Origin: an uncultured Bacteroidales bacterium
GTDB lineage: Bacteria > Bacteroidota > Bacteroidia > Bacteroidales > FEN-979
Direction of reading: 5' to 3'
Length of the DNA: 43,801 nt
NCBI GenBank assembly: GCA_903925275.1
Contig: CAIYES010000474.1
Location: forward strand, 1 to 43,801
The position numbers and the translations under genes were made by a program. Shown piece by piece: positions 1 through 43,801 of this stretch. Positions within the stretch are counted from its first letter, which is position 1, and each line of letters starts with the position of its first letter. The notes below the pieces were generated by a model. That model had not been told where the DNA came from and made no database searches. It saw only the letters and a program-made list of their open reading frames with translations.

Positions 1-206
1 ATGACAAGTGACAAATGACAAGTGACAAATGACAAGTAATAAGTGACAAGTGACGAATGACAAGTGACGAATGACAAGTTCAGGTTTATCGGGGTTTACG
101 GGTTATTATTGTTTTCTGTTTGCTTTAAAATTGTCAAAATTTCTTTTCAATTTAACTCATCGTTATTCATCCCCCAATTTGTCATTCGTCATTTGTCACT
201 CGTCAT
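1..206. repeat. Heptanucleotide repeat element with inverted ends
   Basis: Positions 1-77 are eleven tandem 7-bp units of the form RTGACAA, with variants such as GTGACGA and GTAATAA. Positions 179-206 carry four units of the same family in the opposite orientation (TTGTCAT, TCGTCAT, TTGTCAC, TCGTCAT). The two ends could pair into a long imperfect hairpin around an AT-rich centre. The element sits directly downstream of the atpB stop codon and probably continues left of the window. Short open frames across it are repeat artefacts. Related units occur inside tsaB and hemW. Confidence 0.85.
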
Positions 207-210
207 TTTT

Positions 211-1368
211 TCAATGGTGTTCCGGTTCAATGGTAGCCAGGCCGAAATATAGTGCCGACAACAGTGTAAAAACATAAGCCTGGATAAAGGCTACCAGCAA
301 CTCCAGCAAATTCATAAATATCATGAAGGCAACAGACACTACTGAAACACCCAGTCCCAGTACAGCGCTTATCGCACCAAAGATAAAGATCAGGCTAACA
401 AATCCGAGAACGATGATGTGCCCGGCAGTGATGTTGGCAAAGAGACGGATCATCAGTACAAAGGGTTTGGTGATGATCCCGATGATCTCTACAATCGGCA
501 TCAAAGGCACTGGAAACTTCAGCCACCAGGGCACCCCCGGGGTGTTGATGATATCTATCCAGTAGTGCTTATTCCCATTAATGGTTGTAAGAATGAAGGT
601 GAAAATTGCCATGACCAGCGTTACAGCAATGTTTCCCGTAACATTGGCACCTCCAGGGAAAAACGGGATCAGCCCGAACAGGTTGTTGAAGAAAATAAAA
701 AAGAAAATCGTTAGCAGAAACGGCATGAATTTCTCATATTTTTTTTCCCCGATTGAACTCTTTGCGATATCATCGCGGACAAAAATGATAAGGGGCTCCA
801 GAACTGATTGCAATCCACTCGGTGCTTTATTCACATTGCGTTTGTAAGCGTTTGCCACTGATACAAAAATGAGTATCAGCAATAGGCAACTCAGCAGTAT
901 AGCAAAAACAACCTTTGTTATCGAAAAATCATATACGGTAAGCCCGGCTCCGGCGCTGTGATTGTCGTCGAGTCTCCTGATTTTACCTTTGTGCGGTCCT
1001 TCCGGTTCGAGTATAAAGCCTTGGTAACTGTGTGTTTCGTTATGGAACCTGGCTGAACTGAACACATACAGACTGCCATTGTAAAACAGTATAACCGGAA
1101 GCGGAACGGTGATGTTCAGGCTCCCGATTTCAGCAACGTGCCATTCGTGGTTGTCGACCACATGCTCCATGATCATTTCCCCGGCATTGAACTTTCCCTC
1201 ATCTTTGCCTTCTGCCTTTACCGGTTGACCCGCAGCACTGTCAGAAGCAGGAACCGCGACGGGTTGATCCAGCCCGGTTGCATGCATGCTGCTTACAAAC
1301 GCAACAATAAAAAGGACGCTGATAAGCGAACACCGCAAAAAAGCCAGATATGATCTAATAGCTGTCAT
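211..1368 (-). CDS. atpB: F0F1 ATP synthase subunit a
   Basis: Subunit a of the F0 membrane sector forms the two half-channels that carry protons to and from the c-ring, driving or using ATP synthesis in the inner membrane. The 385-residue protein starts with a probable signal sequence (residues about 10-30), then a polar region of about 120 residues outside the membrane, then several hydrophobic helices. The conserved segment MIRLFANITAGH contains the essential arginine (about R308), and the family's C-terminal ELLVAFIQAYVF motif is present. The extended N-terminus is known from Bacteroidota AtpB and makes the protein longer than the E. coli form. The rest of the atp operon would lie left of the window. 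A TAnnTTTG-like element is 31 bp upstream of the ATG. Confidence 0.96.
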   Translation of the reverse strand: MTAIRSYLAFLRCSLISVLFIVAFVSSMHATGLDQPVAVPASDSAAGQPVKAEGKDEGKFNAGEMIMEHVVDNHEWHVAEIGSLNITVPLPVILFYNGSLYVFSSARFHNETHSYQGFILEPEGPHKGKIRRLDDNHSAGAGLTVYDFSITKVVFAILLSCLLLILIFVSVANAYKRNVNKAPSGLQSVLEPLIIFVRDDIAKSSIGEKKYEKFMPFLLTIFFFIFFNNLFGLIPFFPGGANVTGNIAVTLVMAIFTFILTTINGNKHYWIDIINTPGVPWWLKFPVPLMPIVEIIGIITKPFVLMIRLFANITAGHIIVLGFVSLIFIFGAISAVLGLGVSVVSVAFMIFMNLLELLVAFIQAYVFTLLSALYFGLATIEPEHH

Positions 1369-1398
1369 GAAAATAGCTCCAACTTACTTAATGGGATG

Positions 1399-1406
1399 CA
1401 AAAATA
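1399..1406 (-). promoter_or_regulatory. Possible atpB promoter -7 element
   Basis: Read on the minus strand this is TATTTTTG, an exact fit to the Bacteroidota -7 consensus TAnnTTTG, 31 bp before the atpB ATG. No convincing TTG -33 element lies at the expected distance, so the call is tentative. Confidence 0.4.
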
Positions 1407-1472
1407 GAAATTAATATTGAATTTGGAAAATCATGGTTTGTAACCAAACAACATTTTATTCGTCTTAATGCC

Positions 1473-1500
1473 TTGGTGAACCCTAAAATCATTAATTTTG
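1473..1500 (+). promoter_or_regulatory. Promoter of the TolC-HlyD genes
   Basis: TTG at 1473-1475 and TAATTTTG at 1493-1500 are 17 bp apart, matching the Bacteroidota -33/-7 promoter (TTG, TAnnTTTG). The ATG at 1524 lies 24 bp beyond the -7 element. This decides the start of the downstream gene: the in-frame TTG at 1473 is the -33 box rather than a start codon. Confidence 0.7.
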
Positions 1501-1523
1501 AACCCTTATTAAATCCCTTGAAA

Positions 1524-2978
1524 ATGCACACGCATCGTTTTTGGTTCAGGCTTCTGACCCTGATGATCATTATGTTTACGGGCGCTTCCCGTGCAGGTTT
1601 TACACAAAAAATATGGACCCTTGAAGATTGTATCAACTATGCTCTTGAAAACAATCTGGACATTAACAAACAACTTTTTACAGTTGAGAACAATAAAGAT
1701 GTTTTGCTTCAAAGCGGACTGAATATGTTGCCCAACCTCAATGCCAACGGTACCAACGTTTGGAATTTCGGTCAGACCATCGACATGTACACCAACACAT
1801 TTGCGACAAATACGGTGCGTTCCAACAATTTTTATATTTCAAGCAATGTTGTCCTGTATTCGGGTCTTCAGAAGTTAAATACATATAAAGAAAAGAAAAT
1901 AAACCTGTTGGCCAGCAACTATGATCTGGATGTTATCAAAAACAGCATTTCGCTATCTGTTGCCGGATTTTATCTCGATATCCTGTTTAACCTTGAGTTG
2001 CTTGATGTGGCAAGGGAACAACTCAGAATAACCACCTCCCAGGCGGAGCGTATGCAAAAATTAGTCGATGCCGGTTCTTCGGCAAAAGGCGATTTGCTGA
2101 ATATTCTGGCACAAAAAGCTGCCGAACAATTGAACGTGGTGGATGCCGAGAACAGGCTTTATATTTCCAACCTCTCACTGCAGCAATTGATTGATCTGCC
2201 TGTGACGCGCGATTTCCTCGTTGAAAAACCATCACTCAAACCGGTTCAGGCTCCCAAAAATAAAATTACCGCCGACCTTATTTTTGAACATGCCCTGAAA
2301 ACCCGGCCGGAAATCAAAAGCGCTGAGTTGCGTGTTGAATCTGCACAAAAAAGATTGGCCATTGCCCGGGGAATAATCCAACCCTCTCTTTCGCTGAGTG
2401 GTTCCTGGGGAACCGGGTATTCGGGAGTTGCTGAACAGATCGATCCTACCAAGCCGTCTGTTGTTGATACGATCCCGATAGGCTTTGTTCAAAACACACA
2501 TGAAATCGTTTTGATGCCGCAAACCACTAATTCCTACCGGGTTAAATCCTTCACCGACCAGTTGCGCGACAACAGCAATCAATCGGTTGGTTTTTACCTG
2601 AACATCCCCATTTTCAACGGATGGTCGGGACGTACCGCCATCAGTCAGGCAAAAATCCAGAAATCACAGGCAGAACTCGACCTGGGAATTCAAACCAGAG
2701 AACTGAGGAAACTGATCGAACAATCTTATGCTGATGCCGCATCCTCCCTCCAGAAATACAATGCATCGCAGGAAAAAGTGAACGCACAAACCGAGGCTTT
2801 CAAATATGCCCAGCAGAAATTTGATGTAGGGGTGATGACTTCTTTTGATTATAACAACAGCAAGAAAGATCTTACCAAGGCCGAATCGGACCTGCTCCAG
2901 GCCAAATATGACTTTATTTTTAAAACAACCATTCTCGACTTCTACATGGGGAATCCCATCCGGATTGATCGTGAATAA
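1524..2978 (+). CDS. TolC-family outer membrane efflux protein
   Basis: This is an outer-membrane channel of the TolC/OEP family, which forms a trimeric beta-barrel with a long periplasmic alpha-helical tunnel. From the ATG at 1524 the protein has 484 residues: a signal peptide (about residues 1-27, ending near GFTQ), then the two repeated OEP halves rich in long amphipathic helices, for example around AQKAAEQLNVVDAENRLY and the C-terminal NSKKDLTKAESDLLQAKYD. The length is normal for the family. I chose 1524 because a promoter covers the in-frame TTG at 1473 and because the signal peptide begins here. The HlyD-type adaptor gene starts 18 bp downstream, so the two are probably co-transcribed as two parts of a tripartite exporter. 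Substrate unknown. Confidence 0.93.
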   Translation: MHTHRFWFRLLTLMIIMFTGASRAGFTQKIWTLEDCINYALENNLDINKQLFTVENNKDVLLQSGLNMLPNLNANGTNVWNFGQTIDMYTNTFATNTVRSNNFYISSNVVLYSGLQKLNTYKEKKINLLASNYDLDVIKNSISLSVAGFYLDILFNLELLDVAREQLRITTSQAERMQKLVDAGSSAKGDLLNILAQKAAEQLNVVDAENRLYISNLSLQQLIDLPVTRDFLVEKPSLKPVQAPKNKITADLIFEHALKTRPEIKSAELRVESAQKRLAIARGIIQPSLSLSGSWGTGYSGVAEQIDPTKPSVVDTIPIGFVQNTHEIVLMPQTTNSYRVKSFTDQLRDNSNQSVGFYLNIPIFNGWSGRTAISQAKIQKSQAELDLGIQTRELRKLIEQSYADAASSLQKYNASQEKVNAQTEAFKYAQQKFDVGVMTSFDYNNSKKDLTKAESDLLQAKYDFIFKTTILDFYMGNPIRIDRE

Positions 2979-2996
2979 CCCATAATACAATTTTTC

Positions 2997-4382
2997 ATGG
3001 CTAACAAAATTTCAAAGAAAAAGATTTGGATCATCATTGCCGTTGTTGCAGTGGTGGCAGCAATTGTGATTTTAGCCGTTGTTAAGGGACAACGGAATGA
3101 AGGCACAAAGGTGGCAACTGAAAAAGTGATGAAACGAACAATCATCCAGACTGTTTCATCGAATGGCAAGATCCAGCCCGAAAAGGATATCAAGATCAGC
3201 CCGTACATCTCGGGCGAAGTGGTTGAACTCTACGTAAAAGAGGGAAACCAGGTTAAAAAGGGTGACCTGCTTGCAAAAATCGACCCGGAGATATATATTT
3301 CACAGTTCGATCAAAGCGAAGCAGCGGTAAATACCCAAAAAGCGAATCTGGCAAATTCAAAGGCAAGACTTGCGCAAATCAGGGCACAATTTGAAAATGC
3401 CCGGCTTACCTTTGAACGTCAGGAAAAATTATTCAAGGAAAATGTGATCTCCAAGGCTGAATATGACCAATCCAAAGCCGCTTTCCAGGTTGCTCAGGCC
3501 CAGATTACCGCTGGTGAAGAAGATATCAAGGCCTCTGATTTCATGGTAAAAAATTCAGAAGCCGCCCTGAAAAGATCAAAAGAAGATCTGACCCGCACGG
3601 CTATTTTCGCCCCGAACGACGGTACTGTTTCAAAGCTGGGTGTATTGAAAGGCGAACGGGTTACCGGCGCTTCACAGTTCTCAAGCGGAACCGAAATTAT
3701 GCGTATTGCAAATCTCAATGAAATGGAGGCCCAGGTACAAGTCAATGAAAATGACATTGTCCGTGTCAGCATGGGTGATACAGCCCTTATTGAGGTGGAT
3801 GCTTACCTCAACCGTAAATTCAAAGGAGTGGTAACCGAAATTGCTACTTCTGCAAATACGACCGGCGTAAGCGTTGACCAGGTAACCAATTTCAATGTAA
3901 AAATTCACATTCTGAAGGATTCTTATAAAGATCTCCTGGTAGGTAAAGAGGTCGATTTTTCTCCCTTTCGTCCAGGGATGTCTTGTACTGTTGAAATTCA
4001 AACCGAGGTTGCTGAAAACACCCTGACTGTTCCTATTCAGGCGGTAACTACACGGATTGCCAAGGACACCCTTGACAAGATCAATGCAAAAAACAAAACC
4101 ACAAAAGATAATGGGGATGATCAGGTCGAGATGGTTACCGTTAAGAAAAAAAGCGATAAGATTCAGGAGTGCGTTTTTATCTTCAGCGATGGCACGGCCA
4201 AAAAAATAGATGTAAAAACAGGCATCCAGGACAACTCCTTTATCCAGATAGTTAGCGGGCTGAAGGTGGGCGATGAGATCATCACGGCTCCATACAGTGC
4301 GGTATCGAAACTTCTGAACAATGGCGATAAGGTAAAGAAAGTTGACAAAAAAGACTTGTTTACCAAAGAGAAAGAGAAATAG
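2997..4382 (+). CDS. HlyD/MacA-type periplasmic efflux adaptor
   Basis: A membrane-fusion protein that would link an inner-membrane pump to the TolC channel. The 461-residue product has an N-terminal membrane anchor (residues about 6-27, IIIAVVAVVAAIVILAVV), a lipoyl-like half (SPYISGEVVELYVKEGNQVKKGDLL), a long coiled-coil hairpin (about residues 100-190), the second lipoyl half (FAPNDGTVSKLGVLKGERV) and beta-barrel and membrane-proximal domains. The C-terminus is lysine-rich. It follows the TolC gene by 18 bp and ends 3 bp before tsaB. MacA-like adaptors usually work with a MacB ABC permease, but neither that nor an RND pump is in the window, so the pump partner must be encoded elsewhere. 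Confidence 0.92.
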   Translation: MANKISKKKIWIIIAVVAVVAAIVILAVVKGQRNEGTKVATEKVMKRTIIQTVSSNGKIQPEKDIKISPYISGEVVELYVKEGNQVKKGDLLAKIDPEIYISQFDQSEAAVNTQKANLANSKARLAQIRAQFENARLTFERQEKLFKENVISKAEYDQSKAAFQVAQAQITAGEEDIKASDFMVKNSEAALKRSKEDLTRTAIFAPNDGTVSKLGVLKGERVTGASQFSSGTEIMRIANLNEMEAQVQVNENDIVRVSMGDTALIEVDAYLNRKFKGVVTEIATSANTTGVSVDQVTNFNVKIHILKDSYKDLLVGKEVDFSPFRPGMSCTVEIQTEVAENTLTVPIQAVTTRIAKDTLDKINAKNKTTKDNGDDQVEMVTVKKKSDKIQECVFIFSDGTAKKIDVKTGIQDNSFIQIVSGLKVGDEIITAPYSAVSKLLNNGDKVKKVDKKDLFTKEKEK

Positions 4383-4385
4383 TGC

Positions 4386-5126
4386 ATGGCGCTGATCCTA
4401 TGCCTTGAAACTGCAACAGCGGTATGTTCTGTAGCACTGTTCCGGGATGAAATACTTCTGGGAATGAAAGAATCCTCCATCCGGAATGTTCATTCCTCAA
4501 TGCTGACCGTGTTTATTGAAGCCATCACGAAAGAATCAGAAACAAGTTTGACTGAATTGGATTCCATTGCAATCAGCATGGGACCTGGCTCCTTTACCGG
4601 ACTGAGGATTGGAGTCGCGACTGCAAAAGGGCTGTGTTATGCGCTTGATAAGCCTTTGATTGCTGTTCCCACACTCCAGTCGATGGCCGTTGGAATGAAT
4701 TACAAATTACAAATGACAAATGACGGATTGGCCGGGCCGATGAAAAATGCAACGATTAGCAGCCCCACCCTTTTTTGCCCTATGATCGATGCCCGGAGGA
4801 TGGAGGTTTATTGTGCCATTTATGATGATCAGGGTAGGCAGGTGGAGGATGTACGTGCTGAAATTATTGATGAGGCCTCGTTTGGTGATTTACTTGAGCA
4901 GAACAGGATCGTCTTTGGCGGGGAAGGGGCGGAAAAATGCAAAGAACATCTCAAATCTCATCCGAATGCAATGTTCCTCGACGATTTCACCACCTCCGCA
5001 CAATACATGAATTCACTTGCAGAAGCTAAATTCAAAAACCAGGACTTTGAAAATCTGGCTTACTTTGAACCATTCTATCTCAAGGACTATGTTGCAGGAA
5101 AGCCGAGGGTAAAGGGATTGCATTAA
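4386..5126 (+). CDS. tsaB: tRNA threonylcarbamoyladenosine synthesis protein TsaB
   Basis: TsaB pairs with TsaD and TsaE to transfer the threonylcarbamoyl group to A37 of tRNAs that read ANN codons. It has the ASKHA fold but acts as the scaffold or dimerisation subunit. The N-terminus MALILCLETA and the family signature SMGPGSFTGLRIGVATAKG (residues about 64-82) are clear. The 246-residue protein carries a low-complexity stretch at about residues 104-126, beginning MNYKLQMTND. It is encoded by a heptanucleotide tandem repeat at 4700-4727 and sits between two conserved core segments. The frame is intact, so function is probably kept. The gene starts 3 bp after the adaptor gene's stop and lies 32 bp before ispG. 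Confidence 0.95.
   Translation: MALILCLETATAVCSVALFRDEILLGMKESSIRNVHSSMLTVFIEAITKESETSLTELDSIAISMGPGSFTGLRIGVATAKGLCYALDKPLIAVPTLQSMAVGMNYKLQMTNDGLAGPMKNATISSPTLFCPMIDARRMEVYCAIYDDQGRQVEDVRAEIIDEASFGDLLEQNRIVFGGEGAEKCKEHLKSHPNAMFLDDFTTSAQYMNSLAEAKFKNQDFENLAYFEPFYLKDYVAGKPRVKGLH
4700..4727 (+). repeat. Heptad repeat inside tsaB
   Basis: Four tandem 7-bp units (TTACAAA, TTACAAA, TGACAAA, TGACGGA) lie within the tsaB reading frame. They belong to the same repeat family as positions 1-77 and the copy in hemW at 22044-22071. Confidence 0.85.
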
Positions 5127-5158
5127 ACAGTTTTTCAACACCTTAGATTTCGAATAAC

Positions 5159-6349
5159 ATGATTTCAGCAATTCCCTGCCGGTTTCAAACAAGAGTAGTC
5201 AACATCGGCACGCTGCCCATGGGAGGCGATAACCCGGTTCGCGTGCAATCAATGACCAGCACCGAAACACTTGATACCAGATCAACCGTGGCCCAAATAA
5301 TACGGATGATCGAGGCAGGGTGTGAATATGTGCGGATTGCTGTTCCCGGGATGAAGGAGGCCGGAAACCTGCGGGAAATTAAAAGTGCCCTTCACCGCCA
5401 GGGCTATAAGACACCACTGATTGCCGATGTTCATTTCACCCCTAAAATTGCTGAAATTGCTGCGGGAATAGTCGAAAAAGTGCGCATAAATCCGGGAAAT
5501 TATTTACCGTCACACGATATTCATCCCAGTTCCAACTTTCCAGGTACTATATCACACCTCACGGATACCGGACAGGTACTGGAACAGATCGCTGACCGGC
5601 TCTCGCCGCTGTTAAAGATCTGTCTCGATCATGGAACAGCAATCCGCATCGGGGTAAATCATGGATCACTCTCTGAAAGGATTATGAACCAGTTTGGCGA
5701 TACTCCGCTTGGCATGGTTGAATCGGCGCTTGAATTTGCCAGGGTTTGCGAAGGTCTCTCTTTTCATAACCTCGTTTTTTCGATGAAAGCAAGCAACACC
5801 CGGGTGATGATTGCGGCAAACAGGCTGCTGGCAGACCGGATGAAACTGGAGGGCATGAATTACCCGCTTCATCTGGGCGTAACTGAAGCCGGCGCCGGAG
5901 AGGACGGCCGGATTAAATCGGCCATTGGCATTGGCAGTTTGCTTGCCGATGGCATCGGAGATACGATCAGGGTATCCCTGACCGAAGATCCTGAATTTGA
6001 AATTCCTGTCGCATACAATATCCTTCAGGCTGCCGGAGTCCGCATCACCAAAACGGAATTTATCTCGTGCCCTTCATGCGGCAGGACCCTGTTTAACATT
6101 CAGTCGGCACTGAAAAACATCCAGGCCAAAATGTCCCATCTGAAAGGTTTAAAGATCGCAGTGATGGGCTGCATTGTAAATGGCCCCGGCGAAATGGCCG
6201 ATGCCCATTATGGCTATGTTGGCGCCGGCAAAGGAAAGATACATCTCTATAAAGGACAGCAGGTGATCAGAAAAAACGTTGACGAATCTCTCGCTGTTGA
6301 AGCATTGATTGCGCTTATCAAAGAGTCAGGAGATTGGGTTGATGCATAA
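5159..6349 (+). CDS. ispG: 4-hydroxy-3-methylbut-2-enyl diphosphate synthase, short form
   Basis: IspG (GcpE) reductively opens methylerythritol cyclodiphosphate to HMBPP, the penultimate step of the MEP isoprenoid pathway, using a [4Fe-4S] cluster. The TIM-barrel part (residues 1 to about 285) contains VRVQSMTSTETLDT, the ADVHFTP motif and HLGVTEAGAGEDGRIKSAIG. The C-terminal part carries the cluster ligands CPSC (C304, C307), C338 in GCIVNGPGE, and E345. The TIM-barrel sequence looks like the Bacteroidota/Chlamydia type. That type normally carries a large extra domain (A*) between barrel and cluster domain and has about 600 residues, but this protein has 396 and lacks it. All catalytic ligands are kept, so it is probably active. 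Confidence 0.96.
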   Translation: MISAIPCRFQTRVVNIGTLPMGGDNPVRVQSMTSTETLDTRSTVAQIIRMIEAGCEYVRIAVPGMKEAGNLREIKSALHRQGYKTPLIADVHFTPKIAEIAAGIVEKVRINPGNYLPSHDIHPSSNFPGTISHLTDTGQVLEQIADRLSPLLKICLDHGTAIRIGVNHGSLSERIMNQFGDTPLGMVESALEFARVCEGLSFHNLVFSMKASNTRVMIAANRLLADRMKLEGMNYPLHLGVTEAGAGEDGRIKSAIGIGSLLADGIGDTIRVSLTEDPEFEIPVAYNILQAAGVRITKTEFISCPSCGRTLFNIQSALKNIQAKMSHLKGLKIAVMGCIVNGPGEMADAHYGYVGAGKGKIHLYKGQQVIRKNVDESLAVEALIALIKESGDWVDA

Positions 6350-6395
6350 ACAAAATCGTGCTTCGTAGTTTTATCAGACGTTTTGATTTTTTAGT

Positions 6396-7337
6396 TTACT
6401 TCCCTGTTACAATTTTAATGCACCGCGGCAATATCTCAAATACAAACGGCGTATGACCCAGGGATTCCCCATCGGTTTCAAGGTAAAGTTTTCCTGTTGA
6501 TCTGATCCTGATGTGTTCTCCTTTGAAGGTGGCTACGATCGGGAGATCAACAAGCGAACCATCAAAGAGTTTTCGGGCATATCGTACTACCATCCATTTT
6601 GATGTCTTCTTAATAAGCGTGACATCAAGCAATCCATCATCGGGTATGGCGAAGGGTACCTGCATCATCCCCCCCCCATTGTATTTGCATATCCCGACAT
6701 TCATTGAAAATACTTCACCTTTGAACACTATCTTATCATCAACCTCGATCACCGCATCCATGAATTTATATTGGAAAAGGCTTGCAAAGACAAAATACAT
6801 ATAGGTAAGAGAGCCGCCAATGCCTTTTTCTTTCAATATATTGGTTTTTTTCGCCACCAATGCATCATATCCCATCCCGGCAACATTCATAAAATAGCGC
6901 ACCACCTTATTCACATCATGAAAATAAGTGACTTTTCCGGCATCCTGCATAAAGGTCTTTTTCTGCTTCAGGAGGTGGATGGCTTTTACATAATCAAAAG
7001 GGATGTTGAACATACGGCACCAGTCGTTTCCGGTTCCAACCGGGATCATCCCAAGCGTGATCTCCGAAGTTGATACATCTTTGCCGGTCATGATGCCATT
7101 GAGTACTTCATTAAGGGTTCCATCGCCCCCTACTACACAAATGTTTCTGCTTCCCCCGGCAACAACCTCTGAGGCAATCTGAATGGCGTGCCCTCTGCTT
7201 TCAGTCAGCCGGTATTCAAAATCAACACCTTCTTCCTTCAATATCTCAAGGATTTTCGGCCAATCCTTAAATCCCTTCTTCACCCCTGCATTTGGGTTTA
7301 CAATCATAAGCCAGTTATCAGAAGATGTGTTTTCCAT
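6396..7337 (-). CDS. Diacylglycerol kinase-family lipid kinase (YegS/DgkB-like)
   Basis: A soluble ATP-dependent lipid kinase of the DAGK catalytic superfamily. The nucleotide-binding motif GGDGTLNEVLNG is at about residues 70-81, followed by the family's PVGTGNDWCR loop. A C-terminal beta-sandwich follows with the expected DGLLDV segment. The 313-residue length is normal. Substrate cannot be read from sequence; diacylglycerol, sphingosine and phosphatidylglycerol are all used by relatives. It is the last gene of a minus-strand operon, 10 bp after the O-antigen-ligase-like gene. It ends 46 bp from the end of ispG (convergent), with no clear terminator between them. Confidence 0.92.
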   Translation of the reverse strand: MENTSSDNWLMIVNPNAGVKKGFKDWPKILEILKEEGVDFEYRLTESRGHAIQIASEVVAGGSRNICVVGGDGTLNEVLNGIMTGKDVSTSEITLGMIPVGTGNDWCRMFNIPFDYVKAIHLLKQKKTFMQDAGKVTYFHDVNKVVRYFMNVAGMGYDALVAKKTNILKEKGIGGSLTYMYFVFASLFQYKFMDAVIEVDDKIVFKGEVFSMNVGICKYNGGGMMQVPFAIPDDGLLDVTLIKKTSKWMVVRYARKLFDGSLVDLPIVATFKGEHIRIRSTGKLYLETDGESLGHTPFVFEILPRCIKIVTGK

Positions 7338-7347
7338 GTGATTCTTT

Positions 7348-9024
7348 TTATATGTCTTTATGAATTATACTGTCTTTCTCCTTCCGTGCAAAGAGAAATA
7401 ATGCGTAAAAAATGGCAAAGAACGATACCCCGGTTTGCGATTCAATGGTGTCGCCCGTTAACATTGACAACACGGAAATGATCAGAAATATCAGGAAAAA
7501 ATAATCATCCACGCGGCGTAACATCACCGGGGGATAAAAAACGGAGAATAAAAACCAGAGAAAACCAAAAATTCCGAAGCCGATGAAAATGGACAGGAAC
7601 TGATTATGGGAACGCCACCGCTGATCGGGCGAGAGCTTTGTATGCATTTTTTCGTATTGCGCCGCGAATGCAAGGTTCATGTCGCCGGTGCCAACACCGG
7701 TAAGCCAATTGTTATTAATGATCCCGATTGATGCTTTCCAGAATTCGAGTCGCTGCATAAGCGTGGCGCCGCTTGGATTGCCTGTTTCCCTGTAATTGTC
7801 AAATCCCCAAAGAAACTCGTAGATTCTGCCCCGGATGCCGAACTCTTTCATAAAAACAAGGTTTGCCGTCCCTTTTTCGATAGCCTCTATTTCGTCAGGC
7901 TTTAACTTGTCAACAGCATCGGCGTCTTTCCGGCACCCCCTGGAAGTAAGATACCTGATGACGGTGTAGGCCACAGGCTCCGATTTGAGGTTCAGGCTGT
8001 CGAAAGGTATATGGCTTCGTTTATTCCACGAGCTGCGCAATTCATCCCATTGGATGTAAATCCATATATAATTACCGTTTTCGGTCTGGGTGGAATAACT
8101 GTTGTTGATATATGGGTTGCCACGTGAAGTGGTCTTATCGAGTTTTGTAAAATCCACCGGGTTCACATGGTAATAATCTTTGATGATCGACCGGAGTGAA
8201 AAAAACAGAAAGGCAGTAACAATCAGGATACTTATTGCAAGGAAGGCCTTCAGGTTAAGGTTCCTCGTTTTGAAGATCAGAACGGGGATCAGAACAAGCA
8301 TGGTTATCAGGGTAATGGAGAATCCTGTAAACGATTGCGACAGGATGATGTATACAAATAACCAAACAAGGATCAATAGCAGGAGCCCCTTTTGCCAAAA
8401 AAGAAAAAGATTGCGTTTAAGCAGGAAAAAGGCGAGCGAATAAATGCTGAGGGTGAGCAGTAAACTGAAGATGATATGCGACACATTGTGCGATACAATG
8501 CGGATGTCGATAAATTGATGGGTTCCGATCATCCAGGCATTATAGACCGACCTTACCAGTACGGCGAGGACAAATAAAGCCATGAACCGGTAAAATGATT
8601 TTTTGTCAAAGGCTTCAGATGTTGAAAGGATCATTGGCAGGAGAAACAAAGGAAATTTGGTTCGCAGGTCTTTGAACGCATAATCAAAATCTGTTGTGAA
8701 TATCAATCCCAGGATGTGAAGCAGGTAAATTGAACTGAAGATTAAAGCAGGTTTATTCTTTGAAAATTGTTTAAATCCTGTTGCAATTCCAATAAAAAGC
8801 AGCTTGACTGAAAGCGGAAAAATTCGCAGTATGATCTGCCCTGCCGAGTGCCCTGCAAGAGCATTTTTTAACTTTTTTCCATCAAACCGCTCCACGATCC
8901 AGCCACCCGCGAGCATCATCTGGCCAATGCTTAATGCGATTTTTGAAAATGGAAGTGCTGCAATTATGCCACCAAGGCAGAAAATGTACCAATACCGTTC
9001 GAATTGTTTCCAGGTGATGGGCAT
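7348..9024 (-). CDS. O-antigen ligase-like membrane protein (Wzy_C family)
   Basis: A polytopic inner-membrane protein of 558 residues with about ten hydrophobic helices. A large non-membrane loop lies between roughly residues 270 and 460. The C-terminal part has the Wzy_C/WaaL-type signature WLTGVGTGDMNLAF followed by SHNQFLSIFIGFGIFGF, where the histidine fits the conserved residue of the O-antigen ligase and polymerase superfamily. Such proteins join or polymerise undecaprenyl-linked glycans in the periplasm. Whether this one is a ligase, a polymerase or a protein glycosyltransferase cannot be told. It lies between an omega-amidase gene (3 bp upstream) and a lipid kinase gene (10 bp downstream) with no glycosyltransferases nearby. 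Confidence 0.85.
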   Translation of the reverse strand: MPITWKQFERYWYIFCLGGIIAALPFSKIALSIGQMMLAGGWIVERFDGKKLKNALAGHSAGQIILRIFPLSVKLLFIGIATGFKQFSKNKPALIFSSIYLLHILGLIFTTDFDYAFKDLRTKFPLFLLPMILSTSEAFDKKSFYRFMALFVLAVLVRSVYNAWMIGTHQFIDIRIVSHNVSHIIFSLLLTLSIYSLAFFLLKRNLFLFWQKGLLLLILVWLFVYIILSQSFTGFSITLITMLVLIPVLIFKTRNLNLKAFLAISILIVTAFLFFSLRSIIKDYYHVNPVDFTKLDKTTSRGNPYINNSYSTQTENGNYIWIYIQWDELRSSWNKRSHIPFDSLNLKSEPVAYTVIRYLTSRGCRKDADAVDKLKPDEIEAIEKGTANLVFMKEFGIRGRIYEFLWGFDNYRETGNPSGATLMQRLEFWKASIGIINNNWLTGVGTGDMNLAFAAQYEKMHTKLSPDQRWRSHNQFLSIFIGFGIFGFLWFLFSVFYPPVMLRRVDDYFFLIFLIISVLSMLTGDTIESQTGVSFFAIFYALFLFARKEKDSIIHKDI

Positions 9025-9027
9025 GAG

Positions 9028-9828
9028 CTATTTTTTTACATCAATTGTAAAGTGATCCCAATCCATTCCCACTGTAAATGAGTCCCGGAAGAGTTTCAGA
9101 TCCAGCGCTGAAAACATAACAGTGGTGATTTCTTCGATTCCCTCCGATGCAGCATGCTGCACTTTGCCTTTGGCATCAACAGTCATGGTGTCGCCTGAAT
9201 GCCAGGTACCAAACCCATCGTTGCCGATGCGATTGACGCCTGCTGCATAAACCTGGTTTTCAATGGCACGTGCAACCAGCAACGTTTTCCATACATGCGA
9301 CCGGCTTGCAGGCCAGTTGGCCAGGCAAACCAGAAGGTCGTAACCATAAACGCCATCCTGCCATGTATTCTTGCACCATACCGGAAAGCGCAGATCGTAA
9401 CATGTAACCGATAAGATTTTCCAGCCCTTTACCTCAACAATAACCCTTTTCTTTCCGTTTTCGAATATTTTATACTCTTCACTCAAACGGAAAAGGTGCC
9501 GTTTATCGTATATTTCTTCGTGCCCGTCAGGGAAGGTGCAAATCACCCGGTTATAATATCTGTCGCCATCTTTGATAAAAAGGGAGGCCATAATGACCGC
9601 ATTTTTTTCCACCGCTTTGGTTCGGAGAAACTTTATGGATGGACCATCCATGGTTTCAGCACAGGCTGAAGGGTTGATCGAAAAGCCGGTATTGAACGTT
9701 TCGGGAAGAAGAATTAAATCGGTTTGTTCCCTGATTTGGTCAAACAGCTGTTTAAAATGTTCGAGGTTTTTCTCTCTCTCCTCCCAGAAAAGGTTTGCCT
9801 GTATGAGTGTTACCCTGAGATCTTGCAT
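9028..9828 (-). CDS. Omega-amidase / nitrilase-family hydrolase (YafV-like)
   Basis: A cytosolic carbon-nitrogen hydrolase of the nitrilase superfamily. The Glu-Lys-Cys catalytic triad is visible: E43 in LPETFNTGF, K109 in YDKRHLF and C143 in VTCYDLRFPVW. The sequence and the 266-residue length fit the YafV/Nit2 group, which hydrolyses alpha-ketoglutaramate and alpha-ketosuccinamate, by-products of glutamine and asparagine transamination. It is the first gene of the minus-strand operon and is divergent from pgk. Its stop lies 3 bp before the start of the O-antigen-ligase-like gene. The specific substrate is inferred from the family. Confidence 0.92.
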   Translation of the reverse strand: MQDLRVTLIQANLFWEEREKNLEHFKQLFDQIREQTDLILLPETFNTGFSINPSACAETMDGPSIKFLRTKAVEKNAVIMASLFIKDGDRYYNRVICTFPDGHEEIYDKRHLFRLSEEYKIFENGKKRVIVEVKGWKILSVTCYDLRFPVWCKNTWQDGVYGYDLLVCLANWPASRSHVWKTLLVARAIENQVYAAGVNRIGNDGFGTWHSGDTMTVDAKGKVQHAASEGIEEITTVMFSALDLKLFRDSFTVGMDWDHFTIDVKK

Positions 9829-9870
9829 TCACGATGGTTTAAAATCAAGGTAAAATTAAAAATATCTGCG

Positions 9871-9897
9871 TTGACGTATGGAAAAATTTTAATTTTG
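9871..9897 (+). promoter_or_regulatory. pgk promoter
   Basis: TTG at 9871-9873 and TAATTTTG at 9890-9897 are separated by 16 bp and match the Bacteroidota TTG/TAnnTTTG promoter. The pgk ATG is 26 bp downstream. The match is as good as that upstream of the TolC gene. Confidence 0.7.
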
Positions 9898-9923
9898 CCC
9901 TGATAACTTAAATTAACAAACCC

Positions 9924-11114
9924 ATGCGAACAATTGATGATTTTACGTTTAAGAATAAGAAAGCGCTTATCAGGGTTGATTTCAACGTACCCCTGAATGC
10001 AGAATTTCAAATTACCGATACAACCCGCATAGATGCCACCATTCCGACCATAACCAAGATATTAAACGACGGAGGCGCTGTAATTCTGATGTCTCATCTC
10101 GGACGACCCAAGGGAGGGCCTGAGGAAAAATTCTCCCTGAAGCATATTCTTCCCTATCTCTCTCAGAAACTGGATCGTCCGGTTAAATTTGCTGACGATT
10201 GTATCGGGCAATCTGCAACAAACCTTTCGGGGTCACTTGCCTCAGGGGAGGTATTGTTGCTTGAAAACCTTCGTTTTTATAAGGAAGAGGAAAAAGGCGA
10301 CAGGGGATTTGCTCAAAAACTGGCTGCCCTTGGTGATTTATATGTAAATGATGCCTTCGGAACGGCACACCGTGCTCATGCTTCCACAGCTATCATCGCT
10401 GAATTTTTTCCCGGCACCAAAATGTTCGGGTATGTGATGGCCAATGAGATCATCAACATCGACAAATGCATGAAAGATGCAAAAAGGCCTTTCACGGCTA
10501 TTTTAGGCGGTGCCAAGGTTTCGACTAAAATCGAGATCATCAACCACCTGATGGACAAGGTGGACAACCTGATCATCGGTGGCGGTATGATGTTTACCTT
10601 CATCAAAGCGCAGGGAGGGGAAATCGGAGCCTCGATGGTTGAGGAGGATTACGTTGAAATGGCCAAAAACATCATAGAAAAAGCAAAATCAATGGGAGTC
10701 AACCTTTATCTCCCGCCCGATGCAGTTCTGGCTGACGCATTCTCAAACGATGCCAATAAAAAGACCAGCAGCGCGTATGATATCCAGGTTCCATGGATGG
10801 GGCTTGACATCGGTCTCTCTTCCTGTCAGAAATTCAACCATGTGATCGAACAATCGGGAACAATCCTGTGGAATGGCCCAATGGGTGTGTTTGAAATGAA
10901 TAATTACGAAGCAGGAACAAAATTTATCGCGCTGGCCCTGGCAAAAGCTACAGAAAATGGCACCTTCACCCTTGTGGGCGGTGGCGATTCCGTTGCTGCG
11001 ATCAACAAATATGACCTTGCCGACAAAGTAAGCTATGTATCAACCGGTGGCGGCGCCATGCTCGAATATATCGAAGGGAAACAACTTCCGGGCATCAAAG
11101 CCATTATGGATTGA
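9924..11114 (+). CDS. pgk: Phosphoglycerate kinase
   Basis: Converts 1,3-bisphosphoglycerate and ADP to 3-phosphoglycerate and ATP in glycolysis, and the reverse in gluconeogenesis. The 396-residue monomer shows the N-domain substrate motifs RVDFNVPLN (about residues 18-26) and MSHLGRPKGGPEEKFSL, the central LLLENLRFYKEEEKGD and NDAFGTAHRAHAS segments, and the C-domain nucleotide loop GGGDSVAAIN. All family blocks are present and the length is typical. It has its own promoter at 9871-9897. Its last 82 bp overlap the 3' end of the convergent cvpA gene on the other strand. Confidence 0.98.
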   Translation: MRTIDDFTFKNKKALIRVDFNVPLNAEFQITDTTRIDATIPTITKILNDGGAVILMSHLGRPKGGPEEKFSLKHILPYLSQKLDRPVKFADDCIGQSATNLSGSLASGEVLLLENLRFYKEEEKGDRGFAQKLAALGDLYVNDAFGTAHRAHASTAIIAEFFPGTKMFGYVMANEIINIDKCMKDAKRPFTAILGGAKVSTKIEIINHLMDKVDNLIIGGGMMFTFIKAQGGEIGASMVEEDYVEMAKNIIEKAKSMGVNLYLPPDAVLADAFSNDANKKTSSAYDIQVPWMGLDIGLSSCQKFNHVIEQSGTILWNGPMGVFEMNNYEAGTKFIALALAKATENGTFTLVGGGDSVAAINKYDLADKVSYVSTGGGAMLEYIEGKQLPGIKAIMD

Positions 11115-11647
11115 TCGGGCATTGTGTGGCGATGGCAGCCTACTATTCCCGGAAACCTGATTTCCCCGCCAAAGGTCTTCATCAGCTTGGGAAAGACCAC
11201 CGCTATATGGCCATAAAAAAATGATTCCTTTTTATGCTGCTCTGTTAGCCATTTTCCTTTGGGATCAACACTGTGGAACAGAAACATCAGAATGCTGATC
11301 AGGATCACCCCTTTGACCAGCCCCAGGACGGCTCCGCCAAGGTGGTTGAAGAATCCCATACCCACAACATCAACTAACTTCTCTGTCAATTTGGCCACAA
11401 TCATCACGGCAAAAACCACCAGGACAAAGGTGATTGAAAAAGAGAGAATGGGCAGCCATTTCCTCGAGGGGTGCAGGTGTTCCATCAGCGTGGCATCAAG
11501 GTAGTTTGAAAAATGAACAGCCACATAGATGCCAAGAACCAGGGCGGCAATGGTGGCCAAGCCGATGATAATCCCTTTGCGGTATCCCTGGATCAGGAAA
11601 AGGGCAAGGAGAACAAGGATGATGTAATCAATATAATTTAAGGGCAT
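11033..11647 (-). CDS. cvpA: CvpA-family membrane protein
   Basis: A small inner-membrane protein of the CvpA family, named for a role in colicin V production in E. coli; its general function is unclear. The start MPLNYIDYIILVLLALFLIQGYR is typical of the family. Four hydrophobic segments lie within residues 1-120, including a glycine-rich segment around GFFNHLGGAVLGLVKGV. The remaining roughly 80 residues are soluble. The final 27 or so codons are antisense to the pgk coding end, and this tail looks non-conserved. It starts 4 bp after mlaF's stop, so it is the third gene of the mlaE-mlaF-cvpA transcript. Confidence 0.85.
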   Translation of the reverse strand: MPLNYIDYIILVLLALFLIQGYRKGIIIGLATIAALVLGIYVAVHFSNYLDATLMEHLHPSRKWLPILSFSITFVLVVFAVMIVAKLTEKLVDVVGMGFFNHLGGAVLGLVKGVILISILMFLFHSVDPKGKWLTEQHKKESFFYGHIAVVFPKLMKTFGGEIRFPGIVGCHRHTMPDQSIMALMPGSCFPSIYSSMAPPPVDT

Positions 11648-11651
11648 TGAT

Positions 11652-12398
11652 TTATCGTTTTAACCTGGATGTCAACTCCGTTCCAAATACAAACTCATTA
11701 AGTTCCTGGTTATCAGTATGCAGGATGGTCTCCTTATTTCCTTTCCACCACAACTTTCCCTCATAAATGTAAGCCACACTGTCGCCTATCCTGAGCACCG
11801 AATTCATATCGTGTGTATTGACAATGGTTGTAATCTCATATTCTTCCGTGATTTCCTGGATCAGATGATCGATCACTCCGGATGTGAGGGGATCAAGTCC
11901 TGAATTTGGTTCATCGCAAAAAAGGTATTGCGGTTTCATGGCGATAGCCCGGGCAATGGCCACACGTTTGCGCATGCCGCCGCTTAACTCGGAAGGCATG
12001 AGTTTATTGACCTTTTCAAGATTGACACGGTTCAGCACAAAATTGACACGGTCCAGCTTTTCAGACAATGATTGAGATGTGAACATGTTCAATGGGAACA
12101 TTACATTTTCTTCAACAGTCATCGAGTCGAACAGTGCGCCCCCCTGAAAGAGCATTCCTATCTCCCGGCGCAGGGTTTTGCGCTGCTCAAAATTCATGGT
12201 GGTAAAATTACGTTCATCATAGATGACCTTGCCGTCATCGACTTCAAACAGGCCAACCAGGCATTTCATCAGAACCGTTTTCCCCGAGCCGCTCTGACCG
12301 ATGATGAGATTTGTTTTACCTTTTTCGAAGATGCAGGAAACATCCTTCAGCACATGATGCTCCCCGAATGATTTGTTGATGTTGCGGGCTTCGATCAT
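11652..12398 (-). CDS. mlaF: MlaF-type ABC transporter ATPase
   Basis: ATP-binding subunit of an MCE/Mla-type phospholipid transporter at the inner membrane. The 248-residue protein has Walker A GQSGSGKT (residues 34-41), the ABC signature LSGGMRKRVAIARA (about 138-151) and Walker B YLFCDEPNSGLDP, whose NSGLDP variant is common in MlaF proteins. The frame stays open upstream to 12683, but that part is antisense-like frame within mlaE. The start at 12398 is preferred because the protein begins MIEARNINKSFG there and its ATG overlaps the mlaE stop as ATGA, a standard coupled junction. Confidence 0.93.
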   Translation of the reverse strand: MIEARNINKSFGEHHVLKDVSCIFEKGKTNLIIGQSGSGKTVLMKCLVGLFEVDDGKVIYDERNFTTMNFEQRKTLRREIGMLFQGGALFDSMTVEENVMFPLNMFTSQSLSEKLDRVNFVLNRVNLEKVNKLMPSELSGGMRKRVAIARAIAMKPQYLFCDEPNSGLDPLTSGVIDHLIQEITEEYEITTIVNTHDMNSVLRIGDSVAYIYEGKLWWKGNKETILHTDNQELNEFVFGTELTSRLKR

Positions 12399-13138
12399 GT
12401 GAGCAGAAGTTGCGTTAATACAAGGTTGAAAAGAATGATGATGACACTGCTGAAAACAACAGCTTTGGTACTTGCCTGGCCAACTTCCAGTGCGCCGCCA
12501 TTGGTGATGTATCCATAAAAACCAGATACAGAGGAGATGATGAATGCAAAAAATACCGTCTTCGTCAGTGCATAAAAAATCGTGTACCCCTGAAAATCGA
12601 TCCTGATCCCCTGCACGAAATCGTTGGTGGAAACCAGGTTGGTGGCAGTCATGGCAATCCAGCCGCCCAGGATGCCCATCCACATGCTGAATACAATCAG
12701 TACGGGATTTATTAAAATGGAGGCGGTGATTTTCGGAAAAATAAGGTAGTTTGCCGAATTCACCCCCATAATTTCCAGGGCATCAATTTGTTCGGTAACC
12801 CGCATGGTGCCGATTTCGGAGGCAATCCGTGATCCTACTTTACCGGCCAGGATCAGGCTGATAACGGTGGGGGAAAATTCAAGAATAACGCTTTGTCGCA
12901 CTGTAAAGCCCACCATCGACATCGGGATAAGCGGGCTGGTAATGTTGTAAGCAGTTTGAATGGCCACTACCGCTCCCATGAAAGCAGAAATGAAGGCAAC
13001 AATGCCCAACGATTCAAGGCCAAGGCTGTTAATTTCGGTAAGCAGCTGGTTCCAGTAGATTTTACGTTTCTGCGGACGGCTGAAAACCTTCTGCATCAGA
13101 AGCACATACATTCCGATGGTCGTAAATATCTTCGGCAT
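12395..13138 (-). CDS. mlaE: MlaE-type ABC transporter permease
   Basis: Permease of the MlaE family, which with MlaF and an MCE protein (MlaD) moves phospholipids between the inner and outer membranes. The 247-residue protein has an amphipathic N-terminus, about five membrane helices, and family blocks such as LGLESLGIVAFISAFMGAV, RVTEQIDALEIMGVN and the later GFYGYITNGGALEVGQASTKAV. Its last four bases overlap the mlaF start. Unlike many such operons, the next gene after mlaF is cvpA rather than an MCE-domain gene, so the MlaD partner is not in this window. Confidence 0.93.
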   Translation of the reverse strand: MPKIFTTIGMYVLLMQKVFSRPQKRKIYWNQLLTEINSLGLESLGIVAFISAFMGAVVAIQTAYNITSPLIPMSMVGFTVRQSVILEFSPTVISLILAGKVGSRIASEIGTMRVTEQIDALEIMGVNSANYLIFPKITASILINPVLIVFSMWMGILGGWIAMTATNLVSTNDFVQGIRIDFQGYTIFYALTKTVFFAFIISSVSGFYGYITNGGALEVGQASTKAVVFSSVIIILFNLVLTQLLLT

Positions 13139-13203
13139 AAAATGTTTTTGCTAAAATACCAATTTTCGTTGAATAAGCGTTTAACCTGTGGATAAATTGA
13201 GGT

Positions 13204-13219
13204 GAACAAGGGAACAAGG
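13204..13219. repeat. Short direct repeat (two GAACAAGG units)
   Basis: Two adjacent copies of the 8-bp unit GAACAAGG lie in the 155-bp gap between the divergent mlaE and small lipoprotein genes. Their role is unknown. Confidence 0.45.
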
Positions 13220-13267
13220 GGAAGGTAGCAGGCGGAGAATTTGTTTCATGGTTGCGGGTTTTTTGAG

Positions 13268-13275
13268 TACTTTTG
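13268..13275 (+). promoter_or_regulatory. Possible promoter -7 element for the small lipoprotein and SprT-like genes
   Basis: TACTTTTG fits the TAnnTTTG consensus and lies 18 bp before the ATG at 13294. The upstream -33 element is unclear; a TTG at 13241 is further away than usual (24 bp). Confidence 0.45.
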
Positions 13276-13293
13276 CCGACGTAAACTATTAAC

Positions 13294-13434
13294 ATGAAGT
13301 TTCTGCGATTCCGGTTGATTTTACTGGCAGTTCCTGTCATCCTGCTGTTGCTTGCCGGTTCGTGCAGTTCACAGCGTTACTCTTCGCGTCCGACATCCCA
13401 TCCAAAGGGTTGCAACTGCCCGAGTTTTAAATAA
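13294..13434 (+). CDS. Small lipoprotein with a C-x-C tail
   Basis: A 46-residue open frame, too short for ordinary gene finders. It begins MKFLRFRL, continues with a hydrophobic core and a lipobox-like AGSC (cysteine at about residue 24), then a short mature part ending KGCNCPSFK. The signal and lipobox suggest a lipoprotein of about 23 residues after processing; alanine at -3 of the lipobox is less usual. The GCNCP motif could bind metal or form a disulfide. A TAnnTTTG element lies 18 bp upstream and the SprT-like gene starts 14 bp downstream, which supports a real gene. Function unknown. I recall similar tiny lipoproteins in Bacteroidota but cannot confirm a family. Confidence 0.65.
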   Translation: MKFLRFRLILLAVPVILLLLAGSCSSQRYSSRPTSHPKGCNCPSFK

Positions 13435-13448
13435 CACAAAATATTTCC

Positions 13449-14153
13449 GTGCAGCTCTCTCTCTTCCAGTCAAAACCACACATCGCCACGCCGGTTCCTC
13501 TGTTTTCCCGGGAAAAGATCAGGTCGGTTCTCATCCCGCATCTTCCGGAGGCTGCGGTGAACAATGTTGTTGCACTGATACTGGGAAATCCTTTAAGCCT
13601 GAAAGTTGTGCGGCAAAGAACATCCAAGTCGGGCGATTTCAGGGCACCTCATACTGGCAATCCCGGACGCATCACTGTGAACGGAAACCTGAACCAATAT
13701 GCGTTTCTGATCACCCTGATTCAAGAGCTGGCGCATCACCATGTATTTCTGGATCACGAGCAGGCGCTAAAAAAATTCACCCTGCGCCGCAAATCACGAC
13801 CATTGCCTCACGGGAAAGAGTGGAAGAGCAAATTCCGGCTGTTGATGCAACCATACCTAATCATGGCGGTTTTCCCCCCCGACCTCCAACCTGTGTTGAT
13901 TCAATATCTCGAAAATCCCAAAGCTTCCTCTTCTGTCGACCACAAGTTATCAAAAGCACTGAAATTATATGATCCACCCGATCTGACCCTCCGCCTCGAG
14001 GAGCTCCCCTTCGATGCCATTTTCACCCTGCACGGAAAAAGGTTTTTCCGGAAAAAGGAGAAAGTCAGAACCAGATATCGATGCATCTGCATGAAGACCA
14101 ACCGCATCTACCTCGTCAGCCCGGGGGCGCCGGTGGTGCCGGTGAATGTATGA
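13449..14153 (+). CDS. SprT-like protein with altered HExxH motif
   Basis: A 234-residue protein resembling the Bacteroidota SprT-like family, a zinc metalloprotease-like fold related to SprT and SPRTN. Family features are GRITVNGNLNQYAFLITLIQELAH (split here: GRITVNGNLN at 73-82, AFLITLIQELAH at 85-96), the later HGKEWK with a candidate third ligand H121, and a C-terminal RYRCIC zinc-ribbon-like remnant. The normally invariant HExxH is QExxH: codon 92 at 13722-13724 is CAA (Gln). Two further histidines (H97, H98) follow H96. The protein may be catalytically weak or dead. The start is a GTG 14 bp after the small lipoprotein gene. Confidence 0.8.
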   Translation: MQLSLFQSKPHIATPVPLFSREKIRSVLIPHLPEAAVNNVVALILGNPLSLKVVRQRTSKSGDFRAPHTGNPGRITVNGNLNQYAFLITLIQELAHHHVFLDHEQALKKFTLRRKSRPLPHGKEWKSKFRLLMQPYLIMAVFPPDLQPVLIQYLENPKASSSVDHKLSKALKLYDPPDLTLRLEELPFDAIFTLHGKRFFRKKEKVRTRYRCICMKTNRIYLVSPGAPVVPVNV

Positions 14154-14189
14154 AAGACCGTTTGACTTGGCAGGAGTAAAAAACAGAAA

Positions 14190-15956
14190 TCATTCAAGCA
14201 CCACCTTAACCATTGAAGGTGGTTTGTCATTCCGGTAATGCACCTTCAGCAAATAAATTCCGGAGGACAACGATCCCCTGTTCAATCGATACATTTCGCC
14301 GGAAAAGTAATCCTCAAACACCAATCTTCCTGTGACATCGAATATGGTTAGCTGTTTTTCCTGGTTCACGGACAGTCCGGGAAAAGAAAGGATGGCCGTT
14401 TCCTTCATTGGGTTTGGCGATATTTTTATATTGCCTGCAAACTTGCCTTCAATCCCTGATGTTTTACCTGACTGCTGGACGTACAGGCTTATGTTTCCCG
14501 CCGAACTTTCAATTCCAAAGAATGCTATACGCACTGTTGAATCAGCATTTTCACTGTTTGCAGAAAAAAGCACCGTTGCGTTTCCACTTCCCTCTGTTTT
14601 ATTATATCCGGCCCACTGAATATTAAATGGATTGATGATTCTCCAGCTTTTGTTTGACGTAATAAACAGGGTATCCGTACTTCCTGCCTGGCGATCAAGG
14701 ATTAACGTATCCGGATATGATGTACAATATGGCATCATGGCCGAACAGTTAACGTAAACAGGGTTCCCCCAATGTTCATTGCCTTTTTTGTAATACACCA
14801 GGTCCTCGTAATCATATTTGATCAAATCGAAATACGTCCAGTAGGTCTTGTAATGTACCTGACCGAGACCCTTTGCATATTCCCGGTCATTATTGATGTA
14901 CAGGTTGAAATAGTAATTCAGGCCCCAGCAGCACAGATAATAATTGCCGGAATGCCCATAGGCCGGAATGCCCGGCACCAGGTGGTGAAGTGAGGAATAA
15001 TACCGGTAATCCGAATGGGCAAATTGTTCCGGGAGCCAGTTTATCGAAGAATCGGCAAGAGAAGAAGAATATGGGTAAGAAAGCTGAATGGTGTCGTGGG
15101 TATAGCTGGTAGTGGGTCCTAAAAGCGGGTTGTAGTCGATTACTTCCTTGCAGGATTCGAAGGTATAGGTTACGTTCTCCTGTCCCGAAGCCACCTGCTT
15201 TGCCAGTACTTTTCTGATGATCGTATAATCTATGGTCGCCGGGTGCGAACCCCAGAGATAGTTTGTAAGACCCACTATTTGAAATTCATCCCCGACTTCA
15301 TAATTATACACATCATGCCAGGTCATTCCCTGGAAACCGATCGCCGGATTGTTTTTCCCTTCCAGTTTGAAAACACCGGAGGTGTCAGGTATATGGAATA
15401 GATCATATATCCGCGTAAATCCATAGTGCTGACCCAATTGAATGCTTTTAGCATTATAATAGTTTGGAATATTCACGCCATTTGAATCCCTGGCATGGAA
15501 GGTGATCTCTTTTACGGTTTCATTGATCCCGAGGAGAGAAATGGAATGAATGGAGGAGCAGGTAGCCACGAGCTGCCCTTTCGCCGGCAGGGAACAGAAT
15601 TTCCAGGACTCATTCAGCACGGCCTGGCTGTTAAGAAAAATGGTATCCCCCGTTGCATTGACAAAAGAGAACCAGCCGTTGTTCCGCTTGATGATAATCC
15701 TTCCCAATATCCCGCCGACCGTATCAAGCAAGGTGCCGGAGGTGTGCGGCCTTATTGTATTCGCGGCAAGGAAAAGTGTGTCTCCGCTTCCCATGGAACT
15801 TTTTGATTCGATCTTAATCCCGGAAAGGAAAACAGTTGCATTCGTCGAGTCTGAATAAAATGCCAGGCCGTTGGTAACGATGTTCTGGTAATCCTGGGCT
15901 GTTAGCGTTGAGTAACTAAGCAGGAGGAACAGGAAAAAAAAAGGATATTTTTTCAT
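14190..15956 (-). CDS. T9SS-secreted protein with BACON-like domain
   Basis: A 588-residue secreted protein. It has a signal peptide (residues 1 to about 20, ending STLTAQD), a long beta-rich region of unknown family (about 25-410), a BACON-like beta-sandwich (about 415-498, with the typical SNKSWRI start and a YVQQSG end), and a type IX secretion sorting tail (about 511-588). The tail begins KISPNPMKETAILSF and has the usual TIFDVTGRLVF and SSGIYLLKV blocks. The tail targets the protein through the type IX system to the cell surface or medium. BACON domains are often linked to carbohydrate or mucin binding, but no catalytic domain is recognisable. It is a single gene with its own likely promoter. 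Confidence 0.88.
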   Translation of the reverse strand: MKKYPFFFLFLLLSYSTLTAQDYQNIVTNGLAFYSDSTNATVFLSGIKIESKSSMGSGDTLFLAANTIRPHTSGTLLDTVGGILGRIIIKRNNGWFSFVNATGDTIFLNSQAVLNESWKFCSLPAKGQLVATCSSIHSISLLGINETVKEITFHARDSNGVNIPNYYNAKSIQLGQHYGFTRIYDLFHIPDTSGVFKLEGKNNPAIGFQGMTWHDVYNYEVGDEFQIVGLTNYLWGSHPATIDYTIIRKVLAKQVASGQENVTYTFESCKEVIDYNPLLGPTTSYTHDTIQLSYPYSSSLADSSINWLPEQFAHSDYRYYSSLHHLVPGIPAYGHSGNYYLCCWGLNYYFNLYINNDREYAKGLGQVHYKTYWTYFDLIKYDYEDLVYYKKGNEHWGNPVYVNCSAMMPYCTSYPDTLILDRQAGSTDTLFITSNKSWRIINPFNIQWAGYNKTEGSGNATVLFSANSENADSTVRIAFFGIESSAGNISLYVQQSGKTSGIEGKFAGNIKISPNPMKETAILSFPGLSVNQEKQLTIFDVTGRLVFEDYFSGEMYRLNRGSLSSGIYLLKVHYRNDKPPSMVKVVLE

Positions 15957-15985
15957 ATATAATGGTAGTTGGTTAGTTGTATATT

Positions 15986-15993
15986 CAAAGATA
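15986..15993 (-). promoter_or_regulatory. Possible -7 element of the T9SS protein gene
   Basis: Read on the minus strand this is TATCTTTG, an exact TAnnTTTG match 30 bp upstream of the ATG at 15956. I see no strong -33 TTG at standard spacing. Confidence 0.45.
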
Positions 15994-16062
15994 CATTGTT
16001 TATGAAGATTTTATCCTTCGAATAAAAAATATCGCGTTGTTTTCCCTGGTTCTTCGTTTTTT

Positions 16063-16088
16063 GCATTGCGTTTTGCATTTTGGGTTTA
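16063..16088. repeat. Heptad repeat upstream of manC
   Basis: A partial unit (GCATT) is followed by the 7-bp units GCGTTTT, GCATTTT and GGGTTTA. This is the same heptad family as the copy inside the methyltransferase gene at 22800-22841. It overlaps the likely -33 element of the manC promoter. Confidence 0.6.
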
Positions 16089-16102
16089 GTTATGTATGTT
16101 TG
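16072..16102 (+). promoter_or_regulatory. Promoter of the GDP-mannose synthesis gene
   Basis: TTTG at 16072-16075 and TATGTTTG at 16095-16102, 19 bp apart, match the Bacteroidota promoter form. The ATG at 16126 is 24 bp downstream. The -33 part falls within a heptad repeat. Confidence 0.6.
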
Positions 16103-16125
16103 TATAAATTTAAACCCCCAGCGAC

Positions 16126-17229
16126 ATGGCGAAATCGAAACACAATTTCTGCGTGATCATGGCAGGTGGAGTCGGTGCCCGGTTCTGGCCCATGAGCCGG
16201 TCAACCCATCCGAAACAATTCATTGATATTCTCGGAATAGGTGAAACATTGATCCAGCAAACCTATAATCGGTTTAAACGAATCTGCCCCAAAGAGAATA
16301 TCTATATTGTCACCAATGAGAGTTATTTATCGTTGGTCAAAACGCAAATCCCTGAGCTGACCACCCAGCAGATCTTACTGGAACCTTCACGACGCAACAC
16401 AGCGCCATGCGTTGCCTATGCCAACTATTGCATTCTTGCAAGGGATCCGGAAGCCAGGATTGTTGTGGCACCTTCCGATCACATCATACTTAAGGAGGAT
16501 GTTTTTCAGGAAAATATCGAAGCTGCGCTCGGGGCGGCAGGCGAACACGAATGGCTCCTTACCCTTGGCATCCGCCCCAGCCGCCCTGATACCGGCTATG
16601 GCTACATTCAATATGTAGAGGGAAAGCAAGATGTGTATCCCAAAGAAAAACACATTAAAAAAGTCAAAACCTTTACTGAAAAACCGAACCTTGAACTGGC
16701 TGAAACTTTCCTGAAATGTGGAGATTTCCTATGGAATTCCGGAATTTTCATTTGGTCGCTGAAGAGCATCATGAAAGCCTTTGAAACACACCTTCCCGAT
16801 GTAAACATACTTTTCAAAAAGGGAATCGGGCAATATGGTACCAAATTTGAAAAAAAGTTCATTGCCGGCACGTATACTGTTTGTAAAAGTATTTCACTTG
16901 ACTACGGTATTATGGAACAAGCAGGCAATGTATACGTATTGGCCGCTGACTTTGGCTGGTCCGATCTTGGCACCTGGGGCTCACTCTACGAGAACCGTAT
17001 GAAAGACGAAAATGGCAATACCGTTGTTGGAAAAAATGTCATGCTGTACGATTCATCCAACTGCATTGTAAATATGCCAAAAGAAAAGCTGGTTGTACTG
17101 GAGGGGCTCAACGATTACATTGTGGTCGAATCAGAGCAGGTACTGCTAGTTTGCAGGAAAAAGGACGAACAGCAAATTCGTCAGTTTGTCAACGATGTAT
17201 TGTTGGAAAAAGGGGAAAAGTTTATATAA
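16126..17229 (+). CDS. manC: Mannose-1-phosphate guanylyltransferase
   Basis: Makes GDP-mannose from mannose-1-phosphate and GTP, a precursor of surface polysaccharide, GDP-fucose and glycoprotein sugars. The nucleotidyltransferase signature MAGGVGARFWPMSRSTHPKQF is at about residues 12-32 (in two parts: MAGGVGARFWP, then SRSTHPKQF). VVAPSDHII, FTEKP and the C-terminal SLDYGIMEQAGNVYV block are also present. At 367 residues it is the single-domain form, lacking the phosphomannose isomerase domain found in bifunctional ManC/AlgA enzymes. It is a monocistronic gene with its own promoter. A C-rich hairpin separates it from the convergent peptidase gene. Confidence 0.95.
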   Translation: MAKSKHNFCVIMAGGVGARFWPMSRSTHPKQFIDILGIGETLIQQTYNRFKRICPKENIYIVTNESYLSLVKTQIPELTTQQILLEPSRRNTAPCVAYANYCILARDPEARIVVAPSDHIILKEDVFQENIEAALGAAGEHEWLLTLGIRPSRPDTGYGYIQYVEGKQDVYPKEKHIKKVKTFTEKPNLELAETFLKCGDFLWNSGIFIWSLKSIMKAFETHLPDVNILFKKGIGQYGTKFEKKFIAGTYTVCKSISLDYGIMEQAGNVYVLAADFGWSDLGTWGSLYENRMKDENGNTVVGKNVMLYDSSNCIVNMPKEKLVVLEGLNDYIVVESEQVLLVCRKKDEQQIRQFVNDVLLEKGEKFI

Positions 17230-17240
17230 CCCATCCCAAG

Positions 17241-17266
17241 CCCCCCCCCTAAGCATAGGGAGGGGT
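17241..17266. terminator. C/G-rich hairpin between convergent genes
   Basis: A C-run, then CTAAGCATAG, then GGGAGGGG can fold into a strong stem with a short AGCA-type loop. It lies between the manC stop and the convergent peptidase gene's stop. There is no T-run, so it may be a two-way terminator or a degenerate copy of the palindromic repeat seen in hemW. Confidence 0.45.
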
Positions 17267-17280
17267 GGGGCAGGTAACGG

Positions 17281-19194
17281 TTATTTCAAATGTTCTCCAA
17301 GGAATTTTTCCATGGCCCGATAAAAATCGAACCGGTTTTCTTCATTATGGAATCCATGGCCTTCGTTGTCTTTCACCATATATTCCACGGTGATGTTACG
17401 CTTTTTAAGCGCATCAACTATTTGGTTTGATTCGGCAATATTCACGCGGGGATCATTTTTTCCCTGTGCAACAAACAGCGGGGTTTTGATTTTATCTGCA
17501 TTCAATGCCGGTGAGGTAGCCACAAACTGGAGGCTGTCGGTCTTAGGGTTACCCACCATTTCATAAAACATGTCGAGCATGGGTTTCCAATAAGGCGGGA
17601 CGGTTTTCATGAAGGTGAAAAGATTTGATACACCCACATAATCAACACCCGCAGCATAAAGATCAGGTTCCTTTACCAATCCCTCGAGGGTTGCATATCC
17701 ACCATAGCTTCCACCGTAGATTGCTATTTTTTTTGAATCTGCAATTCCCTTAGCAATAAGCCATTGGGTTCCATCGGTCACATCATCCTGCATGGTTTTT
17801 CCCCATTGCTTGAATGATTTTTCCCAAAAATTCCGGCCATATCCGGTTGATCCCCTGAAATTCATCTGCAGGACTGCATATCCCCGGTTGGCCAGGAACT
17901 GAATTTCGGGATTGAAATACCAGCCATCGCGTGCCCAGGGGCCTCCGTGGGGATTCACCACAACAGGAAGATTCTTTGCGGTTTCCATGGTATATCCTAC
18001 TGGAAGAGTCAGGTATCCCTGTATTTTTACACTGTCACGCGCGGTGTATTCAATGGGAAGCATTTCGGCTAATTCATCTTCATTTAACCACGGACTTATG
18101 TCGGCAATCTTCTGAAGGCTGTCTTTTGCAAGATCATACACATAATATCCTCCCATCGAACGGTCGCTGTAAGCACGGATCATGAATTTATCCTCTGCTT
18201 TGGTCAGCGAAGTAATGTTGAAGGAGAAATTTCCCAGGTGCTTCTGGATTTTTTCAAAAAACTGTTTACTCTCGTCATCAAAATAGTACCGCTCCTGCTT
18301 CCACGATTCAAAGTTGGCACACACCAGCGCTTTCTTCACACGTGACCAGGTTACGTCGTTTACATCATAGTCTTTATTTTCGTAAAGTGTTTGGATTTCC
18401 TTTCCGTTGGCAATATCAAAGATGACGACGGCGCTTTTATCGCGGCCAAGGTTCGATGTTGCAAACATGTTTTTGTTGTCGAAGGTGAACATGAGCGGCG
18501 AAAGAGACTCTTTGAAGTTGGTGGTAAGTACCGGTTTGAATTTATCGCTCTCCTTTTCCCGGTATAAAATCTGGGTATTTACGCCATCCACGATAGCCGT
18601 GGCAGCCCTTAGTTTGCCTTCGTGATCAACGATCCATCCCTGGATATTCCCCGGATTTTCGGCTAATTGTGTCATTTTTCCCGTAACAATATTCAGGCGG
18701 TAAGGATCAAATACTTCAGGGTTGCGTTTGTTCATGCCGATGATCATTTCATCGGGAAAGTCATACAGGTCGTCGAGTACTTCAGTTCTGACCTTCGGGA
18801 AATCGGTAAAACATTGCAGGTTTGACCCGTCGATGTTAACGCCATAGAGTTTGAAGTTCTCATCGCCACCCGTATCTTTAAGGTACACGATGCGGGAGGG
18901 GTTTTTCCAGAAATAGCTGGAGATGTCCCTGTCTTTTTCTGATGTCAACCGAACAGCCGTTGCGGTTCCGATTTCCTGCACAAAAATATTCATGCGCTTT
19001 TCAAATGGCGCCATGAATGAAAAATATTTCCCGTCAGGGGAAATCTGGTAGCGTGCCTTCTCCGGGTTTTTGAAGAAATCTTCGAGCGGAATTTGTCTTG
19101 CCTGAACTGGTTTTTTTGATTTACATCCCCCCATGAACAGGGCAGAAATGGTTAACCCTCCCAGTAGGAGGTAGAATAGTGTTTTTGTTCTCAT
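17281..19194 (-). CDS. S9-family prolyl oligopeptidase-like lipoprotein
   Basis: A serine peptidase of the S9 (prolyl oligopeptidase/acylaminoacyl peptidase) family. From the ATG at 19194 it has 637 residues: a lipoprotein signal (LGGLTISALFMGGC), a beta-propeller region (about 35-370) and an alpha/beta-hydrolase catalytic domain. The triad is S496 in GGSYGGYA, D581 in GKNDPRV and H613 in NEGHGF. The frame continues 22 codons upstream to 19260, but the lipoprotein signal shows that 19194 is the likely start. It is probably anchored in the periplasm or outer membrane, where it would degrade short peptides. Single gene, divergent from the histidine kinase gene. Confidence 0.93.
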   Translation of the reverse strand: MRTKTLFYLLLGGLTISALFMGGCKSKKPVQARQIPLEDFFKNPEKARYQISPDGKYFSFMAPFEKRMNIFVQEIGTATAVRLTSEKDRDISSYFWKNPSRIVYLKDTGGDENFKLYGVNIDGSNLQCFTDFPKVRTEVLDDLYDFPDEMIIGMNKRNPEVFDPYRLNIVTGKMTQLAENPGNIQGWIVDHEGKLRAATAIVDGVNTQILYREKESDKFKPVLTTNFKESLSPLMFTFDNKNMFATSNLGRDKSAVVIFDIANGKEIQTLYENKDYDVNDVTWSRVKKALVCANFESWKQERYYFDDESKQFFEKIQKHLGNFSFNITSLTKAEDKFMIRAYSDRSMGGYYVYDLAKDSLQKIADISPWLNEDELAEMLPIEYTARDSVKIQGYLTLPVGYTMETAKNLPVVVNPHGGPWARDGWYFNPEIQFLANRGYAVLQMNFRGSTGYGRNFWEKSFKQWGKTMQDDVTDGTQWLIAKGIADSKKIAIYGGSYGGYATLEGLVKEPDLYAAGVDYVGVSNLFTFMKTVPPYWKPMLDMFYEMVGNPKTDSLQFVATSPALNADKIKTPLFVAQGKNDPRVNIAESNQIVDALKKRNITVEYMVKDNEGHGFHNEENRFDFYRAMEKFLGEHLK

Positions 19195-19307
19195 ATTGGT
19201 TATATTTTGGTACAATAATAATAAACATCCGGTAAACATTCCTGATTTTTCGATTATCACGGATGATTTCTCTGTGAATTCATCGATTATCCTGATAAAA
19301 AATCACA

Positions 19308-19315
19308 TACCTTTG
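19308..19315 (+). promoter_or_regulatory. Possible -7 element for the kinase-hemW pair
   Basis: TACCTTTG matches TAnnTTTG and lies 85 bp before the GTG start at 19401. No clear -33 TTG is seen, and the leader would be long, so this is a weak call. Confidence 0.3.
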
Positions 19316-19365
19316 ATAACCAGATGAAAATATATTTCAGAGTTTGCCGTTAAATTAAGGAGACC

Positions 19366-19378
19366 TCCGCTGAGCGGA
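19366..19378. repeat. Short perfect palindrome in the kinase leader
   Basis: TCCGCTGAGCGGA is a perfect 6-bp inverted repeat around a single G, 22 bp upstream of the kinase start codon. It could be an operator, a small leader hairpin or a fragment of a palindromic repeat. Confidence 0.4.
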
Positions 19379-19400
19379 CGACAACATTAAATTCTGTATT

Positions 19401-20900
19401 GTGGACATTTACCTCCGGAAAAAGCGCTGGAAACTTATATTATTTGCCACAGCTGTGCTCATTGTGGCAGCATCGCTTTATTATACCAATATTCTTGTCA
19501 ACGAGATCAGGAAAGATGAGCGAAAAAATGTTGAAATCTGGGCAGAAGCCATCCATCAGAAAGCCGACCTCGTTAATTTTACCAACAACTTGTTCGAACA
19601 GATCAAAACCGAGGAGCGGAAACGGGTTTCCATCGTAGCAGAGGCTCAGCGCCGCATCATCAAAGCTACTTCGAACGAAGACCTTAATTTTTTTCTGAGC
19701 ATCATCGGCGAAAACAATACAATTCCTGTTATCATTACCGATGAAACCGGAAAAATAATGAATGCCCGTAACTTCAACATCGATACGGTACAATATCTCC
19801 GGGGAAATCTGAAAAAAGAATTTTCAATTTACCCTCCGATCGTGGTGAATTATTACCTTGATAAGCAAATTTTTCTCTATTATACCGACTCCAACATCTT
19901 TGCCCAGCTAAAAAAGGTATTGGATGACCTTATTCGCTCATTCTTTTCCGAAGTGGTACTTAATTCGGCATCAGTCCCGGTAATCATTACCGACAGCACC
20001 GGAACAAATGTATACCAATACGGGAATATTCCGGCCAATAAAATCCAGGATAAGGTATGGCTTGCGAAAACGCTGAAATCCATGGCGTCGCAGAATACCC
20101 CGATCAGGGTTGACCTGGCCGATACAGGGGTTCATTACATCTTTTACCAGGATTCGTTTCTGCTTACGCAACTGAAGTACTATCCGGTGGTTCAATTTTT
20201 CGTTATCGCGGTTTTTCTCCTTATTGCCTACCTGCTGTTCAGTTATGCCCGCAAATCGGAGCAAAACCAGGTTTGGGTGGGAATGGCCAAGGAAACAGCA
20301 CACCAGCTTGGAACACCCCTTTCGTCGATGGTAGCCTGGTTGGAACTCCTTAAGCTGAAGGGCCTTGACGAAGAGACAATCCGCGAAATAGAGAAAGATG
20401 TTCAGCGACTGGAGACCATCACCGACAGGTTCTCGAAGATCGGTTCTGCTGCCCGGCTTGAAAAGACAAATGTGGTTGCAGTAGTGCACGAAACCGTCGA
20501 TTATATCCGTTCCCGGATCTCTGCAAAAGTTGTTTTCAACATTCAACCGGATGTGCTCCATGAAATTTTCATTCCGCTGAACCTGCACCTCTTTGAATGG
20601 GTCATCGAAAATATCTGTAAAAATGCCGTGGATGCCATGGAGGGGAACGGACAAGTAAATATTGAAATATCAGAAGATGGCGATCATATTCACATTGATA
20701 TTGGCGATACGGGGAAAGGGATTCAAAAATCGCGGTTCAAAACCATTTTCAGACCCGGATATACGAGTAAAGCAAGGGGTTGGGGACTGGGGCTGACCCT
20801 CTCCAAACGCATCATTGAGAATTATCATTCCGGTAAAATTTTCGTAAAATCCTCCACCCTGAACAAAGGAACAACCTTCCGCATCATCATGAAAAAATAA
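19401..20900 (+). CDS. Membrane sensor histidine kinase
   Basis: A 499-residue two-component sensor. A first membrane helix (about residues 9-27) and a second (about 264-281) flank a periplasmic sensor region of unknown family. A DHp helix follows with H301 in KETAHQLGTPLSS, a variant H-box I associate with Bacteroidota kinases, and then the HATPase domain with N-box ENICKNAVDA, G1 DTGKGI and G2 GWGLGL. The start is a GTG at 19401 with stop codons upstream. There is no cognate response regulator next to it. The hemW gene begins 5 bp after its stop, so the two are co-transcribed, which need not mean a shared function. Confidence 0.9.
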   Translation: MDIYLRKKRWKLILFATAVLIVAASLYYTNILVNEIRKDERKNVEIWAEAIHQKADLVNFTNNLFEQIKTEERKRVSIVAEAQRRIIKATSNEDLNFFLSIIGENNTIPVIITDETGKIMNARNFNIDTVQYLRGNLKKEFSIYPPIVVNYYLDKQIFLYYTDSNIFAQLKKVLDDLIRSFFSEVVLNSASVPVIITDSTGTNVYQYGNIPANKIQDKVWLAKTLKSMASQNTPIRVDLADTGVHYIFYQDSFLLTQLKYYPVVQFFVIAVFLLIAYLLFSYARKSEQNQVWVGMAKETAHQLGTPLSSMVAWLELLKLKGLDEETIREIEKDVQRLETITDRFSKIGSAARLEKTNVVAVVHETVDYIRSRISAKVVFNIQPDVLHEIFIPLNLHLFEWVIENICKNAVDAMEGNGQVNIEISEDGDHIHIDIGDTGKGIQKSRFKTIFRPGYTSKARGWGLGLTLSKRIIENYHSGKIFVKSSTLNKGTTFRIIMKK

Positions 20901-20904
20901 CCCC

Positions 20905-22200
20905 TTGGCAGGAATTTACATCCATATTCCGTTTTGCAAACGCAAATGCCACTATTGTAATTTTTTCTCACTGGCTTCGCAAAAACTGAAAAGTCCATTT
21001 TTAACTGCGCTGAAACAGGAGATATCCATGAACCGTGATTACCTCGGCGGCGAACCTGTGAATACCCTATACTTCGGCGGCGGAACTCCTTCATTGTGCG
21101 ATCCGGCGATGTTGCAGGAGGTGATGGAGATGACCTCATTCCCTGACATTGGGAATACCTCACCCCCTGACATTGGGAATACCTCACCCCCTGACCATAG
21201 GAATACCTCACCCCCTGACCATAGGAATACCTCACCCCCTGACCCCTCTCCTCAAGGAGAGGGGAGAAGCCCTGTGCCGGGCTTTAAGAGTACCTCACAA
21301 GGAGAGGGGAGAAACTTTTTCCCAAATTGGAGAGAGATTACGTTGGAAATAAATCCGGATGACGTTACGAAAGCTTATGTGGTTGAGTTGCAAAAGACGT
21401 GGTTTAACCGCGTCAGCATTGGCATTCAGTCATTTTTTGAAGAGGATTTGAAATATCTGAACAGGACACATTCTGCAGAACAGGCCTTGCGCGCCGTGAA
21501 ACTGTTGCAGGATGCCGGATACAGCAACATCAGCATCGATCTGATTTATGGTATTCCAACTTCAAACCAGGCCCGGTGGCAGAAAAACCTTGACATTGCA
21601 TTTTCACTCGATGTTCCGCATATCTCTGCCTATGCTCTTACGGTTGAAGTAAAAACCCCGCTGGCATGGATGATCGAAAGGCAGAAATCAGCGCCTGTCA
21701 GCGACGAGTTACAGGAACAGCAATTCAGATGGCTAATCAAAGAGGCAACAGCAAATGGATATCAGCAATACGAGATCTCAAACTTCTGCAAACCCGGTCA
21801 TCATGCCTTACATAACACAAATTATTGGAAAGGGATACCATACCTGGGTTTGGGTCCGTCGGCTCACAGTTACAACGGATCAGCCAGGCGATGGAATATT
21901 TCCAACCTGTCGTCATACATCGATGGCATGGCAAAGGGTCAGCCTGTGTATGAGGAAGAGATTTTATCGTCAGAACAGAAATACAACGAATATGTAATGA
22001 CTTCGCTGCGGACGATGTGGGGGTGCAACCTGAAGAAAATAAGTTACGAATTACAAATTACAAATTACAAATTGATCATGAAACGTGCCGCATCCTTTGT
22101 TCAACAGGGATGGCTGACAGAACACGGCGGAGTGTTTTTTTTGACCGATGAAGGGAAACTTTTTGCTGACCTGATCGCTTCGGAGTTGTTTGTTACGTGA
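20905..22200 (+). CDS. hemW: HemW, radical SAM heme chaperone, with repeat insertions
   Basis: HemW is a radical SAM protein related to coproporphyrinogen dehydrogenase HemN. It lacks that activity in studied cases and instead binds heme and delivers it to target proteins. The start is a TTG giving MAGIYIHIPFC, typical of the family, with cluster motif C-K-R-K-C-H-Y-C at residues 11-18 and YFGGGTPSL next. Two in-frame additions stand out. Residues about 79-139 are four 8-residue repeats (GNTSPPDI and variants) plus a glycine-rich tail, encoded by a 24-bp repeat and a palindrome. Later SYELQITNYKL is encoded by heptads. Conserved blocks on both sides are intact, so the gene is probably functional. 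Confidence 0.93.
   Translation: MAGIYIHIPFCKRKCHYCNFFSLASQKLKSPFLTALKQEISMNRDYLGGEPVNTLYFGGGTPSLCDPAMLQEVMEMTSFPDIGNTSPPDIGNTSPPDHRNTSPPDHRNTSPPDPSPQGEGRSPVPGFKSTSQGEGRNFFPNWREITLEINPDDVTKAYVVELQKTWFNRVSIGIQSFFEEDLKYLNRTHSAEQALRAVKLLQDAGYSNISIDLIYGIPTSNQARWQKNLDIAFSLDVPHISAYALTVEVKTPLAWMIERQKSAPVSDELQEQQFRWLIKEATANGYQQYEISNFCKPGHHALHNTNYWKGIPYLGLGPSAHSYNGSARRWNISNLSSYIDGMAKGQPVYEEEILSSEQKYNEYVMTSLRTMWGCNLKKISYELQITNYKLIMKRAASFVQQGWLTEHGGVFFLTDEGKLFADLIASELFVT
21144..21264 (+). repeat. 24-bp repeats and palindrome inside hemW
   Basis: Four 24-bp units (two with TGACATTGGGAATACC, two with TGACCATAGGAATACC) run from 21144 to 21239. At 21243-21264 there is a perfect palindrome, CCCCTCTCCT and AGGAGAGGGG around CA. 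A partial second copy of the palindrome arm lies near 21300. The whole block is open in the hemW frame. Confidence 0.9.
22044..22071 (+). repeat. Heptad repeat inside hemW
   Basis: Four 7-bp units (TTACGAA, then TTACAAA three times) are in frame within hemW. They encode part of SYELQITNYKL and belong to the family found in tsaB and at the window start. Confidence 0.85.
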
Positions 22201-22206
22201 TATCCA

Positions 22207-23220
22207 TCAAAACCCCTTTGCAAACCTTAAAAAAGTCCCCAGCGGCAGTTTTCTGTTCGCTTTATCCGGAATAAAGAATTCTCCGGACTGCATCCCGGGG
22301 ATATCACCGAACCGGGTTTTAACGAGGTTTTCGGGAATCAGCGCCGAAAAACCCATGGAATAAAGGCTTAGCACGAAAAAACCGTGTTCGGGGTTCAGCA
22401 GTTGTTTGCTGATGGCGATTATTTCATCAATAGAATCCTCCAGAATCCATTTCTCACCATCGGGGCCACGGCCATATGCCGGTGGATCCAGAATGATCCC
22501 GTCATAAAGGTTGCCTCTTTTTACTTCACGCCGAACAAAATTCATAGCATCTTCCACCACCCACCGGATGTTGTCCAATCCACTGGCCTCCATCATCTCT
22601 TTGGCCCAGGTGATGACCGGTTTCACAGAATCCACATGTACCACGTCGGCCCCTGCAGCCTTTGCGGCAAGCGAAGCGCCGCCCGTATAGGCAAAGAGGT
22701 TCAGAACCCGTGTCTGGTGCAGTGGGGCATGGGAGGCGAGCGTTGGAATGTCGTTTTGTTCCGGTGGGGAGCTGGTTGCTCCCTGAATCGGCGAATCGTG
22801 CATTTTGCCTTTGGCATTTTGTGTTTTTATTTTGGCATTTTTCGTTATCAGGTCATAGATATAATTCCAGTTAATGGCCTGCTCCGGAAATACGCCGATG
22901 TGGCCAAATGCGGTCAATCCCAACCTGAAATTCAGGTTCATCTGTTTGTATTTATAACCTATCGCCCACCGGTCGGGCATGTTTGGTTTCCTGACCCAGG
23001 AGCCACGCTCGTTATCATCGCCGGCCGTTTTTTTCCCTTTCACACGCACATAGCGGGCATGACAAAGTTTTTCCCATTCGCTTTCAGGTAGTGATTTCGG
23101 CCACACAGCCTGAGGTTCAGGCCGGATAAGGATGTATTTACCAAACCGCTCCAGCTTTTCGCGGTTACCTGTATCTATCAGTTCATATTCGGTCCAGTCG
23201 CTGGTTGTGAGAATTTCCAT
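22207..23220 (-). CDS. Class I SAM-dependent methyltransferase (RlmI/RlmK-like)
   Basis: A Rossmann-fold methyltransferase of the group that includes 23S rRNA m5C/m2G methyltransferases RlmI and RlmK. The SAM-binding motif LNLFAYTGGASLAA is at about residues 173-186, the acidic VDSVK turn follows at 196-200, and the catalytic-type DPPAYGRG motif comes later. Residues about 126-169, between FPEQAINWNYIYD and the SAM motif, are an in-frame addition. Its first half (NAKIKTQNAKGKM) is encoded by a heptad repeat at 22800-22841; the rest is low-complexity. The frame is intact. It has its own promoter and ends 6 bp from the hemW stop (convergent). The exact RNA target is unknown. Confidence 0.87.
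   Translation of the reverse strand: MEILTTSDWTEYELIDTGNREKLERFGKYILIRPEPQAVWPKSLPESEWEKLCHARYVRVKGKKTAGDDNERGSWVRKPNMPDRWAIGYKYKQMNLNFRLGLTAFGHIGVFPEQAINWNYIYDLITKNAKIKTQNAKGKMHDSPIQGATSSPPEQNDIPTLASHAPLHQTRVLNLFAYTGGASLAAKAAGADVVHVDSVKPVITWAKEMMEASGLDNIRWVVEDAMNFVRREVKRGNLYDGIILDPPAYGRGPDGEKWILEDSIDEIIAISKQLLNPEHGFFVLSLYSMGFSALIPENLVKTRFGDIPGMQSGEFFIPDKANRKLPLGTFLRFAKGF
22800..22841 (-). repeat. Heptad repeat inside the methyltransferase gene
   Basis: Six 7-bp units (plus strand: GCATTTT, GCCTTTG, GCATTTT, GTGTTTT, TATTTTG, GCATTTT) are translated on the minus strand as an asparagine/lysine-rich NAK-type peptide. Similar units occur at 16063-16088. Confidence 0.85.
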
Positions 23221-23240
23221 GATTCAGATTTGTGACAATT

Positions 23241-23270
23241 CAAAGTTAGGTATTCCTTGCCAAAAATCAA
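23241..23270 (-). promoter_or_regulatory. Promoter of the methyltransferase gene
   Basis: On the minus strand, TTG (plus-strand CAA at 23268-23270) and TAACTTTG (23248 to 23241) are 19 bp apart, matching the Bacteroidota promoter. The ATG at 23220 is 20 bp downstream. Confidence 0.6.
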
Positions 23271-23320
23271 TTTTATTTGTCAATTACAGGAACAACATTC
23301 AACCATTTGAATACAGCAAC

Positions 23321-26278
23321 CTACCCGAATAAACTTTTAATTTCCTCCCGCGACAAGTCTTTCAATGGATTCCCTGAAGGAAGAAACGTGTCGGAAAGCG
23401 TTTGTTTCCGTTGCTGAAGCACGAGCATCTTCTCTTCGATGGTGCCGGATGTGATGAATTTGTAAGCGATCACCTTTTTGTCCTGTCCGATACGGTGGGC
23501 ACGGCTGATGGCATTCATCTCTGCTGCCGGATTCCACCAGGGATCCAGGAGCATCACGTAGCCGGCTTCGGTCAAATTCAGCCCGGTGCCTCCGGCTTTA
23601 AGTGATATCAGAAAAAACTGATGTTCCTGGTCTTCCCGGAATTTTTCAATCACCTTTTCACGGTGGATGGTCGCGCCGGTGAGTATGGAGTATCGTATCC
23701 CTTCATGGTCGAAATGGGAGGAAATCATTTGCAGATGCTTAACAAACGACGAGAAGATCAATGTCTTGTGTCCCTCTTCCCGCAGGGTTTGTGCCATGCG
23801 GATGATCTCCTCGAATTTTCCGCTGCCGTGCTGATATTCCGGATCGGCCAACCATGGATGATTTGCCATTTGTCTTAACCTGATCAGGGCTTTTAACACC
23901 ATCATAGAGGTTTCCGTCGATCGTCCGGACTCAAATTGCTGCAAAACTTCGTTTCTTACCGCCGATTTTTCCTTTTCATATCTGGAACGTTGTTCATCTG
24001 TCATTTCACAATACCACTCCTCGACGGTAAGTGAGGGCAGATCGGGTTCAGCCTCCCGTTTGGTGCGGCGCAGGATAAATGGCGCCACCAATTTCTTTAA
24101 ACGGTCGGAAACCTGGTCGGAAACTTCCAGTTCCTCTTTTGCGGCGCTGCTTTTAAGATCAGCGGTAACAGCAGGCAACACGCTTTGCTGCATAAAAGCA
24201 GTTGTTCCTGTTGTTATTCCCGTTGATCCCGGCTGTTTTAATGCATACCGCTTTTGAAACTTTGCCAAAGGCCCAAGCAGTCCGGGGTTCAGGAATTCAA
24301 TCTGTGACCATAAATCGGTGAGGGAGTTTTCGATCGGGGTGCCGGTAAGAACCAGGCGATGATCTGATTTCAACTGGCAAACGGCCTTGCTGATCTGCGC
24401 CGCCGGATTTTTAATCACCTGGCTTTCGTCGAGGATGATGTAATTAAACCGATACATCATGAAGAGCGCCAGGTCGTTTCGGAGCGTGCCATACGTAGTA
24501 AGTATCACATCGGCTGAACCGAAAAAACCCGTTGAGGACATGCGTTGGATTCCGGTATGTTCCATTACCCGCAGAGAAGGTGCAAACCGCCTGATCTCAT
24601 TACGCCAGTTGTGGATCAGTGATGCCGGCATTGCGATCAGCGAGGCTGGATGCGGCGTTTCATTGCAGGAAAGCAAAAGCGCCAGTGTCTGAATCGTTTT
24701 CCCAAGTCCCATATCATCAGCCAGACAGCCACCAAACCTGTTTTCATGTAAAAACCTCAGCCATTGCAAGCCCTCCAACTGATACGGGCGTAAAACGGCC
24801 TGCAACGTTTCCGGAGCACACACAGGCGCTGCCAGGCCGGGATCAAGTTGCTTTAACCGTTCTGAAAGATTTCCATTTTCGTGAAACCCAAGATTCCTGA
24901 TTATTTGAACATGGTGCAGAGGCAGTCTCAAACGGTTGTCAACAACCTCAGAAAAAAAATGAAGATCGCTGTAACGGGTAAACCACTCCCAGGGGAGGAC
25001 AACAATCTCACCTCCGGGCAGCGGAAATTCCCGAATCCCGTCAAGAATAAGTTGTCGGAGTTGAATAAAAGGAACTTCCAGACTGCCGAAATAAACCACC
25101 GCCCTAACATCGAACCAGTCTTCGCCGGTTTCCACACGAAATTCGGCAGAGATGGTTCCTGTAAAAAAGTTAAACGGCGCCCTGTTGGTACTGATTACTA
25201 TTCCCTGTTCCCTGAAGATCTCCGAATTTGCATTCAGCCACTCTGCAAGCCGGTACATATCAAGATTTCCGCCCAATGAAACGCCAGGGAGGCATAACGT
25301 GTTCTCATTGAACAGGGTAAGCCCCGCAGTAATGCATCCTGAGATCATCCTTTCTTCCCAGGCGGCATCCCGTTCGGTTTTATAAAAAACCACCTCATCT
25401 TGATCCATCTTCAGGTCAATAAAGACTTTCTGTGACTTTCCGGCCATGATCCGCTTTTCTCCATACCGGAAATAAATCACCAGTATTGCTTTCCCCTGCC
25501 AGTCAAATTCGGCCGACAACTCCATCTGCTGCACGGGATTCAGCAGCTGAACCTTAAATCCATTGGCTTTCACCTGTCCTGTTTTCAGTGTTTTCAGGAT
25601 AAAGGTCTCAAAGTATTTTTTCTCGGCAGTGGCCGGAATCAGGATGACCTCTCTTTTTAAAAAAGGCTCTATTTTCTTACCGTCAAACCCGTCCGGGAAA
25701 TGGAGCAGCCGGATCCCTGACGTGAACCAACAGGGGTTACGGCAAATGATTTTGTTGTCGGGCGATTTCAAGATGATCTGATGCTCCTGCTGAAAAACCT
25801 CCAGTACATAGTTTGATCCTTCGGTTGTTCTGGTAAAGCAAAACCATGGTTCGGCAGGATCAGGGCTGGTTACCAGGCGGTTTTTATGGTAAACCCTGGC
25901 AGGACCCTCATGAATGAACAGTGATATATCCTGCTCAACAGCCATCCGGAAGATTTTATCGATCTGCCGGTCGATAAACGGACGAATTTGCAATAAAAGT
26001 AATTCTTCCGGGATGGCCTTTAAAAAGTCTTTCATTGAAACGCCATTCCGGGCAAACCTCCGGTGAATTTCAGCATCAGAGCATGTTTGGGAAATCGATA
26101 TGATATTGTTAAACGCCTCGAGCTGCTCTGGCAAGAGGCCGTCAGACACGGACCAATTCAGGCGGTTTTGAAGCACAAACCAACCCTCCGCTTCCGGTTC
26201 AACCTCCCAGGGAACCACCACAAACCCGAACTGGCGGTGATGTGTAATCAACAGGATTGCATGCTCGGAGGTTTTCAA
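23321..26278 (-). CDS. SNF2-family DNA-dependent ATPase/helicase
   Basis: A 985-residue bacterial SNF2 (RapA/HepA-type) protein that would remodel protein-DNA or RNA polymerase complexes using ATP. The first 490 residues are a poorly conserved bacterial SNF2 N-terminal region. The RecA-like lobe 1 has DDMGLGKTIQT (Walker A, about 521-531) and DESQ (617-620) in place of DEAH. Lobe 2 has the GGTGLNLTEAG, LLDPWWNPA and RAHRIGQ blocks near the end. A low-complexity linker (about 682-723, PGSTGITT through LEVSDQVS) sits between the lobes. The start codon is TTG; the next ATG is about 80 codons in, so the TTG is preferred. It is upstream of and close to the signalling genes, but may be unrelated. 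Confidence 0.92.
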   Translation of the reverse strand: MKTSEHAILLITHHRQFGFVVVPWEVEPEAEGWFVLQNRLNWSVSDGLLPEQLEAFNNIISISQTCSDAEIHRRFARNGVSMKDFLKAIPEELLLLQIRPFIDRQIDKIFRMAVEQDISLFIHEGPARVYHKNRLVTSPDPAEPWFCFTRTTEGSNYVLEVFQQEHQIILKSPDNKIICRNPCWFTSGIRLLHFPDGFDGKKIEPFLKREVILIPATAEKKYFETFILKTLKTGQVKANGFKVQLLNPVQQMELSAEFDWQGKAILVIYFRYGEKRIMAGKSQKVFIDLKMDQDEVVFYKTERDAAWEERMISGCITAGLTLFNENTLCLPGVSLGGNLDMYRLAEWLNANSEIFREQGIVISTNRAPFNFFTGTISAEFRVETGEDWFDVRAVVYFGSLEVPFIQLRQLILDGIREFPLPGGEIVVLPWEWFTRYSDLHFFSEVVDNRLRLPLHHVQIIRNLGFHENGNLSERLKQLDPGLAAPVCAPETLQAVLRPYQLEGLQWLRFLHENRFGGCLADDMGLGKTIQTLALLLSCNETPHPASLIAMPASLIHNWRNEIRRFAPSLRVMEHTGIQRMSSTGFFGSADVILTTYGTLRNDLALFMMYRFNYIILDESQVIKNPAAQISKAVCQLKSDHRLVLTGTPIENSLTDLWSQIEFLNPGLLGPLAKFQKRYALKQPGSTGITTGTTAFMQQSVLPAVTADLKSSAAKEELEVSDQVSDRLKKLVAPFILRRTKREAEPDLPSLTVEEWYCEMTDEQRSRYEKEKSAVRNEVLQQFESGRSTETSMMVLKALIRLRQMANHPWLADPEYQHGSGKFEEIIRMAQTLREEGHKTLIFSSFVKHLQMISSHFDHEGIRYSILTGATIHREKVIEKFREDQEHQFFLISLKAGGTGLNLTEAGYVMLLDPWWNPAAEMNAISRAHRIGQDKKVIAYKFITSGTIEEKMLVLQQRKQTLSDTFLPSGNPLKDLSREEIKSLFG

Positions 26279-26334
26279 GCTATTATGAAAGAGTCGATGA
26301 TTAATATGGAAGTTTCAAGACAATGAAACGAGAA

Positions 26335-27519
26335 TCAGGTGCGCCCGTTGAATGAAATCGCCAGATAGGTTATATCATCCGATTGTATCATCCCGGCCGA
26401 AAAAGCACTTACCTCCTGCATCGAATCCTTCACCACATCTTCGACAGGGCAAGCGAGACGGGATTGCAGAAAGGTTTCCAGCCGCTCCTCACCATAAAGC
26501 TGATCCTGGGTATTGAAGGCCTCCGTTACGCCATCGGTAAACAGGAAAAGGGAATCGCCGGGTAAAAGTTTAATTCTTTTGGATTGATAATCGAAATCTT
26601 CCACACAACCCAGAATCGGGCCACCGGTCATTTCAACTTTACGAATTCCGGTTTCAGAAAGAATATACGGGGGATTGTGCCCGCCATTTACATATTCAAC
26701 CTCTCCGGTGGCCGAATTGAGTATGCCATAGAAAACAGTAACAAACATGCAGGAAACACTTTCGTTGCACAGCAGGTTATTGACATAGTTCATGCATTCA
26801 TCAGTCGGAAGGCCTTTCAAACCTGTTGCACGGATAAGGGTTCTGCTCACAGCCATGAAAATAGCGGCAGGCACCCCTTTACCGGAAACATCGCCAATTA
26901 CAAAACCCAGCCGGTTGTGGTCAATCATGAAAAAATCGTAAAAATCGCCCCCGACTTCTTTTGCCGCAACCATGGAGGCATAAATTCCAAAATCAGTCCG
27001 GTTCGGGAAAGGCGGAAAATTTTTGGGAAGAATGGCTTGTTGTATCTCCCGTGCCGTATTTAAATCCTGCCGGATAGAAATCAACTGATCATGTTCCTCC
27101 AGCGATTGCCTGATTTGTAAAATTTCATCGATGGTTTTATTGATGGTGATCTCAAGATCCTCAAAATTGACCGGTTTGGTAACAAAATCAAAAGCTCCCC
27201 TGTTCATGGCTGTCCGGATATTGTCCATATCACCGTAGGCTGATACGATCACCGTTTTCAATCCGGGATTTTTAAGTTCTTTCAACTTTGTGAGCAGCGT
27301 CAATCCATCCATTTCAGGCATGTTGATATCTGAAAGAATGATGCCGATTTCAGGATACTCGAGCAATTTGGCCAGCGCTTCAAGCCCATTGAAGGCAAAA
27401 AGAAAATCATAAATCCCTTCGCGGATCTGACGGCGGAACTTTTGACGAACCAACGGTTCGAGGTCGATTTCATCATCGACGACAAGGATTTTAATGTTGG
27501 AATGGGAACACGTATTCAT
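26335..27519 (-). CDS. Response regulator with SpoIIE-type PP2C phosphatase output
   Basis: A 394-residue regulator. The receiver domain (about 1-125) has the acidic pair VVDDE, phospho-acceptor D64 in LSDINMPEMDG, S93 and K115 in VTKPVN. A short coiled coil (about 120-165) leads to a PP2C-type SpoIIE serine phosphatase domain with metal-binding GGDFYDFF (D192) and GDVSGKG (D210). Such proteins usually dephosphorylate an anti-sigma-factor antagonist in a partner-switching circuit, but no STAS or anti-sigma gene is in this window. It lies 5 bp downstream of the histidine kinase gene at 27525-28394, its likely cognate kinase. Confidence 0.93.
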   Translation of the reverse strand: MNTCSHSNIKILVVDDEIDLEPLVRQKFRRQIREGIYDFLFAFNGLEALAKLLEYPEIGIILSDINMPEMDGLTLLTKLKELKNPGLKTVIVSAYGDMDNIRTAMNRGAFDFVTKPVNFEDLEITINKTIDEILQIRQSLEEHDQLISIRQDLNTAREIQQAILPKNFPPFPNRTDFGIYASMVAAKEVGGDFYDFFMIDHNRLGFVIGDVSGKGVPAAIFMAVSRTLIRATGLKGLPTDECMNYVNNLLCNESVSCMFVTVFYGILNSATGEVEYVNGGHNPPYILSETGIRKVEMTGGPILGCVEDFDYQSKRIKLLPGDSLFLFTDGVTEAFNTQDQLYGEERLETFLQSRLACPVEDVVKDSMQEVSAFSAGMIQSDDITYLAISFNGRT

Positions 27520-27524
27520 AATAT

Positions 27525-28394
27525 TTAAGTTGTTTTTGGTAACCTTATGATAAACTCGGCGAATTCTCCTTCTGTTGATTCTACCCTGATCTCGCCGTGA
27601 TGTTGATTTACAATAATGTCGAAACTGATCGACAATCCAAGGCCGGTACCTGATCCTGCGGGTTTCGTTGTAAAAAAAGGATTAAATATTTTTTCTGTTG
27701 ACAACGGTGGGATCCCATTTCCGTTATCCCTGATACGAATTTCAACCTGATCTCCAAGATTCCTGGTACTGGTCTTCAGCACAGGGCTGTAAAATGCTGG
27801 TTGTTCTTTCTTTTTTTGATGAGTTGCATAGCAGGCGTTGTTGATGAGGTTCAGAAAAACCCGGCCGATATCCTGCGGCACAATGCTTATCAGCCCGATG
27901 GAGGGATCATAATCATGCTCGATTTTAATGTTGAATGTATTGTCTGATGCCCGCTGCCCATGATAACCAAGGTTGACATACTCAGCAAGCATGGCGTTAA
28001 TATCAGTCGGAACCCGTTCACCCGATTTTCCATGGGCATAAAGCAGCATCCCGCGAATGATGCTGTCGGCACGCATACCATGTTCACTGATTTTTTTGAG
28101 ATTGCCACTCATATCGTCAAGGATCCCGTTCAGATATTCAGCTTCGGGCGGATCTATTGATTTGCCAAGCTTATCAATTTCCGCAATTAATTCCTGGATC
28201 AGTTCCAGTGTTAGTTCAGAAAAATTTTTAATGAAATTAAGCGGGTTTTTGATCTCATGGGCAATTCCTGCAGTAAGCAGGCCAAGGGTTGCCATTTTCT
28301 CGCATTCAACAAGTTGTTTCCGGGCGTTTCTTAATTGATCCTCTATTTTCTCCGTTTCCGAAGAACTTTTTGAATCGTATCTGACTTCATCCAT
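27525..28394 (-). CDS. Cytosolic histidine kinase of the regulator-phosphatase pair
   Basis: A 289-residue soluble kinase with no membrane segments. A short coiled coil (about residues 12-35) precedes the phospho-acceptor H46 in GIAHEIKNPLNF. The ATPase domain has N-box NLINNACYA, G1 IRDNGNGIP and F/G2 FFTTKPAGSGTGLGLS. Having no sensor domain, it probably responds to a partner protein. The core (SEYVNLAYHG-like AEYVNLGYHGQRA, IPQDIGRV, NPFFTTKPAG) closely matches that of the 1246-residue kinase at 38116. Its gene is followed by the receiver-SpoIIE gene and is divergent from the STAND NTPase gene. Confidence 0.93.
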   Translation of the reverse strand: MDEVRYDSKSSSETEKIEDQLRNARKQLVECEKMATLGLLTAGIAHEIKNPLNFIKNFSELTLELIQELIAEIDKLGKSIDPPEAEYLNGILDDMSGNLKKISEHGMRADSIIRGMLLYAHGKSGERVPTDINAMLAEYVNLGYHGQRASDNTFNIKIEHDYDPSIGLISIVPQDIGRVFLNLINNACYATHQKKKEQPAFYSPVLKTSTRNLGDQVEIRIRDNGNGIPPLSTEKIFNPFFTTKPAGSGTGLGLSISFDIIVNQHHGEIRVESTEGEFAEFIIRLPKTT

Positions 28395-28491
28395 ATCCCG
28401 AATTTATATTGAGGATAAAAGTAGCGGATTTTCCGGTTAATTGGATTTTTTCATCGAAAAAGATTTTTCAAGTATTTTTCCCTGATTATCA

Positions 28492-28499
28492 TAAATTTG
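28492..28499 (+). promoter_or_regulatory. Promoter -7 element of the STAND NTPase operon
   Basis: TAAATTTG is an exact TAnnTTTG match 27 bp before the ATG at 28527. The in-frame TTG at 28497 lies inside it and so is unlikely to be a start codon. The -33 region is T-rich but without a clear TTG. The position fits the first gene of the plus-strand run to 42491. Confidence 0.55.
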
Positions 28500-28526
28500 T
28501 TACATAATCAATTTCTCAAACCATCC

Positions 28527-31500
28527 ATGGCACCAACCCTTCTCCACGAAAACCCATTTCCAGGTATCCGGAGTTACGAAATTCATGAAGATGAGCTGTT
28601 TTTCGGCAGGGAACTTCAAGTAAGGGAACTTATCGAAAAATTATCTCAGACGCGGTTTCTGGCCATCGTCGGATCATCAGGTTGCGGCAAATCTTCGCTG
28701 ATCAAGGCCGGTGTTGTTCCTGCCTTGCTTAAAAACAAAACCGACCACTTCGCCACAACCTGGAAATTGAGTATTTTCCGACCTTCTGATGATCCGATCG
28801 GGAACCTTGCGAAGTCTTTGGCAAACGGCTATATCAGCGCAGAAGCCATTGAAGCAGAACTGCGTTCGGGAAAAGATGGACTGGTGAAAATTTTAACTAA
28901 GATCGACAACCCTGCGGAACAATCAAGGTTGATCATCATTGACCAGTTTGAAGAGTTGTTCCGGTTTAAAAAAAGCAGGAGTTCGTTCCAAACCATTCTC
29001 GAAACCTCCGCATTCGTTGATCTTCTTCTTACCGCCATCATTCACACTGAAATTCCGGTTTACATTGTACTTTCAATGCGTACCGATTTTCTGGATGAAT
29101 GCACCGAATTCAGAGGCCTCAGCGAAGTGATCAACAAAGGATATTACCTGGTTCCCAGGATGAACAATGATGAAAGGCGACTCGCGATTACAGGACCAGT
29201 GAATATCAAAGGGTGCAATATTACGGATGAATTGGTTGAACGCCTTTTAAATGACGTCGGAGATGACCCCGATCAATTGCCCATCATGCAACATGCCCTG
29301 ATGCGGACCTGGGAGTTTTGGACAATCAACCGTATCGGCGAAAAACCCATCGGGTTGGAGCATTATATCGCCATCGGAACCATGAAAGAGGCGCTTTCTG
29401 TTCATCTCGAAGAAATTTTCAATGACCTAAAAGATCATCACAACAAATATATTGCTGAAAAATTATTCAAAGCCCTTACCGATATCACCAAGGAAAACCG
29501 CGGAACACGCCGTCCGACACAACTGAGCGAAATCATCACGCTGGCCGAAGCCCGGCAGGAGGAGATCATAAGGGTAATCGACAGCTTCAGGAAACCGGGA
29601 TGTGCATTTCTGATGCCATCGGCACATGTGGAACTCGATGCGGATTCAACAATCGATATTTCGCATGAGAGTATCATGCGGGTTTGGATCAGGTTGCGGA
29701 AATGGGTCGAAGAAGAGAGCCGGTCGGCACAGCTCTATTTGCGGCTTTCAAAATCAGCCGAGCTCTTCCAGGAAGGGAAAACAGGATTGTGGATAAATCC
29801 GGAACTGCAACTTGCTTTACAGTGGAAAGATCAAACCAAACCGAATGCCACCTGGGCGATGCGATATGATCCCGCATTCGACCGGGCCATCACCTTTTTG
29901 CAATACAGCAAAAAACAAAACGAACTGGAACTGTCAAAAAAGGAGAATCAGCAAAAACGGAATCTCAAACGGGCCAGAACCTCCGCCATCATTCTTGGTA
30001 TCGCTTCTGTCATTTCGATCCTTTTCCTTCTCATCTCACTCAACCTCCGTTTTAAGGCAGAAAGCAGCCGGAAAGAGGCCATTGAAAAGGAAAAACTGGC
30101 TGTTTATGAACGTAAACGGATGGAGGAACAAAGCAAAGAAGCAATTCTCCAGAAGAAGATTTCGGAGCAGCAACAGCATATTGCCGAGCAACAAAAACTG
30201 ATTACTGAACAGCAAAGACAATACGCGGTCAAACAGCAGGTCATTGCTCAGGAACAAACTACTGTTGCAGTTCATCAGAAAAAGAAAGCTGATGAATCGA
30301 AGCAAGAGGCCCTTGTTGCGCGGGATGAAGCTCAATCGCAGCGTAAAGAAGCAATTGCACAAAAGCTGAATGCCGACAAAGAGCGGATAAAAGCTGAAGA
30401 ATCTGAGAAAAACACACAACGGCTGAGACTGCTCTCCATATCCCGTTCCATGGCCATCCAGGCCAGCCAGTTGAGCAACACAGTGCGTGACGATTTGCCA
30501 GGTTTGCTCGCAGTAGAGGCCTATCAAATCAACAAAGAAAACGGCGGCTTGCAGAATGACCCGGTTGTCTACAGTGCCCTGTCGGTGATTTCAAACGACC
30601 AGGTCATTCTTCGTGGCCACGATGAGGGAGTGCGGTCAATCGTCCTGTCAAAAAACGGCAAAACACTGTTTTCATGCGGGGATGACGGCAAACTGCTGAT
30701 GTGGAACCTCGACAATATGCAGTCACCGCCGAGCCGGCTCGAAATGCCGAAACAGGGGCAGCATTCATTACGGTCCGTTGGGCTGACCCATGATGAACGT
30801 TGGCTTATTGCCGGCTCAACAAACGGTAACCTGGTAATCTGGAACCGCAGTTCGCTCAAAACTTTACCCCGGTTAGTACCAGGACATACCTCGGTGTTGA
30901 ATGAACTGGCCATGCACCCCGTAAAAAATATTTTTGCATCTGCGGGTTCAGATGGGAAACTCCTGCTGTGGAAGTATGATAATGACCTGTTTACAAAAAC
31001 GCTGATCGACTCGGTTGCAGGGAAAATCAATTGCGTTTCATTTAGTCCCGATGGTTCACGGCTGGCTTATGGCACCGGAAACGGAGCAATCAAAACAATT
31101 TCCATGAACGAACAGCTTGCCCTTCCGGTCATCCTGCTGGGTTCGGGCAATGCCGTTCTTTCCATAGCCTTCAGTAATGATGGAAAATCGCTTGCAGCGG
31201 GGTTATCCAATGGAACCATCAAGGTATGGAATATGACTGACCCTTCAGCCAGACCACAGGAGATATTGGGGCGTCATGCTTCGGGTGTAACGGCATTGAC
31301 ATTCAGTAAGGATGACGGCGAACTTGCTTCATCAAGCTACGACCGTACCATGAAACTATCCGGGTTCCCTTCACAGGAGGCAAAACCAATTTCAATCGAA
31401 AACCATGAACTGTGGGTATATGATATCCTTTTCACACCCGACAATACTCAATTGATTTCATGCAGTGCTGATAAAACAATCCGGATCGTTTCAACTGAAA

Positions 31501-31619
31501 ATGCCAGGATGGCCGAAAAACTGAGAACCATGTTAAAACGAAATTTGACCACCGAGGAATGGAAAAAAATGGTTGGCGTAGACATCCCATATAAAAAAAC
31601 CCGATCTGATCTTCCATGA
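28527..31619 (+). CDS. nSTAND1-type NTPase with membrane segment, coiled coil and WD40 propeller
   Basis: A 1030-residue protein from the ATG at 28527. The STAND NTPase region (about 1-440) starts with ENPFPGIRSY and has Walker A GSSGCGKS (49-56), Walker B LIIIDQFEE (about 135-143) and the terminal DISHESIMRVW motif of the nSTAND1 group. One membrane helix (about 486-508) follows, then a glutamine-rich coiled coil (about 510-635, AEQQKLITEQQRQY), then seven WD40-like blades (about 670-1010), such as GHDEGVRSI...LLMWN. STAND proteins are ATP switches that open on ligand binding and oligomerise. Here the propeller would be the sensor, on the other side of the membrane if the helix is real. No nuclease or protease effector is fused. 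Confidence 0.9.
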   Translation: MAPTLLHENPFPGIRSYEIHEDELFFGRELQVRELIEKLSQTRFLAIVGSSGCGKSSLIKAGVVPALLKNKTDHFATTWKLSIFRPSDDPIGNLAKSLANGYISAEAIEAELRSGKDGLVKILTKIDNPAEQSRLIIIDQFEELFRFKKSRSSFQTILETSAFVDLLLTAIIHTEIPVYIVLSMRTDFLDECTEFRGLSEVINKGYYLVPRMNNDERRLAITGPVNIKGCNITDELVERLLNDVGDDPDQLPIMQHALMRTWEFWTINRIGEKPIGLEHYIAIGTMKEALSVHLEEIFNDLKDHHNKYIAEKLFKALTDITKENRGTRRPTQLSEIITLAEARQEEIIRVIDSFRKPGCAFLMPSAHVELDADSTIDISHESIMRVWIRLRKWVEEESRSAQLYLRLSKSAELFQEGKTGLWINPELQLALQWKDQTKPNATWAMRYDPAFDRAITFLQYSKKQNELELSKKENQQKRNLKRARTSAIILGIASVISILFLLISLNLRFKAESSRKEAIEKEKLAVYERKRMEEQSKEAILQKKISEQQQHIAEQQKLITEQQRQYAVKQQVIAQEQTTVAVHQKKKADESKQEALVARDEAQSQRKEAIAQKLNADKERIKAEESEKNTQRLRLLSISRSMAIQASQLSNTVRDDLPGLLAVEAYQINKENGGLQNDPVVYSALSVISNDQVILRGHDEGVRSIVLSKNGKTLFSCGDDGKLLMWNLDNMQSPPSRLEMPKQGQHSLRSVGLTHDERWLIAGSTNGNLVIWNRSSLKTLPRLVPGHTSVLNELAMHPVKNIFASAGSDGKLLLWKYDNDLFTKTLIDSVAGKINCVSFSPDGSRLAYGTGNGAIKTISMNEQLALPVILLGSGNAVLSIAFSNDGKSLAAGLSNGTIKVWNMTDPSARPQEILGRHASGVTALTFSKDDGELASSSYDRTMKLSGFPSQEAKPISIENHELWVYDILFTPDNTQLISCSADKTIRIVSTENARMAEKLRTMLKRNLTTEEWKKMVGVDIPYKKTRSDLP

Positions 31620-31651
31620 TTTGACAGCGGTTATAAACAAATGAATTGATT

Positions 31652-34252
31652 ATGCATCAGATTTATAAACTTAGGGCAGTTTGCCGGATACTAATGATCC
31701 TCGCTTACGGGATCTTTATCCTGTCTGTTTCAGCAAGGGCCCAGGAATGCAGTGATGTTACCCTGAACGAAGCCCGTAAATCTTACGAAATAGGTAAGTT
31801 TTCAGAGGTTATCCGTATGTTGCATCCCTGCATCGAACGTGGATTCAATGAAAAACAAAAGGTGGAGGCGTACCATTTGTTGGCCATGACCTATATTGCC
31901 ATTGATTCGACCGACCAGGCTGCTGTGGAAACAGGGTATCTGATACAGATAAATCCGACCTATGAGGCAAATCTCTTTGACCCTCCGGCCTTTATCCGGA
32001 TGGTAAACAACCTGAAACTTACAGGGGGCATCCAGGTGGTAACTTCGGTCTCCAAAAAAGCTGAAAACATTTATGAAGCACCGGCAACAATCGTTGTAGT
32101 TACACGGGAAGACATTAAAAAACGGGGTTACAATGATCTTGTGGAATTGCTTAAGGACGTCCCCGGCTTTGATCTTACCATGTTCTATGGCCCGGAATAC
32201 GCCAATATTTACCAGCGTGGTTTTCGTCAGAACAACACGGAAAAAACCCTGTTGTTGTTTGACGGCATTGAGGAGAATGATCTTTGGACAAACTGGGCAT
32301 ACCTCGACCGGCAATATCCTTTATCGAATATTGAAAGGGTGGAAATCATTTACGGTCCGGCCTCCACGATGTATGGTCCCAACGCCTTTGCCGGAGTGAT
32401 CAACGTAATTATGCAAAATTCGGCTGATGCAATTAAACCAGGCCGAAGCATTGGCATCAGCGCCAATGTTGATTATGGCACCTACAACACACAAACGGTA
32501 GATCTGAGCTTATCGGGAAAACGGCGGAACATCTCATTTACGGTTACCGGCAGATTGTTTCATTCCAATGAAATGGATATTTCGAGCCAGAAATATTTTA
32601 ACTACGATCCTGCTGTTTACGACGGTGTAGATTACAATAAACTGCTGGATATCTCAGTCGGAGCAAAGCAATACCTGATCGCAAACAACCTCCCTTTCTC
32701 CAATCCTTATTATCAGCTCTCTGCCGATTCAACTCAGCTTACCCTGACCCCATTGGGCGCAGAATCCGCCCGAAATCTCGATAAATCAGCGTATGATCAA
32801 ATCGTGAATGGTCATAAAATTGGTTTTTCCAATCCAACCAACAGCTGGCTTCTGAACGGGAAAGTGAAAATCGGAAACTTCACGATAGGTTTTCAAACCT
32901 GGAAATACAGCCGGGGCGGAACAACCCAGTACACCGACACTTATGTTGCCGGCTCCGACAATGGATTCAACTGGGTACCCCAGCTGAGTTATTTCTTTGC
33001 AAAATACGAAAACCAAATCAGTGAAAAAGTCTTCTTCTCTAATCTTACAACTTACCGTATTCATGCAGTAACGGATGAAACAAGCTTTGTTTCTGTCTCC
33101 AATTATGCGCGTGGCAACAAAAAACTCACCGACCTTGTCAAAAATAAAACTCCTGACTGGATCACATTATATATGTATGAACTCTCAAAACAGCTTCGTA
33201 CAGAGTTCAAGGTCATATACCGCCCGGTTTCGAGGTTCGATCTGGTTTCGGGTCTCGAAATAAGAAACAGTACCCTGCAGGGTGCTTACTATACCAGCCT
33301 TACCCCTACGCCACAGGATTCATCTGTAATCCTGCCTTCTCCAAAAGGAGGAAACGAATTTAATGTCTGGGATATTGGTGTCTATTCCCAGGGAACTTTC
33401 CAGGCATTCCGTAAATTCAAAATCACTTTCGGGATTCGTTACGACTATAACCAGGTCCGCGATAAAGATGGGTTTGGCAACGAACTCAGCCCCCGCGTTG
33501 CCCTGGTTTATTCACCGGGGAAATTTACCATTAAGGCCATTTATTCCCGGGGAATCATGAACGTGTCGAACTGGACAAAATATTCGGCTGCAGGGAACCG
33601 CATCGCCAACCCGTCGCTGAAAACGGAAAACATGCAGAATATCGAACTCAGTGCCGGATTCCGTTTGAACAAAGCATTCCATGCGGATGTTACAATTTAC
33701 CGCGACTTTATTAACAATGTGGTGGGCACGGTAAAAGTGCCAGGCAGTTCGGGAATAGTCCAGAACCAGAATATTGGAAAATTCCGGATCACAGGAGTGC
33801 AGGCCAACGCCGTTTATAAGATTGAATCATTTTCCGCCTATTTCAACTACACATTTTGTGATCCAAAACAAATCTTCTCCGAAGCAGGAGCGGTTGATAA
33901 CCGTGTCGGGGATATTTCCAGTCACCAGTTTAACATTGGAGCAGACAAGGAATTCTTCCGCCATCTGGATATTAACCTGCGCCTGAATTTTGTCGGGAGC
34001 CGTCCAACCGGCGAAGGGACCACCGTTCCATTAAATACCGGTGTTTTCCCGACAACCGCCATCCTGAACGGAGCCATCAGCTATTCAAATAACAAGATCG
34101 TTCCGGGACTTGCACTCCAGGTTGTATGCAATAATATTTTGAACACCACTTATTTCGATCCCGGAACCAAGGCTGCTGACGGAATTAACAGCCCGACCGA
34201 AATACTCCAGAGATCAAGACATTTTTTAATCAAACTTTCATATGACTTCTAA
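31652..34252 (+). CDS. TonB-dependent receptor with N-terminal TPR-like domain
   Basis: An 866-residue outer-membrane receptor. After the signal peptide (about 1-30, ending SVSARAQ) comes a TPR-like helical region (about 35-120) ending with PTYEANLFDPPAFI. The plug domain follows (about 125-260, with APATIVVVTREDI, DGIEEND and ERVEIIYGPAS), then a 22-strand-type barrel to the C-terminal phenylalanine (KLSYDF). The TPR-like region takes the place of the CarboxypepD_reg-like domain common in Bacteroidota receptors. There is no SusD gene nearby, so this is not a SusC. The ATG at 31652 is preferred to the in-frame TTG at 31646. The gene starts 32 bp after the STAND gene and its end overlaps the next gene by 11 bp. 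Confidence 0.93.
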   Translation: MHQIYKLRAVCRILMILAYGIFILSVSARAQECSDVTLNEARKSYEIGKFSEVIRMLHPCIERGFNEKQKVEAYHLLAMTYIAIDSTDQAAVETGYLIQINPTYEANLFDPPAFIRMVNNLKLTGGIQVVTSVSKKAENIYEAPATIVVVTREDIKKRGYNDLVELLKDVPGFDLTMFYGPEYANIYQRGFRQNNTEKTLLLFDGIEENDLWTNWAYLDRQYPLSNIERVEIIYGPASTMYGPNAFAGVINVIMQNSADAIKPGRSIGISANVDYGTYNTQTVDLSLSGKRRNISFTVTGRLFHSNEMDISSQKYFNYDPAVYDGVDYNKLLDISVGAKQYLIANNLPFSNPYYQLSADSTQLTLTPLGAESARNLDKSAYDQIVNGHKIGFSNPTNSWLLNGKVKIGNFTIGFQTWKYSRGGTTQYTDTYVAGSDNGFNWVPQLSYFFAKYENQISEKVFFSNLTTYRIHAVTDETSFVSVSNYARGNKKLTDLVKNKTPDWITLYMYELSKQLRTEFKVIYRPVSRFDLVSGLEIRNSTLQGAYYTSLTPTPQDSSVILPSPKGGNEFNVWDIGVYSQGTFQAFRKFKITFGIRYDYNQVRDKDGFGNELSPRVALVYSPGKFTIKAIYSRGIMNVSNWTKYSAAGNRIANPSLKTENMQNIELSAGFRLNKAFHADVTIYRDFINNVVGTVKVPGSSGIVQNQNIGKFRITGVQANAVYKIESFSAYFNYTFCDPKQIFSEAGAVDNRVGDISSHQFNIGADKEFFRHLDINLRLNFVGSRPTGEGTTVPLNTGVFPTTAILNGAISYSNNKIVPGLALQVVCNNILNTTYFDPGTKAADGINSPTEILQRSRHFLIKLSYDF

Positions 34253-35144
34253 CCCCGGACTATTTATGACGGATTTCATAAGAACCACAAACAAGGATTC
34301 ACGCTGGGGGGAATTTTATGAACCGGTCAGTCCGAAATTGAATTCAGGAAATGGACTGCGCGTTGTGCTTTTCGTTAGCTGCAACTGTGGCAATAACGTT
34401 TTAAATACTCTTTCACTGTTGGAACAAAAACATCCCGGTCTTCTGAATCTTACAGGTGTTGTTACCGATGATCCTGTGGATCCGGATGCAAGGATATCAT
34501 TGAAAAAAAGGATATGGAGCCAGTATACACCCGGCGAAAGAAGCGAACTCAAGAACAAAATCGTCAATAACTGCATGAAAATCGGAATCCCATGCTATAC
34601 CGGTGCAGTGAAAACAGATTATTTCCGTCACATTTATAAATCCTGGAATCCTGATATACTCATCATGTTTTGCTTTGGACAAAAGCTGGATTCCTTCCTC
34701 TTTGATTTTCCCGGGATGGGGTCTTATAATCTTCATCCTTCCGACCTCCCAAAGCAAATCGGTGCCGGGACCCAACCCTTCCAGAATGCCATACGCAATG
34801 GATTAAAAACCTCACCACTGGTGATACATCAGGTTACAGAACTCATCGACATCGGGCCCATTGTAGGAGTCTCTCCGCCAATAAACATTTGCCTGGCGGA
34901 TGGAACATATCCGAAAAGTTTGCTGACGCTGCTCGAAAAAATCACCAGTGTGGGCGGATGGATGAGTTTGCAACTTGTTTTAGAAATTATCATGCTCAAA
35001 ACCAGGGGCGAACCCGGGCCGTTGACCTGGATTGATTTTGAAAAAGAGTTACCGGAAGGGATCAAACATCTCCTGATGATGCCTGCGGTAGATGATCTTA
35101 CCGAGATGTACGAAGTACCGTTTCATCCCATACTTGTGAAATGA
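34242..35144 (+). CDS. Orphan formyltransferase-fold enzyme
   Basis: A 300-residue protein with the Formyl_trans_N fold of methionyl-tRNA and glycinamide formyltransferases, which use 10-formyl-tetrahydrofolate. The catalytic Asn, His and Asp are in place: N163 and H165 in SYNLHPSDLP and D203 in ELIDIGPIV. The usual LLPKYRG loop reads DLPKQIGAG. It lacks the C-terminal tRNA-binding domain of Fmt, has an N-terminal extension of about 35 residues, and contains a CNCG segment at 47-50. The start at 34242 overlaps the receptor gene; an ATG at 34266 is also possible. Its stop overlaps the next start as ATGA. Acceptor unknown: amino sugar, siderophore amine or peptide are all possible. Confidence 0.82.
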   Translation: MTSNPGLFMTDFIRTTNKDSRWGEFYEPVSPKLNSGNGLRVVLFVSCNCGNNVLNTLSLLEQKHPGLLNLTGVVTDDPVDPDARISLKKRIWSQYTPGERSELKNKIVNNCMKIGIPCYTGAVKTDYFRHIYKSWNPDILIMFCFGQKLDSFLFDFPGMGSYNLHPSDLPKQIGAGTQPFQNAIRNGLKTSPLVIHQVTELIDIGPIVGVSPPINICLADGTYPKSLLTLLEKITSVGGWMSLQLVLEIIMLKTRGEPGPLTWIDFEKELPEGIKHLLMMPAVDDLTEMYEVPFHPILVK

Positions 35145-38095
35145 CAACTGCTTCCATGAGACAGAAAGCGTGGTTTACGAAAATATTGAACATCCACACC
35201 GAGGAATTTAAACCGGTGCTTATGCTCATGGTTTTTTCGTTTTTTATCGGGCTGTCTCTTACATTTTATTTCACTGCATCCAATGCCATTTTCCTGAAAC
35301 ATTTCCCGCCAAAGATGATTCCTGTCTCATTTATTGCTTCCGGCGTCATTGTCTGTTTGGCCTGGTGGATTTTCTCATACTTCGATAAGAAATCGAGCTT
35401 ATCATGGCAGGTCACCATTAAATTTCTTTTTGTTTTTCTCACCGTTCTGGCTATCAGCATCGGTGTGTGGGCATTTGATACAGGCTGGCTGGCCTTTATC
35501 ATGTATACCTGGGTAAGGGTAATGGTTTATATCACCCTGGTTAATTTCTGGGGAGTGGCCGGCAGGCTTTTCAATATCCGGCAGGGAAAAAGGATTTTCG
35601 GATTGATCAGCATCGGAGAAGCCATTTCAATCATCATCGGATATTTTTCCATTCCGCTCATCCTGAAGTTTCTGAAGGTTCCCGATCTGCTCTTTCTGGC
35701 TTCATTTTCTCTTTTTATCTGTCTGGTCATGGTATTCCTGCTCTTCAGGACATTCAAACCCCAGCTTCACACTGCAAACATTCCTGCTGCTCAGTCACAA
35801 ACAATTGTCAGGTCGGAATGGAACTACTGGAACTTGCTTAAAAAGCCATATTTCCTCATGATTTCCCTGATGGCGCTGTTACCCATCTTCGGATATCTGT
35901 TCGTTGATTTTTTATTCCTGGCGCAAACGAAGCATGAATTTGCCAACAATCCGGAAACCATTGCCCGCTTCCTGGGTCTTTTTTTGGGATTTGTTGCCAT
36001 TCTGGAGTTAATTCTCAAACTTTTTTCGGGTTGGTTTTTAAATAAATACGGCCTGAAACCAAGTTTACTCTCACTCCCATTCATCCTCCTCTTCAGTATT
36101 TTTCTGGCTGCAGTATTCGGCTCTCTATATGGCACCGTGGGAATGTTTTTTGCGTTTATTGCCCTTGCCCGCCTGTTTGAACGATCCATCAGGGGTGCAG
36201 TTTATGAACCGGGTTTTCAATTGCTTTACCAACCTGTCCCGACCGATCAGCGGCTTGCATTTCAAAATCAGATCGAGGGAATTCCCAAGGCATTGGGCAC
36301 TGTAATTACAGGTGTAGTTATTTTACTCCTTTCCGGCATACATGCATTTAACCTGGTTCATTTCAACTGGATATTTATCATTGTTCTCGGGTTCTGGATA
36401 TGGATTGCCTTTAAAATGTATGAAGAGTACCGCAACATGCTTAAAACGAAGTTGAGCGAGCTTAAACATACTGAACAAAATGAGCAGGATCCAATGATTG
36501 CCCTGATCCGTCGAACTTTTTTAACCGCTGAACCCCGCCAGTTTAAAAAATTAGTCGAATTATTTGAAAAAGTCGGGCCGGCCGGCCTTGCAGAATCCTT
36601 CGAAGTCACCTCTGAAATTAATGCCACCCCGATAAAAGAAGCCATTCTGGAAAACACCGGAAAAAGTGAGGCAGAAGATTACCCTTTTGAATACATGGTT
36701 GAACTTGCCCGGTCGGAAGATGCCACAACCCGCCTCAGAGCGGCCCGCCTGCTTGGAACATCAGGGAGGTACAACACCTATAAACTCCTCATCAATCTTC
36801 TGAAAGATCCGGATCCCAATGTTAAAAAAGCTGCTATTCTTTCATCGGGAAAGATCAGGCGGGTTGAACTATGGCCTTTCATCATCGAAAATCTCGTCGT
36901 TCCCGAATATTGCCACTCGGCTGGTGTTGCTGCAAAAATTATCGGGGAGCCTATTCTGCCGGAAATGGACCGGTTTTTCGAAAAAATCGGCGGATTTAAG
37001 CCAATTCAGCTTAAAATCATCAGAATCTATGAATCCATCGGGGGTGCAATGGCCATAAAATTCCTGCGTGAAAAAATTTACCATCCCGACAATGATATCA
37101 GGTTCCAGGTATTGCTTTCATTAAGCAACCTGAACTACCATGCTGCTGCCTCTGAAATTCCATTTATTAAACAAACCATCGAAGATTCGGTGGAAACCAT
37201 GGTCTGGATTATGGCCTCCTTGTGTGATGTTACCGGGCCAAATGAAATAACCCGCCTTCAGGAGTCCCTTCTTCAGGAATTGGAAGAGAAAAAAGAGCAT
37301 GTATTCCTGCTGCTTTCTCTGCTGTATGATTCAAAAACCATCAGTCATATCCGCGGACACATTGAAAGTAAGGATACCAACGCAAAAATTTATGCCCTTG
37401 AAATCAGCGATATGCTGATTTCCGAAGAGATCAAAGAGCTGTTTCTTCCGATTTTTGAGGATCTGTCGATTCATGACCGGCTAAATCGTTTCAGCCAGCG
37501 CTTTCCGCAGGAAAAACTGAACCTGCATGAAAGGATCGAGGATATCATCAACAAAGATTATTCTAAAATTAATCGTTGGGTTAAAGCCTGCGCAATCGAA
37601 TTGCTGATGCATGTTCATAGCGCTGATTCAACGAAAACGGTTGAATTGCTTGCCTCCAACATGGTGAATCCTGATCCCCTCCTGGCAGAACTGGCCGGGT
37701 GGATACTTTTCAGCACATACAGGAATTACTACTTTGATACCCTGATCCGTTTTGAGAAAAAAGACAATGCCCGATTATCCGGGATTAACTTTAAAATTAA
37801 ATCCCGGGATAAGCATACTGCCCTGCTCTTATTTGAAAAGATCGTGCTGCTGAAAGATTCCGAATTCTTTGCTCCTGTTAATGAAATGCGCATCCTCAAC
37901 CTGGTTACGGGTATCGATGAAACCGCTGATGCTTCACATCTGATGTTGCAACAAGCGGGCGAATCGGCCGATGCAATGACTATACCCTCTGAAAACGGAT
38001 ATATCATGCATATTCCAAGGGAGAATTTATTTGAATGGATGACCGGAGACTCTGTATTGACAGAACGGTATCTGCGTTTATTTTGTAATACGTAA
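35141..38095 (+). CDS. ATP/ADP-translocase-like membrane protein with HEAT and cNMP-like regions
   Basis: A 984-residue protein. Residues about 20-435 contain about twelve membrane helices resembling the Npt/ATP:ADP antiporter branch of the MFS, with LFNIRQGKRIFGLISIGEA as a family-like loop. A soluble part follows with HEAT-like repeats (about 500-800, e.g. TTRLRAARLLGTSGRYNTYK and DPDPNVKKAAILSSGKIRR). The C-terminal stretch (about 905-984) resembles a worn cyclic-nucleotide-binding domain (LLKDSEFFAPVNEMRIL near its start). Whether it still transports nucleotides or acts as a membrane sensor is unknown. The start overlaps the formyltransferase stop by 4 bp, and the propeller kinase gene begins 20 bp later. 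Confidence 0.82.
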   Translation: MTTASMRQKAWFTKILNIHTEEFKPVLMLMVFSFFIGLSLTFYFTASNAIFLKHFPPKMIPVSFIASGVIVCLAWWIFSYFDKKSSLSWQVTIKFLFVFLTVLAISIGVWAFDTGWLAFIMYTWVRVMVYITLVNFWGVAGRLFNIRQGKRIFGLISIGEAISIIIGYFSIPLILKFLKVPDLLFLASFSLFICLVMVFLLFRTFKPQLHTANIPAAQSQTIVRSEWNYWNLLKKPYFLMISLMALLPIFGYLFVDFLFLAQTKHEFANNPETIARFLGLFLGFVAILELILKLFSGWFLNKYGLKPSLLSLPFILLFSIFLAAVFGSLYGTVGMFFAFIALARLFERSIRGAVYEPGFQLLYQPVPTDQRLAFQNQIEGIPKALGTVITGVVILLLSGIHAFNLVHFNWIFIIVLGFWIWIAFKMYEEYRNMLKTKLSELKHTEQNEQDPMIALIRRTFLTAEPRQFKKLVELFEKVGPAGLAESFEVTSEINATPIKEAILENTGKSEAEDYPFEYMVELARSEDATTRLRAARLLGTSGRYNTYKLLINLLKDPDPNVKKAAILSSGKIRRVELWPFIIENLVVPEYCHSAGVAAKIIGEPILPEMDRFFEKIGGFKPIQLKIIRIYESIGGAMAIKFLREKIYHPDNDIRFQVLLSLSNLNYHAAASEIPFIKQTIEDSVETMVWIMASLCDVTGPNEITRLQESLLQELEEKKEHVFLLLSLLYDSKTISHIRGHIESKDTNAKIYALEISDMLISEEIKELFLPIFEDLSIHDRLNRFSQRFPQEKLNLHERIEDIINKDYSKINRWVKACAIELLMHVHSADSTKTVELLASNMVNPDPLLAELAGWILFSTYRNYYFDTLIRFEKKDNARLSGINFKIKSRDKHTALLLFEKIVLLKDSEFFAPVNEMRILNLVTGIDETADASHLMLQQAGESADAMTIPSENGYIMHIPRENLFEWMTGDSVLTERYLRLFCNT

Positions 38096-38115
38096 CAATG
38101 CATAAATGAAGGACT

Positions 38116-41100
38116 ATGAATAAATTGGTCATTCCCTTCTTTTTATTTTTCTTCGCCGGGATTATCATGGGGCAAACCACCCATGAAACTGAACATGGTT
38201 TTCCGTTTATCAAAAATTTCTCTGCTGCCGATTACAAAGCCCATGCACAGAATTTTGCCATTGTCCGCGACCGCGACGGGATACTCTATTTCGGTAATTT
38301 TGCCGGGGTCTTGCAATACGACGGTGAATTTTGGCGATTGATACCAACAGAAAAAACCACCAAAGTATCTGCATTGGGCATCGACAGCAGCGGGAAGGTT
38401 TATGTTGGTGCGCTTGGTGAAATCGGTACTCTTGAATCTGACACCCACGGAAAATTATCTTTTAAAAGCTTGATCGCTTCAGCAGGAGCTAAAGTCCCTT
38501 CCTTCCAGGATGTTATGCAGATATTTCCAACTCAGGATGGCGTTTATTTCATCACCGAAAGAATTGTTTTCCTGTGGCACAACGGGAAACTTGATTATTG
38601 GAAACCGGAATATCAAATAATTTCCGGGTTTTATGTTTATCAAACCCTTTATCTTCAGGTAAAAGATAAGGGATTGATGATTTTCAGGAACGGAATATTG
38701 AATCCTGTGGCAAATGGAGGATTTGTGTCGGATGCCGTCGAAATCAAGGCAATGCTCCCTTATCCGGGGAATCAGGTGCTCATTGCAACAGGAACGCAGG
38801 GGTTGTACCTTTTTGATTCGACCGGAATGAGGGATTTTATTACGCAATCGGATGATTTGTTTATGAAAAACCTGATCACCTGCGGGGTTTCCCTGTCCGA
38901 TGGTTCCTATGCCATCGGCACATCCCGCATGGGAGTTTTTGTCATAGAAACCGACGGTAAAGTCAGGCAGATAATCGATAAAAAAGCATCCTTACGGAAT
39001 GAGAATGTACAAGCGTTGTTTGCAGATGACAATAACATGCTGTGGGCCGCTTTGAACAATGGAATTGCGATGATTGAAATACCTTCGCCCCTGACCTTTT
39101 TTGATGAAAAATCGGGGTTGAATGGAGCCGTCAACCATATTCTGCGTCACAACAATACGTTGTATGTGTCAACATATCAGGGTCTCTTTTATTATGACGA
39201 AAAATCGTTCGGGTTCCAGTCTGTCCCCGAAATTATTACTGCAAGCTGGTCTGTTGCTCCGTTTGGGCATAATTTACTCGCGGCTACATCACAGGGTGTT
39301 TTTCTGGTTTCTGATCATCATGCCAAACTGGTCAGGGAGGGATTTATCCTTTCGCTGGTGTGTTCCCGGTCTGATAATCCTGTCGTTTATCTGGGTGAAA
39401 TGGGCGGGTTATACAGCATGCAGAACCTGAATGGACAGTGGAAATCGCGGAAACTATCTGGTTCTGAAGAAGAAATAAACGATCTGCTTCAGGATTCTGG
39501 AGGAAATATATGGGGCTCAACCCTGACAAAAGGAATTTTCAGATACGCACCTGTTACAGATACCCTTGAATTTTTTACTCAATCGGCAGGATTGCCTGAA
39601 ACCATCGGAAGTACCATTAACATAATCTGGGGAAAGATAAGTGTATCTACCCGTGAAGGAGTTTTCCTTTTTGATGACGCCAGTCATTCGTTCAACAGGA
39701 TAACCCTTGTAAAAAAGGATACTGCAGCCGATAACCATTGGCTTTCAATGATTACCAGCGACAACCGGGGCGATTTGTGGGTGAATTCGGGTGATGAGAC
39801 CCATGTAATGCTGCTGAAGAAAAAGGGTGGAACCTTTGAACCTTTCCAGACTCCATTTCTCCCGATTGCCGATTATGTAATCTGTGCCATTGCCCCCGAA
39901 CCCGATGGTGTTACATGGTTTGGAGGTCCCGAAGGGCTTATCAGATACAATCCTGCTGTAAAAACCTTAAAACCCGATCCTTATCCGACACTCATACGGC
40001 AGATCACCACACACAATGATTCGATTATAATCGCCGGAAATATATGCACTACCAACGGACTCCCCCCTCCTGATATCACCATTTTCAGATACCAGGACAA
40101 CTCTTTGCGTTTTGAATTTTCAGCGCCATTTTATTCGCCAAAAGGGGAAAATCAGTACCAATATCTGCTCGAAGGGTTCGAAGAGACCTGGTCGGACTGG
40201 ACCTCCCAGACACATAAAGAATATACAAACCTCCCGAAAGGAACATTCACCTTCCATGTGAAAGCCCGCAATATTTATGGCAAGATTGCCCGCGAGGCAA
40301 CGTTCAGTTTCCGGATCCTCTCTCCCATGTACACAACCATCTGGGCCTACATGATCTATTTCTTTCTCGCTGCAGGCTTGATATACCTGATTGTGATCGT
40401 TCGAAACCGCCAGCTTCTGAAGGAAAAACATATTCTTGAACAACGAATCGCTGACCGAACGGCGGAAGTGGTGCAGCAAAAAGAGGAAATTGAGATGCAA
40501 TCGGAGGAACTCGCCAATAAGAATGATGAACTTGAAAAGATCAATACCACCGTTAAATCGATCAATTCGGAAATTAACTTCGAAAACCTGCTTCAATCGC
40601 TGCTCGAAAAAATGAAGGTCATCCGATCGGTGGAAAAATCGACGGCGCTGGTTTTCGATAAAAACATTGATGCATTCAAATTTAAAGCCAGTTTTGGCCG
40701 GGAATTACGACAACTTGCAGATGTCAAACTCAGTTTAAATGAGGCTGAAAAACGCTATTTGAAAAACGCAGAAGAGGTATATGAAGATATTTTTCTGAAA
40801 ACGGATTTCACCGGATGGGACGGTATTGCCGCCATGAATGAACCTGCAAATCCAAAATCGATGCTTGTCATGGTTATCAGGGTGGAAAACAGGGTAGAAG
40901 CTTTTCTCATCCTTGAGAATATGAACCGGCAACACGCCTTTGAATCCAAAGATCTGAGCTTCATAAAAAATTCGAAGGAACACATCATTTCGGCATTTAT
41001 CCGTACCAGAATCCTGGAAGATTTGCAACATACCCTCCAAAATCTCAAAGACACCCAGGATCAACTGGTGCAGTCGGAAAAACTAGCCTCCCTCGGCGCG

Positions 41101-41856
41101 CTGATGGCCGGTATTGCCCATGAAATTCAGAACCCGTTGAATTTTGTCAATAATTTTTCCTCTTTATCTGCTGATCTCTCCGATGAGCTTCTTGCATTTT
41201 TAAAAGATATGAAAGGCGTTCTGCCTGATGACAAATATGCCGATGTCGAAGAGGTGATCGGGATGATCAAAGGGAATGTGAAAAAAATCAACGATCACGG
41301 AAAGCGTGCCGAAAGTATTGTAAAAGGGATGTTACAACATTCGCGGGGAAAAACCGGCGAATATGAACTGGCGGAGATCAACAACCTGGTTTCAGAGTAT
41401 GTCAACCTTGCCTATCACGGTATGCGGGCAAAAGATAAAAGCTTTAACACCAGTATCAAAACACAATTGGATCCGGAGGTAGGCAAAGCCAGCATTATCC
41501 CGCAGGATCTGAGCCGTGTAATTCTCAACATTGTTAACAATTCATGTTATGCCCTTGATGAAAAAGTAAAACAACATATCCCGGGATTCAGCCCCGAAGT
41601 GGTCATCAGTACAAAAAAAATAAACGACAAAATTGAAATCAGGATCAGGGATAATGGAACCGGTATACCGGAACATGTGCGCGAAAAAATATTCAACCCG
41701 TTTTTCACGACCAAACCCGCAGGTCAGGGAACAGGTTTGGGATTGTCGATGAGCTACGACATTGTAACACAGATCCACAAGGGAAAATTAGAGGTGAAAT
41801 CCATGGATGGAAAATTTACGGAATTTATCATTACCATCCCTGAAAAGCAATCCTGA
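38116..41856 (+). CDS. Regulator-propeller sensor histidine kinase
   Basis: A 1246-residue sensor. It has a signal peptide (1 to about 19, ending IIMGQ), two-component regulator propeller repeats over about 40-640 (e.g. DNNMLWAALNNGIAMIEIP), a Y_Y_Y domain (about 660-735, FEETWSDWTSQ...YTNLPKGTF), one membrane helix (about 745-765), a coiled coil, a GAF-like region (about 815-960), and a kinase core. The core has H1002 in GIAHEIQNPLNF and HATPase motifs RDNGTGIP and GQGTGLGLS. Unlike hybrid regulators of polysaccharide loci, it has no receiver or AraC-type output. The core closely resembles the kinase at 27525-28394. It is probably co-transcribed with the receptor and transporter genes upstream. 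Confidence 0.92.
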   Translation: MNKLVIPFFLFFFAGIIMGQTTHETEHGFPFIKNFSAADYKAHAQNFAIVRDRDGILYFGNFAGVLQYDGEFWRLIPTEKTTKVSALGIDSSGKVYVGALGEIGTLESDTHGKLSFKSLIASAGAKVPSFQDVMQIFPTQDGVYFITERIVFLWHNGKLDYWKPEYQIISGFYVYQTLYLQVKDKGLMIFRNGILNPVANGGFVSDAVEIKAMLPYPGNQVLIATGTQGLYLFDSTGMRDFITQSDDLFMKNLITCGVSLSDGSYAIGTSRMGVFVIETDGKVRQIIDKKASLRNENVQALFADDNNMLWAALNNGIAMIEIPSPLTFFDEKSGLNGAVNHILRHNNTLYVSTYQGLFYYDEKSFGFQSVPEIITASWSVAPFGHNLLAATSQGVFLVSDHHAKLVREGFILSLVCSRSDNPVVYLGEMGGLYSMQNLNGQWKSRKLSGSEEEINDLLQDSGGNIWGSTLTKGIFRYAPVTDTLEFFTQSAGLPETIGSTINIIWGKISVSTREGVFLFDDASHSFNRITLVKKDTAADNHWLSMITSDNRGDLWVNSGDETHVMLLKKKGGTFEPFQTPFLPIADYVICAIAPEPDGVTWFGGPEGLIRYNPAVKTLKPDPYPTLIRQITTHNDSIIIAGNICTTNGLPPPDITIFRYQDNSLRFEFSAPFYSPKGENQYQYLLEGFEETWSDWTSQTHKEYTNLPKGTFTFHVKARNIYGKIAREATFSFRILSPMYTTIWAYMIYFFLAAGLIYLIVIVRNRQLLKEKHILEQRIADRTAEVVQQKEEIEMQSEELANKNDELEKINTTVKSINSEINFENLLQSLLEKMKVIRSVEKSTALVFDKNIDAFKFKASFGRELRQLADVKLSLNEAEKRYLKNAEEVYEDIFLKTDFTGWDGIAAMNEPANPKSMLVMVIRVENRVEAFLILENMNRQHAFESKDLSFIKNSKEHIISAFIRTRILEDLQHTLQNLKDTQDQLVQSEKLASLGALMAGIAHEIQNPLNFVNNFSSLSADLSDELLAFLKDMKGVLPDDKYADVEEVIGMIKGNVKKINDHGKRAESIVKGMLQHSRGKTGEYELAEINNLVSEYVNLAYHGMRAKDKSFNTSIKTQLDPEVGKASIIPQDLSRVILNIVNNSCYALDEKVKQHIPGFSPEVVISTKKINDKIEIRIRDNGTGIPEHVREKIFNPFFTTKPAGQGTGLGLSMSYDIVTQIHKGKLEVKSMDGKFTEFIITIPEKQS

Positions 41857-41876
41857 AGACAATAAATCCATTCTCC

Positions 41877-42491
41877 ATGAAGAAACTGTTTTTCTGTTTT
41901 TTTATTGGTCTTCTGATGACTTCCTTGGCCGGCGGACAATCAATTTTCAAGATCAACCAATACAATACCTATTACAATAAAGCACTGATGCCCGTTATCA
42001 CGCTGTTTTCAAATTATCAGTTCAATAAAAAAATCGGGATTACGAGCTATTTTTATGTGAACGCTTATTCAAAAAACAGTTGGGGGGAAGGGTTGGCGGG
42101 GGTAACCTATACTCCGGTGACAGGAGTTTCGATAGGTTTCCTTGCCGGTTTGCAATCGAATGAAACGGAAATCTGGCGGGTTTCACCGATAATTATGCTC
42201 AGCAATAAACAATTTTCCTTTTTTGGTGCGTTTGAATTTGGCGGAAAACGATACCGATGGGATGCGATGGGGTTTTATTCAGTGAAAGCATTCAAATTTG
42301 GCGCCGAGTTCATACGTTATTACCGCATGTTTGCAGCCGGACCGCGTGTTGAATTTTCGTTTGTCAGGAAACAACCCATTACTGTTTTTTACAGTGGATT
42401 ATGGGACTGGACCTATGGCCGTTATGCCTCAATGTTCGGAATTTTTTCGACCTTCGGTTCTTTCAGAAAAATTGCTGCTGTTGAAGAATAA
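41877..42491 (+). CDS. Small predicted outer-membrane beta-barrel protein
   Basis: A 204-residue protein with a signal peptide (about 1-20, ending LAGGQ). The mature part consists of short alternating strands rich in aromatic residues (e.g. ITSYFYVNAYSKNSW and GVSIGFLAGLQ), as in small outer-membrane beta-barrels. I recognise no named family. It starts 20 bp after the propeller kinase gene and probably closes the operon. A role as an outer-membrane component or sensor of the same module is a guess from position. Confidence 0.75.
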   Translation: MKKLFFCFFIGLLMTSLAGGQSIFKINQYNTYYNKALMPVITLFSNYQFNKKIGITSYFYVNAYSKNSWGEGLAGVTYTPVTGVSIGFLAGLQSNETEIWRVSPIIMLSNKQFSFFGAFEFGGKRYRWDAMGFYSVKAFKFGAEFIRYYRMFAAGPRVEFSFVRKQPITVFYSGLWDWTYGRYASMFGIFSTFGSFRKIAAVEE

Positions 42492-42535
42492 ACCCGGAAT
42501 GAAAACGTTACAATCCGGAATAGATGTAATTTCAG

Positions 42536-42620
42536 TCAATGACCTCATCCTCTGTCGTCTGTTTCTCAGGGAGAAGGAGAATTCCCTATCATTGAGGGCT
42601 AGGTCATCCGGACTTTTTTT
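42536..42620. other. Intergenic element with inverted repeats and a T-run
   Basis: In the 159-bp gap before the dehydrogenase gene, TCAATGA (42536-42542) is inverted at 42589-42595, and ATGACCT (42539-42545) is inverted at 42601-42607. A T7 run follows TCCGGAC. This may be a worn copy of the palindromic repeat seen in hemW, or a terminator for the preceding operon. Neither is certain. Confidence 0.35.
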
Positions 42621-42650
42621 AACCACACTTATGATTAATCCCGCAGAAAT

Positions 42651-43598
42651 ATGAAAGCATTGGTATTTGACGGATCATTAAAGGTCAAGGAGGTTTCAAA
42701 ACCCAAGCCGGTCAATAATGAAGTGCTCATCAGGGTTCTTTACGCTTCAATCTGCAATACCGATCTTGAGATTATCAAGGGGTATATGGGTTTCAAGGGA
42801 ATCCTCGGACATGAGTTTGTCGGCGAAGTTGTGAGTAAATCAAGCCGACTGTATGGCAAAAAAGTAGTGGGTGAGATTAATTGCCCATGTGGTAACTGTT
42901 ATTTGTGCAATACCGGGCGCGAAAGCCATTGCCCCAGACGGACAGTTCTTGGCATCCATAATCATGCTGGTGTATTTGCAGAATATATCGTGCTTCCGGA
43001 AAAGAATTTGCACGAGATTCCGGTGGCTCTTCCGATGGAATCGGCTGTCTTTGCCGAACCGCTGGCAGCGGCCATTGAGATATTTGAGCAACTTCACATC
43101 AGGCCATCCCGGAATGTTTTCATTTTTGGCGCAGGAAAACTGGGATTGCTGGTATCCCTTGTTTTTCGCCTTCACGGATGTGTTGCCATTACCTATGATA
43201 TCATGGAGTCAAAAGTTAAAACAGCCAGATCAATGGGCATCGATGCAAGGCTGCTTTCAACGCTTACCAGTCAGGATAAAGCAGAAATTTGTATCGACTG
43301 TACCGGAAACCCGGCAGGGATAAACCTTGCACTTTCGCACCTTTACCCGAAAGGAAAACTGGTATTGAAAACCACGGTTGCGCATTCTGACAAAATCGAC
43401 CTGAACCAGATCGTGATAAATGAATTTGAGATTATCGGATCACGATGCGGGCTGTTTGAACCTGCCCTGAACCTGCTCAGCCAGGGATTTGTCGACCCTC
43501 AACCCATGATCGCCAAAACGTTTGATTTTGATAAAATCCTGGATGCCTTTGATTTTGCGTCAAAACCAGATACCCTGAAAGTATTGATCAGACAGTAG
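42651..43598 (+). CDS. Zinc-dependent alcohol dehydrogenase (MDR family)
   Basis: A 315-residue medium-chain dehydrogenase/reductase. Catalytic zinc ligands are C35 in SICNTD, H54 and E55 in GHE, and E136 in FAEP. Structural zinc ligands are C80, C83, C86 and C94 in the pattern C-x2-C-x2-C-x7-C. The Rossmann motif GAGKLG is at 160-165. It is shorter than typical members (about 340-350). An acidic residue, D183 or so in TYDIMESK, favours NAD over NADP, but the substrate is unknown. Its stop codon TAG lies at the edge of the 29-bp repeat array. It is separated by 159 bp from the outer-membrane protein gene, so it is probably its own unit. Confidence 0.92.
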   Translation: MKALVFDGSLKVKEVSKPKPVNNEVLIRVLYASICNTDLEIIKGYMGFKGILGHEFVGEVVSKSSRLYGKKVVGEINCPCGNCYLCNTGRESHCPRRTVLGIHNHAGVFAEYIVLPEKNLHEIPVALPMESAVFAEPLAAAIEIFEQLHIRPSRNVFIFGAGKLGLLVSLVFRLHGCVAITYDIMESKVKTARSMGIDARLLSTLTSQDKAEICIDCTGNPAGINLALSHLYPKGKLVLKTTVAHSDKIDLNQIVINEFEIIGSRCGLFEPALNLLSQGFVDPQPMIAKTFDFDKILDAFDFASKPDTLKVLIRQ

Positions 43599-43801
43599 AG
43601 ACGCCGCATGCGGCGTCTGAACAGCAGAGCCGCGGCATGCGGCGTCTGAACAGCAGAGCCGCGGCATGCGGCGTCTGAACAGCAGAGCCGCGGCGTGCCG
43701 CGTCTGAACAGCAGAGCCGCGGCATGCGGCGTCTGAACAGCAGAGCCGCGGCAAGCGGCGTCTGAACAGCAGAGCCGCGGCGTGCCGCGGCTGAACAGCA
43801 G
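43597..43801. repeat. 29-bp tandem array of GC-rich palindromes
   Basis: The array starts at the adh stop codon with the 18-bp palindrome GACGCCGCATGCGGCGTC. Units of 29 bp follow, each with GTCTGAACAGCAGA and a GC-rich core (GCCGCGGCATGCGGC, or variants GCCGCGGCGTGCCGC and GCCGCGGCAAGCGGC). Successive GTCTGAAC starts are at 43615, 43644, 43673, 43702, 43731, 43760 and, as GGCTGAAC, 43789. The array continues past the window end. There are no spacers, so it is not CRISPR. Confidence 0.92.

Follow-up and report, generated by a model that had tools for sequence, protein, structure and literature searches.

An eight-gene module of Bacteroidota: apparently a conserved and undescribed sensing system

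Organization of the Locus

Eight genes, named A to H, occupy positions 26335-42491 of the window (the whole stretch of 43,801 nucleotides that was analysed), where ORF calling arranges them in two tight divergent units. Genes A and B lie on the minus strand, separated by 5 bp. The divergent gap between the B and C ORFs is 102 bp long (28395..28496) and is a likely site of promoters, which remain putative as there are no promoter data. The initial annotation had described this layout, and every ORF was recovered at the coordinates it gave; its claim of plus-strand spacings of 32 bp or less with overlaps of 11 and 4 bp also agrees with our measurements, which are 26 bp (C-D), −11 bp (D-E), −4 bp (E-F), 20 bp (F-G) and 20 bp (G-H). 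The starts of C and D were called at TTG, with in-frame ATG codons found 10 (C) and 2 (D) codons further in. The next gene, 159 bp beyond H, encodes a zinc alcohol dehydrogenase (ADH; 42651..43598, plus strand; PF08240 and PF00107). It is present in 9 of the 69 D-type loci defined below, in near relatives only, and its membership of the module is unsure.

Proteins Encoded by the Module

Gene C (28497..31619, plus strand) codes for an nSTAND1 NTPase domain (PF20703, 303 bits) followed by a transmembrane (TM) helix (residues 497-515), a coiled-coil-like stretch and WD40 repeats (PF00400). Both features expected of such an NTPase, the nSTAND1 domain and a Walker A pattern, are found, the latter in 60 of 63 C homologues. 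By a hydropathy scan, 62 of the 63 have a TM within residues 400-600, and 61 of these 62 carry more K/R on the N-terminal flank of the helix; the WD40 part is predicted to be periplasmic. Two weaker hydrophobic segments were detected by the same scan in the window protein, inside its NTPase and WD40 parts.

Gene D (31646..34252, plus strand) encodes a TonB-dependent receptor whose plug (PF07715) and barrel (PF00593) follow a helical, TPR-like N-terminal domain. Plug and barrel are the only domains at E <= 0.001, no STN domain being found, and the protein resembles hemin and siderophore receptor models below cut-off. The N-terminal domain has no Pfam TPR match and only a weak TssQ-type one (E 0.0005); “TPR” is therefore only a reading, and in the “TPR-type TonB receptor” proposed initially the receptor is well founded whereas the TPR part lacks Pfam support.

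Gene F (35141..38095, plus strand) codes for an NTT (ATP/ADP translocase-like) membrane domain, HEAT repeats (HEAT_2) and a degenerate C-terminus of cyclic-nucleotide-binding-like type. Single-sequence phmmer searches with F retrieved HEAT proteins only, and a profile was needed to reveal the NTT relation: a profile of 12 F sequences matched the solved ADP,ATP carriers 9j3n (E 7e-16) and 9j3j (E 2e-12), which bears out the earlier description of F as an ATP/ADP-translocase-like HEAT protein. HEAT repeats (PF13646) are present in 12/12 sequences and the profile also matches alphaRep HEAT. At the C-terminus it matches cGMP-kinase domains (E 6e-10), PF00027 is found in 2/12 sequences, and in the window copy this region shows a large gap.

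Gene G (38116..41856, plus strand) encodes a periplasmic propeller (Reg_prop), a Y_Y_Y domain, a TM helix (744-762) and a histidine kinase (His 1002; HATPase_c) whose HisKA score of 23.9 bits lies under the cut-off of 26.9. Propeller/Y_Y_Y sensor kinases are known from Bacteroidota, and G has their sequence of domains; it differs from them in that no DNA-binding output was found, and by the fate of its kinase. Among 61 homologues, 35 have the H-box, 16 carry Asp in place of the kinase His, nine have SpoIIE in the place of the kinase (a fusion) and one is truncated. The ATPase box is kept in 15 of the 16 His-to-Asp proteins and B is present in 14 of these cases. Gene H (41877..42491, plus strand; homologues in 30/69 loci) codes for a small secreted, possibly outer-membrane protein. 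This is a reading only, since neither Pfam nor a further profile search gave a family match.

On the minus strand, gene A (26335..27519) encodes a response-regulator receiver (PF00072, 76 bits) joined to a SpoIIE/PP2C phosphatase (PF07228, 173 bits), the enzyme required for partner-switching, and would be the output stage. Gene B (27525..28394) encodes a cytosolic histidine kinase (PF00512, HisKA; PF02518, HATPase_c); all 20 homologues have the H-box and none a predicted TM. The kinase cores of B and G are close relatives, as was claimed from the start, with 50% identity over 267 residues.

Conservation of the Gene Order

The comparison is based on 86 annotated loci carrying the NTT-HEAT gene F, 69 of which have D upstream (D-type loci), after removal of 13 loci that repeated named ones. 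Most of the loci come from MAG contigs, and the set still contains near copies. C and D are adjacent in 64/69 D-type loci (median gap 11 bp), and so are F and G (64/69; median gap 6 bp when every one of the 69 F-G pairs in the 86 loci is counted). Eight loci lack an expected neighbour, all of them cut by a contig end except L137, in which D is present, the position between D and F is empty and G is absent. The order C-D-enzyme-F-G persists in relatives with as little as about 30% identity, and the operon is also found in Runella, Arundinibacter, Persicitalea and Mucilaginibacter. The initial annotation had held that the module would be refuted if its genes scattered independently in related genomes; they do not, and the module is real.

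In 149 genomes of the window's order (Bacteroidales), C was found in at least 31, F in at least 35 and both in at least 29, these tallies being lower bounds because at most 5 or 6 candidates were scored per genome (Fisher p 1e-22). The p value ignores the kinship of the genomes and is optimistic for that reason. Among the matches listed, C and F lie within 15 kb in 24 of the 29 genomes having both and on different contigs in the other five, and an F-like protein occurs without C in 6/35. A near full-length D homologue is present in at least 14 of the 149 genomes, directly beside C in 14/14.

An Exchangeable Enzyme between D and F

Gene E (34242..35144, plus strand) encodes an enzyme of formyltransferase fold (PF00551, Formyl_trans_N). 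An Asn-His-Asp triad is the mark of N10-formyl-THF formyltransferases. E has this triad, N163, H165 and D203 being invariant in 29/29 aligned sequences; use of the cofactor can at most be inferred. Its AF2 model (pLDDT 89) has Fmt, WbkC and ArnA as the nearest solved folds.

The position occupied by E is an exchangeable slot for small-molecule enzymes of five types, which had escaped the initial annotation. It is filled by an enzyme in 68/69 D-type loci. Acyl-, formyl- and methyl-transfer as well as condensing types are represented, HMGL-like and FeeM-like enzymes being among the alternatives. The GNAT-1 type was placed in the GNAT fold by AF2 (pLDDT 78.7) and Foldseek (best 4ua3, E 6e-9), and when GNAT-1 and GNAT-2 profiles were compared with solved structures, the matches were weak and pointed to acetyltransferases in general. 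The GNAT-2 label covers every remaining single slot gene other than those of 275 or 277 aa; L124 was labelled without alignment or scan, and for the methyltransferase type the scan covered L118 alone. A likeness to N-acyl amino acid and autoinducer synthases (FeeM, LuxI) is seen in the GNAT-2 enzyme of L103, which exceeds the Pfam FeeM cut-off (30.9 vs 27), whereas that of L114, the only other one scanned, does not (20.4), the profile search of solved structures matched no FeeM or LuxI chain, and the window has a formyltransferase instead.

As judged from sequence, enzyme type agrees more closely with the tree of D than with those of F, C or G. Mapped on trees of 38 loci, it changes four times on D (the minimum possible is four), five on F and eight on C, and nine times on G (35 loci). 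These trees omit L137, all but nine formyltransferase loci and the loci without long C, D or F; FastTree runs covered 61 to 68 of the 69 loci. The GNAT-2 group is rejected by C (AU test, p 6e-6) and F (p 2e-51). With L097 left out, the GNAT-1 group is rejected as well, by C (p 1e-50) and F (p 0.002); both groups are also rejected by G and both are clades in D. Conversely, the placement of L103 and L108 with four GNAT-1 loci that C and F give is rejected by D (p 6e-6). L097 is an exception, having a GNAT-1 enzyme and a D placed elsewhere in the tree; it was excluded from the GNAT-1 tests for that reason, which favours the D-enzyme reading. The p values for GNAT-1 without L097 and for L103 and L108 are optimistic because these groups were named after the trees had been seen. 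Receptor D and the slot enzyme thus have a common history, and they seem to have been inherited together. In addition, the TIR-type loci have no labelled D homologue and no enzyme among the module genes (7/7). The changes become more numerous the further a gene lies from the slot, so that part of the pattern is due to physical linkage, and the contrast between D and F rests on few exchange events. Within D, plug and barrel alone give four changes and the TPR-like part eight (91 columns, unresolved).

Proposed Partner-Switching Output

Homologues of A were found in 29 of the 69 D-type loci and not found in the stretch examined of the other 40, some of which are truncated and six of which have a G-SpoIIE fusion. 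The divergent A-B unit was seen only in near relatives, a restriction missed by the initial annotation; elsewhere B and A lie downstream of G on the same strand. Partner-switching had been suggested as output. In its favour, STAS and RsbW-like (HATPase_c_2) genes both adjoin the operon in 19/69 D-type loci: the pair lies directly upstream of C on the strand of C in ten, upstream and divergent in five, and further off in four. In L028, A is directly followed by STAS (80 bits) and HATPase_c_2 (78 bits) genes. A STAS serine-motif regex matched 26/33 sequences, and regexes for some SpoIIE metal motifs matched only part of 29. The window itself, however, has no STAS or RsbW-like gene. Its genome carries, on contig C339, a SpoIIE-HATPase_c_2 fusion with a STAS gene adjoining, and further STAS genes; the partners of A remain unidentified there because the RsbW-like domain detected forms part of a SpoIIE protein other than A. 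The operon shares with the SpoIIE/RsbU-STAS-RsbW systems the phosphatase and, in relatives, the adjoining genes, and differs in the control of its phosphatase, which either answers to a receiver with one or two histidine kinases or is joined to a propeller.

Proposed Function and Alternatives

The gene content, order and conservation, the fold families and the STAS/RsbW-like neighbours observed here, together with the changes in the kinase of G and the common history of enzyme type and D, would suit a trans-envelope signalling operon in which the slot enzyme produces or tailors the ligand, a proposal that we consider as apt to be right as wrong. On ligand binding, the outer-membrane receptor D would signal, by way of its helical N-domain in the periplasm, to the WD40 part of C, also periplasmic; C is predicted to cross the inner membrane once, and its cytosolic STAND NTPase would be the switch. 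In a second arm, the periplasmic propeller sensor kinase G and the cytosolic kinase B would phosphorylate the receiver of A; the SpoIIE phosphatase might then dephosphorylate a STAS antagonist, by which an RsbW-like regulator is freed or trapped. F may be a scaffold or a link to nucleotide state, and the slot enzyme (E in the window) would make or tailor the small molecule read by D. All physical contacts are inferred, as are the ligand, the output and the direction in which the signal flows, in the absence of expression, binding or ligand data. More tentatively, and with some doubt prevailing, the loci might form an autoinducer-like cell-cell signalling family, with the slot enzyme as the synthase of the signal, D as the outer-membrane receptor for it, and the two swapped together as a cassette into a constant STAND/NTT-HEAT/propeller-kinase/SpoIIE chassis; different species would then speak different chemical dialects. 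If true, the trans-envelope proposal would assign a function to three orphan protein kinds, namely nSTAND1-WD40 membrane proteins, NTT-HEAT proteins and TonB receptors with a TPR-like N-domain, and would make a STAND NTPase a trans-envelope relay. If the enzyme makes the ligand, small-molecule communication in Bacteroidota becomes directly testable in named carrier strains.

By its fold D is a plain TonB receptor, and its sub-cut-off similarity to hemin and siderophore receptor models allows that it imports a nutrient or metallophore, which the slot enzyme would modify in the cell while kinases and STAND protein merely regulate uptake. The common history of enzyme and D suits a transporter with its processing enzyme equally well. 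We nevertheless find regulated uptake rather unlikely, given that the module genes include no inner-membrane importer or catabolic pathway, that the slot enzymes are of acyl-, formyl-, methyl-transfer and condensing types, and that the signalling content is heavy. The presence of the sugar N-formyltransferases WbkC and ArnA among the nearest structures of E, and the fact that the operon encodes one or two small proteins that may belong to the outer membrane, could instead point to a sensor of envelope state, monitoring a surface glycan or lipid tailored by the enzyme. Methionyl-tRNA and GAR formyltransferases are, however, about as near to E, no glycosyltransferase is found among the module genes, and we know of no action of HMGL-like or FeeM-like enzymes on nucleotide sugars, so that this seems improbable.

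A conflict or anti-phage function built on the STAND NTPase would be in line with the naming of nSTAND1 in predicted counter-invader systems in PMC8195603, and with a TIR-like gene in distant C-F loci (PF13676 17.5 bits, below the cut-off of 28). In PADLOC, the matches of C were weak (18 bits) and the other seven proteins had none, and the outer-membrane receptor and the two-component and partner-switching parts also speak against it; lacking real PADLOC support, this very improbable reading was rejected. Nothing beyond the wide occurrence of the single domains speaks for unrelated genes side by side, a chance neighbourhood that co-occurrence and an order kept across many families reduce to a negligible prospect.

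Relation to Known Systems

The proposed trans-envelope signalling operon recalls TonB-dependent cell-surface signalling (FecA-FecR-FecI, FpvA-FpvR, PupB-PupR), in which, according to PMC7186176, the TonB receptor carries an additional periplasmic domain at its N-terminus and is accompanied by an inner-membrane protein that crosses the membrane once and has its C-terminal part in the periplasm. It differs by having a STAND-WD40 protein in the inner-membrane place and a SpoIIE phosphatase as output. No STN, FecR or ECF sigma factor was found among the eight module proteins (genes further away were outside the scan), and a classical system of this kind was rejected. In pyoverdine systems the ligand is self-made, a further likeness if the operon does the same, as is only proposed.

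None of the titles and abstract openings listed by searches of an open-access library describes the operon (subscription papers and preprints were outside the scope), and it apparently represents a conserved and undescribed sensing system in Bacteroidota. The part of Major et al. 2017 (PMC5381601) available mentions a neighbouring cNBD gene and not the present operon, and leaves the function of NTT-HEAT(-cNBD) proteins unknown. F shares the NTT-HEAT-cNBD-like domain order of these proteins and differs in the window by its degenerate nucleotide-binding-like end.

Architecture of the module

The ORF check confirmed the positions that the initial annotation gave for the eight genes, which form two divergent, very tightly spaced units, and the close kinship that the annotation had proposed for the two kinase cores was borne out (50% identical). 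Pfam and NCBIfam searches with the window proteins identified A as a receiver-SpoIIE phosphatase and B as a soluble histidine kinase, the two forming the minus-strand unit. C is an nSTAND1-TM-WD40 protein, D a TonB receptor, E a formyltransferase-fold protein, F a HEAT protein and G a propeller kinase; no family match was obtained for the small protein H in these two databases. A profile of 12 F homologues matches solved structures of ADP,ATP carriers (9j3n, E 7e-16), HEAT repeats and cyclic-nucleotide-binding domains, and F is therefore grouped with the NTT-HEAT(-cNBD) proteins of Major et al. 2017 (PMC5381601), a group without a known function. The last, cNBD-like domain of F is degenerate in the alignment of the window copy.

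A simple hydropathy scan located a transmembrane helix within residues 400-600 in 62 of 63 C homologues, with the greater positive charge on its N side in 61 of 62; window C has two additional, weaker hydrophobic segments. From this helix and charge bias the STAND domain is expected to be cytosolic and the WD40 domain periplasmic. The latter should thus share a compartment with the N-terminal helical domain of D, a D-C contact being an inference.

The segment adjoining the module (23321-26278) codes for an SNF2-type helicase that scores well against the PADLOC models DpdE and ZorD and is probably a generic SNF2 protein.

Conservation as a unit

Among 149 genomes of the order, F (E <= 1e-20) was found in 35, C (E <= 1e-60) in 31 and both in 29 (Fisher p 1e-22, uncorrected for relatedness). 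The two genes lie at most 15 kb apart in 24 of these 29 genomes and on separate contigs in the other five. D is near full length in 14 of the 149 genomes, directly adjoining C in every one; a fifteenth genome has only a partial match. A species-genome scan gave 79 named loci from the best 80 of 264 F relatives, and 86 sources, including the window, were annotated with purpose-built HMMs after removal of 13 repeats. Counts from these loci presuppose a close F, and the set still includes near copies. D lies upstream of F in 69 sources (D-type loci), seven are of a distant TIR type and ten are incomplete or differing (the latter L044, L121 and L138). Carrier records include Runella, Arundinibacter, Persicitalea, Mucilaginibacter, Prolixibacteraceae and Ignavibacteria. 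C-D and F-G are each adjacent in 64 of the 69 D-type loci. The sequence stops at the missing gene in all five loci without C (L063, L067, L099, L109, L116). G is missing from five loci as well: in L086, L099, L109 and L110 the sequence again stops there, and only L137 genuinely lacks it.

Two records stand apart by name: L074, named Alphaproteobacteria, has a locus whose C is nearly identical to that of the Bacteroidales locus L073, and L111, a Gracilibacteria record, has a Bacteroidota-like locus. Both are likely binning or naming errors.

The TIR-type loci (L037, L041, L042, L043, L136, L139, L140) encode F, a membrane SpoIIE protein with HAMP, a TIR-like protein (its L042 copy matches TIR_2 and DUF4062 weakly) and C. 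None of the seven has a labelled D homologue or a slot enzyme, the slot being the position between D and F. A small barrel protein with a D-like helical N-domain follows C in five; it was not found in L136, and the L043 sequence stops after C.

Putative signal output

STAS and RsbW-like HATPase genes are present in 19 of the 69 D-type loci (Pfam calls in L028 only, purpose-built HMMs elsewhere). The pair is directly upstream of C in 15, on the same strand in 10 and divergent in 5, two genes upstream in 2, and downstream after A in 2. The nearest relatives in the window genome lie on another contig, C339 (L002): a 791-aa ORF there fuses SpoIIE to an RsbW-like HATPase_c_2, phosphatase and opponent in one protein, and the next gene encodes a STAS protein (64% identical to that of L035; ATPase part 45%). 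This fusion leaves the case for partner switching unaffected, since that case rests on the relatives' loci.

Among 61 full-length G, the propeller sensor is fused to SpoIIE in 9, the kinase His is replaced by Asp in 16 (ATPase box retained in 15) and His is retained in 35; one (L097) is cut. The separate kinase B is found in 14 of the 16 loci with Asp-type G and in 6 of those retaining His, its H-box being present in 20/20. Active G, Asp-type G with B, and the G-SpoIIE fusion all suggest one phosphatase output, contextual evidence for a path G - B - A - STAS/RsbW.

A glycogen-debranching/isoamylase-type gene lies just upstream of the STAS-RsbW pair in L108, L114, L118, L123 and L128 (Pfam for L123 only, the other four called by eye). 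STAS is also found joined to a C-terminal domain of ~290 aa that has no name. Such a fusion gene adjoins A in L064-L066, L069, L073 and L074 and is one gene away from A in L088; on contig C219 of the window genome it lies next to a substrate-binding-protein-like ORF.

The exchangeable slot enzyme

The slot holds a formyltransferase in 35 of 69 loci, an HMGL/isopropylmalate-synthase-like enzyme in 12 (with a small extra protein in 11), GNAT-1 in 11, a second GNAT near FeeM (GNAT-2) in 7 and a methyltransferase in 3, and is empty in 1. GNAT-1 has no meaningful Pfam match and was assigned by its fold (AF2 and Foldseek); the Pfam FeeM cut-off is passed by L103 and not by L114. Likely catalytic residues are kept in 29/29 formyltransferases (N163, H165, D203) and 12/12 HMGL-like enzymes (R-D-G-x-Q, H-x-H-x-D).

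Enzyme type follows the history of D most closely. In FastTree phylogenies the tree of D (66 rows) needs 5 changes of the enzyme label, the minimum possible, against 8 for F (68 rows) and 9 for C (61 rows). IQ-TREE gave 4 (the minimum of 4), 5 and 8 changes, respectively, for 38 common loci, and 4, 5, 8 and, for G, 9 for 35 loci. Within D the plug and barrel require 4 changes and the poorly supported TPR-like part 8. GNAT-2 and GNAT-1 (minus L097) are both clades in D. In AU tests D rejects the C/F arrangement, and C, F and G each reject these clades. F is as near the slot as D and fits enzyme type worse; linkage contributes to the fit, as indicated by the gradient from D to G. L097 and L137 are exceptions to the enzyme-D match. 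Such a tree pattern would be expected if D and the enzyme had been exchanged jointly, at two or more places, within an operon that is conserved in other respects.

Most simply, the operon can be read as a sensing system whose slot enzyme makes or tailors the ligand of D and whose remaining genes are a fixed signalling chassis; the strongest rival of this reading is that an environmental compound is taken up and processed. Sensing of a ligand made or tailored by the slot enzyme would resemble TonB-dependent cell-surface signalling in its way of working. However, none of the module's eight proteins has an STN domain or is a FecR or an ECF sigma factor, so the module is not a member of that group. 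The single modules of the operon are known, but we know of no family whose core combines STAND-WD40, a TonB receptor with a TPR-like domain, NTT-HEAT and an exchangeable enzyme, and the module is therefore rated a new kind. No description of the operon was found in the open-access literature, searched mostly at the level of titles and abstracts.

Downstream of the operon, 11 loci with three enzyme types carry genes for a lipoprotein-like protein (~283 aa) and an ABC transporter (~1020 aa) (L063, L065, L066, L069, L070, L071, L073, L074, L095, L098, L103; called by Pfam and NCBIfam for L103 only, under the NCBIfam cut-offs). The two genes possibly encode an exporter of the slot enzyme product.
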